Assembly (NCBI RefSeq): GCF_003031405.1
Contig: NZ_CP020469.1
Coordinates: forward strand, 2,108,001 to 2,172,000
Source: Halomonas sp. 'Soap Lake #6'
Lineage (GTDB): Bacteria; Pseudomonadota; Gammaproteobacteria; Pseudomonadales; Halomonadaceae
Length of the DNA stretch: 64,000 nucleotides
Direction of reading: 5' to 3'
Position numbers and translations under genes: made by a program. The notes beneath the pieces are model-generated. The model did not search any database and had not been told where the DNA came from. It saw nothing but the letters and a program-made list of their open reading frames with translations. Positions within the stretch are counted from its first letter, which is position 1; every line of letters starts with the position of its first letter. Below are positions 1 through 64,000 of this stretch, in pieces.

Positions 1-2
1 TT

Positions 3-629
3 CGTGGCGTATGGATGCCTCCTTACGTAGAACATGAAATGAGTGCCAGCACATCAGTTTCTTTGCGGACATTATATGTCAATGTCGAATCATTCACCTT
101 AAGCTTACCTAATCATCCAATAGGAATAGGCGTCACGCCACTTTTACGGGAGTTGCTGATCCGGGCCTCTTTTTTTCCAATAACATATCATCCTGACAGC
201 TTTGAAGAGCGCTTGTTGCGGCTAGCATTGGAAGAAATGAAGCAGGCCTTCGAGAGTGGATTAAAGCTCCCCATGGGCAGAGATAAGCGTTTGAGAAAGA
301 TATGCGATACGTTGCTGGAAAATCCAGGGGATGTGCGTTCATTGGCAGATTGGGCGAATGAGGTCGGAGCAACCACTCGGACGCTGACTCGGCTATTTCG
401 CACCGAGACAGGCATTTCTTTTATTCAATGGCGGGAACAGGTGCGCATAGTGAGTGCCGTTTCAAGCTTAAGCACTGGGGAACGTGTCAGCCAAGTTGCT
501 GAGAAACTAGGATATGCCTCACAAGGGGCTTTTACTGTCATGTTTAAACGTGTCACGGGCAAATCTCCCAGAGAGTATTTAAATGATTTATCCTGTTCTC
601 AAATAAAGTTGTCGTGTATGGAAGAATAA
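3..629 (+). CDS. AraC-family transcriptional regulator (5' end outside window)
   Basis: The reading frame is open to the left edge, and the residues before the first ATG (RGVW, then MPPYVEHE) look like the cupin sensor of cupin-type AraC regulators, so the true start lies upstream of the window. The C-terminal third has the two helix-turn-helix units of the family: the first around VRSLADWANEVGATTRTL, the second around VSQVAEKLGYASQGAF followed by the F-x-x-x-x-G-x-S-P-x-E/R-Y signature. It should be a cytoplasmic DNA-binding protein sensing a small ligand. The downstream EamA exporter, 56 bp away on the same strand, is its likely target. Ligand unknown. Confidence 0.85.
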   Translation, partial: RGVWMPPYVEHEMSASTSVSLRTLYVNVESFTLSLPNHPIGIGVTPLLRELLIRASFFPITYHPDSFEERLLRLALEEMKQAFESGLKLPMGRDKRLRKICDTLLENPGDVRSLADWANEVGATTRTLTRLFRTETGISFIQWREQVRIVSAVSSLSTGERVSQVAEKLGYASQGAFTVMFKRVTGKSPREYLNDLSCSQIKLSCMEE

Positions 630-650
630 AATTCGAGAGGGGTTGATATT

Positions 651-685
651 ATTTCTCTACTTATTGAAATGATCGGTAGAGAAAT
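651..685 (+). promoter_or_regulatory. Perfect hairpin abutting the EamA start codon
   Basis: Arms ATTTCTCTAC (651-660) and GTAGAGAAAT (676-685) are exact reverse complements separated by 15 nt. The second arm ends at the base before the ATG at 686 and contains the only weak ribosome-binding-like sequence (GTAGAG). It could be a DNA operator for the adjacent AraC protein or an RNA hairpin limiting translation. There is no T-tract, so it is not an obvious terminator. Confidence 0.5.
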
Positions 686-1624
686 ATGAAGCGTTCACTA
701 AAGTCGCTAAGTGGCCACTATTACGTTCTAATAATCGCATCCACGTTTCTGCAAGGATCTTCGTTTGTCAGCACAAAGGTCGTCATGGAACAGATGTCAC
801 CTTTGTGGGCAGCATCTGCTCGCTTCCTGATCGCAGCAGTATTTTTGTCGCCTGTTGTTTTTATTCAAATGCGCAGGCATAAAATACTTATTAAAGACCT
901 CCCTTGGGTGAAACTGTTAATAATTGGAGGGTTCCAGACGGCGGGAGTAATGTCGCTGCTCAACATCGGACTGACGGCTACCACCTCTTCAATAGCTGCC
1001 ATTCTCATGGCCAGTAATCCTCTACTCGTGGTTGTCTTAGCATGGCTTATTTTAGGGGAGCGCTCCTCGAAGCTTGCCTTGCTGGGCTTAGCTTTTGCAT
1101 TTGCTGGAGTGGTAATCTGCATTGGTATCAACACTGACGGTTCCCATGCTATCGGGCATGGAGAAGTGTTTGTTATGCTGGCATCGACCTGCTGGGCCTG
1201 CTCTACCGTGTTAAGCAAGAAATTTGCAATTACGCTCTCTCCTTGGATAGTCACTTTCTGGCAGATGTTGTTTGGCTCTCTACTTCTTATTGCGATAGCT
1301 GCATTAAGCAAACAACCTTTTTCCCTACCAACGGATGCTTACCACTGGGGGATGTTTATGTGGCTGGCAATTCCCGCATCGACTGGGGCTATAGGGCTTT
1401 GGTTTGCGGCATTAAAGATTGGCGGCTCCGTGCATACAAGTGGCTTCTTGTTTCTTTGCCCTCTGTTTGCCGCACTGATTGCATTCATATTGATCGGACA
1501 ACACCCTGCATGGCACGAGATCATTGGCGGTGTCTTGGTGGGTGCAGGTTTGTTCATCATGTCCCGCAAGCATTATGCTTGCGGGACAGCTTTGAGAATT
1601 AAGTCTAGTCACAGCGCTCAATAA
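686..1624 (+). CDS. EamA/DMT-superfamily inner-membrane transporter
   Basis: A 312-residue, very hydrophobic protein with about ten predicted membrane segments arranged as two EamA repeats, the usual size and layout of drug/metabolite transporters such as RhtA and YdcZ-like exporters. It probably exports a metabolite or amino-acid-like compound across the inner membrane; the substrate cannot be read from the sequence. It follows an AraC-type regulator on the same strand. Its 3' end overlaps the convergent thiolase gene by 20 bp, so the two transcripts run into each other. The start codon lies directly after a perfect hairpin. Confidence 0.85.
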   Translation: MKRSLKSLSGHYYVLIIASTFLQGSSFVSTKVVMEQMSPLWAASARFLIAAVFLSPVVFIQMRRHKILIKDLPWVKLLIIGGFQTAGVMSLLNIGLTATTSSIAAILMASNPLLVVVLAWLILGERSSKLALLGLAFAFAGVVICIGINTDGSHAIGHGEVFVMLASTCWACSTVLSKKFAITLSPWIVTFWQMLFGSLLLIAIAALSKQPFSLPTDAYHWGMFMWLAIPASTGAIGLWFAALKIGGSVHTSGFLFLCPLFAALIAFILIGQHPAWHEIIGGVLVGAGLFIMSRKHYACGTALRIKSSHSAQ

Positions 1625-2819
1625 TCATAGCCATTCCTTGTCCAACGCCCACACACATAGTACATAGTGCATAGCGCCCATGAATACGATGGAGGTGATT
1701 AATTGAGGTGCCCACCAAACGGGCACCACTCATGCCCAAGGGATGTCCAAGAGCAATGGCTCCACCATTAGGATTGATGCGCGGATCTTTATCGTCTAAT
1801 CCTAATTTTCGTACAACTGCAAGCGCCTGGGATGCAAAAGCCTCATTTATCTCCAGCACATCTACATCATCAAGCGTCATTTTTGCTATGTTCAATACCT
1901 TATTGACGGCAGGTACTGGCCCGATCCCCATGATACTTGGCTGAACTCCCGAAGCAGCGCTAGCGACAATACGCGCTCGTGGTTTTAAATTGTGCTTCAA
2001 AACGGCATTATTGGAAGCAACCAAAAGCGCTGCTGCACCATCATTAACACCAGAGGAATTCCCCGCAGTGACTGTGCCACCTTCTTTCCGAAATGGCGTA
2101 GCTAGATGCTTAAGGTCTTCAAGAGTGGTAGGACGAGGATGTTCATCGTGCTTTATAAGACGGGTTTCATGGCGGGATATTTTGATCTCAACAGGTGTTA
2201 TTTCTTCCTTGAAGATCCCTGCTTCTGAAGCAGCTTTGTATTTCTCCTGACTCCAAAATGCGAAATTGTCCTGCTCTTCTCGTTCAATACCAAATTGGTT
2301 TGCAACATTTTCTGCAGTTTCCGGCATGGTATCGACACCATACACTGATTCCATCCTTGGGTTAACAAAACGCCAGCCAATCGTAGTGTCATATATCTCA
2401 GCATGTCGAGAAAAGGCCTGTTCAGGCTTAGGTAGAACCAATGGCGCTCTGGACATAGACTCAACTCCCCCAGCCAGTAATAACTCTGCTTCACCTGACT
2501 TAATATAACGGGAGGCCATAGCGATAGCATCCATACCTGAAGCACATAGTCTATTGATGGTGGTACCGGGAACACCAATATCAAACCCTGCTAACAATAG
2601 ACTCATTCGAGCTACATTTCGGTTATCTTCTCCCGCTTGATTTGCACACCCCAATATAACATCATCTAAGCAGTTCCACTCTATGTTAGAATAGCGAGAT
2701 TTGAGAACTCTCAGAGGAATGGCTGCCAAATCATCAGTTCTAATATTTGAAAGTGAGCCAGCGTACTTACCAATAGGGGTTCTAACATAATCACATATAA
2801 AAGAATTAGTCATAGTCAA
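1605..2819 (-). CDS. Acetyl-CoA acyltransferase (thiolase, PcaF-like)
   Basis: A 404-residue thiolase. The nucleophilic cysteine is C92 (NRLCASGMDA), the catalytic His is H359 in GGAIALGHPLGMSGAR, and the second catalytic cysteine is C389 in CTMCVGVGQG, a variant typical of beta-ketoadipyl-CoA thiolases (PcaF/PaaJ). It cleaves a 3-oxoacyl-CoA with CoA to acetyl-CoA plus a shortened acyl-CoA, or runs in reverse. It is the last gene of the BKACE/HemB-like operon and its start overlaps the hydrolase stop by ATGA (translational coupling). With BKACE it suggests processing of a beta-keto acid through CoA esters. The exact substrate is unknown. Confidence 0.88.
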   Translation of the reverse strand: MTMTNSFICDYVRTPIGKYAGSLSNIRTDDLAAIPLRVLKSRYSNIEWNCLDDVILGCANQAGEDNRNVARMSLLLAGFDIGVPGTTINRLCASGMDAIAMASRYIKSGEAELLLAGGVESMSRAPLVLPKPEQAFSRHAEIYDTTIGWRFVNPRMESVYGVDTMPETAENVANQFGIEREEQDNFAFWSQEKYKAASEAGIFKEEITPVEIKISRHETRLIKHDEHPRPTTLEDLKHLATPFRKEGGTVTAGNSSGVNDGAAALLVASNNAVLKHNLKPRARIVASAASGVQPSIMGIGPVPAVNKVLNIAKMTLDDVDVLEINEAFASQALAVVRKLGLDDKDPRINPNGGAIALGHPLGMSGARLVGTSINHLHRIHGRYALCTMCVGVGQGMAMIIERCD

Positions 2820-3490
2820 TCCTGCTCTTCCTCATTCATCGGATTTAGTATTTTTTCAAACCATATCCTAGACTCTTCAATTTCTTCACTAGAAACCAGA
2901 TGTTTCCTTTCCGCAAAAACAACCTCTTTTACTTTCGCTCCTAGACTTTCAAAACAGTTCGCTGTATCTATAATTCGCGATGCAGGAACCCAACTATCGG
3001 TCATGCTTCCGCTGATAAAAATGGGCATGCCTAAAAGGCTTGAATTATCCTCTTTCGCCACATTTATCTCCGGCCCAAATAGCCCACCAGTAAATATAAC
3101 TGCTCCGCCAAGCCTCCTCCTGAGCTTAAATAAATACTGGCTAACAACACAAGCACCCTGAGAGAATCCTACTAGAAAAATATTCTCTTCCTTGATGTCG
3201 TGTTCAATCAAACTTTCAACTATCGAGTCAATATAGGATAGTGCATTATCCAAATGAGGCTGGTTTTTCTCTATAGCGCGAAGAAAGCTGTGCGGATACC
3301 ACGTTCCCTCTGGTGCACATGCAAGAATCCAAGTGATTTCCGCAATATAAAGCTGTTGTGCTATATCAAAAAAGTCATCTGGAGATTGACGTCGCCCATG
3401 AAGAAGTATGATGACCTTTTTACTAGATGTAATTTTCTCTCCAATATACTTTGAGATATATTTATCGCCACACGTATTCATTATATTCAT
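2816..3490 (-). CDS. Alpha/beta hydrolase, phospholipase/carboxylesterase family
   Basis: A 224-residue cytoplasmic esterase-like protein of the Abhydrolase_2 family. The oxyanion region is LLHGRRQSPDDF, the nucleophile elbow is GFSQGA with S110, the acid is D165 (GSMTDSWVP) and the base H197 (ERKHLVS), so the triad is complete. There is no signal peptide. Family members hydrolyse carboxylic esters or thioesters. The gene lies between the HemB paralog (20 bp upstream) and the thiolase (overlap), so it probably removes an acyl, CoA or ester group from a pathway intermediate. Actual substrate unknown. Confidence 0.8.
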   Translation of the reverse strand: MNIMNTCGDKYISKYIGEKITSSKKVIILLHGRRQSPDDFFDIAQQLYIAEITWILACAPEGTWYPHSFLRAIEKNQPHLDNALSYIDSIVESLIEHDIKEENIFLVGFSQGACVVSQYLFKLRRRLGGAVIFTGGLFGPEINVAKEDNSSLLGMPIFISGSMTDSWVPASRIIDTANCFESLGAKVKEVVFAERKHLVSSEEIEESRIWFEKILNPMNEEEQD

Positions 3491-3509
3491 CTTTAATTCC
3501 TATTAGCTG

Positions 3510-4478
3510 CTATTTGCTTAGCCACTTAGCTATTTGGTGTGAATAGTAACTAACTATGATGTCGGCACCTGCACGTTTGAAACCTGTCATGACCTCCATG
3601 ACAGCTTCCTTTTCATCCAAAGCACCAGCTAACGAGGCGAATTTGATAGCGGCATATTCACCTGCCACTTGGTAAATAGCTAAAGGAAGATCAGTGCGAG
3701 TTCGAAGTTGGCTAACAATGTCTAAATATGGCGTACCAGGTTTCACCATCAGAATATCGGCCCCTTGCTCCTCATCTAGGCGAGCTTCTATCATAGCCTG
3801 ACGGCCATTTGCATTATCCGCTTGATAACTTAGGCGATCACCTTCAAGCGTACAGTCAACTGCAGACCGAAAGGGGCCATAAAAAGCGGATGAAAACTTT
3901 ACTGCATGGGATAGTATGGCAACCTTGGAATAACCAGATTTATCCAGTGCATCACGTATTGCTCCCACCTGCCCATCCATCATAGATGATGGTGCCAACA
4001 TGTCAGCACCCGCTTGAGCAGCAACGAGTGACTGCTTAACTAGATTTTCAACTGTTTTGTCGTTGTCAACTTGTCCTTCCGTAAATACTCCACAATGTCC
4101 ATGAGTGGTATATTCACAGAAACAGATATCTGGGATAACCAGCATATCGGACTTACATTCTTTAATGGTACGAACCATGCGTGCCAGCAGCCCATTATCA
4201 GAGAGAGTATCGCTACCAAGGCTATCTTTATTATGGGATATGCCAAATGGCATTACGCAACGAATACCTATCCCATAAAGTGACTCTATCTCTTCACAAA
4301 GTAATGATTCAGGTATTCGACAAATACCTGGCAGTTCCTTTATAGGGGCACGTTCATTTGCACCCTCGTCGATAAATATAGGCTGTACTAAATCACTCAG
4401 AGTTAAATTATTTTCTTTAACAAGTTGGCGAAACTCATTATTTTGACGCAACCGACGGGGGCGATGAACTATACTCAT
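3510..4478 (-). CDS. HemB-like porphobilinogen synthase paralog with altered P-site
   Basis: A 322-residue protein collinear with E. coli HemB. It keeps the catalytic Zn cysteines C119, C121 and C129 (CFCEYTTHGHC), both Schiff-base lysines K194 (HAVKFSSAFYGPF) and K246 (MVKPGTPYLD), and the A-site arginines in GPFR and GDRLSYQ. HemB joins two 5-aminolevulinate (ALA) molecules into porphobilinogen. Here the QVSGEY serine (E. coli S273), which with Y312 binds the P-side ALA carboxylate, is alanine (A272, codon GCA); the tyrosine is kept (Y311). It is coupled to the BKACE gene by an ATGA overlap, an odd place for a housekeeping heme gene. I infer a paralog acting on a different or second substrate. 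Confidence 0.85.
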   Translation of the reverse strand: MSIVHRPRRLRQNNEFRQLVKENNLTLSDLVQPIFIDEGANERAPIKELPGICRIPESLLCEEIESLYGIGIRCVMPFGISHNKDSLGSDTLSDNGLLARMVRTIKECKSDMLVIPDICFCEYTTHGHCGVFTEGQVDNDKTVENLVKQSLVAAQAGADMLAPSSMMDGQVGAIRDALDKSGYSKVAILSHAVKFSSAFYGPFRSAVDCTLEGDRLSYQADNANGRQAMIEARLDEEQGADILMVKPGTPYLDIVSQLRTRTDLPLAIYQVAGEYAAIKFASLAGALDEKEAVMEVMTGFKRAGADIIVSYYSHQIAKWLSK

Positions 4479-5314
4479 GCAGCTGCCCTCTCAAAATTTA
4501 GCCCCATAGCCTTTCTGGCTTCAGCGGGGCTTGAAATATCACGTCCAAGCTCACGTGAAATACGAACGATACGCTCCACAAGCTGAGCACTGCCAGTTGC
4601 TAACTCCCCTTTTCTATAATAAACATTATCTTCCAGCCCCGTGCGGACGTGCCCCCCAAGAAGTATTGTATGTATATTAATAGGCAGCTGATCTCTACCA
4701 ATCCCTATAGCAGACCACATGCTATCACCAGGGATGTTATCTATAAGATTTATTAAGTTTTTACATTCAGCAGTCACACCTCCGTGAATTCCCACAGCAA
4801 AAGAGAAAAGCATCGGCGAATTTATAAACCCCTCTCTTCTTAAAGATACCGCTTCGTTAATTACACCTGAATGATAAACCTCAATCTCCGGAATCACATT
4901 GAATCTAGCAATATCTTCGGCAAGTTTTTTGGCCAGTGCAGGCGGATTAATAAATGGCTTAGCCCCATGATTAACCGACCCGCAATTAAAAGATGCAATT
5001 TCAGGGCATAAGGAAAGATGATTCCATGCTTCTTCTGGAGCTAAATGTGAAGGAAGATTTAGGCCAGAAGTACTTAGATTAATTACAATATCACAACGTT
5101 CACGAACTCTTTCAACAATCTCTTTCCATACGAAGAACTCGTAGCTTGGTCTACCTTCCGAGTCGCGAGCATGTATATGGGCAATACTCGCACCAGCCTG
5201 CCAACACTGGTAAACAGACTCAGCAATTTCTTCAGGAGTATAAGGAACATTTGGGTTTTTCCCACGAGAAGTTATTCCACCGTTTACCGCAGCGGTAATA
5301 ATGAGCTTTTCCAT
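4475..5314 (-). CDS. Beta-keto-acid cleavage enzyme (BKACE, DUF849/Kce family)
   Basis: About 279 residues with the BKACE TIM-barrel hallmarks: N-terminal ITAAVNGG, Zn-ligand motif HIHAR, INLSTSG, PEIEVYHSG, and C-terminal VRTGLEDN, whose Glu is the third metal ligand. Family members react a beta-keto acid with acetyl-CoA to give acetoacetate plus a new acyl-CoA; 3-keto-5-aminohexanoate and beta-ketoadipate are known substrates of different subgroups. The in-frame GTG at 5320 is possible, but ATG at 5314 has GAGG eight bases upstream and is preferred. First gene of a four-gene operon with a HemB paralog, an esterase and a thiolase. Confidence 0.88.
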   Translation of the reverse strand: MEKLIITAAVNGGITSRGKNPNVPYTPEEIAESVYQCWQAGASIAHIHARDSEGRPSYEFFVWKEIVERVRERCDIVINLSTSGLNLPSHLAPEEAWNHLSLCPEIASFNCGSVNHGAKPFINPPALAKKLAEDIARFNVIPEIEVYHSGVINEAVSLRREGFINSPMLFSFAVGIHGGVTAECKNLINLIDNIPGDSMWSAIGIGRDQLPINIHTILLGGHVRTGLEDNVYYRKGELATGSAQLVERIVRISRELGRDISSPAEARKAMGLNFERAAA

Positions 5315-5906
5315 TCGCACGACCTCTTTATTCCTGTTGACAGTACAACTCTCATTATCCTCCGTAAATTCGACAAATGATTTTTAATTTGAGACATAAA
5401 TTGTTTAGAAAAAGAAGATTTCGTGACAATTATTTAGCTAATGACTCATAACTTTATTTTTAATAAAACATTGTCACACTATGTAGCAAGTAGCATAGTG
5501 TTATAATGGTGCATTACTCACGAGAAGTGATGAACTCATTACTGTCATTCCGACATATATGACTATGAGCTTCTAGATAGAAAAACACTTGAATAGCAGG
5601 CCTTAATCGAGATTACGGCTAGATTAATACTGGCACTACCCGGTTTATCGGCAAAAGCACTGATATGTGACTCATCTCAACTATCTGTAACCGTGCCTTC
5701 TATAGCACTGGGGAAACAGCATATTCGACGACTTAAAACCCGCCCTATCCCTCAATAGGGCCGTGAACTAGCGACTTCAGAAGAGGTACATAAGGCCGCA
5801 CATCAACGGTGTTAAATAACCTGTTCCAAAAGAGCTGCCTGACTTAGCGCTAATCGACTACGAGCCCGCATACCTAACCAATATTACGGTTAGATCAAAC
5901 GCGGCA
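5315..5906. other. Intergenic region upstream of the BKACE operon
   Basis: About 590 bp without a convincing gene. The left part (to about 5510) is very AT-rich and should carry the minus-strand promoter of the BKACE operon; an 8-bp inverted repeat lies at 5476-5501. The part from about 5580 to 5900 has base composition closer to coding DNA, but every frame is broken by stops. It may be a decayed gene; I could not assign it to a family. No tRNA or insertion-sequence ends are visible. Confidence 0.5.
5476..5501. repeat. Inverted repeat, possible operator
   Basis: Arms ACACTATG (5476-5483) and CATAGTGT (5494-5501) are exact reverse complements with a 10-nt spacer, in AT-rich DNA about 160 bp upstream of the BKACE start. 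This spacing suits a dimeric regulator. Alternatively it is chance in low-complexity DNA. Confidence 0.35.
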
Positions 5907-6677
5907 TCATCCCTTTACTGGCACAAATACCGAGGCACCATCGACCTCGACTACCGTTAGCTGTTGGCGGTAGAGACGCTCCAATGCGCTAGGCACTAGC
6001 ATGCTATCCCGTGGCCCCCAGCACGCCTCACCACTGGGATACAGTAGTAAAATATGATCGCACCAGCGAGCGGCAAGATTAAGATCGTGTAAGCACATCA
6101 CCACCGCCTGCCCTTCAGCAGTCTGCTCTGCCATGAGCGCCATCACGGCACTTTGGTGGTGAAGATCCAGATGGTTAGTAGGCTCGTCCGCTAACCACAC
6201 GGCCGGTGCCTGGGTCATTACCGTGGCAATCGCCACCCGCTGGCGCTCACCGCCAGAAAGCGTGCTCACCAAGCGGTCACGCAGGTGCGCCACATCCAAG
6301 CGCTCAAGGGCTGCTTCGGCACGGGTGTAGTCATCGGTACCTTCCATCTGCCAGGGCGATAGATAAGGATGACGGCCAATCAGCGCGGTTTCCAACACCG
6401 TCGCAGGAAAGCCATCCTGGCGATCCTGAAACACCAAACCCAAGCGCTGAGCAACATAGCGGCGGCGCAGCTGGCTAAGTGGTTGGCCACCCAATTGCAC
6501 CTCACCTGAACGGGGAGCGTGTAGTCCTGCCAGGGTGTGCAGCAGTGTCGTTTTACCCGCACCATTGGGCCCTAACACACCCCAGCGCTGTCCCGGCTCA
6601 ATGGTGATATTAAGCGGTGTACCGTTTTCTCGGCCGGGCACGTCAATGATGAGGTTATGGGTAGAAAGCACACTCAT
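5907..6677 (-). CDS. btuD: Vitamin B12 ABC transporter ATP-binding protein BtuD
   Basis: A 256-residue ABC ATPase of the metal-chelate/B12 class: Walker A GPNGAGKT (36-43), signature LSGGE (140-144), Walker B WLADEP (161-166), and the H-loop CLHDLNLA. It powers B12 or cobinamide import through BtuC in the inner membrane. Its start codon abuts the btuC stop, and it is the last gene of btuB-btuF-btuC-btuD behind a cobalamin riboswitch, which fixes the substrate class much better than the ATPase sequence alone. Confidence 0.9.
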   Translation of the reverse strand: MSVLSTHNLIIDVPGRENGTPLNITIEPGQRWGVLGPNGAGKTTLLHTLAGLHAPRSGEVQLGGQPLSQLRRRYVAQRLGLVFQDRQDGFPATVLETALIGRHPYLSPWQMEGTDDYTRAEAALERLDVAHLRDRLVSTLSGGERQRVAIATVMTQAPAVWLADEPTNHLDLHHQSAVMALMAEQTAEGQAVVMCLHDLNLAARWCDHILLLYPSGEACWGPRDSMLVPSALERLYRQQLTVVEVDGASVFVPVKG

Positions 6678-7723
6678 CAGCGGCTCCGATAGAGCAGAAA
6701 CAGGAAGGTGGGTACGCCTAATAACGCGGTGATTACGCCAACGGGTAGCTGTTCCGGTGCGATCATGGTGCGGGCCAGGGTATCTGCCAGCACTAACAGC
6801 GTGCCTCCTGCCAGTGCACAGGCAGGTAGTATCAGCCGCTGATCGTTGCCAAGCAGTAACCGCAGCATATGCGGTACCACTAGACCCACAAAACCTATAC
6901 TACCTGCAGTGGTTACCGCAGCAGCAGTTAGTAGACTGGCAGCAATGTAAATGCACCACTCCAATGGTTTAACAGCAACGCCCAGTGCTGCGGCCTGCTG
7001 AGGGCCACGGGCCAGTACATTCAGGCTACGCCCCAGCGGTACCAGTACTACGCAAGTGACCAACAATAGTAGTAACGGCGGCCATGGTGTACGTGAGTAT
7101 GATAGATCGCCCATCAACCAGTAGAGCATACCGGGCAGGCGCTCGGCAGGGCTTAAGGCCAGCATCAGCGTAATTACTGCGCCCCACCCCGCCGCCACGA
7201 CGACCCCGGTAAGCAACAGCCGCGAAGGTGTCCAGCCACCGCTGCCGTGAGCCAAACCAAACACTAAAAAGGTAGAGAACAGCGCGCCTGAAAATGCCGA
7301 ACCTGAAATTGCCAGCCCACCAAGCCCGCTCAACATAGCAGCCAGTGCACCAATGGAAGCACCGCCGGAAAGGCCCAATACATAAGGGTCTGCCAGGGGG
7401 TTGCGCAATAACACCTGCATTAATGCACCAGCCACCGCCAACAGCCCACCCACCGCAAAAGCAGACAGCGCCCGGGGCAAGCGCAGCTCCACTACCATAA
7501 TACGCGCCAGCGCATCGCCTTCTCCCTGGGCTATCTCACCAGGGCCTAAGTTATTAAAGCCTAAGTTATTAAAGACTAAGTTATTGAGGCCTAAGTCATT
7601 AAGAACGATGGCCCAGATTTGCCCAGGCGCTATTTGTGCGCTACCGATGCCAAGCGCGAGCAGCAGCGAGGCTAAAGCAGCTAACAATAATAGGAAAAGC
7701 GGCAGACCCAGGCGCGATAACAT
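6677..7723 (-). CDS. btuC: Vitamin B12 ABC transporter permease BtuC
   Basis: A 348-residue FecCD-type permease with about ten membrane segments and typical motifs (VGGLLAVAGALMQVLLRNPLADPYVLGLSGGAS; GFVGLVVPHMLRLLLG). It forms the inner-membrane channel with BtuD and receives substrate from BtuF. Its start overlaps the btuF stop by one base (TGATG). Unusual feature: between the first membrane segment and the conserved core, four tandem pentapeptides of the form (G/V)(L/F)N(N/D)L are encoded by a 15-bp DNA repeat at 7545-7604. Confidence 0.9.
   Translation of the reverse strand: MLSRLGLPLFLLLLAALASLLLALGIGSAQIAPGQIWAIVLNDLGLNNLVFNNLGFNNLGPGEIAQGEGDALARIMVVELRLPRALSAFAVGGLLAVAGALMQVLLRNPLADPYVLGLSGGASIGALAAMLSGLGGLAISGSAFSGALFSTFLVFGLAHGSGGWTPSRLLLTGVVVAAGWGAVITLMLALSPAERLPGMLYWLMGDLSYSRTPWPPLLLLLVTCVVLVPLGRSLNVLARGPQQAAALGVAVKPLEWCIYIAASLLTAAAVTTAGSIGFVGLVVPHMLRLLLGNDQRLILPACALAGGTLLVLADTLARTMIAPEQLPVGVITALLGVPTFLFLLYRSR
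7545..7604 (-). repeat. Four-copy 15-bp in-frame tandem repeat inside btuC
   Basis: On the plus strand the units are CCTAAGTTATTAAAG (7545-7559), an exact copy (7560-7574), ACTAAGTTATTGAGG (7575-7589) and CCTAAGTCATTAAGA (7590-7604). The unit length is a multiple of three, so copy-number change by slippage would add or remove five residues without a frameshift. The repeat maps to the predicted periplasmic loop after the first membrane segment. Confidence 0.9.
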
Positions 7724-8646
7724 CAGTGATGCCTACGTTTTTGGCGAGCTTTCTCAAGCTTCTCACAAAGCAGTTGTGCGCCCTCCATAAGGCGTGGCGT
7801 GGGCCGCTGAATAAGTGAGGGTGGCACAAAGAAAAGGTTATCTTGAGATACAGCGCTCAACTGCGAATATTGCTTCCAGTGAGTCAACCAGTGGCGGTTT
7901 TCTTCACCCATCCCACCGGCAATAATTGCTTCCGGATTGGCAGCCAGCACGGCTTCATCATCTATCCGCGGCACGAGGCGTGCCTGCTCGCCAAACACAT
8001 TCTCACCACCACACATTTCGACCACTTGGCCGATAAGGTGTTGGCTGTTAACGCTCATTAATGGCGCATCCCACACTTGGTAGAATGTTGGTACCAGATC
8101 GCGAGTGCTATAGCGCTCCTCAAGCGCGGCCATGGTGTCTCGGAAGTTATCTGCTACGGCTTGCCCGGTTGTTTCAGTACCTGCCAATCGCGCCAAACGC
8201 TCAATAGCGCTGGCCACGCCCTCCATATCACGGGGTTCAATGTAGAATACAGGCATGCCTAAAGCTTCGAGGGTTTCAAGCTGTTCAGCGGGATTGCCAG
8301 TCACCCAGCCAATCACTAAATCTGGCGCTAACCCCACCAGTTTTTCTAAATCGATACGTGTATGGCTGCCTACCGAAGCCACTTCTTTGGCCTCAGGTGG
8401 ATAGTCGCTGTAAGAAACAACAGCAACCACTTGGCTTCCCGCCCCTGCCGCGTAGGTTAATTCGGTAGCGCCAGGAGAGAGCGTGGCAATACGCCGGGCA
8501 TGGTCGTATAGACACACCTCACGATCACGATCGTCAATGGCGCAGCGAGAATGGTCGTGTGCCGCAGAAATAGTGGTGACCAGTAATAGCGCGAGGCCCA
8601 AGGCCCCGCGCGTTAAACAACTAGTTTTATTGCCCAAAGTGAACAC
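7723..8646 (-). CDS. btuF: Periplasmic cobalamin-binding protein BtuF
   Basis: A 307-residue class III substrate-binding protein with a signal peptide (hydrophobic stretch to about AAHDH) and the BtuF fold: RIATLSPGATELTYAAGAG, DYPPEAK, and LAPDLVIGWVTGNP. It delivers B12 from the periplasm to BtuCD. The start is GTG at 8646, preceded by AGGA seven bases away, so the gene overlaps the btuB 3' end by 20 bp; the stop overlaps the btuC start. Translational coupling through the operon is likely. Confidence 0.88.
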   Translation of the reverse strand: MFTLGNKTSCLTRGALGLALLLVTTISAAHDHSRCAIDDRDREVCLYDHARRIATLSPGATELTYAAGAGSQVVAVVSYSDYPPEAKEVASVGSHTRIDLEKLVGLAPDLVIGWVTGNPAEQLETLEALGMPVFYIEPRDMEGVASAIERLARLAGTETTGQAVADNFRDTMAALEERYSTRDLVPTFYQVWDAPLMSVNSQHLIGQVVEMCGGENVFGEQARLVPRIDDEAVLAANPEAIIAGGMGEENRHWLTHWKQYSQLSAVSQDNLFFVPPSLIQRPTPRLMEGAQLLCEKLEKARQKRRHH

Positions 8647-10444
8647 TCAAGAATCCTGCTCGGCCTGCGTTAATATAATCGGCACCGTCAAAAGAGCGTG
8701 TGGTGACATAGTCTTGATCTAGCACATTTTCAAGCGTGACACGGGCACTCCATAACGGAGCGAATTGCCAGCCGGCCCTTAGATTGACCAGCCCGTAGCC
8801 GCTCAAGCGATCTTGGTTTTGCGCGTCGCGATAGCGATGGTTTTGTGCCACCCAAGAACCGCCCACCGACCACTCACCCAGTTCGCGGTCAGCGTCCAAA
8901 CGAATGCTTTGGGAAGAGCGGTTCTGAAGGCGCTTCCCTGTTAGACGGTTTTCAGGGTCGGTATATGTCAGCGCAGCAGCTAGCGTCCAGTCATTCACTT
9001 CTACCCCTGCTGCCAGCTCTGCGCCGCGAATGCGGGTTTCGGGTACATTAAACTGAAGCCCTTGGCCAGTAATCAAATTATCGATCTCGGTTTGGTAGAG
9101 CGCCGCATCCCAAAACCAGCTAGCGTACTGGCCCCGCACGCCTATCTCAACGCTTTCAGAAGTCTCAGCGTCCAAGTCAGGATTACCGAAACCAGGAAAA
9201 TAGAGCTGGTTGTAGGTAGGTGCATTGAATGCCGTGCCATAGTTGGCCCGCAGGGTGTGGTGGCCATCCAAGTTGTAGCCTACCCCAACACTGCCAGTCA
9301 CTTCCTCACCGTAGGACTCGTTATCGTCAAAGCGCAGACTGGCTTGTAGCGTGAATGGCGAAAAGTCGAGGAGCGCCTGGGTAAATACCGCAGTGTTACT
9401 GCGACTGGTTTCATCATAGGCCGTGGTGCTATTTACCCGGTCTTCACTATACTCTGCGCCCGCAACCAGCTCATGATCTCCGACAATAAAGGTATTCTCC
9501 CAACGAGCGGTACTCACTTTCGTATCGAAGACGGAATCACCAAAGGCGGCAAAGTCATCGCTTTCATCACGAGCTTCACTGAGGGTTAAACGGCTACGCC
9601 AGCTGTCAGTAACTGGGAGCTCACCATAAACGCCCGCTACCTGCTGAACAAAGTCGTTTTCACCTCCATCGTACTCATTATTGCCACGGGCGCGAAGGGC
9701 TAGCACCCCCGCCTCTGCACCGCTATCAAAGGTATGAGACACCCGTGCTAAAGCCGTGGTGTTGTCGTAGCCTTTATTATCACCGTCGTGGCGCACTGGC
9801 TGACCGTCGGTAGTGAAATGACTACCTGCAAAGCTGTAGCGGGTGCCGCCCTCCTTACCACTAATGCCTGCACTTATCCTCTGGGTATTAAACGAGCCAC
9901 CGCCCACGGAGATGCGCGGCTGCGGGCCATCTTCTTGTCCTTCAGGTGTAAACAGTTGAATGACACCCCCCATCGCGTCAGCGCCATATAGGCTGCCGCG
10001 CGGGCCACGCACAATTTCAGCGCGATCAAACATGCGAGGCTCTAGGTGCTGCCAGGCAGCGCCACCACTAGTGGCTGAACGTAGACGAATGCCATCAATC
10101 AGCAGCACATTTTGGCCGCTGCCTGTGCCACGAATAAAGACACTGCTGTTTTTGCCAAAACTACCATTGCTAGAAACATCCACGCCGGGCTGGCCCCGTA
10201 AAAGATCAGTAATGCTGACAGGATCCTGGCGACGCAATGTGTCTTTGTTTAGCACGGTAACAGAGGCAAGGCTTTCATTAGCCGTACGCGGCGCAAGTGC
10301 CGCCGTTACAACCACTGGGTTAAGCGCTGTTTCGGAAGAAGATACTGCAGTCGTCTGCTCTGGTACTTGAGCCTGAACTGCAAGCGGTAATGCGGCCATG
10401 GCAAAAGCCGCTAATTTAGCGGTAGTTTGGAAACAATGATTCAT
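8627..10444 (-). CDS. btuB: TonB-dependent vitamin B12 outer-membrane receptor BtuB
   Basis: A TonB-dependent receptor of about 605 residues: signal peptide MNHCFQTTAKLAAFAMAA ending at VQAQ, a TonB-box-like stretch (NPVVVTAAL), plug domain (ITDLLRGQPGVDVSSNGS, FIRGTGSGQNVLLIDG, GPRGSLYGADAMGGVI), then a beta-barrel ending in aromatic-rich strands. It imports B12 across the outer membrane. I place the start at ATG 10444, the first with a good signal peptide; the frame is open further upstream to 10507. A cobalamin riboswitch lies upstream on the same strand. Confidence 0.92.
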   Translation of the reverse strand: MNHCFQTTAKLAAFAMAALPLAVQAQVPEQTTAVSSSETALNPVVVTAALAPRTANESLASVTVLNKDTLRRQDPVSITDLLRGQPGVDVSSNGSFGKNSSVFIRGTGSGQNVLLIDGIRLRSATSGGAAWQHLEPRMFDRAEIVRGPRGSLYGADAMGGVIQLFTPEGQEDGPQPRISVGGGSFNTQRISAGISGKEGGTRYSFAGSHFTTDGQPVRHDGDNKGYDNTTALARVSHTFDSGAEAGVLALRARGNNEYDGGENDFVQQVAGVYGELPVTDSWRSRLTLSEARDESDDFAAFGDSVFDTKVSTARWENTFIVGDHELVAGAEYSEDRVNSTTAYDETSRSNTAVFTQALLDFSPFTLQASLRFDDNESYGEEVTGSVGVGYNLDGHHTLRANYGTAFNAPTYNQLYFPGFGNPDLDAETSESVEIGVRGQYASWFWDAALYQTEIDNLITGQGLQFNVPETRIRGAELAAGVEVNDWTLAAALTYTDPENRLTGKRLQNRSSQSIRLDADRELGEWSVGGSWVAQNHRYRDAQNQDRLSGYGLVNLRAGWQFAPLWSARVTLENVLDQDYVTTRSFDGADYINAGRAGFLSVHFGQ

Positions 10445-10627
10445 GGAAGGTCCCTTGCTCGTCGTGCTCACCCGCACGGCGTATTTTTTTGACCGGGCGA
10501 AGGGCAAAACAAGGGAGTAGCGATTGCATTACACGATCGCATTGTACGAGCGCATCACACCACCGCTAATCACCCTGAGAGCGCCCACCGCGTCTCGGCA
10601 TGTATCGGTTCTGTTTGAACCTATACT

Positions 10628-10850
10628 CTCGGGCCGGTCTCCGGGCTAACGAGCGAAAGACAGCTTGCACAATCAACTTAAGCAAGCCACTTCTTTCCGA
10701 ACGACCACCTTCCCATGCGTAAGCACAGTGGCATCTTGGCCGTTCTTATCTCGATTACCGTTGCGGGGGCAGCGTTGGAATCACACACTGTATTCACCAA
10801 CTTCCCGTTTAACTGATAGCTGTATCCACCATCAGCACCTGAGAGTGGGC
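10628..10850 (-). promoter_or_regulatory. Cobalamin (AdoCbl) riboswitch
   Basis: Reading the minus strand from about 10850 down, the conserved elements appear in order: CGGGAAGTTGGTG, GCTGCCCCCGCAACGGTAA, CCACTG, GGGAAGG, and the B12 box AGCCCGGAGACCGGCC (10631-10648 region). It lies upstream of btuB and should repress the btuBFCD operon when cobalamin is plentiful. The short open frames overlapping it are not genes. Confidence 0.95.
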
Positions 10851-10977
10851 GTAAGCTAGCAACTTGTTGGGAGGCGGTCAATTTTGTGATGGCTACTCAA
10901 CGCCCATAAGCGGTCCCACTCTTTCAAGCTCACCCTCTAGGCTAGTCAACAACAGGACCAGCATCCTGCCAATGGCT

Positions 10978-12042
10978 TTAACGGCACTGTCTGGCTGAGC
11001 GTCTTAATCCATCAGTTTTTTTGGGCTCCCATCCACCTATGTCTCCCAACCACCTATGTAGAGGCGCAGGTAATAATTTCAAAGCCGCTATACGGCAACG
11101 CGACCAGTACACCGAAAGCACCAGCAAGCCAACCCCCACTACCAATCCAGTAATCGCGAAACCTAGACTTATCACGCCGTACTCGGCCAGCACCTTGTTA
11201 TAAGTAAGCACAAGCACACTCATTGCTGACAGCATTAAAGCGCGCCGGTCTACCCATAACGAGATCAGGGCAAAAACCGCGTAAATAGATGTCACGCCTA
11301 TAGCATGCCTTAGGGCAAGGGAGTCGTAGCTGTACATGAGCACAAAAGAGAACGCACCGGAAACTATTAAGGGTGCAGCCAAAATATGTAACCAAAAAGC
11401 GACATCAGCACGGTAGCTGTTACGTTCTGGATCTTTAAGATCCCACCACATGGCAAAGGTAAAAACAGCAAGTCCCATCGCCAATTGTAAAATTGGGATA
11501 GTAATCAGAACACCGTGTTCATGGCCTGCTATGAGTAATTGCACAGTCAATACAAGGCAACCCACTAACACAGCAACCGTGACCGGCACCCGAAAACGCC
11601 ACCAGAAAAGCACTTGCACCGCGGCAGCAAGTAAACTCACTAAGATTAGATTTTCCAAACCCAGCAACTGGATGAGTAAAACTAGGCTGGTACCGCCAAA
11701 TGTAAGCGCCAGGGCAAAAGCTGGCAGTGCCATGCGTCGGCGACGAACAAAATACTCTGCAAGAACCCAGACACCGATAGCAACCCCTAAACTTGCGTTT
11801 AAACTCGTGACATGACTAAACAGACTACCAACGGCGGCCAGTACCAGAGCGCAGGCCACCACTACAAAAACGTCATTAAATCCGGAAATTAACCGAAAGT
11901 ACTCATCTTTTCGCCGTGTGGTTCCAGGCTTATCGCTGTGATGCACATAAGCTTTTACATCAGAATACTGCTGGCTAGTTAAAATGCCGGCATCTACACA
12001 GGACTGCAGATCCTCATCTGTATAATTTGTCACAACATTCAT
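10978..12042 (-). CDS. Uncharacterised polytopic membrane protein
   Basis: A 354-residue protein with a short soluble N-terminus (about 50 residues, starting MNVVTNYTDEDLQSCVDAGI, resembling the short helical head of DUF2157-type proteins) followed by roughly ten to twelve hydrophobic segments and a basic C-terminal tail. I do not recognise a function. It lies between the cob operon and the btu riboswitch, 130 bp from the riboswitch, on the same strand as both. A membrane role linked to B12 uptake is possible but unsupported. Confidence 0.7.
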   Translation of the reverse strand: MNVVTNYTDEDLQSCVDAGILTSQQYSDVKAYVHHSDKPGTTRRKDEYFRLISGFNDVFVVVACALVLAAVGSLFSHVTSLNASLGVAIGVWVLAEYFVRRRRMALPAFALALTFGGTSLVLLIQLLGLENLILVSLLAAAVQVLFWWRFRVPVTVAVLVGCLVLTVQLLIAGHEHGVLITIPILQLAMGLAVFTFAMWWDLKDPERNSYRADVAFWLHILAAPLIVSGAFSFVLMYSYDSLALRHAIGVTSIYAVFALISLWVDRRALMLSAMSVLVLTYNKVLAEYGVISLGFAITGLVVGVGLLVLSVYWSRCRIAALKLLPAPLHRWLGDIGGWEPKKTDGLRRSARQCR

Positions 12043-12279
12043 TCCTTAAATATTGGTGAACACCAAAACCAGCACTCTCGTTTCCACTTCTTACTCAGGG
12101 TCTACACTGACAACAAGGTTGTTTTGAGCAAACACCAGACACAGACCATTCGTATATACCCCTACTGGCACTTCAATCCCCCGTTCAGGTAATACACATC
12201 ACTCACTATTCGCTTATGTAAAACTAACCAGATAAAAAATCATTTAATAAATGGTGAGTTAGCTTCATTGCACGGAGGA

Positions 12280-12705
12280 CTACTTAACCGCCATTACCAA
12301 ACCATGGCGCACATACCACACTTGCTCAGCCTGGGTGGTGGCGTCTTGCACAAACCAACCATTTAGGTCTCGTAGCAGACGCTGTTCAGGCTGCATGGGG
12401 ACAATGCCACGCCCCACTTCAGTGGCAATGATGATTAACGCCGCGTTTAGTTGGTCGGCACGCTGGCAAAGCTGCACTAAATCGCCCTGCCACTGCTGGC
12501 GAAGAGCCTCGCTGTCTACACTGCCTGAAATAGCGCTGAGCCACTCAAGCACGCCGGTGACCACTAGCGGCGTGTTGGCGACTAACGCTTGGTGGCTGTC
12601 TGCGAATGGCGCATCAACAGCTAAGCGCCTCCACTGGGCGGTAGGAAACCGCGCCGCTACGGCGTCACGTTTGCCAGCGCAGGCACCGCCGATGAAGAGC
12701 TGCAT
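12280..12705 (-). CDS. Short degenerate CobU-like protein
   Basis: About 141 residues from ATG 12705, which has AAGGAG at good spacing; ATG 12711 sits on the Shine-Dalgarno. It resembles adenosylcobinamide kinase/guanylyltransferase: an N-terminal P-loop-like GGACAGKRD, in which the residue after Lys is Arg instead of Ser/Thr, and a well kept TEVGRGIVPMQPEQRLLRDL motif. The region holding the guanylylated His of CobU is missing. It is the last gene of the cob operon and overlaps cobC by about 49 bp. A full-size CobU is encoded 1.3 kb upstream. Possibly an accessory or partner subunit; function not established. Confidence 0.7.
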   Translation of the reverse strand: MQLFIGGACAGKRDAVAARFPTAQWRRLAVDAPFADSHQALVANTPLVVTGVLEWLSAISGSVDSEALRQQWQGDLVQLCQRADQLNAALIIIATEVGRGIVPMQPEQRLLRDLNGWFVQDATTQAEQVWYVRHGLVMAVK

Positions 12706-13310
12706 TGCCATTCTCCTTTTCCATGGACATTAGTTTGATAGCGAAGCAGCCAACGCCTTCCCTGGGCCTGAACCACCGTACCATCCCAAAAGTGAATCGT
12801 TTCGAAGCGTCGTCGCAGTTCACGAATCACGCCGCCATGGGTCACTGCCAATACCTTTTTATAGCCACCCGCTTGGGCATTAGCCGCAACATCGCGCAGC
12901 CAAGCATCCAAGCGCTCGCGTAGCTGGGCAGCAGATTCTCCACCGGGGATTTGCAGTTCCCCCACGCTATCGACCCAAGCGCGGTAATGGGATAAATCTT
13001 TTAACTCGTCATAAACCTTACCTTCGTACTCGCCAAAATCGAGCTCGCGAAGGCGCGGTTCAAGCGTAATAGGCACGCCCGGCTTGGCTGCTTCAGCCCA
13101 TTCCAAGGTTTGCTGGCAGCGTTGCAGATCACTGGAGTAGATGGCATCAAAACGTTCGCTCTCCAGTGCTTCACGCAGTGCCAATAATCCTGATTCGGCA
13201 TCGGGAAATAGCAGCGGAATATCTTGCTGCCCCTGGTAGCGGCGCTCTAGATTCCAAGCGGTGATACCGTGACGAACTGCCACCAGCTCCACAGTAAGAT
13301 CAGTAGCCAA
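12657..13310 (-). CDS. cobC: Alpha-ribazole phosphatase / histidine phosphatase CobC
   Basis: A 217-residue phosphoglycerate-mutase-like phosphatase with the RHG catalytic motif (VRHGITAWN), DLQRCQQT, ELDFGEYEGK and VTHGGVIRE. In nucleotide-loop assembly it removes the 5'-phosphate of alpha-ribazole phosphate or adenosylcobalamin phosphate. The start is probably TTG 13310, because a strong AAGGAGGAGAG precedes it and RHG sits only about 12 residues in. This makes the gene overlap cobS by 64 bp. Overlap at both ends suggests coupled translation. Confidence 0.85.
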   Translation of the reverse strand: MATDLTVELVAVRHGITAWNLERRYQGQQDIPLLFPDAESGLLALREALESERFDAIYSSDLQRCQQTLEWAEAAKPGVPITLEPRLRELDFGEYEGKVYDELKDLSHYRAWVDSVGELQIPGGESAAQLRERLDAWLRDVAANAQAGGYKKVLAVTHGGVIRELRRRFETIHFWDGTVVQAQGRRWLLRYQTNVHGKGEWQCSSSSAVPALANVTP

Positions 13311-14017
13311 AGCTCTCCTCCTTCAATGGTGGCACCGACCATATCGCCATTGATGCCGTTAAACAGTCGCAACATAAACCAGCGCATTAGTACCACAAAA
13401 ACCATGACCGTTAGCCATACCAACACTACCGGTGGGGCTAACAGCGCGATCAATGCCAATGGCAATAGCGCAAGTGCCACGTCCTGGCCGCTCAGCGACT
13501 GCTGCCAGCTCCATGCCAAGCCCTTTTGTTGGGCGCAAGGCGTCAACACCAGTAACGCAACGCCACCCCACCGGCCTAGTGCGGGGATAACTAAGAGCCA
13601 CCATAACGGCGCCTGATAGGTCAGCAACGCCCATAGCAGCACGCCCTTCCAGGCGAGCAAAAATAGCAGCGCCAATATCCCAAAGCTGCCGATTTGCGGA
13701 TCTTTCATGATCTCCCAGCGGCGCGCCAGGGGCTGGTTACTACCCAGGGCATCGGCGATGTCCATCACGCCATCCAAATGCAGCCCACCTGAGAGTGCAA
13801 CCCATAAGCTAAGGAGTGCCAGGGCAGTAATCGGCGTAGCAACGTTTTGCATGGCGATGGCTACCAGCACCAACACACTGCCGATCAGCAGACCGACTAA
13901 TGGGTAGGCGCGCACGGCCCAGCGTCGTGTTTCGGGCGTCCAGGGGCAGGCAACGGGAACCGGAATTCGGGTAAGGAACTGCAGCGCCAGCAATAGACCA
14001 AATAGCATATTTCTCAT
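13247..14017 (-). CDS. cobS: Adenosylcobinamide-GDP ribazoletransferase CobS
   Basis: A 256-residue integral membrane protein of the CobS/CobV family: FLTRIPVPV near the N-terminus, GGLHLDGVMDIADALGS with the metal-binding acidic motif, and MKDPQIGSFG. It joins adenosylcobinamide-GDP to alpha-ribazole(-phosphate) in the last step of B12 assembly, at the inner membrane. ATG 14017 has AAGGAA upstream. The 3' end overlaps cobC by 64 bp. Confidence 0.92.
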   Translation of the reverse strand: MRNMLFGLLLALQFLTRIPVPVACPWTPETRRWAVRAYPLVGLLIGSVLVLVAIAMQNVATPITALALLSLWVALSGGLHLDGVMDIADALGSNQPLARRWEIMKDPQIGSFGILALLFLLAWKGVLLWALLTYQAPLWWLLVIPALGRWGGVALLVLTPCAQQKGLAWSWQQSLSGQDVALALLPLALIALLAPPVVLVWLTVMVFVVLMRWFMLRLFNGINGDMVGATIEGGELWLLILLWSWWQFVTVSPLGI

Positions 14018-14030
14018 GACGAGAGTTCCT

Positions 14031-14600
14031 TCATACGCTGCACTCCTTAGGCGGTTTCCACTCCACTGTTTTCCATTCGATCGCGCAGCCTGCTACCACT
14101 TCAACTACCGAGTCAGCTTCAGCAGCTAACCAGCGGTGGGCACGCTGTAGAAACGCCAGGTAGCGCCATGTTTCAGGATCGGTGGGAGGTAGTGCTTCAT
14201 TAATGTCGTTGGAGACAATCACCAAGTGAACATGGCGTGCTTTAGCGCTGCCCACCGCTCTTTGCAACAGCGCCAAACCGTCCTCTTCACTGAGTTCACT
14301 GGCATACAGCACTTGGCTAGCCCAAAGTGTTAAGCAGTCCAACAGCACTGCGCTGCCATCAGGCACTTGAATCACTGCCTGGTCAATCGCCAGCGGCGCT
14401 TCTATTGTGGCCCATCGAACGGCTTGCCCCTGCCCGCTTCTAGCCTGTTGGTGTTGGGCCACTCGCCTTGCCATCTCGTCGTCATACACAACGGCGGTAG
14501 CAATGTAATAGCAGGGTGAACCAGCAGCTGCGCTAAGCACATACTGCTCGGCGAGATCACTTTTTCCGGAGCGCGCCCCACCGCTAACAAAGACAATCAT
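14031..14600 (-). CDS. cobU: Adenosylcobinamide kinase / guanylyltransferase CobU
   Basis: A 189-residue CobU. P-loop GGARSGKS (7-14), the His that carries GMP in the family (H50 in RRVAQHQQARSG) and the Walker-B-like LLDCLTLW (D88) are present. The usual SNEVG-x-GIVP motif is altered to SNDINEALPP (from residue 130). CobU phosphorylates adenosylcobinamide and then attaches GMP. It overlaps the upstream cobD by 17 bp and is followed by cobS. The altered motif is the one retained in the short CobU-like protein later in the operon. Confidence 0.88.
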   Translation of the reverse strand: MIVFVSGGARSGKSDLAEQYVLSAAAGSPCYYIATAVVYDDEMARRVAQHQQARSGQGQAVRWATIEAPLAIDQAVIQVPDGSAVLLDCLTLWASQVLYASELSEEDGLALLQRAVGSAKARHVHLVIVSNDINEALPPTDPETWRYLAFLQRAHRWLAAEADSVVEVVAGCAIEWKTVEWKPPKECSV

Positions 14601-15714
14601 GCAGTATCTTTTTCAGTACATTGACTAGTCGTTGGTTAGTGGGCTCGTCGCGCAGTGCCACTCTCAGCCAATCACCATCAAGCCCCGAAAAGTTGTGGGT
14701 ATGGCGAACCAGAATGCCCCGGCGTAGTAGCTGTTCAAACAGCGCGTCACTGGTAACTCCACATGCCGCGCTGGGCCGCATTAGAAAGAAGCAGGCGTGG
14801 CTCGGGACTATTTCAAAAGCTGGCTCAAGAGCTGGTTCAAGCCCTAGCTGGGTGAGCGCCTGCATCATGCGAGGTCGCTCGGTGGCCAACCAGCGCTGGG
14901 TGCGCCGGGCAAAGGCCTCATCCGCCAATAACGGCGCCACCAATTCAGCCGCCAAGTGGTTAACGCTCCAGGGCGGCTGATAGGTGGCAGCGGTGTTTAT
15001 CGTCGCCGCATCTGCCAATATATAGCCCAGCCGCAGCCCAGGCAGGGTATAAAACTTGGTCATTGAGTGCAGCAGAATCAAGTGTGGATAGCGCGCCAGT
15101 AACGGTGCCAATGATGCCTGCTGTGGCGTCTCGCCCACCATATCGATAAAGGCTTCATCGACCGCCACCCGGCAACCCATCAAAGCGGTGTGCTCAAGCA
15201 AACTCTCCATTGTTGGAAAGTCGATAAGCGTTGCCGTCGGGTTGTTGGGCCGACATAGAAACAGCACATCAATACCGTTCAGAGACGCCAGCAGTGCCTC
15301 AAGATCCAGTTCAAAGTGTGGAGCGGGGAGCGCAATTTCGGTGAGCGAGAGCCGATGCGCATGACACGCCCGGGCATATTCACCAAAGCTGGGTGTTAAG
15401 ACCGCCGCTTGTTTACCCGCATGCAGCGCAGCGGCGAGGAAAATCGCCTCTGCGCCACCGTTGGTAAGCAGCACCTGCTCGGGCTGAAGCTTGTGGTAGG
15501 CGGCGATGGCCTGACAAGCAGTGGAATAGTCCGGCGCGGGGTAGCGTTCAAGACCTGCCAGCTGTTTGGCTAGCCAATCACTCACCCATGCCGGTGGCCC
15601 CAAAGGATTAAGGTTGGCGCTAAAGTCTTCCAGACGGTGATCAACTGGCAAACCGAAGTGCGCTAATAGCGCCTCGGCTTGGCCGCCGTGGCTGGGCCAT
15701 GCAGACGTTTTCAT
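14584..15714 (-). CDS. cobD: Threonine-phosphate decarboxylase CobD
   Basis: A fold-type I PLP enzyme of about 376 residues related to histidinol-phosphate aminotransferase: FSANLNPLGPP, TNGGAEAIFLAA, FLCRPNNPTA, VDEAFIDM, and the PLP-lysine motif HSMTKFYTLPGLRLGY. It makes (R)-1-amino-2-propanol phosphate, the linker of the B12 nucleotide loop. I choose ATG 15714, which overlaps the cbiB stop as ATGA; the frame extends upstream to 15780 but that part lies inside cbiB. Naming differs between species (CobC in the aerobic-pathway nomenclature). Confidence 0.88.
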   Translation of the reverse strand: MKTSAWPSHGGQAEALLAHFGLPVDHRLEDFSANLNPLGPPAWVSDWLAKQLAGLERYPAPDYSTACQAIAAYHKLQPEQVLLTNGGAEAIFLAAALHAGKQAAVLTPSFGEYARACHAHRLSLTEIALPAPHFELDLEALLASLNGIDVLFLCRPNNPTATLIDFPTMESLLEHTALMGCRVAVDEAFIDMVGETPQQASLAPLLARYPHLILLHSMTKFYTLPGLRLGYILADAATINTAATYQPPWSVNHLAAELVAPLLADEAFARRTQRWLATERPRMMQALTQLGLEPALEPAFEIVPSHACFFLMRPSAACGVTSDALFEQLLRRGILVRHTHNFSGLDGDWLRVALRDEPTNQRLVNVLKKILHDCLC

Positions 15715-16718
15715 AACAACCCTCGAGTAAACATCAGTCCAGCCATCACCACCGCTGACAGCAACATAAACAGTATCCAAGCACCGTGCATTAAACGAAC
15801 CGTGGCAGTGATATGGGCAACACGTAGTGGCTCAAGGGGCTCGCCCAGTGTAGCGCGGTAGGAAACCACTCCCTGATAGAAATTGGTGCCACCCAGTTGA
15901 ACACCCAATAATCTTGCCACCATGGCCTCCGGCCAGCCAGCATTGGGGCTGGGGTGGTGCGGCGCATCCTGTAACGTACCACGCAGCGCACCTTTCCAGC
16001 GCAAGCTCACAACACCTGACGCGCTGAGTAGCAGACCAGCAAGCCACAGACATAGCACAGTTAAACGTGCGGGTATCCAATTAGCCACATCATCCAGCTT
16101 GGCGGAGGCAAAGCCAAAATCAGCATAACGCTGGTTTTTATAACCAACCATTGAATCCAGGGTATTCACCGCTTTATAGGCTAGCGCTAGCGGTGCCCCA
16201 CCGATCAGGGCGAAGAACAGCGGCGCGGTGATGCCGTCCACGGTGTTTTCTGCCACGGTTTCTACCGTGCCACGGGTAATCTCTGCTTCATCCAAGTTTT
16301 GCGTATCGCGTCCTACAATCATCCCCAACGCTTTGCGGGAGGCAGCCAAATCGCCTTGAGTAAGCGGCTTGATCACGGCGTGGGCTGCATCACCCAATCC
16401 TTTGATGGCAAGTGTGGTAGAGAGCAACCAAAGCTCGGCGATCAGCGCTAACCCAGGGTTCAGCCGCGCTAGTGATGCTAGCAATAGCCAGCTAATACCC
16501 CATACGCCGCCGACAACAATAATCATGAGCAGGAAGCCACTCACTCTTCGCTGCTGCGCCGTGCCACGATTCCATAGCCGCTCAAAAGCGCTGATAAAGC
16601 GCCCGATTAACACCACCGGATGTGGCAGTGAGCGCGGGTCACCAACGATCAGATCAATCACAATCGCGAAGGCCACCATCACTAAGGTGGTGGGTAAATA
16701 ATCGCTCAACATGGTCAT
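15711..16718 (-). CDS. cbiB: Adenosylcobinamide-phosphate synthase CbiB
   Basis: A 335-residue polytopic membrane protein with family motifs DLIVGDPRSLPHPVVLIG, LGMIVGRDT, ETVAENTVDGITAPLFFA, and YKAVNTLDSMVGYKN. It attaches aminopropanol (phosphate) to adenosylcobyrate. It is coupled by ATGA overlaps to cobT upstream and cobD downstream, consistent with one enzyme chain for cobinamide and cobyrate salvage. No corrin-ring synthesis genes are visible in this window. Confidence 0.92.
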   Translation of the reverse strand: MTMLSDYLPTTLVMVAFAIVIDLIVGDPRSLPHPVVLIGRFISAFERLWNRGTAQQRRVSGFLLMIIVVGGVWGISWLLLASLARLNPGLALIAELWLLSTTLAIKGLGDAAHAVIKPLTQGDLAASRKALGMIVGRDTQNLDEAEITRGTVETVAENTVDGITAPLFFALIGGAPLALAYKAVNTLDSMVGYKNQRYADFGFASAKLDDVANWIPARLTVLCLWLAGLLLSASGVVSLRWKGALRGTLQDAPHHPSPNAGWPEAMVARLLGVQLGGTNFYQGVVSYRATLGEPLEPLRVAHITATVRLMHGAWILFMLLSAVVMAGLMFTRGLL

Positions 16719-17764
16719 GGCCCAGCGTTATCGCTAACCCCCGCATCGGCAAAAGTCGCCATTTCCGCTACCATCGCGGTGGCTGCTTGGAGTAGCGGAT
16801 AAGCCAGTGCAGCACCACTCCCCTCGCCTAGCCGCATCCCCATATCAAGCAGTGGTTTAGCCTCTAATGCCTTTAAGGCGATGTCGTGACCCGGCTCTTG
16901 GGAACGGTGGCCAAAAATCAGGTAACCGCGCACTGCCGGGCAAAGTCGGCATGCAGTAAGCGCCGCAACAGTGGCGATAAAGCCATCCACAATGGCTGGC
17001 GTTCGGTTAACTGCCGACGCTAAGTAAGCGCCGGTCATAGCGGCAATTTCCAGGCCACCTAGCTTAGCAAGCACCTCTAATGGCGCCTCTGGATTAGCTT
17101 GCCGAGCGCTAATGGCACGCTCAATCACCAGTACTTTATGCGCAAGCTGAGCACTGTTAATACCAGTGCCCGCCCCCACCGCGAGGGTGGCCGGCACACC
17201 CAGAAGCACCGCCAGCATTGCACTGCTGGCGGTGGTGTTGGCAATGCCCATTTCACCAACAACAATGCAGTTAGCACCCGCTGTTTTGGCCCGTTCAACG
17301 GCGGCGATACCAATGTCTATCGCGGCTAAAGCTTCGTCGGCCTGCATGGCATCTTCCACCACCATATTGGCGGTACCCGCACGCACTTTCGCCGGGGTAA
17401 CACCTGGAATGGTTAACGTAGACGCAACCCCCACATCCACTACCTCAATTTGGGCACCTATCTGGCGGGCAAGGACGTTAATGGCGGCTCCGCCGTTGGC
17501 AAAATTAGCCACCATCTGCGCGGTCACTTCTTGGGGAAAAGCAGAGACGCCCTCGACCGCAACACCATGGTCAGCGGCAAACACCAGCACTGCTGGCGGA
17601 GTAACGGTGGGCTTAAGCTCGCCAGTAATGGCGCTAAGCTGGATAGCGAGCTCTTCCAGCGCACCTAAACTCCCCGGCGGCTTGGTCAAGGTATCTAGGT
17701 ATACGCGGGTGCGCTCACCTGCATCATGGTTAGTTGGCTCAATTAACGTGACAATGGGATGCAT
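16715..17764 (-). CDS. cobT: Nicotinate-nucleotide:DMB phosphoribosyltransferase CobT
   Basis: A protein of about 349 residues with CobT hallmarks: LTKPPGSLGALEELA, FAADHGVAVEGVSAFPQEVT, MGIANTTASSA, GGLEIAAMTGA, and C-terminal RLGEGSGAALAYPLL with the catalytic Glu. It makes alpha-ribazole 5'-phosphate from dimethylbenzimidazole and nicotinate mononucleotide. ATG 17764 has AGGAG upstream and is preferred to the 17794 start. It is the first gene of the cob operon. The 114-bp leader is too short for a cobalamin riboswitch. Confidence 0.92.
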   Translation of the reverse strand: MHPIVTLIEPTNHDAGERTRVYLDTLTKPPGSLGALEELAIQLSAITGELKPTVTPPAVLVFAADHGVAVEGVSAFPQEVTAQMVANFANGGAAINVLARQIGAQIEVVDVGVASTLTIPGVTPAKVRAGTANMVVEDAMQADEALAAIDIGIAAVERAKTAGANCIVVGEMGIANTTASSAMLAVLLGVPATLAVGAGTGINSAQLAHKVLVIERAISARQANPEAPLEVLAKLGGLEIAAMTGAYLASAVNRTPAIVDGFIATVAALTACRLCPAVRGYLIFGHRSQEPGHDIALKALEAKPLLDMGMRLGEGSGAALAYPLLQAATAMVAEMATFADAGVSDNAGP

Positions 17765-17878
17765 GGCGGCTCCTGAGCAGCACAACGGCTTCAATTGAAA
17801 ATCAGAAAAAGATCAGCCGTTTAAGAGCACACAATAGTATCAAAACCAACGCACTTTAGCGGCTCGATTATTGAGCTA

Positions 17879-19378
17879 TTACGGAGTAGCATCCTGGTTG
17901 GCTTCGTGCTCGGCCTGCCAGCCTCCGCCCAGCGTTTTAAACAGTGTGGCCGCCGCAGCTAACTGCTCGCGCCTGGCATCAGCCTGCTCCAGGCGTGCTG
18001 AAAGTAAACTACGCTCTGCATCTAAACGTTCCAGTTGACTCACCTGCCCTTGGTCATACATCAATACTGCCAAGTCACGGGCACGCTGCACCGCGCTTAT
18101 CTGATCCTCCACTGCTACAGCCCGTTGCGAAGTAAAGTCGTAGGTGTACAGGGCATCACGCACTTCATTGAAAGCCGTCAATACCGTCAGGCGATACTGT
18201 GCTTCGGCCTGCTCGACCCGCGCCTCGGCACTATCAACACCAGCCTGGGCTCGGCCGAAATCAAACAAAGGCCCCATCACAGAGGCACCTACCCCCCAAG
18301 TTCGTGCTGCATTGCTGAACAAGTCGCCGCCACTTACCGCACTTGTGCCAAGAAAAGAGGTTAAGTTAATTGATGGAAGACGATTCGCCTCTGCCACCCC
18401 CACCTGAGCCGTTGCTGCAATGAGCGAGGCTTCAGCTGAACGGATATCAGGCCGACGCTGCAATAGCTCTGACGGCATCACCTGTGGAATTTTCTCAGGC
18501 TGAGTAATATCGGCAAGCTGCGAATTACCCGTATCCAACGCACTGATCAGCTCTTGGGGCGACATACCAACGAGAACACCTAATGCACCGCGTAGTGACT
18601 CGACCTGCCGTGCCAGCGCTGGTCGTTCTGCGCGCAACCCCTGCAGTTCGGCCTCAGCTCGCCTAACGTCCAGCTCACTGATATCACCATGTTCAAAACG
18701 TAGACGCTGTAAATGATAGGTTTCTTCATAAGAGGTAATGGTTTCATCTAGCAGCTGGCGCTGCGCTTCTGCGCTTTTTAGGTTGAAGTAGGTGGTCACG
18801 ACATCACCTATCACGCCTATCTCTGCCGCATCTCGCGCAAACTGACTTTGTTGAAAAGCCGCTTTGGCTGATTCTCGCTCATTGGCCAAGCGCCCCCATA
18901 AATCAATCTCGTACTCCAGGCTAGCCGCCAGGGTGTATTGATTATTAGTTGTGGTTAATAGATCTTGAATCGGTTCGAAATCAATAGGCAATGCAGCCCC
19001 CGGAGTACGCTCACGGGTCGCCTCCGCTTGATAGCCTACGGTGGGAAACTGATCCGCTTCTGTAAAACCTAGCTGAGCACGAGCTTCTTGAATGCGCGCC
19101 AATTGGATCGTTAACTCAAGGTTATCCTGAGTGGCACGGGTAACCAACCGGTTCAGCGCAGGATCATCAAACTGCTGCCACCAATTGCGCCAATCATCCC
19201 GTTCCGACTGGTTAAGAGTAATGTGTTCAGGCCACGTATCAGGTAGCGCAAGTTCGGGCGCTTGATAATCAGGTCCGACGGCACAGCCGCTTAACAGCAG
19301 TACCAGCACCGTGCCTACGCAGTAGCGCTTTTTATCGCCTAAACTTGGCGCTATTTTTGACATCGTTTTTTGCATCAT
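17879..19378 (-). CDS. RND outer-membrane factor lipoprotein (NodT/OprM family)
   Basis: A 499-residue TolC-like protein with a lipoprotein signal ending at LLLSGC (C32), then AVGPDYQAPELALP, the usual start of NodT-family channels, followed by two outer-membrane-efflux repeats rich in long helices (PEKIPQVMPSELLQRRPDIRSAEASLIAATAQ). It forms the outer-membrane duct of a tripartite pump. It is divergent from the adaptor and RND genes, with a shared 215-bp promoter region. The pump's substrate cannot be inferred. Confidence 0.88.
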   Translation of the reverse strand: MMQKTMSKIAPSLGDKKRYCVGTVLVLLLSGCAVGPDYQAPELALPDTWPEHITLNQSERDDWRNWWQQFDDPALNRLVTRATQDNLELTIQLARIQEARAQLGFTEADQFPTVGYQAEATRERTPGAALPIDFEPIQDLLTTTNNQYTLAASLEYEIDLWGRLANERESAKAAFQQSQFARDAAEIGVIGDVVTTYFNLKSAEAQRQLLDETITSYEETYHLQRLRFEHGDISELDVRRAEAELQGLRAERPALARQVESLRGALGVLVGMSPQELISALDTGNSQLADITQPEKIPQVMPSELLQRRPDIRSAEASLIAATAQVGVAEANRLPSINLTSFLGTSAVSGGDLFSNAARTWGVGASVMGPLFDFGRAQAGVDSAEARVEQAEAQYRLTVLTAFNEVRDALYTYDFTSQRAVAVEDQISAVQRARDLAVLMYDQGQVSQLERLDAERSLLSARLEQADARREQLAAAATLFKTLGGGWQAEHEANQDATP

Positions 19379-19593
19379 CCCTTGCTCGCTCGCCTTCCTT
19401 CATTTTAGTGGTCGTTGTTCTTACTGCGCTATTTAAAGTGGCTGAGAGCAGCAAAAAAACAAACGCCTGTTCGAATACATTAAGAGTACCTATTATAGTG
19501 GGCAGTTGAAACACGTCATGGGCTGAAGACCCAGACATCATCAATCCAACGGCACGACTTATAAATGAATTATCGCCTGCAGGGAGGCATGTA

Positions 19594-20652
19594 ATGAGGC
19601 TCCACTTTTTATGGATGCTATTGATAGCAATGGTTCTGCTACTCGCTGGCTGCGCTGACGATGAAGCGCCCCCACAGACTCCCGTACAAGTTATCAAGCT
19701 ATTTGAAACCGGGCAGCAGGACATTTTCCCCAGCCGACGCTTTGTAGGGCGCGTGGATGCGAAGAGCACAGTGAACTTAGCGTTTCAGGTAGGCGGCCGC
19801 ATTCAAACATTCCCTGTGGTGCAAGGAACAACCGTTGCACGGGGAGAATTGATCGCTCAGCTAGATCCTACTGACTATGCTTTGCAGGTTCGAAGTGCTG
19901 AAGCCGAGGTAGATCAAGCCCGTAAGCACCTCAATCGGCAACGCAATCTTTATTCACACAACGCGGTTTCAGCGTCGGTATTAGATGCAGCGCGCACCGA
20001 TGCAGAACTAGCCGAAACTCAGCTGGAGAACGCCAAGCAGCAGCTTGCCTACACCACGTTACACGCTCCTTTTGATGCGCTTATTACCCGACGCCTGGTA
20101 GAAAACCATACAACGGTACCACCTAATACTGAAGTGGTTCGCATCCAGGATATTTCGGAGTTACGTATCCGTATTAACGTGCCGGAAGCACTAATGCAGC
20201 ATCTAGAAAGCGATCGCGCCTTCAATATCGAAGCGGAAATTGCCACTCTGCCAGGCAAGCGCATCCCCCTGGTCTACCGTGAACACGTAACGGAGCCCGA
20301 CGAGGTTGCGCAAACCTACCAGGTGGAATTTGCTCCCGCCGATGACATCTCTCTTATCGCTTTACCCGGCACCACCGCCACCGTGTTTATCGCGCTTGAA
20401 GATGCTCTAACGCCCTCAGTGGTGATGATTCCCACTAGCGCTTTAGACCATACAGAAAGCGGTGGCTTTCGCGTTTGGGTATATGACCCTGACAGCAGCA
20501 CGGTCTCTCCCCAGCAAGTAGCAGCGGGCGAAATAACCGATGACTACGTGGTTATTGTGGCAGGCCTGCCACCCGGCGTGTCGATTGCTGCAGCGGGCGT
20601 CCAGTTGCTACGCGATGGCATGCAAGTCAAATCGCTCGAAAAAGCGCTTTAG
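19594..20652 (+). CDS. RND efflux periplasmic adaptor (membrane fusion protein)
   Basis: A 352-residue lipoprotein (lipobox LLLAGC, C20) with the HlyD/AcrA order: barrel-sandwich half (VNLAFQVGGRIQTFPVVQGTTVARGELIAQLDPTDYALQ), coiled-coil hairpin (about residues 100-150), second half (LHAPFDALITRRLVENHT), then beta-barrel. It links the RND pump to the outer-membrane factor. It lies 8 bp upstream of the RND gene. Confidence 0.9.
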   Translation: MRLHFLWMLLIAMVLLLAGCADDEAPPQTPVQVIKLFETGQQDIFPSRRFVGRVDAKSTVNLAFQVGGRIQTFPVVQGTTVARGELIAQLDPTDYALQVRSAEAEVDQARKHLNRQRNLYSHNAVSASVLDAARTDAELAETQLENAKQQLAYTTLHAPFDALITRRLVENHTTVPPNTEVVRIQDISELRIRINVPEALMQHLESDRAFNIEAEIATLPGKRIPLVYREHVTEPDEVAQTYQVEFAPADDISLIALPGTTATVFIALEDALTPSVVMIPTSALDHTESGGFRVWVYDPDSSTVSPQQVAAGEITDDYVVIVAGLPPGVSIAAAGVQLLRDGMQVKSLEKAL

Positions 20653-20660
20653 GAGGCCCT

Positions 20661-23600
20661 ATGAATATCGCTAAGCTGTCGATTGAGCGGCCCTTAAATA
20701 CGTGGCTAATTGTTGTGATTTGCTTCTTTGGAGGCTTATGGGGCTTTAACACGGTAGGCAAACTTGAAGACCCCTCGTTTACCATTCCCAACGCCATTAT
20801 TAACACCTTTTACCCTGGCGCCACCGCCACAGAGGTAGAAGACGAAGTTACCGAGCGGCTTGAGCGCGCCATCCAGGAGATGGAGCAGATCGATATTATC
20901 GAGTCGAAATCGCTGCCTGGACGCTCTGAGATCAAAGTTGAGGTGCACTCCAGTTATCACAGTAACCAGCTGCCCCAAATTTGGGATGAGCTGCGTAACA
21001 AGATCAATGATGCCCAAAGCGACCTGCCCGAGGGTGCCATTGGCTCACAAATTAATGACGACTTTGGTGAGGTCTACGGGCTGTTTTACGCTGTAACCGC
21101 CGAGGGTTTTACCGCTCGAGAAATTCGGGATATATCAACGTTTCTACAACGAGAACTGCTTGCGGTGCCGGGCGTTGCCCGTGTGACCTCCGCTGGTGAG
21201 CGCGAAGAAACGATCTATATAGATATTTCTAATGAGCGCCTGACGACACTCGGTATTCCTATCGACCAAGTCATTAATACCATTCAAACCGAAAACACCG
21301 TGGAAAATGCCGGCAGCCTGCGAATTGGGGACCGTCAGGTTCGCTTGGTTGCGCGCAGCGATATTGACAGCACCGCCCTTATTGAGGCGATCCGTATTGG
21401 CCGGCCAGGTACCACGGAACAAATATCACTGATAGATATTGCGGATATTTACCGTCAGCCCAGTGAGCTGCCCAGACACTTAATCCGCTACAACGGCCAA
21501 GCCGCCTTTACGATCGGCATTGCTGGCACCGCCAATGAAAACATCATTGAAGTTGGGGAAGCCGTTGAAGCGCGTTTAGAGGAGTTAAAAAGCAGAATTC
21601 CTTTGGGGGTGGAGCTTCATCCACTCTACGAACAGCACCATGTCGTTAACGATGCCATCAATGACTTTTTGCTCAACCTGCTGATGTCAGTGGCCATTGT
21701 GATAGGCGTACTCTGCCTAGTCATGGGCTGGCGCATAGGTGTTGTGGTTGGCAGCACTCTCTTGCTAACCGTGCTGGGCACGCTGCTGTTTATGGGCCTG
21801 CTAGGCATTGATATGGAGCGTGTATCGCTTGGTGCATTAATCATTGCCATGGGGATGTTGGTAGACAACGCCATCGTGGTTGCAGAAGGTATGGTGAGTA
21901 ATATCAAGCGAGGGATAGGCACCAAAGAGGCAGCAAGCAGAGCAGCAAATCGCACCCAACTGCCGCTATTAGGTGCCACTATTATTGGCATTATGGCCTT
22001 TGCGGGCATTGGGCTTTCAGACGATGTTACCGGTGAATTTCTCTACTCATTGTTTATCGTCATTCTGGTTTCACTACTGCTGAGCTGGCTGCTTGCCATT
22101 ACAGTTACCCCCCTGTTTGGCTACTACCTGCTCCGCAAGAATGACTCAGACTCAGAAGACACAACGGACCAGCCGGCAAACAGTAGCGAGGAAGAGAGCA
22201 GCAAGCACGAACTCTATGGCGGCCTGTTTTATCGAGTCTACCACCGGCTACTGATACTAGCCTTGCGTTTGCGCGTGATTACCGTTTCAGCACTGGTGCT
22301 TGTTACTGCTGTTTGTATATGGGCCTTTACACACCTTCCCCAATCCTTCTTTCCTCAATCCACCACCCCACTCTTCTTGGTCAATGTGGAGCTACCCCAG
22401 GGCAGCGATATTCGCGCGACGGCCAGCCATGCTGAGGAGATAGAGGCGTACATATTGGAGCAAGATGGCGTCGTGTCAGTTGCCAGCTTTATAGGCCAAG
22501 GCGCCACACGCTTCATGTTAACGTACGCCCCAGAGCAGCCGAACAGTGCTTATATTCAACTGATGGTACGCACTGAAGATCTGGACGTTATTCCGGCGCT
22601 TGACCGTCAGTTCTATCGAGAACTCAATGAAGCCTTTCCTAGTGCACAGATTCGCACACAGCGGCTACAGTTTGGCCCAGGGGATGGCGCCGATATAGAA
22701 GCTCGTTTTCAAGGGCCTTCACCTACAGTATTGCGTGAGCTGGCAGCCGAGGCAGAGCGGCGTATAGATGCTAGCCCCTATCTTATTGACCCACGTAATA
22801 ATTGGCGCCAACAGGAATTGGTGGTTGCGCCGCACATTAACGAAGAGCGGGCGCGCATTGCCGGGGTCAGCCGAGAGGATATCACCAGCACACTGCAGTT
22901 TGCTTCTTCAGGCGTGCGGGCGGGCACTTACCGTGAAGGGGAATATTTACTGCCGATTGTCGCTCGCCCTCCCGCGGCGGAGCGTGATGATGTGGCGCTC
23001 CTTCAAGACCGCCATGTATGGAGCGGCGCCCAACAGCGATTTATACCGCTGAGCCAAGTGGTGAGTGAGTTTGAACTGCAAAGCGAAGAGTCGTTAATAC
23101 AGCGACGCAATCGCGTACGTACACTAACGGTCGGTGCCGACCCCGCTGAGGGTTATACCGCAGCGCAAGCCTTTGATGCCATTCGCCAAGAGATTGAGTC
23201 AATTTCTCTGCCCCCTGGCTATCACCTAGAGTGGGGCGGAGAGCACGAAGATTCTGGCGAAGCCCAGGCAGGACTAGCCCAACAGCTACCTATTAGCCTG
23301 CTGGTTATGCTGCTGATCTCAATACTGCTTTTCGGCAAACTGAAACAGCCGCTTATCGTCTGGTTGGTAGTGCCAATGTCGGTATGTGGTGTAGTCATTG
23401 GCTTATTGGTATCGGGCCTACCTTTCTCTTTCACAGCCCTTTTGGGCATGCTCAGTCTATCTGGCATGTTAATGAAAAATGCCATTGTTTTGGTGGATGA
23501 AATAGATGGGCAAATTAACGAAGGTAAAGCACGCTTTACAGCCCTGCTAGATGCCAGCGTTAGCCGACTGCGTCCAGTTTTCCTAGCCGCCGGAACCACC

Positions 23601-23759
23601 ATCCTAGGTATGCTGCCACTGCTTGTAGATGCTTTTTTCAACAATATGGCAGTCACAATTATGGGAGGCCTTGCGTTCGCATCGTTGCTAACGCTAGTGG
23701 CAGTTCCTACCCTTTATGCCATGCTATTTAGTATACAAAGCGATGAGGTAGAGAAATAA
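20661..23759 (+). CDS. RND-family efflux pump, inner-membrane transporter
   Basis: A 1032-residue pump of AcrB/MexF-type length with two large periplasmic loops and twelve membrane segments. Proton-relay acidic residues lie in the fourth segment (GMLVDNAIVVAEGM), and the SGMLMKNAIVLVDEID motif is in the C-terminal half. It uses the proton gradient to expel amphiphilic compounds, probably drugs, detergents or metabolites. RBS AGGAGG precedes ATG 20661. It forms an operon with the adaptor, and a strong hairpin follows. Substrate and regulator are not evident; no TetR gene is adjacent. Confidence 0.92.
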   Translation: MNIAKLSIERPLNTWLIVVICFFGGLWGFNTVGKLEDPSFTIPNAIINTFYPGATATEVEDEVTERLERAIQEMEQIDIIESKSLPGRSEIKVEVHSSYHSNQLPQIWDELRNKINDAQSDLPEGAIGSQINDDFGEVYGLFYAVTAEGFTAREIRDISTFLQRELLAVPGVARVTSAGEREETIYIDISNERLTTLGIPIDQVINTIQTENTVENAGSLRIGDRQVRLVARSDIDSTALIEAIRIGRPGTTEQISLIDIADIYRQPSELPRHLIRYNGQAAFTIGIAGTANENIIEVGEAVEARLEELKSRIPLGVELHPLYEQHHVVNDAINDFLLNLLMSVAIVIGVLCLVMGWRIGVVVGSTLLLTVLGTLLFMGLLGIDMERVSLGALIIAMGMLVDNAIVVAEGMVSNIKRGIGTKEAASRAANRTQLPLLGATIIGIMAFAGIGLSDDVTGEFLYSLFIVILVSLLLSWLLAITVTPLFGYYLLRKNDSDSEDTTDQPANSSEEESSKHELYGGLFYRVYHRLLILALRLRVITVSALVLVTAVCIWAFTHLPQSFFPQSTTPLFLVNVELPQGSDIRATASHAEEIEAYILEQDGVVSVASFIGQGATRFMLTYAPEQPNSAYIQLMVRTEDLDVIPALDRQFYRELNEAFPSAQIRTQRLQFGPGDGADIEARFQGPSPTVLRELAAEAERRIDASPYLIDPRNNWRQQELVVAPHINEERARIAGVSREDITSTLQFASSGVRAGTYREGEYLLPIVARPPAAERDDVALLQDRHVWSGAQQRFIPLSQVVSEFELQSEESLIQRRNRVRTLTVGADPAEGYTAAQAFDAIRQEIESISLPPGYHLEWGGEHEDSGEAQAGLAQQLPISLLVMLLISILLFGKLKQPLIVWLVVPMSVCGVVIGLLVSGLPFSFTALLGMLSLSGMLMKNAIVLVDEIDGQINEGKARFTALLDASVSRLRPVFLAAGTTILGMLPLLVDAFFNNMAVTIMGGLAFASLLTLVAVPTLYAMLFSIQSDEVEK

Positions 23760-23770
23760 CCCGTCACTTT

Positions 23771-23806
23771 GCCCAGTACCAGTAGGCTCTCCTGCTGGCA
23801 CTGGGC
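23771..23806 (+). terminator. Hairpin after the RND gene
   Basis: GCCCAGTACCAGTAGG (23771-23786) pairs with CCTGCTGGCACTGGGC (23791-23806) around CTCT, with one mismatch and one wobble. It lies 12 bp after the stop codon. The T-tract is weak, so termination is likely but not certain. Confidence 0.6.
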
Positions 23807-23836
23807 GCCTCCCAACGTTCAACAACACAAAAATAG

Positions 23837-23851
23837 AGTAATAAAACTACA
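23837..23851. promoter_or_regulatory. HexR-like operator upstream of edd
   Basis: AGTAATAAAACTACA matches the published HexR consensus TGTARTWWWAYTACA at 14 of 15 positions and lies about 100 bp before edd. HexR represses ED and central-carbon genes and releases DNA on binding 2-keto-3-deoxy-6-phosphogluconate. The hexR gene itself is not in the window. Confidence 0.7.
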
Positions 23852-23949
23852 AAATTAGCTTTTATTGCCGCAAAATATCTCAAAATGAGTATAAAATATG
23901 TAAGATAACCACAATCCAAACTTGCCGTTTCTACCGTGCAGAGGTCTAT

Positions 23950-25839
23950 ATGCCGAGCCCAACCCCCGCCACTCTCAACTCAACTGTTGCTAATGTTACC
24001 CGACGCATTCGTGAGCGCTCTGCCGAACGGCGCGCACTTTACGAGTGCCGTATGGCCGATCAGCACAGCCGTGGCGTACATCGAGCGGAGCTCTCTTGCG
24101 GCAACCTAGCCCACGGTTTTGCCGCCTGTAGCGCCCAGGAGAAAGATGCCTTAAAGCTGATGAACAGCGCCAACCTGGGAATTATTTCTTCCTACAACGA
24201 TATGCTCTCGGCCCACCAGCCGTTTGAAACCTTCCCTGAAACGATTAAAGCCGCCGCCAATGCCATGGGCTCAACCGCCCAGTTTGCCGGTGGCGTTCCG
24301 GCCATGTGCGATGGTGTTACCCAAGGGCAGCCAGGCATGGAGCTTTCGCTGTTTTCCCGCGATGTAATCGCCATGGCCGCCGCTGTAGGGCTGTCCCATA
24401 ACATGTTCGATGCTGCCCTTTATCTGGGTGTGTGCGACAAAATTATCCCTGGTCTGTTTATCGCCGCTGCACGCTTTGGCCACCTGCCAGCGATGTTCGT
24501 ACCGGCGGGCCCGATGCCCAGCGGTTTACCGAACAAAGAGAAAGCGCGCATTCGTCAGCTTTACGCTGAAGGCAAAGTTGGCCGAGAAGAGCTACTGCAA
24601 GCAGAGTCCGACTCCTACCATAGCCCTGGCACCTGCACATTCTACGGCACGGCTAACTCTAACCAGCTGATGATGGAAGTAATGGGGCTTCACCTGCCGG
24701 GCACCTCGTTTGTAAACCCAGGCACCGAGATGCGTGAAGCACTCACCCGTTACGCCACGGAACAAGCGATTCGTAACACCGCACCCGGCGGCGACTACCG
24801 CCCGTTCTACAAACAGATTGACGAGCGCGCGATTGTCAACGCTGTGGTGGGCTTGCTTGCCTCTGGCGGTTCAACCAACCACACGATGCACCTGATTGCC
24901 ATGGCTGCCGCTGCGGGCATCACCCTAAACTGGGACGACTTCACTGACCTGTCAGCGGTCACTCCTAGCTTGATGCAGGTTTACCCCAACGGCCAAGCAG
25001 ACATTAACCATTTTCAGGCAGCGGGCGGTATGAGCTATCTGTTCCGCGAGCTGCTGAGTGCTGGCCTACTGCATGGGGATATTCCCACCGTATTCGGCAC
25101 TGATCTCACCGCCTACACCCAGGAACCATTTCTGGAAAATGGCAAAGTCGTATGGCGTGAAGGCCCCGAAAAAAGCCTGGATGAAGCCGTTTTACGCCCA
25201 GTGGCCACCCCTTTCGCCGCTACCGGCGGCCTGACCGTAATGAAAGGCAATCTAGGCCGCGGGGTGATTAAAGTCTCGGCAGTTGCTGAGGAGCACCGCG
25301 TAGTAGAAGCACCTGTAAAGATTTTCGAAGACCAAAACGAGATGAAGGCGGCTTTCGAATCTGGTGCCCTGGATCGCGATGTGATTGTGGTCGTACGTTT
25401 CCAAGGCCCGAAAGCCAACGGCATGCCGGAGCTGCATAAACTGACACCGTTCTTAGGCGTGCTGCAAGATCGCGGCTTCAAGGTGGCGCTGGTAACTGAT
25501 GGCCGCATGTCCGGTGCGTCAGGCAAAGTGCCAGCAGCGATTCACATCAGCCCCGAAGCGCTGGATGGCGGCCCGCTGGCAAAACTGCGCGATGGCGATA
25601 TTGTACGCCTGGACGCCAATGCAGGTACGCTGGAAGCCAAAGTAGAAGCGGCTACCTGGGCGGATCGCGAGCACGTGGAGGCTAATCTGGACCACTATCA
25701 CGTTGGCCTGGGCCGCGAGCTGTTTAGCGGCTTCCGCCACTTGGCCATGCGTGGTGAAGAAGGTGCAGGCTCTCTGGGTGGCTTCGAAGCCGACGATCTT
25801 GCTCGCCAACAAGGCCAGATTCTTCAAGAGGATGCCTGA
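23950..25839 (+). CDS. edd: 6-phosphogluconate dehydratase Edd
   Basis: A 629-residue IlvD/Edd-family dehydratase. Motifs include [61 protein letters not shown] and [17 protein letters not shown], with the cysteines that hold the [4Fe-4S] cluster. It converts 6-phosphogluconate to 2-keto-3-deoxy-6-phosphogluconate (KDPG), the first dedicated ED step. It overlaps glk by one base. The partner aldolase eda lies 12 kb away with zwf and pgl. A HexR-like site precedes it. Confidence 0.95.
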
Positions 25840-26804
25840 TGCGATCGGCATTAATTGGCGATATTGGTGGTACTAATGCACGCTTGGCGCTGGTCACGCC
25901 AGGCGAGGTAGCGCCTCACGACATTGTGAACCTGCCCTGCGCCGACTACCCAGGTGTAGTGGAAGCGGTTAAGGACTACCTGGAACGCGTTGGCGCAACG
26001 GGTGACAACGCACCTCAAGAAGCCTGCTTAGCTTTCGCCTGCCCCGTTCACGCCGAGCGGGTCAAGATGACCAATAATCACTGGGACTTTATGAAAGGCG
26101 ATGTTCAGCAGGCACTGAACCTGTCGCTGTTCAAAGTAATTAACGACTTTACTGCTCAGGCGCTGGGCGTGCCCCATGTGGACACTGACAACTTAGTGGA
26201 AGTACAAGCAGGTGCGGCTCAGTCCCACTCCGCCCGTTTGGTGATTGGGCCCGGCACGGGGCTAGGCGTTGCAGGTGTTTTCCCCGGTCAGCATGCATGG
26301 ATACCACTGCCCACCGAAGGCGGCCATGTGACGTTCGCCCCGACGGACAGCACCGAACGTGCGCTGCTTGACGTATTTTTACAACGCCACAAACGCGTTA
26401 GCGTCGAGCGCATTTTATGCGGCCAAGGCCTTCTGGAACTGTATCAGGCACATTGTGCACTGAACGAACAAGCGCCTAGCTGCACAACGCCAGCAGAGGT
26501 TACTCAAGCTGCCAACCAAGGCGATCCCATTGCTACCGCCACCCTATTGCGCTTTTTAAAAATCCTCGGCGATGTATGCGGCGATGCGACGCTTACCATG
26601 GGCGCCAGAGGCGGCGTGTATCTTTGTGGTGGAATTCTACCGCGCCTGTTGGAGTGGCTACCAAAATCAGAGTTGCGTGACAGCTTTGTGAACAAAGGCC
26701 GTATGGGCGCCTATAACGCCGACATTCCCGTATGGGTTGTTACCCACCCCTGGGTGGGCCTGTTGGGCGCCGCCGAAGCGCTGCACAACGAAGAAGTCTT
26801 TTAA
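25839..26804 (+). CDS. glk: Glucokinase
   Basis: A 321-residue bacterial Glk (ROK-independent type): phosphate-binding GDIGGTNARLAL at the N-terminus, KVINDFTAQALG with the catalytic Asp, and the PTEGGHVTFAP glucose-binding segment. It phosphorylates cytoplasmic glucose, here expected from alpha-glucosidase and sucrose cleavage. Start ATG overlaps the edd TGA (TGATG). It feeds Zwf, Pgl and the ED pathway. Confidence 0.94.
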   Translation: MRSALIGDIGGTNARLALVTPGEVAPHDIVNLPCADYPGVVEAVKDYLERVGATGDNAPQEACLAFACPVHAERVKMTNNHWDFMKGDVQQALNLSLFKVINDFTAQALGVPHVDTDNLVEVQAGAAQSHSARLVIGPGTGLGVAGVFPGQHAWIPLPTEGGHVTFAPTDSTERALLDVFLQRHKRVSVERILCGQGLLELYQAHCALNEQAPSCTTPAEVTQAANQGDPIATATLLRFLKILGDVCGDATLTMGARGGVYLCGGILPRLLEWLPKSELRDSFVNKGRMGAYNADIPVWVVTHPWVGLLGAAEALHNEEVF

Positions 26805-26820
26805 CTTATTAGGAATGTCC

Positions 26821-27690
26821 ATGCCTGCTCACACCTTCGACGCTCCCTTTGTTCTCGGCATGATGCGCCTGCATGAAGCGCCAGAGATGCACCAAGCGAA
26901 TCACCTTGCCGACTGGATCGAAGCGCGTATTGAGCAGGGTTTGCACTGGTTCGACCATGCCGACATTTACGGAAACAGTGATTGCGAGACGCTATTTGGC
27001 CAAGCACTGCGTGCCCGACCTACACTGGCCAAGCGGCTTCACGTGGTGACCAAGGCTAGCATTGCCAACGACAACCCAGCCTACGGCTCTGACAAGGTGA
27101 AGCACTACAATGCTAGCCCCGATTATCTAAGCCGCGCCATTGATGCTGCCCTGAACCGCCTGGGCGTTGAGCGGCTAGACCATTTTTTGATTCACCGCCC
27201 TGACCTGCTGATGGATGCCGCCACTACTGGCCGCGCACTGGATGAGGCGATTGAAGCTGGCAAAATTGGCGCGGCAGGCATATCTAACCATTTGCCCAGT
27301 CAGTGGCACAGGCTGCAAAACGCCATGCACCACCCTTTACTCGCCAACCAAATCGAACTTTCCATTAGCCATAACACGCCACTGTTTGATGGCAGCTTTG
27401 ATGAGCTATGCGCCGACGGTCATGCGCCAATGGCGTGGTCACCGCTAGCGGGCGGCACACTAATGCAAGGTGACGTAGGTAACGTTCTTAACCACTTAGC
27501 CCGCGAGCAAAACAGCACACCTAATGCGCTAGCACTGGCTTGGCTGCGTACACTGCCTAATCGCCCGGCCCCCGTTGTGGGCAGCGTAAAGCCAGAGCGT
27601 ATTGCTGAAATGCTCAACGGGCCTGAGACACTTTCAAGAGAAACATGGTACGCGCTATTAGAGGCCGCGCGAGGCCACTGCGTCGCGTAA
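26821..27690 (+). CDS. Aldo/keto reductase (YdhF-like)
   Basis: About 289 residues with the aldo/keto-reductase tetrad visible: Asp and Tyr in FDHADIYGNSD, Lys in VVTKASI, and His in DHFLIHRPD. C-terminal NADPH-binding motifs are present (ALAWLRTLPNRPAPVVGSVKPERI). ATG 26821 is chosen because TTAGGA lies six bases upstream; the open frame extends into glk. It is a soluble NADPH-dependent carbonyl reductase. Placement between glk and fructokinase suggests a role with sugars or reactive carbonyls, but the substrate is unknown. Confidence 0.85.
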   Translation: MPAHTFDAPFVLGMMRLHEAPEMHQANHLADWIEARIEQGLHWFDHADIYGNSDCETLFGQALRARPTLAKRLHVVTKASIANDNPAYGSDKVKHYNASPDYLSRAIDAALNRLGVERLDHFLIHRPDLLMDAATTGRALDEAIEAGKIGAAGISNHLPSQWHRLQNAMHHPLLANQIELSISHNTPLFDGSFDELCADGHAPMAWSPLAGGTLMQGDVGNVLNHLAREQNSTPNALALAWLRTLPNRPAPVVGSVKPERIAEMLNGPETLSRETWYALLEAARGHCVA

Positions 27691-27727
27691 CTCATGCTCA
27701 ACATTAACAATGACTAAGGAATGCTTT

Positions 27728-28687
27728 ATGACGCCGGTGATTGCTTTCGGTGAAGCCTTGGTAGATATGCTGTCTAGCCGCTTGGGCGATGACACTGGCC
27801 AGGAAACCTTCACGCCTTACGCGGGCGGCGCGCCTGCCAACGTCGCCGTCGCCTGCGCCCGCCTGGGGGTACCTAGCCAGTTTTTAGGCATGGTGGGAGA
27901 TGATACCTTCGGGCATTTCTTGGTGAGAGAGCTCAACAGCCACGGGGTAGACACTAGTGGCGTTATGTTCACCAAACAGTCGCGCACAGCACTAGCATTT
28001 GTTTCGCGGGATAGCACTGGCGAGCGCACCTTTGATTTTTACCGCCCACCCGCTGCGGATCTGCTGTATCGCCTTGATCACTTGCCCCACGGCGTATTCG
28101 AGAACCCTGCCATTGTACACTTGTGCAGTAACAGCCTCACTGATCCAGAGATTGCCGACACTACCTTAGCCATTGCATCGATGGCAAATCGCGCTGGCTG
28201 TTTAGTGAGCGTGGACGCCAATCTACGCCACAATTTGTGGGCCGAAGGGTCAGCCAACCTCTGGCTAGTGACCGAACTATTGGATAGCGCCGATCTCGTC
28301 AAAGTATCGCTAGAGGAGCTTGATTATCTCCGTGGAGGGCACTCACAGGAAGCGTGGCTATCTGAACGACTTGCTGCTGGGGTAAAAGTGATTTTGATCA
28401 CCGACGGCCCCAACAATGTGGTGCTAAAAGGCATTGGCCTTGAGCACACCATCACGCCACCCCAGGTAACCGCTGTTGATACTACCGCTGGTGGCGATGC
28501 GTTTATTGGCGGTCTACTGGCGGAGCTTTCACGGCACGGTATTGACGAGAACTGGCAACAAGACAGCGAGCTTTTAATCCGTTCGGTGGATATTGCCTGT
28601 CGCTGCGGTGCCCACGCAGTGACACGTCCAGGTGCCTACGCCGCGCTGCCGACCCATAGAGATATTGAAGCGCTTAGAAATACCTAA
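27728..28687 (+). CDS. Fructokinase (PfkB/ribokinase family)
   Basis: A 319-residue PfkB-family kinase: N-terminal VIAFGEALVDML, YAGGAPANVAVACARLG, and the C-terminal catalytic signature DTTAGGDAFIGGLL with the anion hole and catalytic Asp. ATG 27728 has TAAGGA upstream; an earlier ATG at 27710 is less well placed. It phosphorylates fructose, presumably that released by the convergent GH32 beta-fructosidase. It is the last gene of the edd-glk-AKR-fructokinase run and ends at a bidirectional terminator. Confidence 0.87.
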   Translation: MTPVIAFGEALVDMLSSRLGDDTGQETFTPYAGGAPANVAVACARLGVPSQFLGMVGDDTFGHFLVRELNSHGVDTSGVMFTKQSRTALAFVSRDSTGERTFDFYRPPAADLLYRLDHLPHGVFENPAIVHLCSNSLTDPEIADTTLAIASMANRAGCLVSVDANLRHNLWAEGSANLWLVTELLDSADLVKVSLEELDYLRGGHSQEAWLSERLAAGVKVILITDGPNNVVLKGIGLEHTITPPQVTAVDTTAGGDAFIGGLLAELSRHGIDENWQQDSELLIRSVDIACRCGAHAVTRPGAYAALPTHRDIEALRNT

Positions 28688-28699
28688 CCCGCGATGTAA

Positions 28700-28723
28700 A
28701 AGGACGTGCAATAGCACGTCCTT
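28700..28723. terminator. Bidirectional terminator between fructokinase and GH32 genes
   Basis: AAGGACGTGC (28700-28709), loop AATA, and GCACGTCCTT (28714-28723) form a perfect 10-bp stem. It lies between two convergent genes, 13 bp after one stop and 18 bp after the other. Confidence 0.75.
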
Positions 28724-28740
28724 CACACACCAAACTTACG

Positions 28741-30270
28741 CTAATACGTGCAAGTAGTAGCGGTGTCTTCTTTCGCTACTGCTAACTCAGGGTTGATCGA
28801 TACCACACTACCGCCCAGCAACCTTGCGCCGCCTTCCAGAACATTTACATCCATCGAGCCTTGAGCTTGATTTGCATAACTAACCTGAGTAATCGCGCGT
28901 TGTTGCGTATCGCCGTTAACCAGTATTTCCAGCGAACCATGATCACACCACCACTCCAGGGTTACGATCAAGCCATCAACGCTGCCTGCCGTATGGTCAC
29001 AAGCGAAATGCTCATCGAAAGCAGCTTGTCCATTCACACCTTGTCGCGTGTAGCGTAGTCCAACGTCCTCATCTCCCGCTTCAAGAATAAGCCACTGATG
29101 ATCGCCCTGCTGCAGTGACAGCGCCACTCGACTGCCTGACATCAAGGTAAGCGTAAGCACCCCACGACCTATCGCTTGCTGAAAGGTAAAGAGTACGTGT
29201 TGGCCAATACCCAGCCACGACTGCGGCTCAATGATTTGCGGATCAGCCGTTAACGCTTCATGGCACTCGCTGGCAATACGCTGACAAAGCTGAACGCCAT
29301 TCGATGTCGCACGCAAGGCTAGCTCTCGGGGTAGGCTCATCATTCCCCGCCAACCGGCCTCAGGTGCGTGGTTGGCGTACTGCCAATTGTTCAGCCACTC
29401 CACGGCTAAGCGACGCCCGTTAGTATTCGACCAGCTTTGCACGGCGTAGAAGTCGCGCCCTTCATCCATCATCAGGACGTCATCGGGAGAATGGTCGCTA
29501 GTAAAACGCTGCCCATCGAATTCCCCCACAAAATATTGCGTGAACGAGCCAAAGTCATTATCTGGGGTCGCGCCAATGCCTACGATTAACACCCAACGGC
29601 TAGACACCTGCCCAGTTCTAGCGCCTTCCACGGGTAGTTCGAACAGATCGGGGCACTCCCAAGGGTGCTGAGTATGCGCCCCGTGACCCTCGCCAAAAGC
29701 GCTGGCAAACTGCCAGTCCAGCAGATTATCCGAAGTATAAAAATGAATTTCCTGCCCGCAGGCCAGCGCCATTACCCAACGCTGGGTAGCCGAGTGCCAC
29801 AACACCTTTGGGTCACGAAAATCTTTAAACCCTGGCGCGGGAAGCACCGGGTTATGGGCGTACTGATGCCAAGTGCGGCCCTTGTCGCAGCTATAAGCCA
29901 AACACTGTGACTGCTCATAATCTTCAGGGTCACCGGAAAGCACTCGGTGGCAGGTATAAAACGCCAGCAGCCCCGGCTGGCCGTCAAACAGCCCCGTCAC
30001 ATCATGCTCATCCACAATGGCACTACCTGAAAAACACGCCCCTTGGGCGTCTGGCATCAGTGCAATAGGCAAGTGCTCCCAGTCGCAGAGATCGGCGCTT
30101 ACCGCATGCCCCCAATGCATGGGACCCCATACCGTGTCGTGGGGATGGTATTGATAAAAGAGATGATACTCCCCTTCGAAATATACAAGCCCGTTGGGGT
30201 CATTCATCCAGCCAGTAGGCGGCGTAAAATGCAGCGTTGGCCTAAGAGGAGTAAATTTGATGAGATTCAA
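28741..30270 (-). CDS. GH32 beta-fructosidase (sucrose hydrolase/invertase type)
   Basis: A 509-residue GH32 enzyme. The nucleophile motif is WMNDPNG, the transition-state stabiliser is FRDPK, and the acid/base lies in WECPDLF; a C-terminal beta-sandwich follows. There is no signal peptide, so it acts in the cytoplasm on sucrose or sucrose-6-phosphate. No sucrose PTS is visible nearby, so free sucrose imported by an ABC system is plausible. The start is probably TTG 30270 with AGGG nine bases upstream. A perfect 18-bp palindrome lies 14 bp before the start. Confidence 0.88.
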   Translation of the reverse strand: MNLIKFTPLRPTLHFTPPTGWMNDPNGLVYFEGEYHLFYQYHPHDTVWGPMHWGHAVSADLCDWEHLPIALMPDAQGACFSGSAIVDEHDVTGLFDGQPGLLAFYTCHRVLSGDPEDYEQSQCLAYSCDKGRTWHQYAHNPVLPAPGFKDFRDPKVLWHSATQRWVMALACGQEIHFYTSDNLLDWQFASAFGEGHGAHTQHPWECPDLFELPVEGARTGQVSSRWVLIVGIGATPDNDFGSFTQYFVGEFDGQRFTSDHSPDDVLMMDEGRDFYAVQSWSNTNGRRLAVEWLNNWQYANHAPEAGWRGMMSLPRELALRATSNGVQLCQRIASECHEALTADPQIIEPQSWLGIGQHVLFTFQQAIGRGVLTLTLMSGSRVALSLQQGDHQWLILEAGDEDVGLRYTRQGVNGQAAFDEHFACDHTAGSVDGLIVTLEWWCDHGSLEILVNGDTQQRAITQVSYANQAQGSMDVNVLEGGARLLGGSVVSINPELAVAKEDTATTCTY

Positions 30271-30283
30271 TGTGAAAAACCCT

Positions 30284-30301
30284 AACTTAATCGATTAAGT
30301 T
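30284..30301. promoter_or_regulatory. LacI-type operator upstream of the GH32 gene
   Basis: AACTTAATCGATTAAGTT is a perfect 18-bp palindrome with the central CG typical of LacI-family sites. The same 14-bp core occurs upstream of the porin at 52053-52066 and, with one change, upstream of the ABC operon at 52204-52217. Confidence 0.8.
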
Positions 30302-30505
30302 GAGGCTATCACGCTTTTTTCTTCCCGGCTCTAGGTTTAGTGCGAATGCTCGGCTAAAGGAGGATAAACAAGGGAAAAATTAACAAAAACCATCACGCTG
30401 CCTATTCCTGCACTTCCTCGATGGCACTAAATAGAGATTGAGCTAGCCGGGTCGATCTTTACGATGATTTAAAGACTCAAACGTCAACATGGCACGAGAG
30501 GTTCT

Positions 30506-31318
30506 TCAAGCAATGTCGACAGTGGACCTGCCAGGCTCAGCCTCCCACTGCCCGTGCATATACTTCAGTGGCGTCATCCCTGTGTGCTGACGGAAGAAAT
30601 GAATAAAGGCGCTGTCCGAAGAGAACCCCAACAGATAGGCCACATCGTTAACCTGACGTTGCATTGATAATAGTTCGATAGCTGCAAGCAGACGCCATTG
30701 CTGGCGCCAGGCCTGGTAGCTCATCCCGGTTTCACGGCAAAAAATCCGGCTAACCGTCTTAGCACTAGCACCAAACTGTCCTGCAAGCGGGATCAGAGCT
30801 GGAGGTAATTTCCCCTCAGGGCCCCAGCGTTCAACCAGCGCCTTCAAACGCGGGTGTAACGGTAGCGTCAGTTGCAGTGACTCACGCTCAGCCTGCTGCA
30901 TCTCTTCTATAAACAACGCCAGCGTGTTGTGCGTATTAACATCCGTTATATCCCAAGGCCACCAGGCCATACGTTCGATCAGTGCGCGCAAAAGCTCATT
31001 CACTACGACCACTTTCACCTCCTGGCCAAGTAACTGAGACACCTCGAGGCTAAAGTAGACGGAGCGGTATGACACCACATTGGTCATCATCGCCTGATGC
31101 TGAACCCCAGCAGGAATCCACGCCGCTCGAGTTGGCGGCAGCACGCATCGCTGACCATCAAGCACAATGCGCATACACCCACGGGGGGCATACAGCAGTT
31201 GCCCTTTGGCGTGACTGTGCATACCTGAATCATGGCGACCGACCTCGGCGGCAATTCCCACCACGTTGCCGACTACCAAGTCCGGGTTAAAAGACTGCTG
31301 CTGGTTGATCAGTGCCAC
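30506..31318 (-). CDS. AraC-family regulator (NimR-like, cupin plus HTH)
   Basis: About 270 residues: an N-terminal cupin (HDSGMHSHAKGQLLYAPRGCMRI, PTRAAWIPAGVQH) and a C-terminal AraC DNA-binding domain (LPPALIPLAGQFGASAKTVSRIFCRETGMSYQAWRQQWRL, then VNDVAYLLGFSSDSAFIHFFRQHTGMTPLKY). The frame is open to ATG 31390, but that leaves almost no promoter before the divergent MFS gene. GTG 31318 is suggested, although neither start has a good Shine-Dalgarno. It probably regulates the divergent exporter, as NimR does for NimT. Confidence 0.8.
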   Translation of the reverse strand: MALINQQQSFNPDLVVGNVVGIAAEVGRHDSGMHSHAKGQLLYAPRGCMRIVLDGQRCVLPPTRAAWIPAGVQHQAMMTNVVSYRSVYFSLEVSQLLGQEVKVVVVNELLRALIERMAWWPWDITDVNTHNTLALFIEEMQQAERESLQLTLPLHPRLKALVERWGPEGKLPPALIPLAGQFGASAKTVSRIFCRETGMSYQAWRQQWRLLAAIELLSMQRQVNDVAYLLGFSSDSAFIHFFRQHTGMTPLKYMHGQWEAEPGRSTVDIA

Positions 31319-31416
31319 TGTCTTATTTTCGACATATTTGGTTTGAATAACGTTATTTGAACAACACAAGACTAAGTAAGCTAGCGCCATGTTTCAAGAG
31401 ACATGGAATCGTTACA

Positions 31417-32538
31417 ATGAACCCGCTACTTTTTTTGATCCTGGCACTGATGATGTTCCCCCAGGTGGTCGAGACTATCTACAGCCCTGCACTACCGTCG
31501 ATGGCGAGCTTTTTCGGCGTATCAGTCTCCACCGCAGGTCTGACCCTCTCGTGCTATTTTTTAGTGTTCGCCTTCGGCGTAGTGTTCTGGGGCATGATGG
31601 CAGACAAGCTAGGTCGTCGTTCGGCAATGCTGCTTGGGCTGGGGTGCTACGCACTTGGTTCCGGCATTGCTATCTACGCTCCCGATTTTCATTGGCTACT
31701 GCTAGCCCGAGCGCTAAGCGCCTTTGGCGCAGCGACCGGCTCTGTGGTCTGCCAGACAATCTTGCGTGACCGTTGGCAGGGAGCGAAACTGGCACGGATT
31801 TTCTCTTACATGGGAATGGGTATCGCCCTTAGTCCAGTGGTCGGTCTGTTTGCTGGCGGGCAGTTGGTCAGCGTTGGTGGTCATCAGGCAGTGTTCAGCG
31901 CACTACTTGTGCTGGCACTCCTGTTGCTTGCCATCACCGCCAAAATACTGCCAGAAACCCGTCAGGTACAGGTGCCTGTTGACCTAGTCACGCTAGGAAA
32001 ACAGATGGTGAAAGACGCTGCGCTATGGCGCGATGTCATTCTGGTGGCCTGCTTTAACGTACTGCTGTTTGGCTATTATCTACAGGGCCCATTCCTATTT
32101 GATAGGCTTGGACTGAGCGCGCAGGCGTTCGGTTACAGCGGGTTAGCGCTGGCAACCGGCAGCATACTTGGCAGCTATGCTAACAAGACGCTACTCAAGA
32201 ATGGCGGGAGCCCTCACCAACTTATCGTTCGAGCCTGTCAACTAGCGGTGGTCAGCGCCCTAGGCGTCTACACCCTGCAATCTTCCTTGCTATTCCTGTT
32301 ACCGATGATGGGCATAGCAGCAGCGTTTGCGGTGGCTATTCCCAATATCCTCAGCCGAGCACTTAAAAACTACCAGCAGCAGTTGGGCAGCGCTGGCGCC
32401 CTATTCGGCCTCGGCTACTACCTGCTAATAGGAGTAGGACTCGGAGCTAGCAGTTGGCTAAATAATATGGGCCAGAGTGCATTACTGTGCGCCATCACGG
32501 CACTACTCGCCACGCGTTGGGAAAAGTCGCGTCGATAA
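31417..32538 (+). CDS. MFS exporter, Bcr/CflA-like
   Basis: A 373-residue twelve-segment major-facilitator protein with MMADKLGRRSAMLLG (the loop 2-3 motif) and YSPALPSMASFFGVSVSTAGLTLS, typical of Bcr/CflA drug exporters. ATG 31417 begins at the first membrane segment; the frame extends upstream but overlaps the AraC gene. It is divergent from the AraC regulator, a standard efflux arrangement. Substrate unknown. Confidence 0.82.
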   Translation: MNPLLFLILALMMFPQVVETIYSPALPSMASFFGVSVSTAGLTLSCYFLVFAFGVVFWGMMADKLGRRSAMLLGLGCYALGSGIAIYAPDFHWLLLARALSAFGAATGSVVCQTILRDRWQGAKLARIFSYMGMGIALSPVVGLFAGGQLVSVGGHQAVFSALLVLALLLLAITAKILPETRQVQVPVDLVTLGKQMVKDAALWRDVILVACFNVLLFGYYLQGPFLFDRLGLSAQAFGYSGLALATGSILGSYANKTLLKNGGSPHQLIVRACQLAVVSALGVYTLQSSLLFLLPMMGIAAAFAVAIPNILSRALKNYQQQLGSAGALFGLGYYLLIGVGLGASSWLNNMGQSALLCAITALLATRWEKSRR

Positions 32539-32558
32539 CCCCCTACCTGGCGCACCAC

Positions 32559-32590
32559 AAAAAAGCCCGAGCATGGCAATATGCTCGGGC
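32559..32590 (-). terminator. Rho-independent terminator of the truncated eda copy
   Basis: On the minus strand, GCCCGAGCAT and ATGCTCGGGC pair around ATTGCC and are followed by a run of Ts. An identical hairpin follows the intact eda at 37332-37363. Confidence 0.9.
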
Positions 32591-32665
32591 AAATGACTTA
32601 CCCACACGACCCGATATCAGTGAGGCAAGTAACGAGAGTGCTCGTGTCGATTTACATCGTATTCG

Positions 32666-33110
32666 TTAGTGGTGAAAACGCTCAGCGGCCTGACGGGCCA
32701 GCTCGCGAATACCGTCCCAATCCTCTGCTTCAACCATGGCTTTCGGCGTTAGCCAAGAACCGCCTACACACATAACATTGGGTAGTGACAGGTAGGTTTC
32801 AGCGTTATCAACCGTGATACCACCGGTTGGGCAAAAACGTGCTTCGGGAATCGGCGCGCCAAAGGCTTTGATAGCTTTGGCACCACCACTGTACTCAGCC
32901 GGGAAAAACCTGAAGCGGCGGTAGCCGTATTGCCAGCCAGTCATCAGCTCAGAGATCGTTGATACGCCGGGCAACATCGGTACCGGGCTCTCTACGCCAT
33001 AGCGATACAGCGCTTCAGTGGCGCCGGGTGTCACCACAAAATCTGCACCTACCTGTTCAGCTTGGCGGTATTGTGCGGGTGTTAACACGGTACCTACACC
33101 GATGCTAGCG
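32666..33110 (-). pseudogene. 5'-truncated eda (KDPG aldolase) remnant
   Basis: This encodes the C-terminal two thirds of KDPG aldolase, starting at ASIGVGTVLTPAQYRQ and in frame to the normal stop. It lacks the first roughly 73 residues, including the catalytic Glu (E52 of the intact copy). The Schiff-base lysine is also lost: RRFKFFPAE of the intact copy reads RRFRFFPAE here (codon AGG). The open frame extends upstream to 33145 through unrelated sequence. It cannot be an active aldolase. It is the displaced end left by insertion of the NACHT segment. Confidence 0.9.
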
Positions 33111-33237
33111 ATAGAATGTCTTGTCGCCTGCAGAAGGGCCTTCATACTCAGGTGGAACGGTAACGTCAGTTTCTATGGCACATAACAGCCAAGCCACTGA
33201 GTAGACAGAATATTTTTAAGTTTACACTCCCTAATCT

Positions 33238-36200
33238 CTAGGTCGTCGCGTCAATTAGGCGTTGTTTGGCGGCTCGTCGTATTTCATCCTTGTCATCTGC
33301 TGATAACTTCGCACAATACTCGACAATCTGATCAGAGCCGAAGTAACACTGCCGTAGGAGTTCTACGCCCACTCTCCGCCATGCCGGATCTGGCTCGCTA
33401 ATCAATGTTTCAAGAGCACGGGTTTGCTCATCCGATATAGGCGTCTCGTGTTGCAATACACTAGCCGCGATTGCTGGCGGTAAGCTACGCGATAGAATGC
33501 GATCTATAACAGTATTTCTGAGAGACTCCGACATGACGATCGCATCCAGCACACGCTCTTTACCAACATTGCAAACGCCGAATTGTTTGTCAGCCAGTGT
33601 TGCTAGCAACCTATTGTCATCGATCGCGTTCTGTGCAATCAGTAGTTTCAGCAGCGTCTCGCGCGGACTTGATGGGGTGGCATCACCCTCATATTTTGAT
33701 TCATAGTCCAGCCATTTATCATAAGCGTCGATGATATCTTGGACCTCAAGTGGCTGCCCACGCTCAGCCAAACTCTTTGCGAGGTTAGCTGCCGCAGACG
33801 CGATTTCACAAGACTCACTGGCAAGGCCACGACGAATCACCTCGCACAGCGACAATGAGAACTCGACTTTTCCTTTTTCAAGTCCCTTGAACAAATATTC
33901 AGCTCCGCTGGACAACGGTCCAGCCAGCCGATCAAGAATCACTTCATTCGCAACATCAATCGATTGTTGCCCCTGAACCACCTCCGTCGCTGCCCATAGA
34001 GAAGCCTCCCCTGCAGCATCATTAAGCAGAGAGCGAGACTCTTCTTGAGTTAAGGTTGACGCCGCTAGAATGTTTCCTGCGACAAACGCCATCCATATCG
34101 AGCCATGATTCATCCCCGCCACAAGCATGGCGCGATCGGGTATCAGCGCTGCGGCTTTGTGCCAATCCGGCTCGGGGACATCGACATGGGGGATATCGAG
34201 ATCGAATGGCCTGAACCCATCCTCGGCATTGGCCCAGCGCACAACAGTCGCCGCCTCGGCGCTCAACGCCTGCGGATCGATCGCCGAGGCATGCACCAGG
34301 GCCTGCACGACGGTGCGCACGGCCGTAGCGTCATAGATGCCTTCCCATCGATAGACGTCATAAGCTGGAACTTCGTTGAAACCGGTCAGCGTGATAAGCG
34401 CGCCAAACTGGTAGAGCCGAGATGGTTCGGGACCTGCACTGCCAGCCTCCCCGCTTTCTGCAAGAACAGCCTCAGCCAGGGCGCGCAAAGCACTCACGGA
34501 CGCGTGGCGCCATTCTTCAGTGTTCAGCGGGGCAATCGCTGAAAGTGCCGAGGAGCGCCTCCAGGGAAGCTCAACCTCTTCGGCGATGCCGCGGGCCCTA
34601 AGCAGTGTTGTGACTTTACCCTCAAACCTCAAAGAGCCAAACGCCTCATGACCAAGTTGGGTCTCCGCGAAGTTCTTGAGGTTGGCATCCGGCTGCGCAT
34701 CCAGCGCTGCGAGCGCAATACATTCGATTAAATCACGGTCTTTGTCACTAAAAAGGCGTAAGCCACCGAGCAGCGATGCACTCATGGACTTGCTGATAGT
34801 AGGTAGTAATGTGCTCAGCACCTGAGCAAGCTCATCAGCTCCATAGCTGCCGAACTCAGCTGAAACCACGGATGCCCAAGCCACCAACTTAACCGCGCTA
34901 CGCTCGTCATGGAGGTATTTGGCGGCGATCGGACCGACAATGGATGAATGTATCTTGGCTAGATCGGAGAGAGCTAGGCCTACGCTGAACCGGTCCTCCT
35001 CCTCGGCTTGCACGGCTGCAAAGGCTAATACGGTAAGTTGCTGTACGAAGCCGTCGGTCACCTCGGCATCCCTGTCACCAGCAATAGCAAGCGCCCGCTC
35101 CATCTGGCCGGAATATCCGGACGCTCGGCGCTCGACAAGCAGGCGTGCAATCTCGTCTCCCAGGCCAAGGCCACCTGCAAATGCAATCGTCTCGTGCCAG
35201 TCAGGCTGATCGACGAGCAGGTTGAGATGTTTCGTGCGCTGCTCGTCAGGCAAATCCTTGAGATAACGTGCTGCAGTGAACTCAGTAAAAGTCTTATGGA
35301 CGAAAGTCCAGTAGGCGGTGCCATTATGATGGAGTTGCTCGATGATCCCGAGCTGCTCCCAATAGCACAGCACTGTCTCCACCCGTTCAGTCATGGCCAG
35401 CTTCGTACTCCCCATCGGCTCTGCGAGCAGCTCGGCGCAGCGCTCTGTGAGCGTATCAGCCGATACCAACGAGTCCTGCATTAGTAACCAGCCTAAACCG
35501 TTCAGAACATGCGCTGCAATGTGCGAAGAGGACGGGCGTAACACTACAGCTCCGCCGACGGTTTCGAAGAGTCCGATGAGTTCAGAGTAAAGCCGAGGCC
35601 GAGTATCTGGGAGTTCTCCGCTGGACGAGATGAGCACTGCAGCCATCCCCAGAAGATGAGGGCTGGTACTGATCGCCTCTGCCGCGCGCGATTTTGCAAG
35701 CTCGTGTTTTGCAACTTGGAGCGAGTCCTCGGCGTCATTAAGCGCGCCTAGCAGCTTAGCCAAATGAGCTGAGCCGTGATTCTTGTCAGGCGGCAGAAGA
35801 CGATAGTGCTTCCAGTCCGCCAGTGCAGCAGTTGTATATCCGATCGGACGCGTCGTTACGACAATACGGGCGGTCGGGTGGCCCGATGCAAAGGCGCGGA
35901 TCGCCCGCGCAACCGCGTCGTGGTTGCCGCCGCAATCGTCGAGACCGTCCACAAGTATGACAAGGTCGTTCAGTTTCGCACTATTGAAGCACTCAGGGGT
36001 GATGCCCGAACCGTCCAGTGCCTGATTGCGAAGCGCATGCTCGAAACTGTCTCCACGCGCCATTGCTGCGGCAATCGGCTTGAGCTTTACATCCAACACT
36101 GGAAACCCATCTGAGGCATAGCTACTGGCGAGCAAAGTCATCAAGGTCGACTTCCCCAGTCCCGGACCCGCTACAACAACCGCACGGTGCCTAAACCGAC

Positions 36201-37179
36201 CTGTCCACTCGGCGTCGAAAATAGGGGCATCACGCTCGAGGGCACCTACTGCGTCGTGATAACGAGCGAGTGCCTCCGCCGCGTCTTCGGTATTCGGTTG
36301 CTCGATCGCCGTCCCGACTACTCGCATTTCAAGTAGTGTGCTAAGCGGTAAACGCTTTCGTGCAGTCGGCAGCGTAAAGCAGTCACGTGTCGAAAACACC
36401 CAGTCCGCTAGTTTCATCGATATCGCGGCAGGAAAATCGGCATCACGGATCTCGATACTTTCTCTCTGGAGCAACCCAACCAAATGGGTCATGGCCCAGC
36501 GCCCACGGTGCTCGATCAGCGCTACTGCGTCACGATAGAGTGCACTCCAAGCAGCGCCCGCCCGGGATTCGTCTGCACACACCCATCGCAGCGCCTCTAT
36601 TGCCGCCATGATGTCTGCGTTCTCTGCGCTGAGAGCATGGACAACACGGATATTGACCCGTTGGCATGCCTGCTCCCATGCACCGCCTATGTCCAGAAGT
36701 CGGCGATGTAGCTCACTCCCGATTTCTGTGAGCTGATCACTTCGGCCTTGGCCAAGCCGCTTGAGATCCTTAGTTAGGTCTTCGCGGATCGTACCACTCG
36801 AATTCGGTGCAACCGCCAGTGCCCCATAATCGAAATGTTTGTCCCTGATAGCCGTGATCAAGGCTTCAAGCGCATCCCACAGCGCCGGACCGCGATTGAG
36901 ACCTTTCTTCGCTTGTACCTCGGCCGAGACAGCAGTTGAGAGTTCGAGGCGCACGTCATCGCCGGCCCCCTCGCTCTCTGCCCATACCGCCACAGGAACA
37001 TCAGCCACCGGAAGCCAGCCGAGCGGCGTGCCGCGCAGGAGATGCACACCAGCGATCGCAGTCACCGCCGCCTGGAAATTGACACCTCCTCCAGCCGCAG
37101 TTCCACCGCCAGCTTTTTTGATTCGAGCAGGTTTTGCTGATGCAGCGGCTAGATCCGCTCCATGTGTATTTGAAGTCAC
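33238..37179 (-). CDS. NACHT/STAND NTPase with N-terminal Cap4-like nuclease domain (predicted anti-phage)
   Basis: A 1313-residue protein. Residues 24-120 resemble the Cap4/DUF4297 nuclease: GGGVNFQ (30-36), acidic D74-D75 and E-V-Q-A-K (87-91), a plausible D...QxK core. Residues 330-450 form a NACHT ATPase: GPGLGKST (338-345), Walker B ILVDGLDD (D411, D414, D415) and VVTTRP with R444. About 700 C-terminal residues are Ala/Leu-rich helical repeats (HEAT-like), a likely sensor. Such proteins oligomerise on sensing phage and activate an effector, here probably DNA cleavage. The start is GTG with a weak RBS. It is a single gene with no partner, lying between two eda copies, so horizontal acquisition is likely. 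The nuclease assignment is inference. Confidence 0.85.
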   Translation of the reverse strand: MTSNTHGADLAAASAKPARIKKAGGGTAAGGGVNFQAAVTAIAGVHLLRGTPLGWLPVADVPVAVWAESEGAGDDVRLELSTAVSAEVQAKKGLNRGPALWDALEALITAIRDKHFDYGALAVAPNSSGTIREDLTKDLKRLGQGRSDQLTEIGSELHRRLLDIGGAWEQACQRVNIRVVHALSAENADIMAAIEALRWVCADESRAGAAWSALYRDAVALIEHRGRWAMTHLVGLLQRESIEIRDADFPAAISMKLADWVFSTRDCFTLPTARKRLPLSTLLEMRVVGTAIEQPNTEDAAEALARYHDAVGALERDAPIFDAEWTGRFRHRAVVVAGPGLGKSTLMTLLASSYASDGFPVLDVKLKPIAAAMARGDSFEHALRNQALDGSGITPECFNSAKLNDLVILVDGLDDCGGNHDAVARAIRAFASGHPTARIVVTTRPIGYTTAALADWKHYRLLPPDKNHGSAHLAKLLGALNDAEDSLQVAKHELAKSRAAEAISTSPHLLGMAAVLISSSGELPDTRPRLYSELIGLFETVGGAVVLRPSSSHIAAHVLNGLGWLLMQDSLVSADTLTERCAELLAEPMGSTKLAMTERVETVLCYWEQLGIIEQLHHNGTAYWTFVHKTFTEFTAARYLKDLPDEQRTKHLNLLVDQPDWHETIAFAGGLGLGDEIARLLVERRASGYSGQMERALAIAGDRDAEVTDGFVQQLTVLAFAAVQAEEEDRFSVGLALSDLAKIHSSIVGPIAAKYLHDERSAVKLVAWASVVSAEFGSYGADELAQVLSTLLPTISKSMSASLLGGLRLFSDKDRDLIECIALAALDAQPDANLKNFAETQLGHEAFGSLRFEGKVTTLLRARGIAEEVELPWRRSSALSAIAPLNTEEWRHASVSALRALAEAVLAESGEAGSAGPEPSRLYQFGALITLTGFNEVPAYDVYRWEGIYDATAVRTVVQALVHASAIDPQALSAEAATVVRWANAEDGFRPFDLDIPHVDVPEPDWHKAAALIPDRAMLVAGMNHGSIWMAFVAGNILAASTLTQEESRSLLNDAAGEASLWAATEVVQGQQSIDVANEVILDRLAGPLSSGAEYLFKGLEKGKVEFSLSLCEVIRRGLASESCEIASAAANLAKSLAERGQPLEVQDIIDAYDKWLDYESKYEGDATPSSPRETLLKLLIAQNAIDDNRLLATLADKQFGVCNVGKERVLDAIVMSESLRNTVIDRILSRSLPPAIAASVLQHETPISDEQTRALETLISEPDPAWRRVGVELLRQCYFGSDQIVEYCAKLSADDKDEIRRAAKQRLIDATT

Positions 37180-37314
37180 TTACTTTCAGACCAATGGTAT
37201 TGTTAAAAATGGAAGCCACAGACTAACACTTGAACGTGGGAAATCTCGCCAATTTCTTGTTATTCAGACTAGTCTTAAGCTTTATATCACACCCTTTAGT
37301 CGACGTCGGTAGCA

Positions 37315-37890
37315 CCTGCCTAGCACACCACAAAAAAGCCCGAGCATGGCAATATGCTCGGGCAAACGTCTTGCGCACACGACCCGACATCAGTGAGGCA
37401 AGTGACGAGAGTGCTCAGTATGGTCTACATCATGCTAATCGCAGATCAGTGGTGAAACCGCTCGGAGGCTTGGCGAGCTAGCTCACGAATGCCGTCCCAG
37501 TCTTCTGAATCAACCATTGCTTTGGGCGTTAACCAGGAGCCACCCACACACATGACGTTGGGCAGTGAAAGATATGTGTCGGCATTGTCTACGGTAATAC
37601 CGCCAGTAGGACAGAAGCGTGCTTCAGGTATCGGGGCACCAAATGCTTTAATCGCTTTAGCACCGCCACTGGATTCCGCAGGGAAGAACTTAAAGCGGCG
37701 GTAGCCATATTGCCATCCGGTCATTAACTCAGAGATGGTCGAAATACCGGGCAACATGGGTACTGGACTCTCTACGCCGTAGCGGTATAACGCTTCGGTT
37801 GCGCCAGGGGTGACCACAAAATCTGCACCAACCTGCTCAGCCTGACGGTACTGGGCCGGCGTTAACACCGTACCCACTCCAATACTGGCG
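37315..37890. repeat. Diverged direct repeat, copy 2 (within intact eda plus terminator)
   Basis: Partner of 32542-33110 in the same orientation. It starts at CCTGCCTAGCACACCA just outside the terminator and ends inside eda after AATACTGGCG. Recombination between the two copies would delete the NACHT gene and leave one complete eda. Confidence 0.9.
37332..37363 (-). terminator. Rho-independent terminator after intact eda
   Basis: Stem GCCCGAGCAT/ATGCTCGGGC with a T-run on the minus strand, 83 bp after the eda stop. It should separate zwf-pgl-eda transcription from the NACHT gene. Confidence 0.9.
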
Positions 37891-38108
37891 CCCGGCAGCG
37901 CTTGACGCATACGTTTGATGGCTTCTAGTGCACAATCTGTACGCAGGGTGATCTCCAACACCGTTAAGCCACCCTCTACCAAGGCGCGACCCAGCGGTAC
38001 GGCATCTTCAATGCGCTCAATGGTAATTACCGGAATAACTTCGGCTTTTAAGCAAATGCTGTCCAGCTCGGCGGTGCGCGTTGAGGGTAACTGTTTATCG
38101 ATGGTCAT
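37446..38108 (-). CDS. eda: KDPG aldolase Eda
   Basis: A 220-residue class I aldolase with catalytic Glu E52 (LEITLRT) and Schiff-base K140 (RRFKFFPAE), plus GVGTVLTPAQ and FVVTPGATEAL. It splits KDPG into pyruvate and glyceraldehyde-3-phosphate, completing the ED pathway. It is the third gene of zwf-pgl-eda. The part after about residue 73 is duplicated in diverged form beyond the NACHT gene, so the intact gene may be a hybrid of native and imported DNA. Confidence 0.95.
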   Translation of the reverse strand: MTIDKQLPSTRTAELDSICLKAEVIPVITIERIEDAVPLGRALVEGGLTVLEITLRTDCALEAIKRMRQALPGASIGVGTVLTPAQYRQAEQVGADFVVTPGATEALYRYGVESPVPMLPGISTISELMTGWQYGYRRFKFFPAESSGGAKAIKAFGAPIPEARFCPTGGITVDNADTYLSLPNVMCVGGSWLTPKAMVDSEDWDGIRELARQASERFHH

Positions 38109-38149
38109 CTATAAATCTCCAAGCAATTATTATTGGCGAAGGCCTGCCC

Positions 38150-38815
38150 TTAGGGCGCCCAGTAAATCGCCAGCGGGCAAGATAGGAAGGCGCGGATGGG
38201 CAGTTGGCGAACATCGTCACCACTCATGGCATTAGCCAACACGGTGCGCTTTTCATCGCCGGTAATATGCAGAATATGCCGCTTTGCCTGATGCAGACGG
38301 TCGGCAGAGAAGGTAATCCGTGGCTGTGGCTGACTTGGCGTTCTTACTGCCACTAAAAGCTCATCCGTGGCGAGCGCCAGGGTCAGCTCAGGGCTATCAG
38401 GGAATAGCGATGCCGTATGGCCATCGCCTCCCATCCCCAAGATGACAACACTGGCAGGCCAGGGCAGAGAAGCTGTGCGCTTGGCAACCTCCTCAACGCC
38501 CTCTTCCGGCGTCAAGTCACCAGAGGTCAGCGGTACAAAGTTGGCATCAGCAGCCGCTCCCTGGAGCAGGTTTTCTCGCACAAGCTTGGCGTTACTATCG
38601 CTGCTTTGCTCATCGACCCAACGCTCATCGGCCAGGGTGATATCAACCCGCTGCCAAGGTAGTTGCTTCGCCGCCAGGGCTTTGAAAAATGGCACCGGAG
38701 TGGAGCCACCAGACACAACCAAGAGAACACGCTCTTGACGAGTAAGGTCATCAGTTAATGCTTGAAAAACCGCCTCTGCTAACTGCTCGGCCAACGCTTG
38801 GCGTAGTTCACTCAT
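38150..38815 (-). CDS. pgl: 6-phosphogluconolactonase
   Basis: A 221-residue Pgl (DevB/SOL family): VVSGGSTPVPFFKAL, DITLADERWVDEQSSDSNAKLVRENLL, and GMGGDGHTASLFPDSPEL. It hydrolyses 6-phosphogluconolactone from Zwf. ATG 38815 is preferred because GAGGA lies upstream and it follows the zwf stop; the 38830 start has no RBS. Confidence 0.93.
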   Translation of the reverse strand: MSELRQALAEQLAEAVFQALTDDLTRQERVLLVVSGGSTPVPFFKALAAKQLPWQRVDITLADERWVDEQSSDSNAKLVRENLLQGAAADANFVPLTSGDLTPEEGVEEVAKRTASLPWPASVVILGMGGDGHTASLFPDSPELTLALATDELLVAVRTPSQPQPRITFSADRLHQAKRHILHITGDEKRTVLANAMSGDDVRQLPIRAFLSCPLAIYWAP

Positions 38816-38816
38816 A

Positions 38817-40310
38817 TCAATAATCCTCATACCAGCTGCGGCCGTCTTGGGTGATCATAGCGATGGAGGCAACCGGCCCCCAAGAGCCAGCGGGGTAGCG
38901 GCGCGGCGGTGTTTCCCGTACTTTCCAGCCGTCGATAAGCTGGTCGCACCAACGCCAGGCGTGCTCAACTTCATCCCGGCGTACAAATAGATACTGCTGG
39001 CCTTTCATTACTTCTAGCAGCAGACGTTCATAGGCATCAGGGATACGCGATTTGGGGAAAGCGCTATTAAAATCCAAATGCAATGGACCAGGACGCAAGC
39101 GCATGCCTTTATCTAAGCCGCTATCTTTGGTAAGCACCTGGAGAGCAATACCCTCTTCTGGCTGCAGGCGAATAATCAGTTTATTAGACGCAATACCACG
39201 CTGATCGGGGTCAAAGATGTAGTGCGGCTGCTGGCGGAAGTGAATAACGATTTGCGACAGTTTTTCTGGCATGCGCTTACCAGTGCGCAGGTAAAATGGC
39301 ACGCCTGCCCAACGCCAGTTAGCCACTTCGGTCTTCATCGCCACAAAGGTCTCAGTATGGCTTTGGGTATTAGCCCCCTCCTCCTCCAGGTAGCCAGGTA
39401 CCGGCTGGCCATCGCTGGTTCCCGCAATATATTGGCCACGCACCACGTCGCGGCCTAAGGCCTCGCCAGTAAATGGCTTCAGCGCTTTCAGCACTTTTAC
39501 CTTTTCATCGCGGATAGCATCTGCATCCAGATTGGAAGGTGGGTCCATGGCGATCAAACAGAGCAGCTGCAGCAAGTGGTTCTGCACCATATCGCGCAGC
39601 TGTCCGGCATCATCGAAGTAACCCCAGCGGCCTTCAATACCCACCTTTTCCGCGACGGTGATTTCAACGTGGGAAATATGATTCTGGTTCCACTGAGTGC
39701 CAAATAGCGGATTAGCAAAGCGCAAGGCAATCAGGTTTTGTACCGTCTCTTTACCTAAGTAGTGATCGATACGATAGATACGCGACTCGGGGAACACCGC
39801 ACCGATGGCATCATTGATCTGTTCTGAAGAAGCCAGGTCATAGCCAATTGGCTTCTCAACCACCACACGGCTTTCATCATCCAGGCTACCGCTGGCCTGA
39901 AGGTTATAGCAAATATCGCCATAAATACGTGCTGCCACAGAGAGGTACACCACCATGGGCTGACTGGAGCCTTCACGCCATTGGCGTATCTGCTCAAAAC
40001 CGCCTGCTTCTTTGAAATCCAACTTGAGGTAGTCCAGGCGGTTAAGAAAGCGCTCAAGACTCTCAGGATCTTGCTCGCTTTTTTTGAGGCGCTTTTGCAA
40101 CGCTCGGCTTACCAGTTGGCGAAATGCATCAACATCGTGCTCCTGGCGTGCCAGCCCCATAATCCGCGTACTTTCAGGCATCAAGCCTTCGCGGTCTAAA
40201 TGATAAAGGGCGGGAAACAGCTTGCGCATAGCAAGGTCGCCTAACGCACCAAAAAGCGCTAAATCAATCGCATGCTTCGGATCGCCCAGCGGGGCATGTG
40301 ACTGGCTCAT
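38817..40310 (-). CDS. zwf: Glucose-6-phosphate 1-dehydrogenase
   Basis: A 497-residue G6PD with the coenzyme-binding [18 protein letters not shown] (Leu where Ser is usual in GASGDL) and the substrate motif [14 protein letters not shown]. It makes 6-phosphogluconolactone and NAD(P)H, starting the ED route from glucose-6-phosphate. First gene of zwf-pgl-eda. A perfect HexR-consensus site lies about 87-101 bp upstream, with a weaker one closer in. Confidence 0.95.
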
Positions 40311-40341
40311 CTCAGCTCCTATTTGTAATTAGATGATCTAA

Positions 40342-40356
40342 TGTAGTTAGATTACC
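40342..40356. promoter_or_regulatory. Weaker HexR-like site proximal to zwf
   Basis: TGTAGTTAGATTACC matches TGTARTWWWAYTACA at 13 of 15 positions, between the perfect site and the zwf start. It may be a second operator or part of the promoter. Confidence 0.45.
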
Positions 40357-40396
40357 TAAAATCTATCTGATAATGGGCATTATACGCAATATTTCA

Positions 40397-40411
40397 TGTA
40401 ATTTTACTACA
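40397..40411. promoter_or_regulatory. HexR operator upstream of zwf (perfect consensus)
   Basis: TGTAATTTTACTACA fits TGTARTWWWAYTACA at all 15 positions. It lies in the 373-bp gap between zwf and malE. The rest of the gap holds the MalT-box-like site at 40534 and a GCGTAATAACAACCAT-type repeated stretch just before malE; no gene is seen. Confidence 0.82.
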
Positions 40412-40533
40412 AATATTATTTCCTACCTCTTATTAGTGCTTTTTACTTAGTCATTCAGCCTTCACCGCGCGCTTATCCCCCAGCGAGTACTCTCCGCCCT
40501 ACGCCCCTTAGATACGCCACCTCGCCTTGTCAC

Positions 40534-40543
40534 AGGGAGGAGG
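40534..40543 (+). promoter_or_regulatory. MalT-box-like site upstream of malE
   Basis: AGGGAGGAGG matches the MalT box GGGGAKGAGG at 9 of 10 positions, about 140 bp before malE. A similar site lies before the divergent GH13-malK operon. malT is encoded nearby. Confidence 0.5.
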
Positions 40544-40683
40544 TAGCTTTGCGCTGAATTAGCGACGCTGGTAATGAGCAAAGCACACCTAATCGCCTTC
40601 GTGCATATGCGCAATAGAACAACCATGCGTAATAACAACCATACGCAATAACAATAATGTTACAAAAACGAGGTAATCACATC

Positions 40684-41871
40684 ATGGCAATGTCTCGAGC
40701 ATTTTTCACGCCACTGCTGACCGCTACGCTAGCTACCTGCACCACCTTACCCGCCTTTGCATTCGAGGATGACCGTCTAACTATTTGGATGGGCGACAAT
40801 AAAGGCCAGGAAGGAATCCGCGTTGTTGCCGAGCAGTTTTTTGAAGACACAGGAATAAAGGTGGAAGTGGTCTTCCCTGACAACCTTACCGATCGCTTCC
40901 AGCAGGCAGCTGGCAGCGGCCAAGGCCCGGATATCGTTATCTGGGCACACGACAGGATAGGCGAATGGGCGCAAAGCGGGTTACTACAACAGGTCGCTCC
41001 CAGTAACGCTTTCCGTGAGGAATTTTATGACTTTACCTGGGAAGCCGCATTGTGGAATGGCGACACCTACGGCTATCCGATATCGGTTGAATCAGTGGGA
41101 CTGATTTATAACAGGGCGCTAGTAGAAACACCGCCAGAAAGCTTTGCCGAACTGATGGAACTTGATACGACGCTCTCTCAAGAAAGCAAAAAAGCCATCC
41201 TATTTGATTACAGTGAGCCCTATTACGGCTGGACTCTGCTCGCTGCCAACGGTGGCTACCCTTTCAAGCAGACAGAGAATGGTTTTGATGTCAGCGATAT
41301 AGGCGTAAATAACGAAGGTGCCCTGCAAGGGGCTGAGCTGCTAGTACAACTGATTGAAAGCGGCGTACTTCCCCGGGGAACCGACTACAACTTAATGGAC
41401 ACCCGCTTCAACCGAGGCGAAGTAGCCACCATGATCAGCGGCCCCTGGGCATGGCCTAATCTAGAGCGCAGTGGGATTGATTACGGTGTCGCACTGCTAC
41501 CCAAAGTGGGTGATGAGCGGGCCAAACCAATGTTTGGCGTGATGACAGCGATGATTAACACGGCCACACCAAACGACTTTTTAGCTATTGAGTTTTTGGA
41601 AAGCTATCTGCTAAGTGAAGATGGCATGCGCACCTTCAATAGCGATGGCTCGCTGGGCGCGGTAGCACATATCAGTTACCAGGCGGAACTTGCTGATAAC
41701 CCTAACATTGCCGCAACACTTGAAAACGCGGAATCTGGCATGCCTATGCCGAATATTCCTGAAATGGGGGCTTTCTGGGCAGCCATGGAACCTGCGCTAC
41801 AAAATATCGGCAGCGGGCGCCAATCGCCTCAAGAAGCACTAGATGCAGCGGCTCGGCGTATGCGCCAGTAG
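40684..41871 (+). CDS. malE: Maltose/maltodextrin-binding periplasmic protein MalE
   Basis: A 395-residue type I solute-binding protein with a signal peptide ending at PAFAFEDD, then LTIWMGDNKGQEGIRVVAEQFFEDTGIKVEVVFPD, closely following E. coli MalE in length and motif order (GQGPDIVIWAHDRIGEWAQSGLL; YGYPISVESVGLIYNR). ATG 40684 has GAGGTAA upstream. It captures maltodextrins in the periplasm for MalFGK. It starts malE-malF-malG. Confidence 0.9.
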   Translation: MAMSRAFFTPLLTATLATCTTLPAFAFEDDRLTIWMGDNKGQEGIRVVAEQFFEDTGIKVEVVFPDNLTDRFQQAAGSGQGPDIVIWAHDRIGEWAQSGLLQQVAPSNAFREEFYDFTWEAALWNGDTYGYPISVESVGLIYNRALVETPPESFAELMELDTTLSQESKKAILFDYSEPYYGWTLLAANGGYPFKQTENGFDVSDIGVNNEGALQGAELLVQLIESGVLPRGTDYNLMDTRFNRGEVATMISGPWAWPNLERSGIDYGVALLPKVGDERAKPMFGVMTAMINTATPNDFLAIEFLESYLLSEDGMRTFNSDGSLGAVAHISYQAELADNPNIAATLENAESGMPMPNIPEMGAFWAAMEPALQNIGSGRQSPQEALDAAARRMRQ

Positions 41872-41938
41872 CACTTTTTTGCCCCTGCTGCCCGGTGGTG
41901 CTTGCCATTGGGCAGCAAGCAGCCTTCAGGATATCTCT

Positions 41939-43495
41939 ATGTATACCACCAATGCGTCTCGTGGCCTTCCCCGCCACCGTTCTCGCCACCTCACCGAACG
42001 CTACACACGCTGGGCACTACGCTGTCTGATCGCTGTATTAGTAATCGCACTTTTATGGCTAGTGCTGGCATTTCACCTTAACGGTCAGTGGATGTTTGCA
42101 CTGCTCTTTTCAGTGCTGGGCGGCTCGCTTGCGGTTGTGTTTACCAAACGCACACTGATGAGCCACCGCTATATTTTTCCAGCGGTAGCTGGGCTTGGGG
42201 TGTTTGTTATTTTTCCTCTGCTTTACACCATTGGCATCAGCTTTAGTAATTACAGCTCCAGTAATTTACTTTCTGAAGAGCGTGTACGCAGCCAGTTGAT
42301 GCGCCAGACCTACCAAGAAGATGACGCCGCGTTTGATCTCGCGCTTTATCGTGATGGCGATTTAACTCGCCTATTGTTGGATAGCGGCACGCAGAGGTTT
42401 GTTTCATCACCGCTTAACTTGGCCAATCAGGAAGCTCGCCAAGTTGGCATACAAGTCGCCGATGTATTGCCTGCTAGCGAAGCGCTGCCCACGCGTGAAT
42501 TGATTCAGGCCCGCAGCGCTCTCCAAGCATTACGTTTAATCACCCCTGATGGTACTGAACTGCGCATGGCGGGCCTTCGCCAATTCGCGCCTATGCTTGA
42601 CCGCTATGAGTCGCGTGAGAACGGTACGCTTTTTGACCGCCGTGATGACCGGCTGCTGACGCCTGATCACACTATTGGATTTTTCGTCTCGGATAGCGGA
42701 GAGCGCATAACACCTGGCTGGCCAGTGAATGTTGGATTTGCTAACTACACACAGATCTTTACCGACCCCGATATTCGCGGCCCATTCATGCAAATCTTTG
42801 TATGGACCTTTGTGTTTGCCGCACTAACCGTCGTTTTTACATTGGCCGTGGGCTTTGTGCTGGCATCGTTGCTGCAGTGGGACCAACTCAGAGGTAAAGC
42901 CATTTATCGAACGCTACTGATCCTGCCTTACGCAGTCCCTGCGTTTATCTCGATTCTAATTTTCAAAGGCATGTTCAACCAGCATTTTGGTGAAGTGAAT
43001 ATGATTCTGGACACACTGTTTGGCGTGCGCCCAGAGTGGTTCACCGACCCATGGCTAGCACGTTCCATGCTGCTGATTGTGAACACTTGGCTTGGCTATC
43101 CTTATATGCTGCTTTTATGCATGGGGTTGATTCAAGCAATACCCCAGGATCTTTACGAGGCCTCGGCGGTAGATGGCGGCGGCCCTATCACCAATCTACT
43201 CAAAATCACCTTACCGCTAATAATTAAGCCGCTAACACCGCTATTGATTGCGGCCTTTGCCTTTAACTTCAATAACTTTGTCCTGATTGCACTATTAACA
43301 GGAGGCAATCCGGATATTTTGGGTGCAAGCACCCCAGCGGGCACTACCGACCTATTGGTCAGCTATACCTATCGCATCGCCTTCCAGGATGCCGGGCAGA
43401 ACTTTGGCCTCGCTGCCGCCATTGCCACGCTGATTTTCCTACTGGTGGCAGGTATGTCGTTGCTTAATTTGCGCCTTTCCAAGGTCAAAGTTTAG
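41939..43495 (+). CDS. malF: Maltose transporter permease MalF
   Basis: A 518-residue permease, close to the E. coli MalF length, with the large periplasmic P2 domain between the third and fourth membrane segments (about residues 90-240) and the EAA loop [25 protein letters not shown] 41939 is preferred with AGGA upstream; the open frame upstream overlaps malE. Pairs with MalG in the inner membrane. Confidence 0.92.
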
Positions 43496-43505
43496 GAGGT
43501 TTATT

Positions 43506-44396
43506 ATGGCGATGGTTCAACCCCGCTCCGTAGGCGTGCGCCGCTTAGGCGCCCACCTGGCGCTGATCTGCTTTGTTTCGCTGATCGTATTTCCGCTACT
43601 GCTGGTTATTTCGATCTCATTCCGTGAGGGTAACTTTGCTAGCGGCAGTTTAATTCCAGAACGCTTTTCGTTGGAACACTGGTCGCTAGCCTTGGGTATA
43701 CCCTGGGAACGCCCGGACGGCAGCATTGTACAACCTCCCTTCCCCGTGCTGCTGTGGCTATGGAACTCCATCAAAGTAGCAGTAGTATCGTCAATACTAA
43801 TTCTGATGTTGGCCACCACAAGCGCCTACGCCTTTGCACGTATGCGCTTCAAAGGCAAAGAATCGCTGCTGAAAGGTATGCTGATATTCCAGATGTTCCC
43901 CGCAGTACTGTCGCTTGTGGCGCTATACGCCCTGTTCGACCGGCTGGGACAGTTTGTTGGCTGGCTAGGTATCAACACCCACGGCGCACTGATCGTGGCA
44001 TCACTAGGGGCAGTCGCGCTGCATATCTGGACCATTAAAGGCTACTTTGAGTCGATTGACGGCTCGTTGGAAGAAGCCGCAATGGTCGACGGCGCCAGTA
44101 CCTGGCAGGCGTTCCGCTATATTCTGCTGCCACTCTCAGTTCCCATTTTGATGGTCGTGTTTATCCTGGCGTTTGTGATGAGCATTATGGAGTACCCCAT
44201 GGCCTCGGTACTGCTGGTGGACGAACACAAGCTGACCTTGGCAGTTGGGGCGCAACAGTATCTCGCCGACCACAACCAACGGTGGGGCAACTTTGCCGCT
44301 GCCGCTGTGCTTTCAGGCCTGCCCATTACCGTCGCATTCTTGATCTGCCAGCGCTGGATTATTGGCGGCTTAACCGCTGGCGGCGTGAAAGGATAA
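43506..44396 (+). CDS. malG: Maltose transporter permease MalG
   Basis: A 296-residue permease of six membrane segments with EAA loop [23 protein letters not shown] and the C-terminal LTAGGVKG tail that MalG inserts into the MalK dimer. RBS AGGAGG lies before ATG 43506, 10 bp after malF. The ATPase is supplied by malK from the converging operon. A terminator follows. Confidence 0.92.
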
Positions 44397-44498
44397 CTCT
44401 ATATACAGTGGATGAAACTGTTTCCTCGCTTGAGCAATTTGCTCATGGCCAGCTCCATTGAGAGCTGGTTTTTCTTGGCCAGGCTAATAGAAATAAAA

Positions 44499-44525
44499 AA
44501 GCACCCTGGCTATACCAGGGTGCTT
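44499..44525. terminator. Bidirectional terminator between malG and malK
   Basis: AAGCACCCTGG (44499-44509), loop CTATA, and CCAGGGTGCTT (44515-44525) form a perfect stem with A-rich and T-containing flanks between convergent operons. A second hairpin (CCAGCTC/GAGCTGG) lies about 50 bp earlier. Confidence 0.85.
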
Positions 44526-44560
44526 AATCACACATAGATCACGCCTAGCGACAAGGCTAA

Positions 44561-45676
44561 CTATTGGCTTACCCCATCTACCACCACCTGCCGAGGGCAA
44601 GCATTACCCTGCTGATCAAAAAGATGGCAGTGCTGGCCTGCTAAGCCCAAGCCCACCGTTTGACCTTCGGTTAGCTGCGCCAAGCCATCCAAGCGCTGGG
44701 TTAAAGTAGCATCTATTCCATCCACTTGGAGGTGTGCCAGGGTTTCGTAACCCAGTTTTTCCGCGACAACTAACGTTGCATCCAGCGTTGCTTCTGCTTG
44801 CTCAGGCGATAAAAAATCTTCCGCCCTCAGCCCAAGCGTTGCCCTATCCCCTGGCTGAAGGTGCTTGCCATTAACCACCACTGCAAGCTGTTCGCCATTG
44901 GGCAAACGTACCAGCGTTTGACTCTCACCAGGAGTAATGACCGTGACGGGGAAGGTGTTAATGCGCGGCGAGCCAATAAACTCAGCCACCTCCAAGGTTT
45001 TAGGGAAGTGGTACAGCGAGAGCGGCGCGCCTACCTGAGCGATGCGACCACGGGAAAGCAGCACAATACGGTCAGCCAGGGTCATCGCTTCCACTTGATC
45101 GTGGGTCACGTAGATCATAGTGGCGTTCAAGCGCTTATGCAGTGCCGCAATTTGCACCCGCATATCCACCCGTAGCGCGGCATCCAAGTTGGAGAGCGGC
45201 TCGTCAAATAGAAACACCGCAGGCTCTTTTACCAGGGTTCGCCCAATAGCTACCCGCTGGCGCTGACCACCGGAAAGATCTTTGGGCTTACGCTCTAGCA
45301 GCTCTGTTAGATGCAGCATTTCAGCGGCATGCTGCACACGACGGTGAATCTCGGTTTTATCAGTGCGCGCCAGCTTTAAGCCAAACGCCATGTTTTCCGC
45401 CACACTCATGTGTGGGTAAAGCGCATAGGATTGGAACACCATACCGATATCCCGCTCCTGAGGCGGAATCTCGTTGATCCGCTGGCCATCCAGCTGCATA
45501 TCCCCTTCGGTGATATCCTCAAGGCCCGCAATCATACGCAGCAAGGTGGATTTTCCGCAGCCGGAGGGGCCGACGAATACCACAAACTCTCCATCCTCAA
45601 TGGTGAGGTTGATATCTCGCGAGATTTCTACGCCATCAAAAGATTTACCGATGCCGCTTAGTGTTAAATGCCCCAT
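44561..45676 (-). CDS. malK: Maltose transporter ATP-binding protein MalK
   Basis: A 371-residue ABC ATPase, exactly MalK length: Walker A GPSGCGKST, Q-loop FQSYALYPHM, signature LSGGQRQRVAIGRTL, Walker B FLFDEPLSNLDA, and a C-terminal TOBE regulatory domain. ATG 45676 follows GAGGAGG and overlaps the GH13 3' end by 13 bp; the frame upstream is inside GH13. Energises MalFG. Confidence 0.9.
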   Translation of the reverse strand: MGHLTLSGIGKSFDGVEISRDINLTIEDGEFVVFVGPSGCGKSTLLRMIAGLEDITEGDMQLDGQRINEIPPQERDIGMVFQSYALYPHMSVAENMAFGLKLARTDKTEIHRRVQHAAEMLHLTELLERKPKDLSGGQRQRVAIGRTLVKEPAVFLFDEPLSNLDAALRVDMRVQIAALHKRLNATMIYVTHDQVEAMTLADRIVLLSRGRIAQVGAPLSLYHFPKTLEVAEFIGSPRINTFPVTVITPGESQTLVRLPNGEQLAVVVNGKHLQPGDRATLGLRAEDFLSPEQAEATLDATLVVAEKLGYETLAHLQVDGIDATLTQRLDGLAQLTEGQTVGLGLAGQHCHLFDQQGNACPRQVVVDGVSQ

Positions 45677-47343
45677 GGTGCGTCCTCCTCGGATTGCGAG
45701 CAGCGAGCAATCGCCACACCGTATGCCGGTAATGTTAATTGGCCAGCCTGCCACTCTCCATTCAGCCAGGCAGGTGCACCAGCAATCGCCTGCACCCCAT
45801 CAGGCACTGAGCGGATGACGGCTTTGTCGCTAAAGTTAAGCGCTATCAGTAAGCGTGTTTGCTGATACGTGCGCTCTAAGCAAAGCACGTCATCACGCAC
45901 GGCGTGATAACGCACCTGGCCCTTCACTAGCGCAGGCTGAGTGCGGCGAAACGCTAAAAACCCACGGTAGGCATTGAGCAGCGAATCAACGTCGCTATCC
46001 TGCTGATCAACAGCAAGGCCGGCATGTGACTCTGGCACTGGCAGCCAGGGCTCGTTGGCGCTAAAGCCAGCATGGCGAGCATCGGCCCGCCAAGGCTGTG
46101 GCGTTCGGCAACCATCTCGGCCTTTGTAAGCGGGCCAGAAGGTAATACCAGCGGGGTCGACCAGTTGATCAAAGGTCAGCTCGGCTTCGGGCAGACCCAG
46201 TTCTTCGCCCTGGTACAGGCATACGCTGCCACGTTGAGTGAGTAGAAACGCCATATAGAGGCGTAGCTTGTCCAACTGCCCTTCTGCCTGCCAGCGAGTA
46301 GCCAGGCGAGTGACATCATGGTTACCTAACGCCCAACAAGGCCAGCCATCGCCAATACGCGCCTCCATTTCAGTCAGCGTACCATGCAGGTAATCGGGAT
46401 CGGCTTTATCGGTCAGCAGATTAAATGAGTAACACATGTGCAGGCGATTTCCACCCTGGGAGTATTCAGCCATCACACCCAAGGCGTCGTCATCACCCAC
46501 CTCACCGACACTTGTCGAGCCAGGGTACTCATCCAGTAAGCTGCGTAAGCGCTCTAGAAACACCAGGTTTTCCGGCTGGGTTTTATCATACTGATGCAAC
46601 TGATAGCCGTAGGGATTATCTGGACGCACGCCTAGGAAGCTTTCAATTACTTCTGCACGTGGTGGATTATCCTTCAACTCGCCATGGGTACAGAAATTCA
46701 CTGCATCTAGCCGAAAACCATCTACCCCTCGCTCTAGCCAGAAGCGTACTTCTTCCAGTATCGCATCAACCACTGCTGGGGTGCGGAAGTTAAGGTCTGG
46801 CTGGCTAGCCAGAAAATTATGTAGGTAGTACTGGCAACGGCGGGTGTCCCACTGCCAGGCGCTGCCGCCAAATACCGACTGCCAGTTGGTGGGCGGTGCA
46901 CCATCGGGCTTTGGGTCAGCCCATACGTACCAGTCAGCTTTCGGGTTGTCTCGGCTTTGGCGGCTCTCTTCAAACCAAGCGTGCTGATCAGAGGTGTGCG
47001 ACATTACTTGATCAATAGTCACTTTTAGCCCCCTGGCATGAGCAGCTTCTATCAATCGATCAAAGTCTTCCAGGGTGCCAAACATCGGGTCAACACCACG
47101 ATAATCGCTAATATCGTAGCCAAAGTCCTTCATAGGCGAGGTGAAAAATGGCGATAACCAAATGGCATCGACGTTTAGCGAGGAAATGTAATCAAGCTTA
47201 TCGATCACCCCTTTTAAGTCACCAATACCATCGCCCCGGCTATCCATGAAGCTGCGCGGGTAAATTTGGTAGATCACTGCGCCACGCCACCAATCAGCCC
47301 CCTGACTGCCTACGTAGTGGGAAGTAGAAGTTGTCTGCATCAT
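45664..47343 (-). CDS. GH13 alpha-glucosidase (copy in the mal locus)
   Basis: A 559-residue GH13 oligosaccharide hydrolase with no signal peptide: VIYQIYPRSFMDSRGDGIGDLKG, nucleophile in GVDGFRLDAVNF, acid/base in SVGEVGDDD, and LGNHDVTR. It should release glucose from the non-reducing ends of maltose or maltodextrins in the cytoplasm. It is cotranscribed with malK and preceded by a MalT-box-like site. A paralog in the second transporter cluster (55418-57085) is similar across the whole length. Confidence 0.9.
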   Translation of the reverse strand: MMQTTSTSHYVGSQGADWWRGAVIYQIYPRSFMDSRGDGIGDLKGVIDKLDYISSLNVDAIWLSPFFTSPMKDFGYDISDYRGVDPMFGTLEDFDRLIEAAHARGLKVTIDQVMSHTSDQHAWFEESRQSRDNPKADWYVWADPKPDGAPPTNWQSVFGGSAWQWDTRRCQYYLHNFLASQPDLNFRTPAVVDAILEEVRFWLERGVDGFRLDAVNFCTHGELKDNPPRAEVIESFLGVRPDNPYGYQLHQYDKTQPENLVFLERLRSLLDEYPGSTSVGEVGDDDALGVMAEYSQGGNRLHMCYSFNLLTDKADPDYLHGTLTEMEARIGDGWPCWALGNHDVTRLATRWQAEGQLDKLRLYMAFLLTQRGSVCLYQGEELGLPEAELTFDQLVDPAGITFWPAYKGRDGCRTPQPWRADARHAGFSANEPWLPVPESHAGLAVDQQDSDVDSLLNAYRGFLAFRRTQPALVKGQVRYHAVRDDVLCLERTYQQTRLLIALNFSDKAVIRSVPDGVQAIAGAPAWLNGEWQAGQLTLPAYGVAIARCSQSEEDAPWGI

Positions 47344-47407
47344 TGTTTTGCCCTTGCCTTTGTTATTGCTGGTTACTTGGCATGATGCAGGGTTGCTCGC
47401 AAGATAA

Positions 47408-47417
47408 ACTCCTCCCC
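47408..47417 (-). promoter_or_regulatory. MalT-box-like site upstream of GH13-malK
   Basis: On the minus strand GGGGAGGAGT matches GGGGAKGAGG at 9 of 10 positions, 65 bp upstream of the alpha-glucosidase start. Confidence 0.5.
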
Positions 47418-47464
47418 CTTAGGAGACACTGGGCGTAGGCGTCAGGAGTAGCCAGTTGCTGTGA

Positions 47465-50170
47465 CTACTCTCCCTGAATATGTTCCAGCAGCTGTCCGGC
47501 AAGCGCTATCGCTTCGTCGCGCCGTCGAATATTCTGTTTTTGATAGAGACTTCGGATATGAGTTTTGATGGTGGTAGGTGCTACCGATAGCTGCTCAGCA
47601 ATCTGCTCATTGGACAGCCCTGCATGAATCAGGCCTAGGATCTGCCACTCTCGACGAGTCAGCGGCGACGTGCGAATTAGTTCAGGCACATCCGGACGAG
47701 CGACGATATCGGCAATCACTGTCTCGTCCAACATTAAGCGCACGGCGCTGCCAAAATCTTTCTGTCGGCTTGCTAAGACTTGCAGTCGCTCTGCACGAGC
47801 CTGCTCAAGTGGAGCTAGCACGCCGCTCGCTGAAAGACTCCCCAGCAGCTCGCACAGTGGCTTGCCTAGGCGTAAAAAGCTGCCTACCAGCGCGGTACGC
47901 GAGGCTAGGCTCAACGCCAGCTGCATATGCTTGCTCGCTTGGGTGACTTGCCCCTGGTGCCAAGCCAGCGCTGCCAAGCAAAGTTGGTTGCGGTTGGCAT
48001 CAGTCACCAACCCCAAACGCTGGGTATGCTCTTCAAGCGCACTCAGCAGCGCGTGGGCCTCGTCATAGCGGCCCAGTAACGTTAACGCACGCGCATGGTT
48101 GCGCACATTGCACTGGGAAAAGTGGTTTGTGGCGCTATCAACCAGTGGCGCCGGGGCTTCCTGACGCCAACGCTCTACAGCGTCCATGTCATGGGTAGAG
48201 TGCCACCAAGCCAGCAGTGTGGCATGGGCATTCGCAACCCAGTCAATATGATAATCGCCTTCTGCGAGAATTTTGCGCAGCCGTCGCATATGGTCGGCAC
48301 ACTGAGCTTGGTCACCACGACTCTGGGCGACTTTGGCTAGCTGAATATGGCACTGCAAGGTCCAACGCTCACCCTGGTTATCCAACACAGCGATACCTTT
48401 CAAGGCCGCCTGCTCTGCTTCATCCAGGCGGTGCCACTCCCACAGTACTTGGCTGCGAATGCGGTATAGAAACTCCGCAACGGGCAGGTGTTCAAGCTCG
48501 GCCCACTCCAAATGAGCAAAGGCACGCTCTTGAATATCGTAGGCGGCCTGCAGGCGTCCTTGGGCAACCAATACTTCTGACTGATGACAAAACGACCATA
48601 GCAGTAGTTGGTTATCGTTACGCTGCCGAGCCTGACGTTCTACTTCACGAACTCGCTGAAGTGACTCGTCTAAACAGCCCTGCACAAAACGCGCCTCGCT
48701 CAGGATAGCCGTTGCGGTTAGCGGGGTTGAAGCCAAGTAACGGGCTGGCAAGGCTAGCGCCTGCTCGGCCAACGGCGCCGCCCGCTCGGCATCGCCTTGG
48801 TTAATCGCCAACTGGGCACGCAGAGTGGCGAATTCAGCACTAAGCGCTTGCCACTCAGACGCGTCCAACTGCGCTTCAATCCAGTCAATCACTCGCGCGG
48901 TAATATCAAACTGAAATTGAGCATGAGAGACCCAGCCATAGAGCAGCGTATGTTCGGGGCTAGTGGAGAGCCGCGGTTCTCCTAACAGTGCAAACCCCTG
49001 AGCCAATAGTGCGTAGGCGCCACTTGCCAATAGGGCTGGCCCTTGCGCAGTCAATATGCTGGCCACATCCTCAGGCATTTCGGCCAGGATCGCTTGACGC
49101 AGTGCCATAACCGGATCGTTCAGGGCTAACCATGCCTGACTTGCACGTTGATGCAATATCCGTTGCGTGGCTAAGCTCAGCTCATGACGCCGGTGACGTA
49201 GGTACTCGCCAAATAGCCGTTGAAATCGGTACCACTGATCATGAGGATCTGGACGTTCAATAAACAACCCTGCCTGTTCAAACGCTTCCAGCCGTTGGGT
49301 CAACCGTTCACCTTCCAATAGGCGCGCCATTAACTCGGGGGAAAAGCGCTCAAGCACCCCCAGTTGCAACATTAACTCGCGCTCTTCCAGGGGCAGCGCC
49401 GCACAAAGCAGTTCGTCAAACCAAGCAACAAAGTCTGGGTGGGCACCGCTTAATCGATCTACCAAGGCATCAAACCCTGCCCGCGTGGTGGTGCGCTCAA
49501 CAAGCCAGCCCAACGCCATCACCCAGCCACCGCTTCTGCGCAGCGCTCGTTCCAGGCTTACCCGAGTGGGTGGAAAGCTCAGTTGCTCGGCACACAGGGT
49601 TTGTGCTTCTTCGCTGTCAAAGGCCAACGCGTGTAGGTCAATCTCTTCTAATTCGCCTCTTAGCCGCAGGCTAGCCAAACCCAGCGCTGGCCGCGAGCGA
49701 CTGGTGAGGGTTAAGGTTAACCAGGAAGGCTGGTGGCGTAGCCAATGGGCTATCCCGGCTAAAATACCTGGGTGGTTTAAGTGCTCAAATTCATCCACTA
49801 CCAAGCGGCACGGCCCACGCTGAGCTGGCAGCTCACCCAGCCAGCGCTCTAGCTGCTCAACACAATCACTATCGTCGGCCACCGGGGAAAGTAATATTTG
49901 CTCACTGAACAGCGTATTTAGTGCTGCCTGCCAGTAGATTAAAAACCGTGCGGGCTGGTTATCTCGCTGGTCCAGGCGTAACCACGCCGCATCTTGCTCT
50001 AGGGCGGGAAGCCGTTCAGCCAGCAGTGTGGTTTTGCCATACCCCGGAGGAGCTTGCACCACCAGTAAACGGACGCGTTCATTTAACATGAAGTGGTCAT
50101 TCAGGCGTGGCCGAGCCACCACGCTAAGCGGCAGTGATGGCGCTTTTAGTTTCTCTTGTAGTAGTGGCAT
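47465..50170 (-). CDS. malT: MalT transcriptional activator (STAND/LuxR)
   Basis: A protein of about 901 residues, the same length as E. coli MalT. N-terminal ATPase with Walker A APPGYGKTT (about 40-48) and VDEFEHL, a middle region of helical repeats, and a C-terminal LuxR-type HTH (LTRREWQILGLIHAGLSNEQIAEQLSVAPTTIKTHI). It binds maltotriose and ATP and activates mal promoters. ATG 50170 has AGGAGAG upstream; the upstream frame to 50254 lacks support. It lies next to malK-GH13. Confidence 0.88.
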   Translation of the reverse strand: MPLLQEKLKAPSLPLSVVARPRLNDHFMLNERVRLLVVQAPPGYGKTTLLAERLPALEQDAAWLRLDQRDNQPARFLIYWQAALNTLFSEQILLSPVADDSDCVEQLERWLGELPAQRGPCRLVVDEFEHLNHPGILAGIAHWLRHQPSWLTLTLTSRSRPALGLASLRLRGELEEIDLHALAFDSEEAQTLCAEQLSFPPTRVSLERALRRSGGWVMALGWLVERTTTRAGFDALVDRLSGAHPDFVAWFDELLCAALPLEERELMLQLGVLERFSPELMARLLEGERLTQRLEAFEQAGLFIERPDPHDQWYRFQRLFGEYLRHRRHELSLATQRILHQRASQAWLALNDPVMALRQAILAEMPEDVASILTAQGPALLASGAYALLAQGFALLGEPRLSTSPEHTLLYGWVSHAQFQFDITARVIDWIEAQLDASEWQALSAEFATLRAQLAINQGDAERAAPLAEQALALPARYLASTPLTATAILSEARFVQGCLDESLQRVREVERQARQRNDNQLLLWSFCHQSEVLVAQGRLQAAYDIQERAFAHLEWAELEHLPVAEFLYRIRSQVLWEWHRLDEAEQAALKGIAVLDNQGERWTLQCHIQLAKVAQSRGDQAQCADHMRRLRKILAEGDYHIDWVANAHATLLAWWHSTHDMDAVERWRQEAPAPLVDSATNHFSQCNVRNHARALTLLGRYDEAHALLSALEEHTQRLGLVTDANRNQLCLAALAWHQGQVTQASKHMQLALSLASRTALVGSFLRLGKPLCELLGSLSASGVLAPLEQARAERLQVLASRQKDFGSAVRLMLDETVIADIVARPDVPELIRTSPLTRREWQILGLIHAGLSNEQIAEQLSVAPTTIKTHIRSLYQKQNIRRRDEAIALAGQLLEHIQGE

Positions 50171-50232
50171 AAGATCTCTCCTGGGTAGCTCAGCTAATCG
50201 CCCCTCAAACACTATTAAAGCTATACAAAAAA

Positions 50233-50252
50233 GCCCGCGACATGTCGCGGGC
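50233..50252 (-). terminator. Terminator of the porin gene
   Basis: GCCCGCGACATGTCGCGGGC is a perfect 20-bp palindrome followed on the minus strand by a T-run, about 50 bp after the porin stop and just before malT. Confidence 0.88.
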
Positions 50253-50301
50253 AACGTACATCGGAGAAGAAACAGTTAAAGGAACCATCAACCTTAATGG
50301 C

Positions 50302-51855
<1,554 letters not shown>

Positions 51856-52050
51856 TCAATCCTATTGCTATCAAGCTTTATTGTTTTGAGAAATGCTTTT
51901 AGAAATTGCTTTGAAAACCAGGTTTTTGAAAACCAAGCTTTTGAAAACGAGCGTTTTTAATCCAGCTGTTCAGGGCACATTTTCACGTCGCAAAACCTCA
52001 CCAATGTTGAAAAGCAACAACCTTTCGGTTCGTTTCAGAGTGGAGACTGA

Positions 52051-52068
52051 AACTTAATCGATTAAGGG
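52051..52068. promoter_or_regulatory. LacI-type operator upstream of the porin
   Basis: AACTTAATCGATTAAGGG contains the perfect 14-bp palindrome CTTAATCGATTAAG, identical to the core before the GH32 gene 22 kb away. Confidence 0.8.
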
Positions 52069-52202
52069 CACGTAAACCAACAAGATTTTGCTAATAATCG
52101 ACCAATGTCTAAAGCATCAGTTAGATTAGGAAAGGCTTATTAGAGAGGTTAGACAAAAGTCGCTATTGAACTTCATGCAAAGAGGCGGCTAACTGGCACT
52201 AT

Positions 52203-52218
52203 ACTTAATCGTTTAAGT
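52203..52218. promoter_or_regulatory. LacI-type operator upstream of the second ABC operon
   Basis: ACTTAATCGTTTAAGT matches the 14-bp core at 13 positions and lies 76 bp before the binding-protein gene. Confidence 0.75.
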
Positions 52219-52293
52219 AACAGCCCGGAGCGCTCTGAAGAGCCAGAGCCCAAAATAAATCATCCACAACAATAAACGCCGAGGAACGCCATT

Positions 52294-53565
52294 ATGAACA
52301 AAACCCTACTCATGTCGGCTATTGCTTTAGCCAGCATTGCAAGCACCACCAGCGCGGCACACGCCGCTGATCTAACGATTTCTTGTGGTGCAGTTGGTGC
52401 CGAACTAACACTCTGCCAGGAAGGTGTGCGCGCCTGGGAAGAGAGAACCGGCCACAGCGTCGATGTTGTTTCTACACCCAACTCCTCTACCGAGCGTTTA
52501 TCGCTTTACCAGCAAATTCTTTCCGCTAATTCTAGCGATATTGATGTGATGCAAATTGATGTGGTTTGGCCTGGCCTATTAGCTAACCACCTACTCGATC
52601 TAAGTGAGGTGTTAGGAGAGGATGCCGCCGACGGTCACTTTGAAACCATTGTTACCAACAACACCATTGATGGCCGCTTGGTAGCCATGCCCTGGTTTAC
52701 CGACGCAGGCGTGCTCTATTACCGTAAAGACTTACTTGAAAAACATGGTTTCGATGCCCCCTCGACTTGGCAAGAACTTACCGAGATCGCTCGTACCATC
52801 AAAGATGCAGAGCGGGGCGAGGGTAACAACCGGATGCAGGGCTTCGTCTTCCAAGGCCGTGCTTACGAAGGCTTAACCGTTAATGCCCTTGAGTGGGTAG
52901 CAAGTTTTGGTGGCGGTACTGTGGTTGATAATGAAGGTGAAGTCACTATTAATAACGAACGTGCCGCTGAAGCGCTTGACCTTGCTGCATCCTGGATTGG
53001 TGATATTGCACCAGATGGGGTGCTTAATTACACCGAAGAAGAAGCACGCGGTGTGTTCCAAGGTGGCAATGCAGTATTTATGCGTAACTGGCCTTACGCA
53101 TGGTCCCTCGCTCAAAGCGAAGATAGCGACGTACGGGATAAAGTTGGGGTGACCCAATTACCTGCTGGCGGTGAAAATGGCCAAAGCGCTGCTGGCTTAG
53201 GCGGCTGGAACTTAGCCGTTTCTCGCTATAGCGATAACCCCGAGCTTGCCGCCGACCTCGTCGCCTTTTTAACCGGGAACGAGGAGCAGAAACGCCGCGC
53301 GATTCAATCCTCCTATAACCCCACCATCGACGCGCTCTACCAGGATGAAGAAATCCTTGAGGCAGTGCCCTTCTTTGGCACGCTTTACGAAACCTTCGTT
53401 AACGCTGTGGCCCGCCCCTCTGCGCCTACTGGCAGTGCCTATGGCCGGGTTAGCAACGCATTTTTCAGCACCTCTCACGACGTACTGTCCGGCACTAAGG
53501 ATGGCGCCCAAGCGGTCGCCGATCTTGAAGCCGAACTGGCTCGCCTGAAGCGTCGCAACTGGTAA
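52294..53565 (+). CDS. Alpha-glucoside/trehalose-type ABC substrate-binding protein
   Basis: A 423-residue periplasmic protein with signal peptide ending at AHAADL, then ISCGAVGAELTLCQEGVRAWEERTGHSVDVVSTPNSST and SSDIDVMQIDVVWPGLLANHLLDL, a pattern seen in ThuE/AglE-type proteins for disaccharides. It starts an operon with two permeases, a GH13 and an ATPase. Likely ligands are maltose, trehalose or sucrose; not decidable from sequence. Confidence 0.85.
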   Translation: MNKTLLMSAIALASIASTTSAAHAADLTISCGAVGAELTLCQEGVRAWEERTGHSVDVVSTPNSSTERLSLYQQILSANSSDIDVMQIDVVWPGLLANHLLDLSEVLGEDAADGHFETIVTNNTIDGRLVAMPWFTDAGVLYYRKDLLEKHGFDAPSTWQELTEIARTIKDAERGEGNNRMQGFVFQGRAYEGLTVNALEWVASFGGGTVVDNEGEVTINNERAAEALDLAASWIGDIAPDGVLNYTEEEARGVFQGGNAVFMRNWPYAWSLAQSEDSDVRDKVGVTQLPAGGENGQSAAGLGGWNLAVSRYSDNPELAADLVAFLTGNEEQKRRAIQSSYNPTIDALYQDEEILEAVPFFGTLYETFVNAVARPSAPTGSAYGRVSNAFFSTSHDVLSGTKDGAQAVADLEAELARLKRRNW

Positions 53566-53581
53566 CCCCGGAGCCTGAGCT

Positions 53582-54565
53582 ATGTCGACCTCCATCAAGC
53601 ATAACGACGCGCCCCTTGAGGCGCGTTCTATAGCGACCAAGCCGCGCCGCGGTACAAAGGTGCGGCGCCAGCGGGTTAAAGCCGCGTGGTTATTTTTAGC
53701 ACCAATGCTGATTGCGCTAACTCTTGTGGCTGGCTGGCCGTTAGTACGTACCTTTTTCCTCAGCTTTACCGATGCCTCACTGTCGGATCTAGGTGCAGCT
53801 AACTTAATCGGTTTTGAGAACTACTTAATATACGAAGATGGGCGCTGGTATGGCGTGCTAGCTGATCCTATTTGGTGGCGCTCGGTTTGGAATACGGTCT
53901 ACTTCTCAGTGGTATCGGTATCGCTGGAAGTGATTTTCGGCGTGATTGTTGCGCTGATTCTGAATGCCGAGTTTAAAGGGCGCGTGATTGTTCGCGCAGC
54001 GGTGCTTATTCCGTGGGCAATTCCAACGATTGTTTCCGCACAGATGTGGGCGTGGATGCTCAACGACCAATTCGGCATCATCAATCATCTACTGATGAAT
54101 GTGGGCATCATCGATAACCCCATCGCCTGGACCGCCAGCGCCACCTACTCCATGTGGGCGGTAATTATGGTCGATGTTTGGAAAACCATTCCCTTCGTCG
54201 CACTACTGGTACTTGCCGCTCTACAAATGCTGCCCAAAGATTGCTACGAAGCTGCTGAGGTAGATGGCATTCACCCGCTGCGGGTGTTCTTTAAAGTCAC
54301 CCTTCCGTTGATCACCCCAGCGCTAATGGTAGCGGTTATTTTCCGCTTACTGGATGCACTGCGCGTTTTCGATGTGATCTATGTGTTGACTTCCAACTCT
54401 ACCAGCACGATGTCGATGTCGGTCTATGCCCGCCAGCAGTTGGTTGAATTCCAGGATGTTGGGTACGGCAGCGCGGCCTCTACTCTGCTGTTCCTAATCA
54501 TTGCTCTCGCCACCATCGCCTACCTCTACCTGGGGCGTAAACAAATCCAATTGGGAGGTGACTGA
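53582..54565 (+). CDS. Sugar ABC transporter permease (MalF-like, ThuF/AglF type)
   Basis: A 327-residue permease with a basic N-terminal tail (KPRRGTKVRRQRVKAAW), six membrane segments, and EAA loop YEAAEVDGIHPLRVFFKVTLPLI. It lacks the large P2 domain of MalF, the usual form in ThuF/AglF systems. It is 16 bp after the binding-protein gene and overlaps the next permease by one base. Confidence 0.9.
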   Translation: MSTSIKHNDAPLEARSIATKPRRGTKVRRQRVKAAWLFLAPMLIALTLVAGWPLVRTFFLSFTDASLSDLGAANLIGFENYLIYEDGRWYGVLADPIWWRSVWNTVYFSVVSVSLEVIFGVIVALILNAEFKGRVIVRAAVLIPWAIPTIVSAQMWAWMLNDQFGIINHLLMNVGIIDNPIAWTASATYSMWAVIMVDVWKTIPFVALLVLAALQMLPKDCYEAAEVDGIHPLRVFFKVTLPLITPALMVAVIFRLLDALRVFDVIYVLTSNSTSTMSMSVYARQQLVEFQDVGYGSAASTLLFLIIALATIAYLYLGRKQIQLGGD

Positions 54566-55407
54566 TGAATACTCGTCAGTTAGCCAAAGTTGCCAAGCGC
54601 ATCGGGTTTTGGGCGCTGATTGCATTGATAATGGTGTACGCCGTTTTCCCGTTCTACTACGCCGTAGTCACTTCATTAAAACCCTCTAGCGACCTGTTCC
54701 GCGTTGAACTTTGGCCTTCGAGCTGGAACCTCGATAACTACGCCCATATTTTCAGCCAAACCAGCTTCCTACGCGCCATTTTCAACTCGATTGTGGTGGC
54801 ATTTAGTGTGGTTTTTATCGCCCTGCTATTCGGCCTGACTGCTTCTTACGCCCTAGGCCGTGTGCGCTTTCGCGGTCGCTCTACGGTACTGCTAGTGATT
54901 CTGGGTGTATCCATGTTCCCTCAGGTAGCAGTGCTCTCGGGGCTGTTCGAGGTGATTCGCTCTTTAAACCTCTATAACAATCCTGCTGGCCTGATCTTGA
55001 GCTACACCATATTCACCTTGCCCTTCACTGTTTGGGTGCTGACCACCTTTATGAAGCAACTACCCATGGAGCTGGAAGAAGCGGCCATTATGGACGGTGC
55101 AACGCCCTGGGTGACGCTCACCAAAGTGTTTTTGCCGCTCATGTGGCCTGCCATGGCGACCACCGGGCTGCTGGCATTTATCGCTGCCTGGAACGAGTTC
55201 CTGTTTGCTCTCACCTTCACTCTTACCGACGCTCAGCGCACCGTACCCGTCGCCATCGCGTTACTTTCTGGCGGCAGCGCCTATGAACTGCCCTGGGGAC
55301 CCATCATGGCTGCATCCGTCGTTGTGACGGTTCCGCTGGTCGTATTAGTGATTATTTTCCAACGCCGCATTGTCTCAGGCCTTACCGCCGGCGCTGTTAA
55401 AGGATAA
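54565..55407 (+). CDS. Sugar ABC transporter permease (MalG-like, ThuG/AglG type)
   Basis: A 280-residue, six-segment permease with EAA loop EEAAIMDGATPWVTLTKVFLPLM and C-terminal LTAGAVKG. Start ATG overlaps the previous stop (TGATG) and is preceded by GGGAGGTG. It forms the inner-membrane channel with the preceding gene. Confidence 0.9.
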   Translation: MNTRQLAKVAKRIGFWALIALIMVYAVFPFYYAVVTSLKPSSDLFRVELWPSSWNLDNYAHIFSQTSFLRAIFNSIVVAFSVVFIALLFGLTASYALGRVRFRGRSTVLLVILGVSMFPQVAVLSGLFEVIRSLNLYNNPAGLILSYTIFTLPFTVWVLTTFMKQLPMELEEAAIMDGATPWVTLTKVFLPLMWPAMATTGLLAFIAAWNEFLFALTFTLTDAQRTVPVAIALLSGGSAYELPWGPIMAASVVVTVPLVVLVIIFQRRIVSGLTAGAVKG

Positions 55408-55417
55408 GGAATTTTTT

Positions 55418-57085
55418 ATGTCAGCTATGGATTCTACTATGCAGGACAACACAACAGCCCAGGCCAGCACTCTGCAAAACACTTTCTGGTGGCGCGGCGG
55501 GGTTATCTATCAGATCTATCCACGCAGCTTTATGGACAGCCGAGGCGATGGTGTAGGTGATCTCAAAGGCATTACTGAAAAGCTTGATTATGTTGCCTCA
55601 CTCAATGTTGATGGTATCTGGCTATCGCCGTTTTTCACTTCTCCAATGCTCGATTTCGGTTACGACATTAGCGACTACCGCGATGTCGACCCGATGTTCG
55701 GCACCCTGGATGACTTTAAAACGCTGCTTGAAAAAGCCCACTCGCTTGATTTAAAGGTGATGATCGACCAGGTGATTAGTCACACCTCTGACCAACACCC
55801 CTGGTTTAAAGAGAGCCGCCTGGACCGTAGCAACCCCAAAGCAGATTGGTTTGTATGGGCAGATCCTAAACCCGACGGCACGCCGCCTAACAACTGGTTA
55901 TCAATTTTTGGTGGTGCCGCCTGGACCTTTGATTCACGGCGCCAGCAGTATTATCTGCACAACTTCTTAACCAGCCAGCCGGACATTAACTTCCACAACC
56001 CGGAGGCACGGCAGGCTCAGCTGGATAATATGCGTTTTTGGCTGGACCTGGGAGTAGATGGCTTCCGACTGGATACCGTCAACTTCTATTTCCACGACGC
56101 CGAACTACGCGACAATCCGCCAGTTCCGAAAGGGGAAGCCAAAACCTTGGGCGCACCAGAAGCCAACCCCTACACTTGGCAGCGCCACGTTTACGATTTA
56201 AGTCGCCCGGAAAATCTCGGCTTCCTGAAAGACCTGCGGGCGCTAATGGACGAATACCCTGGCACCACCACCGTGGGTGAAATTGGCGACGATAATCCGC
56301 TAGAGCGGATGGCAGAATATACCGCTGGTGGTAACAAGCTACATATGGCTTACACCTTTGACCTGCTCAACAAGCCCCACTCTGCGCGCTATATTCATGA
56401 AGTTCTGGAACGCTTTCAGCGCTTAGCGGGAGACGCTTGGCCCTGCTGGGCAACCTCAAACCATGATGTGGTGCGCAGCGCAACTCGCTGGGGGGCAGAC
56501 GAAGACCCCAATGCCTACCCCAAAGTGATGCTGGCAATGCTACTTTCGCTGCGTGGCAGCGTCTGCCTGTACCAGGGCGAAGAGCTTGGTCTTCCGGAAG
56601 CCGACGTACCCTTTGAGCGCATCCAAGATCCTTACGGCAAAGTACTTTGGCCAGAATTTAAAGGCCGCGACGGTTGCCGTACGCCGATACCATGGAACGA
56701 CGGCGAACAAGGTGGCTTTTCCAGCGTAGAGCCTTGGCTCCCCATGGCGGACAAACATCGGGATCTTGCCGTAAGCCGTCAGCAGGATGATGCCAACTCC
56801 ACCTTGAATGCCCTGCGCAGCATTCTGGCCTTCCGCCGCCAACATCCAGCACTGTTTGATGGCGACCTAACGCTGGTTGATGTAGGCGAAGAGCTTTTAG
56901 GCTTCACCCGCCAAAAAGACCACGAGACAATTTTGTGTGTATTTAACCTTACCGGCGATGAGCAGTGCACCAAGCTACCGCTTAAAATCGCCAGCGATTT
57001 GGAAATAGCCACGTTTACGACCATGCGGGAAGCTAACGCACTCACCCTGCCTGCTTACCAAGCCGCTTTTATGCGCGTCGCTTAA
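55418..57085 (+). CDS. GH13 alpha-glucosidase (copy in the LacI-controlled locus)
   Basis: A 555-residue GH13_23-type enzyme with no signal peptide: IYQIYPRSFMDSRGDGVGDL, nucleophile GVDGFRLDTVNF, acid/base TVGEIGDDN, and SNHDVVR. From memory it strongly resembles the characterised Halomonas sp. H11 alpha-glucosidase, which hydrolyses and transglucosylates short alpha-glucosides and prefers maltose. ATG 55418 has AAGGAA upstream. Fourth gene of the ABC operon, so it cleaves the imported disaccharide to feed Glk. Confidence 0.93.
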   Translation: MSAMDSTMQDNTTAQASTLQNTFWWRGGVIYQIYPRSFMDSRGDGVGDLKGITEKLDYVASLNVDGIWLSPFFTSPMLDFGYDISDYRDVDPMFGTLDDFKTLLEKAHSLDLKVMIDQVISHTSDQHPWFKESRLDRSNPKADWFVWADPKPDGTPPNNWLSIFGGAAWTFDSRRQQYYLHNFLTSQPDINFHNPEARQAQLDNMRFWLDLGVDGFRLDTVNFYFHDAELRDNPPVPKGEAKTLGAPEANPYTWQRHVYDLSRPENLGFLKDLRALMDEYPGTTTVGEIGDDNPLERMAEYTAGGNKLHMAYTFDLLNKPHSARYIHEVLERFQRLAGDAWPCWATSNHDVVRSATRWGADEDPNAYPKVMLAMLLSLRGSVCLYQGEELGLPEADVPFERIQDPYGKVLWPEFKGRDGCRTPIPWNDGEQGGFSSVEPWLPMADKHRDLAVSRQQDDANSTLNALRSILAFRRQHPALFDGDLTLVDVGEELLGFTRQKDHETILCVFNLTGDEQCTKLPLKIASDLEIATFTTMREANALTLPAYQAAFMRVA

Positions 57086-57161
57086 ACCGGCGCCAACTAG
57101 AATAGTCAACAATGACAGCCGACCCAAAAGAAGCAGGATCGAGGTCGGCGAGGAGTTACCC

Positions 57162-58268
57162 ATGGCAAGTGTCAAGCTTGAAAAGGTCAATAAAACATTT
57201 GGCCGCGACCACATTATTAAAGATGTCGACTTATCCATTGGCGATGGTGAGTTCGTTGTTTTTGTTGGGCCTTCCGGCTGCGGCAAATCCACACTATTAC
57301 GTTTAATTGCCGGACTCGAGTCAATTACTGACGGTGATCTCATCATCGGCGAAACACTGGTCAACGACCTCCCCCCACGGGAGCGTGGTGTCGGCATGGT
57401 GTTTCAGTCATACGCGCTATACCCTCATATGACTGTTTACGACAACATGGCATTTGGCCTAAAACTTGCCAAAACCGCCAAAGAAACGGTGCATGAGCGG
57501 GTGATGAGCACCGCAAAAATTCTTCAGCTTGAAGAGCTGCTACACCGTAAACCCAAAGCCCTTTCGGGTGGCCAGCGCCAGCGGGTAGCCATGGGCCGAG
57601 CGATGGCGCGGGAGCCACGCATTCTGCTCTTCGATGAACCGCTCTCCAACCTGGATGCCTCACTAAGGGTGCAGATGCGAAATGAGATCGCAAGGCTGCA
57701 TAACCGCCTTGGTTCAACCATGATTTATGTTACCCACGACCAGGTAGAAGCCATGACCTTGGCGGATAAAATCGTGGTACTCAACCGTGGTAATGTGGAG
57801 CAGGTAGGCAGCCCTCACGAACTTTATCAACGGCCAGCAACCAAGTTTGTAGCTGGTTTCATTGGCTCACCAACGATGAATTTTATGCCTGCTGAGCTGA
57901 TCAGCGGAGGAGCCGATGGCTGCCGAGTGAAAGCAGCAGGGCTGAGTGAAGTCACCCTTCCCCAGGCCGCAGATGACTACACCAAAGGTACGTCACTAAC
58001 TCTGGGTGTGCGCCCCGAGCACTTACGCCTGGAAGCACCAACAGCCGATAACTGTTTTGATATCGTTAACGTTGAATATCTTGGAAACGAGGTCTACGTT
58101 TACCTGGATCCCAAAGAGGGTGATACGCTGCTGATTCATCGCAGTGAAGCACCCAGCCAGTGGAAAGAGGGCCAGCAGGTTTCACTTGTGCCCAATACCG
58201 AGCATGTTCACCTGTTTGATGAAAGCGGCGCGGCGCTTAAGCTTGCCAAGACCCGTTCAGCCGCTTAA
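57162..58268 (+). CDS. Sugar ABC transporter ATP-binding protein (UgpC/MalK-like)
   Basis: A 368-residue ATPase: Walker A GPSGCGKST, FQSYALYPHM, LSGGQRQRVAMGRAMA, LLFDEPLSNLDAS and a C-terminal TOBE domain (GVRPEHLRL; VEYLGNEVYVYL). RBS GGCGAGGAG precedes ATG 57162. It completes the second alpha-glucoside importer. A MalK paralog occurs in the mal locus, so each importer has its own ATPase. Confidence 0.9.
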   Translation: MASVKLEKVNKTFGRDHIIKDVDLSIGDGEFVVFVGPSGCGKSTLLRLIAGLESITDGDLIIGETLVNDLPPRERGVGMVFQSYALYPHMTVYDNMAFGLKLAKTAKETVHERVMSTAKILQLEELLHRKPKALSGGQRQRVAMGRAMAREPRILLFDEPLSNLDASLRVQMRNEIARLHNRLGSTMIYVTHDQVEAMTLADKIVVLNRGNVEQVGSPHELYQRPATKFVAGFIGSPTMNFMPAELISGGADGCRVKAAGLSEVTLPQAADDYTKGTSLTLGVRPEHLRLEAPTADNCFDIVNVEYLGNEVYVYLDPKEGDTLLIHRSEAPSQWKEGQQVSLVPNTEHVHLFDESGAALKLAKTRSAA

Positions 58269-58300
58269 CAAGCTGCGTTATACATTACAGCGTGACGAAT

Positions 58301-58367
58301 ACGGCCTTGGATGAATGATCCGCACCTTTCTTTATATAGAGGGTAGTCGACATACCACCAAGGCCGT
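58301..58367 (+). repeat. Inverted repeat between ABC ATPase and LacI genes
   Basis: ACGGCCTTGG (58301-58310) and CCAAGGCCGT (58358-58367) are exact complements, extendable with one bulge, around a 47-nt loop. It may end the ABC transcript or be a structured leader. An imperfect 12-bp direct repeat (TTGTAGTTGTGA, TTGTAGTTGTAA, TTGTA) follows at 58404-58433. Confidence 0.45.
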
Positions 58368-58469
58368 TATTCTTGTGCGCAACCACCTAATAATTAGCCT
58401 GCGTTGTAGTTGTGATTGTAGTTGTAATTGTAATATGACGTGACGCACTTAACTTGCTTAGGAAGCACC

Positions 58470-59519
58470 GTGACTGCTCCTCGCCGAATGACACTAAAGG
58501 ACCTGGCGTTTGAACTTGGCGTTTCCACTGCGACGATTTCCAACGCCTTTAACCGCCCCGACCAACTCTCCCCCCTGCTAAGAGAGCGGATTCTAAAGGA
58601 AGCTAAGCGACTGGGTTATAACGGCCCAGACGCCAAAGCCCGAAGCCTGCGTACCGGGCGCTCTAGCATTGTGGCGGTAATTTTGGCGGAAAGCCTGACC
58701 TACAGCCTGAACGACGCCGTGGCCAGTGAGTTTCTTTCCGGCGTTGCAGAGGTGCTTGATGCCCACGGGCACACCATGCTGCTGCTAGCAGGCCGAGGCC
58801 ATGCCTCTCAGCCTCCTGGCTCAGCCAATATCGCCGATGGCTTTATTGTCTACGGCCTAATGCCCAATAACCAGCTGCTCAGCGAACTGCCCACTCAGCA
58901 TCCGCTGGTTTCAGTAGACTTTGATATCGACGGCTGCCCTACCGTGCATATTGATGACCGCGACGCCAGTTATCAGATAGCTCAACATGCTCTTATCCAG
59001 CGTCCAAAAAGGCCTGCTATCGTCAACCTGAGGTTAACCAAAGAGCACTGCAATGGTCGCGTTACCCCTGAGCACACTCTGCTACCGGATAGCAGTACCA
59101 TCAGTCGAGCACGTTTAGCAGGTTTTCACGCCGCATTAACAGAACACGGCTTTGATACAGAGCAGATACCGCTCTGGAACATTGAAGAAAACGTGTTTGA
59201 TGTGTGCTCACCGGTGATCACCGAAATATTAGATGTGCCCGTACATCAGCGGCCAGATTTACTGCTATGCATGTCGGATCGTATTGCGCTTACCGCGCTC
59301 ACGCTGGCAGAGCAACGCAACATCCGAGTGCCGGAAGAGCTAAGAATTACCGGGTTTGATGGCATTGCAGAAGGACAATACCGGGCGCCACGCTTGACCA
59401 CAGTACGCCAGGATAGCGCAGGTAAAGGTCGAGTAGCCGCACAGATGATTCTGGGGCGTTTACCAAAAACCCCGCAACTGCTCAAAACCGAGTTACTACT
59501 CGGTGATACTTGCCCTTGA
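58470..59519 (+). CDS. LacI-family repressor of the alpha-glucoside/sucrose genes
   Basis: About 349 residues: HTH MTLKDLAFELGVSTATISNAFNRPDQLSP, hinge, and periplasmic-binding-protein-like sugar domain (TGFDGIAEGQYRAPRLTTVRQD). GTG 58470 has AGGAA upstream and is preferred to ATG 58440, which lies in a repeat without an RBS. It probably binds CTTAATCGATTAAG at the porin, ABC and GH32 promoters and leaves DNA on sugar binding. The operator assignment rests on proximity. Confidence 0.85.
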   Translation: MTAPRRMTLKDLAFELGVSTATISNAFNRPDQLSPLLRERILKEAKRLGYNGPDAKARSLRTGRSSIVAVILAESLTYSLNDAVASEFLSGVAEVLDAHGHTMLLLAGRGHASQPPGSANIADGFIVYGLMPNNQLLSELPTQHPLVSVDFDIDGCPTVHIDDRDASYQIAQHALIQRPKRPAIVNLRLTKEHCNGRVTPEHTLLPDSSTISRARLAGFHAALTEHGFDTEQIPLWNIEENVFDVCSPVITEILDVPVHQRPDLLLCMSDRIALTALTLAEQRNIRVPEELRITGFDGIAEGQYRAPRLTTVRQDSAGKGRVAAQMILGRLPKTPQLLKTELLLGDTCP

Positions 59520-59549
59520 GGAAATGAAGTTGAGCCTAACAGGAAATCG

Positions 59550-59587
59550 TGCCTGAAAAGCTGCTGTGCTCGCTAGCTTTTCAGGCA
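59550..59587. terminator. Bidirectional terminator between lacI-type gene and gap
   Basis: TGCCTGAAAAGCT (59550-59562) pairs perfectly with AGCTTTTCAGGCA (59575-59587), in the short gap between convergent genes. Confidence 0.8.
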
Positions 59588-59606
59588 TTCTCTGAGGCCT
59601 GATACG

Positions 59607-60611
59607 TTACTTAGCGGTCGCCTGCATCGCCAGTGCAGTATCCAGCATACGGTTGGAGAAACCCCACTCGTTGTCGTACCACGCCATGATTTTTACCAAC
59701 CGTCCATTAACACGGGTGTGATTGGCATCAAAGGTCGATGAATTAGCATCGTGATTGAAATCGATAGAGACCAGCGGCTCAGCGTTAACCGCAAGCACCG
59801 GTGAGTTCGCTGCCGCCTTCTCGATGATGGCGTTAATCTCTTCTTTGCTGGTCTCACGGCTTGCGGTAAAGGTCAGATCCACCAGAGAGACGTTGATAAC
59901 CGGCACACGCACCGCTAAACCATCAAACTTACCCGCCAGCTCCGGTAATACCAAGCCAACCGCCGCTGCAGCCCCCGTTTTGGTCGGGATCATCGAGTGC
60001 GTCGCGCTACGGGCACGGTACGGGTCTGAGTGATAGACATCCGACAGATTCTGGTCATTGGTATAGGCATGAATAGTCGTCATTAGCCCGTTTTCAATAC
60101 CAACCGCGTCGTTTAACGCTTTTGCCACCGGTGCCAAACAGTTCGTAGTGCAAGACGCGTTAGAAACAACCGTATGCTCTGCGGTCAGTACATCTTCGTT
60201 TACCCCATACACAACGGTTGCATCCGCATCAGGGCTGGGAGCAGAAATAAGCACACGTTTCGCCCCTGCTTCAATGTGCTTGGCAGCCGCCTCACGCTTC
60301 GTGAACAGCCCCGTGCACTCCATGACCAAATCGATGTTCATTGATGCCCAGGGAAGCTGTGCCGGGTCACGTTCCGATGAAATCGCAATACGATCACCAT
60401 CAACCGTGATGCTCTCCGCATCGTGCTCTACCTTAAAGGGAAAGTGACCATGCACAGTGTCGTGACGCAGCAAGTGTGAGTTCAGTGAAGGGTCGCCCAG
60501 ATCGTTAATCGCAACTACCTGAACACGATCACGGTAACCATTTTCATACAGTGCACGCAGCACATTGCGGCCAATTCGACCAAATCCGTTAATAGCTACT
60601 CTTATTGTCAT
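59607..60611 (-). CDS. gap: Glyceraldehyde-3-phosphate dehydrogenase (type I)
   Basis: A 334-residue GAPDH: Rossmann [17 protein letters not shown]-selecting Asp in AINDLGD, catalytic cysteine C154 in [12 protein letters not shown], and a conserved His in TIHAYTNDQ. It oxidises glyceraldehyde-3-phosphate from Eda to 1,3-bisphosphoglycerate. It is divergent from pyk with a HexR-like site in the shared 245-bp promoter region. Confidence 0.94.
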
Positions 60612-60742
60612 GGCGGCACCTCAATTAGGCAGTGAGCTTAGATGGCGTTCTGAGAAAAAATTACTAAAAGTACGTATTTAATACCCTTGATGGCTTTCCT
60701 GAGCTGTAAAAAACACTCCAAATGATTAACAGCCACCCAATA

Positions 60743-60757
60743 TGTAGTAAAATTACT
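60743..60757. promoter_or_regulatory. HexR-like operator between gap and pyk
   Basis: TGTAGTAAAATTACT matches TGTARTWWWAYTACA at 14 of 15 positions and lies about midway between the two divergent start codons, so one site could control both. Confidence 0.78.
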
Positions 60758-60856
60758 ATATAAAGACTATCGTAGTCCAATACTAAATCGCTGCCAATCG
60801 ATGGCGCGGCCTTACGCGAAAAATACGCAGAAACGCTTTCTACAGGAGCAACAGCC

Positions 60857-62323
60857 ATGACGACCTCAACACTCCCCACTCCTCTTCGTCGCACAAAAAT
60901 TGTCGCGACACTTGGACCCGCCAGCGACCGCCAAGGGGTGTTGGAAGCCATGCTGAAAGCGGGTGTTGATGTGGTACGGCTAAATTTCTCCCATGGCGCG
61001 GCAGATGACCATCGCCGACGCCTTAACGATGTCCGTGAGATCGCCCAGCGCCTTAACCGCAGCGTGGCTGCGCTGGGTGACCTGCAAGGTCCAAAAATTC
61101 GTATTGCACGCTTTGCCGAAGGCTCCGTTCATCTGAAAGTTGGCCAAGACTTTGTGCTAGACATGGCGCTAGATGCCAACAGCGGAAACGCCGAGCGTGT
61201 CGGCTGCGACTACAAAACGTTAATTGATGACGTCGTACCCGGTGATCGCCTACTGCTCGACGATGGCCGCGTAGTACTCGATGTCACCTCAATTATTGGG
61301 CAAGAAGTTCACACTCGAGTTCACGTAGGCGGCAAGCTTTCGAACAATAAGGGCATTAACAAGCAGGGAGGCGGCCTGTCTGCCCCAGCGCTAACGGAAA
61401 AAGACAAACAAGACTTAAAGACCGCAATTGAAATTGGTGTTGATTACCTAGCGGTATCCTTTCCACGTAGCGCAGCGGATATGCAGGAAGCCCGTGCGCT
61501 GCTCGGCGAAGCTGGTAAAGAGATTGGCCTGGTCGCCAAGATAGAACGCGCCGAAGCAGTGGCCAACGATGAAACTCTGGATGCCATTATTGAAGCCTCG
61601 GAAGCGGTAATGGTAGCCCGTGGTGACCTAGGCGTAGAAATTGGCGATGAAGCACTCATTGGCACCCAAAAGCGTATTATCAAGCATGCCCGAACGCTAA
61701 ACCGGGCTGTGATTACCGCTACGCAAATGATGGAATCGATGATTGAGTCGCCCCTGCCAACTCGCGCTGAAGTATTCGACGTGGCTAACGCAGTCCTCGA
61801 TGCCACCGACGCAGTTATGCTTTCCGCGGAAACCGCTGCTGGCGACTATCCCGTTGAAACCATCGAGGCAATGGACCGCGTGTGCTTGGGCGCCGAACGC
61901 GAGCGCGTTGCCCAGGCCTCTGGCCACCGCATTCACGAGGGCTTTGAGCGCATTGATGAAACCATCGCACTGTCTGCTATGTATGCTGCCAACCACTTAA
62001 CCGGCGTACGTGCGATTGCCTGCATGACCTCCACTGGTTACACACCGCTTATCGCTTCGCGCATTCGTTCCGGTCTACCCATCGTTGGCCTAGCCCATAG
62101 CCCTATTGCTCAACGCCGCATGGCTTTGTATCGCGGGGTCGTATCAATCCCCTTCGACACTACTCATCTGGATGCCGCCGAGGTAAACAAGGCAGCCATC
62201 CAATTGCTGAAAGACCATGGATTGGCACGCTCAGGTGAGCATGTCATTCTTACCCGAGGCGATCATATGAATGCCCACGGCGGCACCAACACCATGAAAG
62301 TACTGGCCGTTGATGCAGAGTAA
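60857..62323 (+). CDS. pyk: Pyruvate kinase
   Basis: A 488-residue pyruvate kinase: [22 protein letters not shown], the catalytic-lysine segment [24 protein letters not shown] and TATQMMESM. It converts phosphoenolpyruvate and ADP to pyruvate and ATP. Divergent from gap; followed 45 bp later by mgsA on the same strand. Confidence 0.94.
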
Positions 62324-62368
62324 CTATAACCATTAAAAATAAACGCAACCATCCAGGAGAGTCATGCC

Positions 62369-62845
62369 ATGACCGACGCCCTGCCACCCCGCCAAGTTGT
62401 GCGCACACTGGAAGCACGAAAACGCATCGCGCTCATTGCCCACGATGGTAAGAAAACCGAAATGCTGGAATGGGCGACGCGCTGGCAGCATACGCTTAGC
62501 CAGCATACGCTAATCGGCACGGGTACTACCTCCGGCCGGCTGAAGAGTGCCTTAGGGCTGGAAGTTGAAGGGCTGATGAGCGGGCCACTAGGCGGCGACC
62601 AGCAGATAGGTGCGCGCATTGCCGAACAGCAACTGGATGTGCTGATTTTCTTCTGGGACCCATTCGCACCTCAGCCCCACGACCCTGATGTTAAAGCGCT
62701 GCTACGCCTGGCCGCACTATGGAACGTGCCGGTAGCATGCAACGCTGCCAGCGCCGACTTCCTGTTATCCTCGCCCTACCTTAGCGAACGCTATGAGATG
62801 GCGATTCCGGATGCCAATGCCTGGGCACAGGCGCGCTCTGTTTAA
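62369..62845 (+). CDS. mgsA: Methylglyoxal synthase
   Basis: A 158-residue MgsA with HDGKK near the N-terminus, GDQQIGA (D77), FFWDP (D97) and PQPHDPDVKALLRLA (H104). It turns dihydroxyacetone phosphate into methylglyoxal, an overflow relief route. It probably follows pyk in one transcript. The 105-bp gap after it holds three CAGCACTT-type short repeats and no gene. Confidence 0.92.
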   Translation: MTDALPPRQVVRTLEARKRIALIAHDGKKTEMLEWATRWQHTLSQHTLIGTGTTSGRLKSALGLEVEGLMSGPLGGDQQIGARIAEQQLDVLIFFWDPFAPQPHDPDVKALLRLAALWNVPVACNAASADFLLSSPYLSERYEMAIPDANAWAQARSV

Positions 62846-62950
62846 TCGTACGATGCACAGGGCAGGGCTATGCAAGCACCGCTTTAACCCAACACCCAAC
62901 ATCTGTTCAACCAGCACTTGTTCAGCAAGCACTTATTACTGAGCCAGCAC

Positions 62951-63928
62951 TTATCGAGTACGCAGGTGGCGCGCCACCACCTGCTGCCCGCACTGATAAT
63001 CGCCGTTCATCGCCGCCATCGCGCAACTTAAGGTTAGCTCAGCAATGCGATCATAATCCTGTAACGCTGAATTCACAGGCTGAGGCAGGAAGTCCAATAG
63101 CCGATGGTCGCCAAAGGTGGCGAGCCGAATATTCTCCGGCAACCCTCCTCGCTCTAAAAACACATCAAACACACCTTCCAGCAGGACATAAGACGCAGTA
63201 ACCAGCGCATCAGCCCCACCCTCTTCATCCAGCAACTGCGCTGCAAGGCGTGAGCCCTCGCTGCGTTCATAGTGCGTACCGCTTAGCAAAATCGGCTCGA
63301 TATGAGTGTCCTGTAGCGCTGCCTGAAAGCCCGCCCGCCGCTCGCGACTGATCGATAGGTTTGGCATCGCCTCTAACCACGCAACTCGCCGCGTGTCGCC
63401 TGTAATGACCGAACGTGTTAGTGCATAAGCCGCTTCCTGATCGTTACTTACTACGCTGGCAAAGCGCTTCGGAGCAAGCCCCCGGTCCATCCCCACGACA
63501 CACCAACCTTCATCCACCAGGTCAGAATAAAAGGAGTCGTCTTCTGCCAGGCAGCTGGCGGTAATTAATACCTCACAACGTTGGGCGCGCAGCGCCAGCG
63601 CCAAGGTCCGCTCGCTCTCGGCACAATCATCTGAGCTGACCACCAGCAGTTGATAGCCACGCTCCCGCGCACCGCGCTCTAAACGTTTGGCCAAGCGTGC
63701 ATAACTGATATTTTCCAAGTCAGGCACGATCAAACCAATCAGCCGGCTAGCCCCACGGCGTAATGCCGCTGCCTGCGGGTCAATGTGGTAGCGGTGCTGA
63801 CGCACCACGGCCATCACCTTCTCAATGGTAGCCGTACTGATCCTACGCTGTTCGGCTTGGCCATTAATTACATAGCTCGCCGTCGTGCGCGATACGCCCG
63901 CAAGCCGGGCAATGTCGGCAAGTGTCAT
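62951..63928 (-). CDS. cra: Cra/FruR-like LacI-family regulator
   Basis: A 325-residue LacI-family protein: HTH MTLADIARLAGVSRTTASYVING, then QRRISTATIEKVMAVVRQHRYHIDPQAAALRRG and LIGLIVPDLENISYARLAKRLERGARERGYQL, the Cra/FruR pattern. It senses fructose-1-phosphate/FBP and adjusts fructose and central-carbon genes. In related bacteria it sits beside a divergent fru PTS operon, which would begin just past the window edge. Membership is clear; exact targets are inference. Confidence 0.85.
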   Translation of the reverse strand: MTLADIARLAGVSRTTASYVINGQAEQRRISTATIEKVMAVVRQHRYHIDPQAAALRRGASRLIGLIVPDLENISYARLAKRLERGARERGYQLLVVSSDDCAESERTLALALRAQRCEVLITASCLAEDDSFYSDLVDEGWCVVGMDRGLAPKRFASVVSNDQEAAYALTRSVITGDTRRVAWLEAMPNLSISRERRAGFQAALQDTHIEPILLSGTHYERSEGSRLAAQLLDEEGGADALVTASYVLLEGVFDVFLERGGLPENIRLATFGDHRLLDFLPQPVNSALQDYDRIAELTLSCAMAAMNGDYQCGQQVVARHLRTR

Positions 63929-64000
63929 GCAATTCTCCCTCTGGTTGCCGGAGTAGTTTATCAGCCGTTTCGCTCTACTCAGACTAAAGTCTAGAAAGAC

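Follow-up and report, generated by a model that had tools for sequence, protein, structure and literature searches.

How did a large defence-like gene come to lie between two ends of eda in the genome of Halomonas sp. 'Soap Lake #6', and to which lineage does each of those ends belong? Discussion of defence-gene movement is, in our impression, to a large extent about integrases, phages and conjugative elements. At this locus, which lies in a window of 64,000 nucleotides (the whole stretch of DNA that was analysed), no integrase domain was detected by Pfam in the proteins of the NACHT, eda, truncated eda (eda'), mfs and araC genes, and reading by eye through the listed ORFs of 28000-44000 (90 aa or longer) also turned up none, in agreement with the sequence-only reading that preceded this analysis. 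Along the minus strand the order is zwf-pgl-eda-terminator-NACHT-eda'-terminator, as that reading had proposed and as ORF, domain, repeat and terminator analyses bear out, followed by mfs, araC and sacA. The intact eda (37446..38108; this and the following features are on the minus strand unless stated) encodes a KDPG aldolase of 220 aa (PF01081, E 2.3e-71), and is followed by a terminator hairpin and T-run (37338..37363; 10-bp stem with 7 GC pairs, T6) that matches the sister genome, G030, up to the T-run. A post-terminator tail (37303..37331), which resembles the mfs intergenic region and last codons, is the last native-side sequence before the NACHT segment; this segment consists of an upstream flank of 37% GC (37180..37302), the NACHT-like gene (33238..37179) and a downstream flank of 43% GC (33111..33237). 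The downstream flank abuts eda', which runs from codon 74 to the stop (codons 74-220; 32666..33110) and is followed by an identical hairpin (32565..32590; placed by shared sequence and a hairpin scan), and the eda terminator is now present on either side of the NACHT gene.

The two sides are linked by direct repeats at 32668/37448 (300 nt ungapped, 78%) and 32542/37315 (117 nt, 86%), which overall comprise about 590 bp of diverged orthologous sequence extending from mid-eda to the mfs end. A general terminator scan has no evidential value alone (6 found, versus 5.1 +/- 2.3 in shuffles), and the two eda hairpins have the longest stems among those that it listed; a 41-nt terminator sequence is identical between the copies, with 0 matches expected (100 shuffles). 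The eda copies can be compared over 438 shared nt (146 codons including the stop), where identity is 79.5%; of the differences 82 are synonymous and 7 nonsynonymous, close to the roughly 80% identity and mainly third-position changes that had been estimated by eye.

In a tree, eda' groups with G064 and G078 at 100/98, and intact eda groups with G030 at 100/97. A sister pairing of the two copies is rejected (p-AU 0.0015) and, given this and their non-sister placement, they belong to different lineages that were brought together, as the earlier reading had held; local duplication of eda is rejected by the tree, a test that bears on events in this lineage, whereas a copy made in a donor and then transferred would fall outside it. 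A second clade test, in which eda', the resident intact eda and G030 were held together, was not rejected (p-AU 0.27), which we attribute to the long branch of the latter two being free to move beside the G064 group; we do not take it to mean that eda' is related to G030.

Informative sites tell the copies apart along their length. The 3' part of intact eda is 91.6% identical to G030 (next best 82.0%), G030 is the nearest genome in every 150-bp block, and across intact eda and its terminator 107 of the 140 informative sites are of native (sister) type, 18 of donor type and 15 other, with no switch, and a hybrid intact eda is rejected on these counts. Conversely, eda' is 98.2% identical to G064, and among the 104 sites in eda' and its terminator at which G064 and G030 differ, 101 are of donor type, one is of native type and two are other. 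Site by site, these comparisons identify the intact eda as native, without a hybrid breakpoint, and the truncated copy as foreign.

The foreign sequence extends well beyond eda'. From 37301 to 39100, intact eda, pgl and zwf are 89-98% identical to G030 in each 150-bp block, and sequence farther out mostly exceeds 90%, with dips to 84-86% at 40.4-40.8 and 42.4-43.6 kb; the background elsewhere is 90-96% to G030 and 67-81% to G064, G078, G002 and G037. From 33110 to 29951 the tract has 95-100% identity to G064 and, where a comparison can be made, 73-81% to G030, the exception being the conserved terminator block at 90%. Thus eda' is continuous with a G064-like terminator, mfs (a transporter gene, 31357..32538, plus strand; 97% aa identity to G064 and 96% to G078, with other matches at no more than 35% among the matches listed for 82 genus genomes), araC (a regulator gene, 30506..31390; 98% aa to G064, 95-100% nt per 150-bp block) and the 5' part, though not the 3' part, of sacA (28741..30270; sucrose hydrolase-like, named by eye). 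The interval first described stops at the mfs boundary, and the foreign tract runs on to about 29.85 kb. Inside sacA, at about 29650-29940, the informative sites switch from donor to native type, and this switch places the homologous crossover in sacA and not in eda, where the sequence-only reading had located the capture. Similarity to G030 is patchy at 27.7-29.65 kb (69-93%), and the crossover region may therefore also contain exchanges of an earlier date. At the other end, donor eda homology ends at codon 74 and the adjoining 127 bp does not align with eda, which marks the boundary between eda codon 74 and the NACHT flank as a non-homologous joint. A weak inverted repeat spans the eda' joint and is taken as chance.

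The gene bounded by these junctions encodes 1313 aa. Its Pfam NACHT match is weak (PF05729, E 4.3e-4; 20.6 bits, below the curated gathering cut-off of 26.7), and for the two homologues closest to it the listing up to E 0.1 has no PF05729 entry but other, weak matches of P-loop/STAND type; GPGxGKST and DGLD motifs are invariant across four homologues. Near the N-terminus D74, D75, Q89 and K91 are invariant in four, and the structure prediction of the first 330 residues has a mean pLDDT of 34, too low to be used. Searches of solved structures gave no match at E up to 1 with the single sequence, and a best profile E of 0.068. We infer a self-contained STAND-type putative antiphage protein, in which an N-terminal effector (possibly a PD-(D/E)XK-like nuclease) and a central NTPase would precede a sensor region at the C-terminus. 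It can be likened, by description and not by sequence, to the nuclease-NACHT antiphage proteins bNACHT25/32 (PMC12169576): a central NTPase, putatively of NACHT type, would be common to both, and the protein here may also have a PD-(D/E)XK-like N-terminus.

The homologues found, at 31-70% identity and uncharacterised as far as seen, are from Thiocapsa, a gammaproteobacterial MAG and the Rhizobium plasmid pRLa11; in Thiocapsa a single 258-aa ORF separates the homologue from genes that match BREX PglZ and BrxHI. A plasmid search gave three records, one covering 83% at 33% identity, and no phage or viral-contig match was found, one of these searches detecting close relatives only. Across 275 family genomes the upstream flank matched itself and short, weak hits (E 0.012 or more), as did the downstream flank (E 0.004 or more); neither has a match in plasmids, the downstream flank has none in phages, and neither has a further copy elsewhere in its own genome.

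The locus is probably best explained by homology-facilitated illegitimate recombination with inter-species DNA, with eda' as a donor-end passenger. The donor would have been a congeneric, G064-like species, whose chromosomal DNA recombined just downstream of eda and contributed a piece of about 3.26 kb made up of the 3' two thirds of eda, the terminator, mfs, araC and the 5' part of sacA. One end would have entered via the homologous crossover inside sacA, to which the informative-site switch attests. The other stops in donor eda codon 74 and abuts the 4.2-kb NACHT segment, which in turn abuts the native tail; the junctions themselves are seen, and the mode of joining that we propose would make the truncated eda a passenger at the broken end of the donor fragment, neither a displaced native end nor an attachment site. 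The NACHT gene may have come with this molecule, at its non-homologous end, or it may have been a prior resident that bounded the joint. Since two non-homologous joints are needed (NACHT-tail and NACHT-eda'), more than one event is possible.

To the extent covered in the source texts, this process has been reported for competent bacteria and E. coli conjugation (PMC3240628) and proposed for displaced immunity genes in Vibrio (PMC5361080); a literature search on competence in Halomonas gave nothing usable. The cases described there and the present locus share a homologous border (here sacA), a non-homologous border, a chromosomal donor, an orphan gene end and no integrase found, whereas here the process is deduced from one natural locus, with two joints on its left side. 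The Vibrio T6SS orphan immunity-gene arrays are similar, as far as the excerpted account goes, in that a foreign module is proposed to have entered via a homologous anchor and the remnants are not sisters of the resident copy, but there a native gene is retained and here the end of a foreign housekeeping gene (PMC5361080). In integrase-free hotspots, too, cargo is exchanged beside core genes without recognisable mobile-element functions; the portion of that work consulted describes recombination in flanking core genes, in contrast to the single homologous border here (PMC5635113). An integrase-mediated island in a gene 3' end differs from this locus, where no integrase was found and the repeats are not short attachment repeats but about 590 bp of diverged orthologues.

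Among the alternatives, the one that fares best, though unlikely, is the mirror image of this history, in which a G064-like eda-mfs-araC-sacA block came first by ordinary replacement and own-lineage eda-terminator-NACHT DNA later recombined over it, with zwf/pgl/eda as anchor and an illegitimate joint at eda codon 74, restoring the native eda and leaving the G064-like end downstream. An intact eda and NACHT gene derived from a conspecific would both look native and leave no visible breakpoint, and the topology is that of the sequence-only reading with native and foreign roles swapped. However, two imports at one spot would be required, the first without a left border, and no conspecific genome is among those compared to show such steps.

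More improbable still is insertion with long target duplication, whereby NACHT would have inserted in the donor to give eda-NACHT-eda' and homologous recombination, crossing over on the left within the terminator, would have moved the whole assembly here. NACHT is flanked on each side by repeat sequence from mid-eda to the mfs end, which fits this account, and the 41-bp identity offers a possible crossover site. The post-terminator tail, which in a short alignment of about 79% identity pairs with the tails of G078, G064 and G068 and not with that of G030, argues against it. Within its 29 nt there are 5-6 substitutions, plus gaps, relative to the mfs ends of G064, G078 and the eda' side, whereas the donor tract as a whole matches G064 at about 97.5%; on this very short stretch the binomial P of seeing 5 or more differences in 28 is 6e-4 if divergence is 2.5% and 0.005 if it is 4%. 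Moreover, no second eda end of a similar kind was found downstream of eda in the donor-clade loci examined. In restriction-modification long target duplication (Nobusato 2000, as cited in PMC3031569) a defence-type gene likewise lies between chromosomal direct repeats, but the repeats here are orthologues from two species and, as the rejected sister pairing indicates for this lineage, not copies of one another. Hardly any probability attaches to the original proposal, in which the intact eda is a hybrid completed by the 3' part of a foreign eda that arrived with NACHT, the native end being moved downstream; it accounts for the gene order and the two diverged ends but has the direction reversed, the intact gene being nearest to the sister genome up to its end and the displaced end foreign on the site counts above. 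A recent local duplication or an assembly chimera, for which the two copies in tandem orientation might speak, is just as implausible given the 79.5% identity, the different nearest relatives and an assembly in a single contig of 4,803,686 bases.

Related genomes supply the empty sites that the sequence-only reading had suggested looking for. The NACHT protein is without a match in 273 of 274 other family genomes, the remaining one (G158) giving a short and weak match, and eda lies within 300 bp of sacA in 11 of 80 loci (in G030, sacA follows 209 bp after eda) and within 300 bp of frk in four of 80. No intermediate arrangement was found among the genomes compared. In G072 there is a 138-bp second eda end about 2 kb downstream; it best matches that genome's own eda (86%; G065 85%) and the intervening ORF is edd-like by eye, so this is taken as a different history. 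In G068 an AbiEii toxin gene lies just beyond the eda terminator, and the gap past the terminator may for this reason be a recurrent integrase-free landing place; no more than about 170 nt separates the start of the AbiEii pair, or that of the NACHT gene, from a post-terminator tail of roughly 28 nt that the two loci have in common. The broader idea, that the eda terminator end serves in this way for defence genes across the genus and that housekeeping-gene ends of other species are carried in as accidental homology arms, is tentative and rather doubtful. Clean deletion of the gene would seem plausible, chiefly via an exchange between the repeats at their 41 bp of identical terminator sequence.

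The process proposed for this locus is already known. The locus offers a natural example that is easy to read: the donor clade and both the homologous and the non-homologous borders can all be placed, to about 0.3 kb or finer. When a housekeeping gene is found truncated next to a defence-like gene, the truncation can mark where a donor fragment ends and not a native end that was displaced, and telling these apart requires comparison of lineages.

On the minus strand the genes run in the order zwf-pgl-eda-terminator-NACHT-eda'-terminator, followed by mfs (plus strand), araC and sacA (both minus strand), the zwf, pgl and sacA identities being assigned by eye. The direct repeats consist of the 3' ends of the intact KDPG aldolase gene, eda (37446-38108, minus strand), and of its truncated second copy, eda' (codons 74-220; 32666-33110, minus strand), with their terminators, which thus flank the NACHT-like gene (33238-37179, minus strand) on both sides. 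Across 438 nt the two copies are 79.5% identical and differ by 82 synonymous and 7 nonsynonymous changes, and a 41-nt terminator sequence is identical at both ends (shuffle expectation 0). The truncated copy begins at codon 74, directly bordering a 127-bp stretch of unassigned sequence on the downstream side of NACHT. The gene order and the repeated, mostly synonymously diverged eda ends described in the sequence-only reading are therefore borne out.

As a background for the mosaic profile, the sister genome G030 is 90-96% identical to this genome (G000) where the two match within window 8-13 kb, and 96% in a remote 6-kb segment, against 67-81% for the relatives G064, G078, G002 and G037 (matches below 160 bases set aside; the remote match of G064 and G078 is limited to about 1.1 kb at 67-68%). 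Within the first of these regions, 10955-12243 has no match in those four relatives and only an 88-base piece in G030, with matching flanks; a 354-aa membrane-protein-like ORF, recognised by eye, lies inside it at 10978-12042.

The intact eda is native and not a hybrid, and it is the broken end that is foreign. From 37301 to 39100 (intact eda, pgl and the beginning of zwf) G030 is nearest in each 150-bp block, at 89-98%, whereas from 33110 down to 29951 each block has its nearest genome in the G064 clade (G064 95-100%; G030 73-81% in comparable blocks, except for the conserved terminator block at 90%). At informative sites, those that distinguish G064 from G030, eda' and its terminator carry 101 donor-type (G064-like), 1 native-type and 2 other states, and the intact eda with its terminator carries 18 donor-type, 107 native-type and 15 other, without a switch. 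The earlier proposal, that incoming NACHT plus a foreign eda 3' part produced a hybrid eda and displaced the native end, therefore has the direction reversed. The foreign block spans about 3.26 kb and comprises eda', its terminator, mfs, araC and the 5' part of sacA; within sacA, donor-type sites give way to native-type ones at about 29940-29650. The close relatives of mfs are those of G064 (97% amino acid identity) and G078 (96%), the rest reaching at most 35% among the matches listed from 82 genomes. Beyond this border, similarity of 27700-29650 (sacA, frk) to all compared relatives is patchy and that to G030 is lower (69-93%), so older exchanges may also lie there.

All 82 genus genomes searched contained eda, and its region was compared in 80, G000 included (G021 and G052 left out). 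The 3'-part tree contained the truncated copy and 78 of 81 loci, omitting G071b, G008 and G051 as split, duplicated or incomplete. The intact eda paired with G030 (support 100/97), and eda' grouped with G064 and G078 (100/98) within a clade also containing G002, G043, G048 and G080; because eda' falls inside the G064 clade, transfer ran into the G000 lineage. A constraint making the two G000 copies sisters was rejected (p-AU 0.0015). One uniting eda' with G000 and G030 was not (p-AU 0.27), which we read as the long G000-G030 branch being movable beside the G064 group at small cost. In G071, zwf-pgl-eda occurs twice near the ends of contig C1 (L037, L038), with one eda split between frames, possibly as redundant contig ends in the assembly.

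About 28 nt past the T-run of the intact terminator are unlike G030, where the sacA leader comes next, and resemble the tails of G078, G064 and G068 (alignment scores 12-14); the other 27 of 31 loci with a T-run of that form score at most 4 (G000 itself being the query), and none of 20000 random window 29-mers equalled the score of G078. The G064 and G078 tails continue into the stop codon of mfs. Either the native lineage formerly carried an mfs gene of its own at this position, or the tail belonged to the eda end from earlier on; as the stretch is short, this evidence is given light weight.

The foreign block has a homologous border between donor and recipient in sacA and a non-homologous one where eda codon 74 meets the NACHT flank. 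One border of each kind is what homology-facilitated illegitimate recombination leaves, a process reported for competent bacteria and E. coli conjugation (PMC3240628) and suggested for displaced Vibrio immunity genes (PMC5361080). NACHT may have been carried on the incoming DNA at its non-homologous end, may have been resident before the foreign block arrived, or may have come later together with a conspecific eda. Insertion with a long target duplication (described in PMC3031569, which cites Nobusato 2000) is a less likely origin, since the two eda ends beside NACHT are not duplicates of each other, and a variant with duplication in the donor before transfer is weakened by the short tail alone.

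The 1313-aa NACHT protein matches the NACHT domain below the Pfam cut-off, has no NCBIfam match at E up to 0.1 and weakly matches the candidate PADLOC model PDC-M54A (3.3e-5). Homologues at 66-70% identity occur in Thiocapsa sp. KS1 and a gammaproteobacterial MAG, and one at 31-33% on a conjugative Rhizobium plasmid; for the two closest, the NACHT domain is unlisted and other weak P-loop or STAND matches appear instead. Searches of 274 other family genomes gave one short weak match, and of 368 other genomes sampled from the class, partial matches in 6. In Thiocapsa sp. KS1 (L053, 7911-17616) one 258-aa ORF separates the homologue from genes with matches to PglZ and BrxHI of BREX systems; on its opposite side lies what looks by eye like a conjugation-type gene. 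The GPGxGKST and DGLD motifs are invariant across four NACHT sequences, as are D74, D75, Q89 and K91, which we take to be a possible PD-(D/E)XK-like motif. The predicted structure (pLDDT 34) is too low in confidence to use, and a scan upstream of NACHT found no sigma-70-like promoter. By context, the putative defence role is therefore likely.

Within 300 bp of eda, sacA is the first anchor gene in 11 of 80 loci (G000 plus 79 relatives), frk in 4, mfs in 2 and NACHT in 1; in 34 loci an anchor stands at a greater distance, and 28 have none in the DNA compared. In G068 (L089) the eda terminator is directly followed by an AbiEii-type toxin gene (7757-8479; PF08843 7e-18, PADLOC 4e-67) with a small upstream ORF (8476-8682), both on the minus strand, adjoining a DDE transposase. 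The gaps of G070, G008 and G040 hold an IS110-type transposase, an IS4/5-type transposase and a pyrophosphatase, respectively. G072 (L036) has a second eda 3' end of 138 bp (about 10222-10350), some 2 kb downstream of its intact eda and enclosing an edd-like ORF (by eye); the best match of this second end is the genome's own eda (86%). The eda end as a landing place is a lead from these four larger gaps and G072, not a census.

Hotspots lacking integrases, in which recombination takes place at the core genes on their flanks, have been reported (PMC5635113). The open-access papers retrieved cover the general processes and kinds of protein, and none of their titles and abstract openings describes this locus. 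The locus is a clear new example of a kind already known, with the useful twist that the broken copy is the one of foreign origin.
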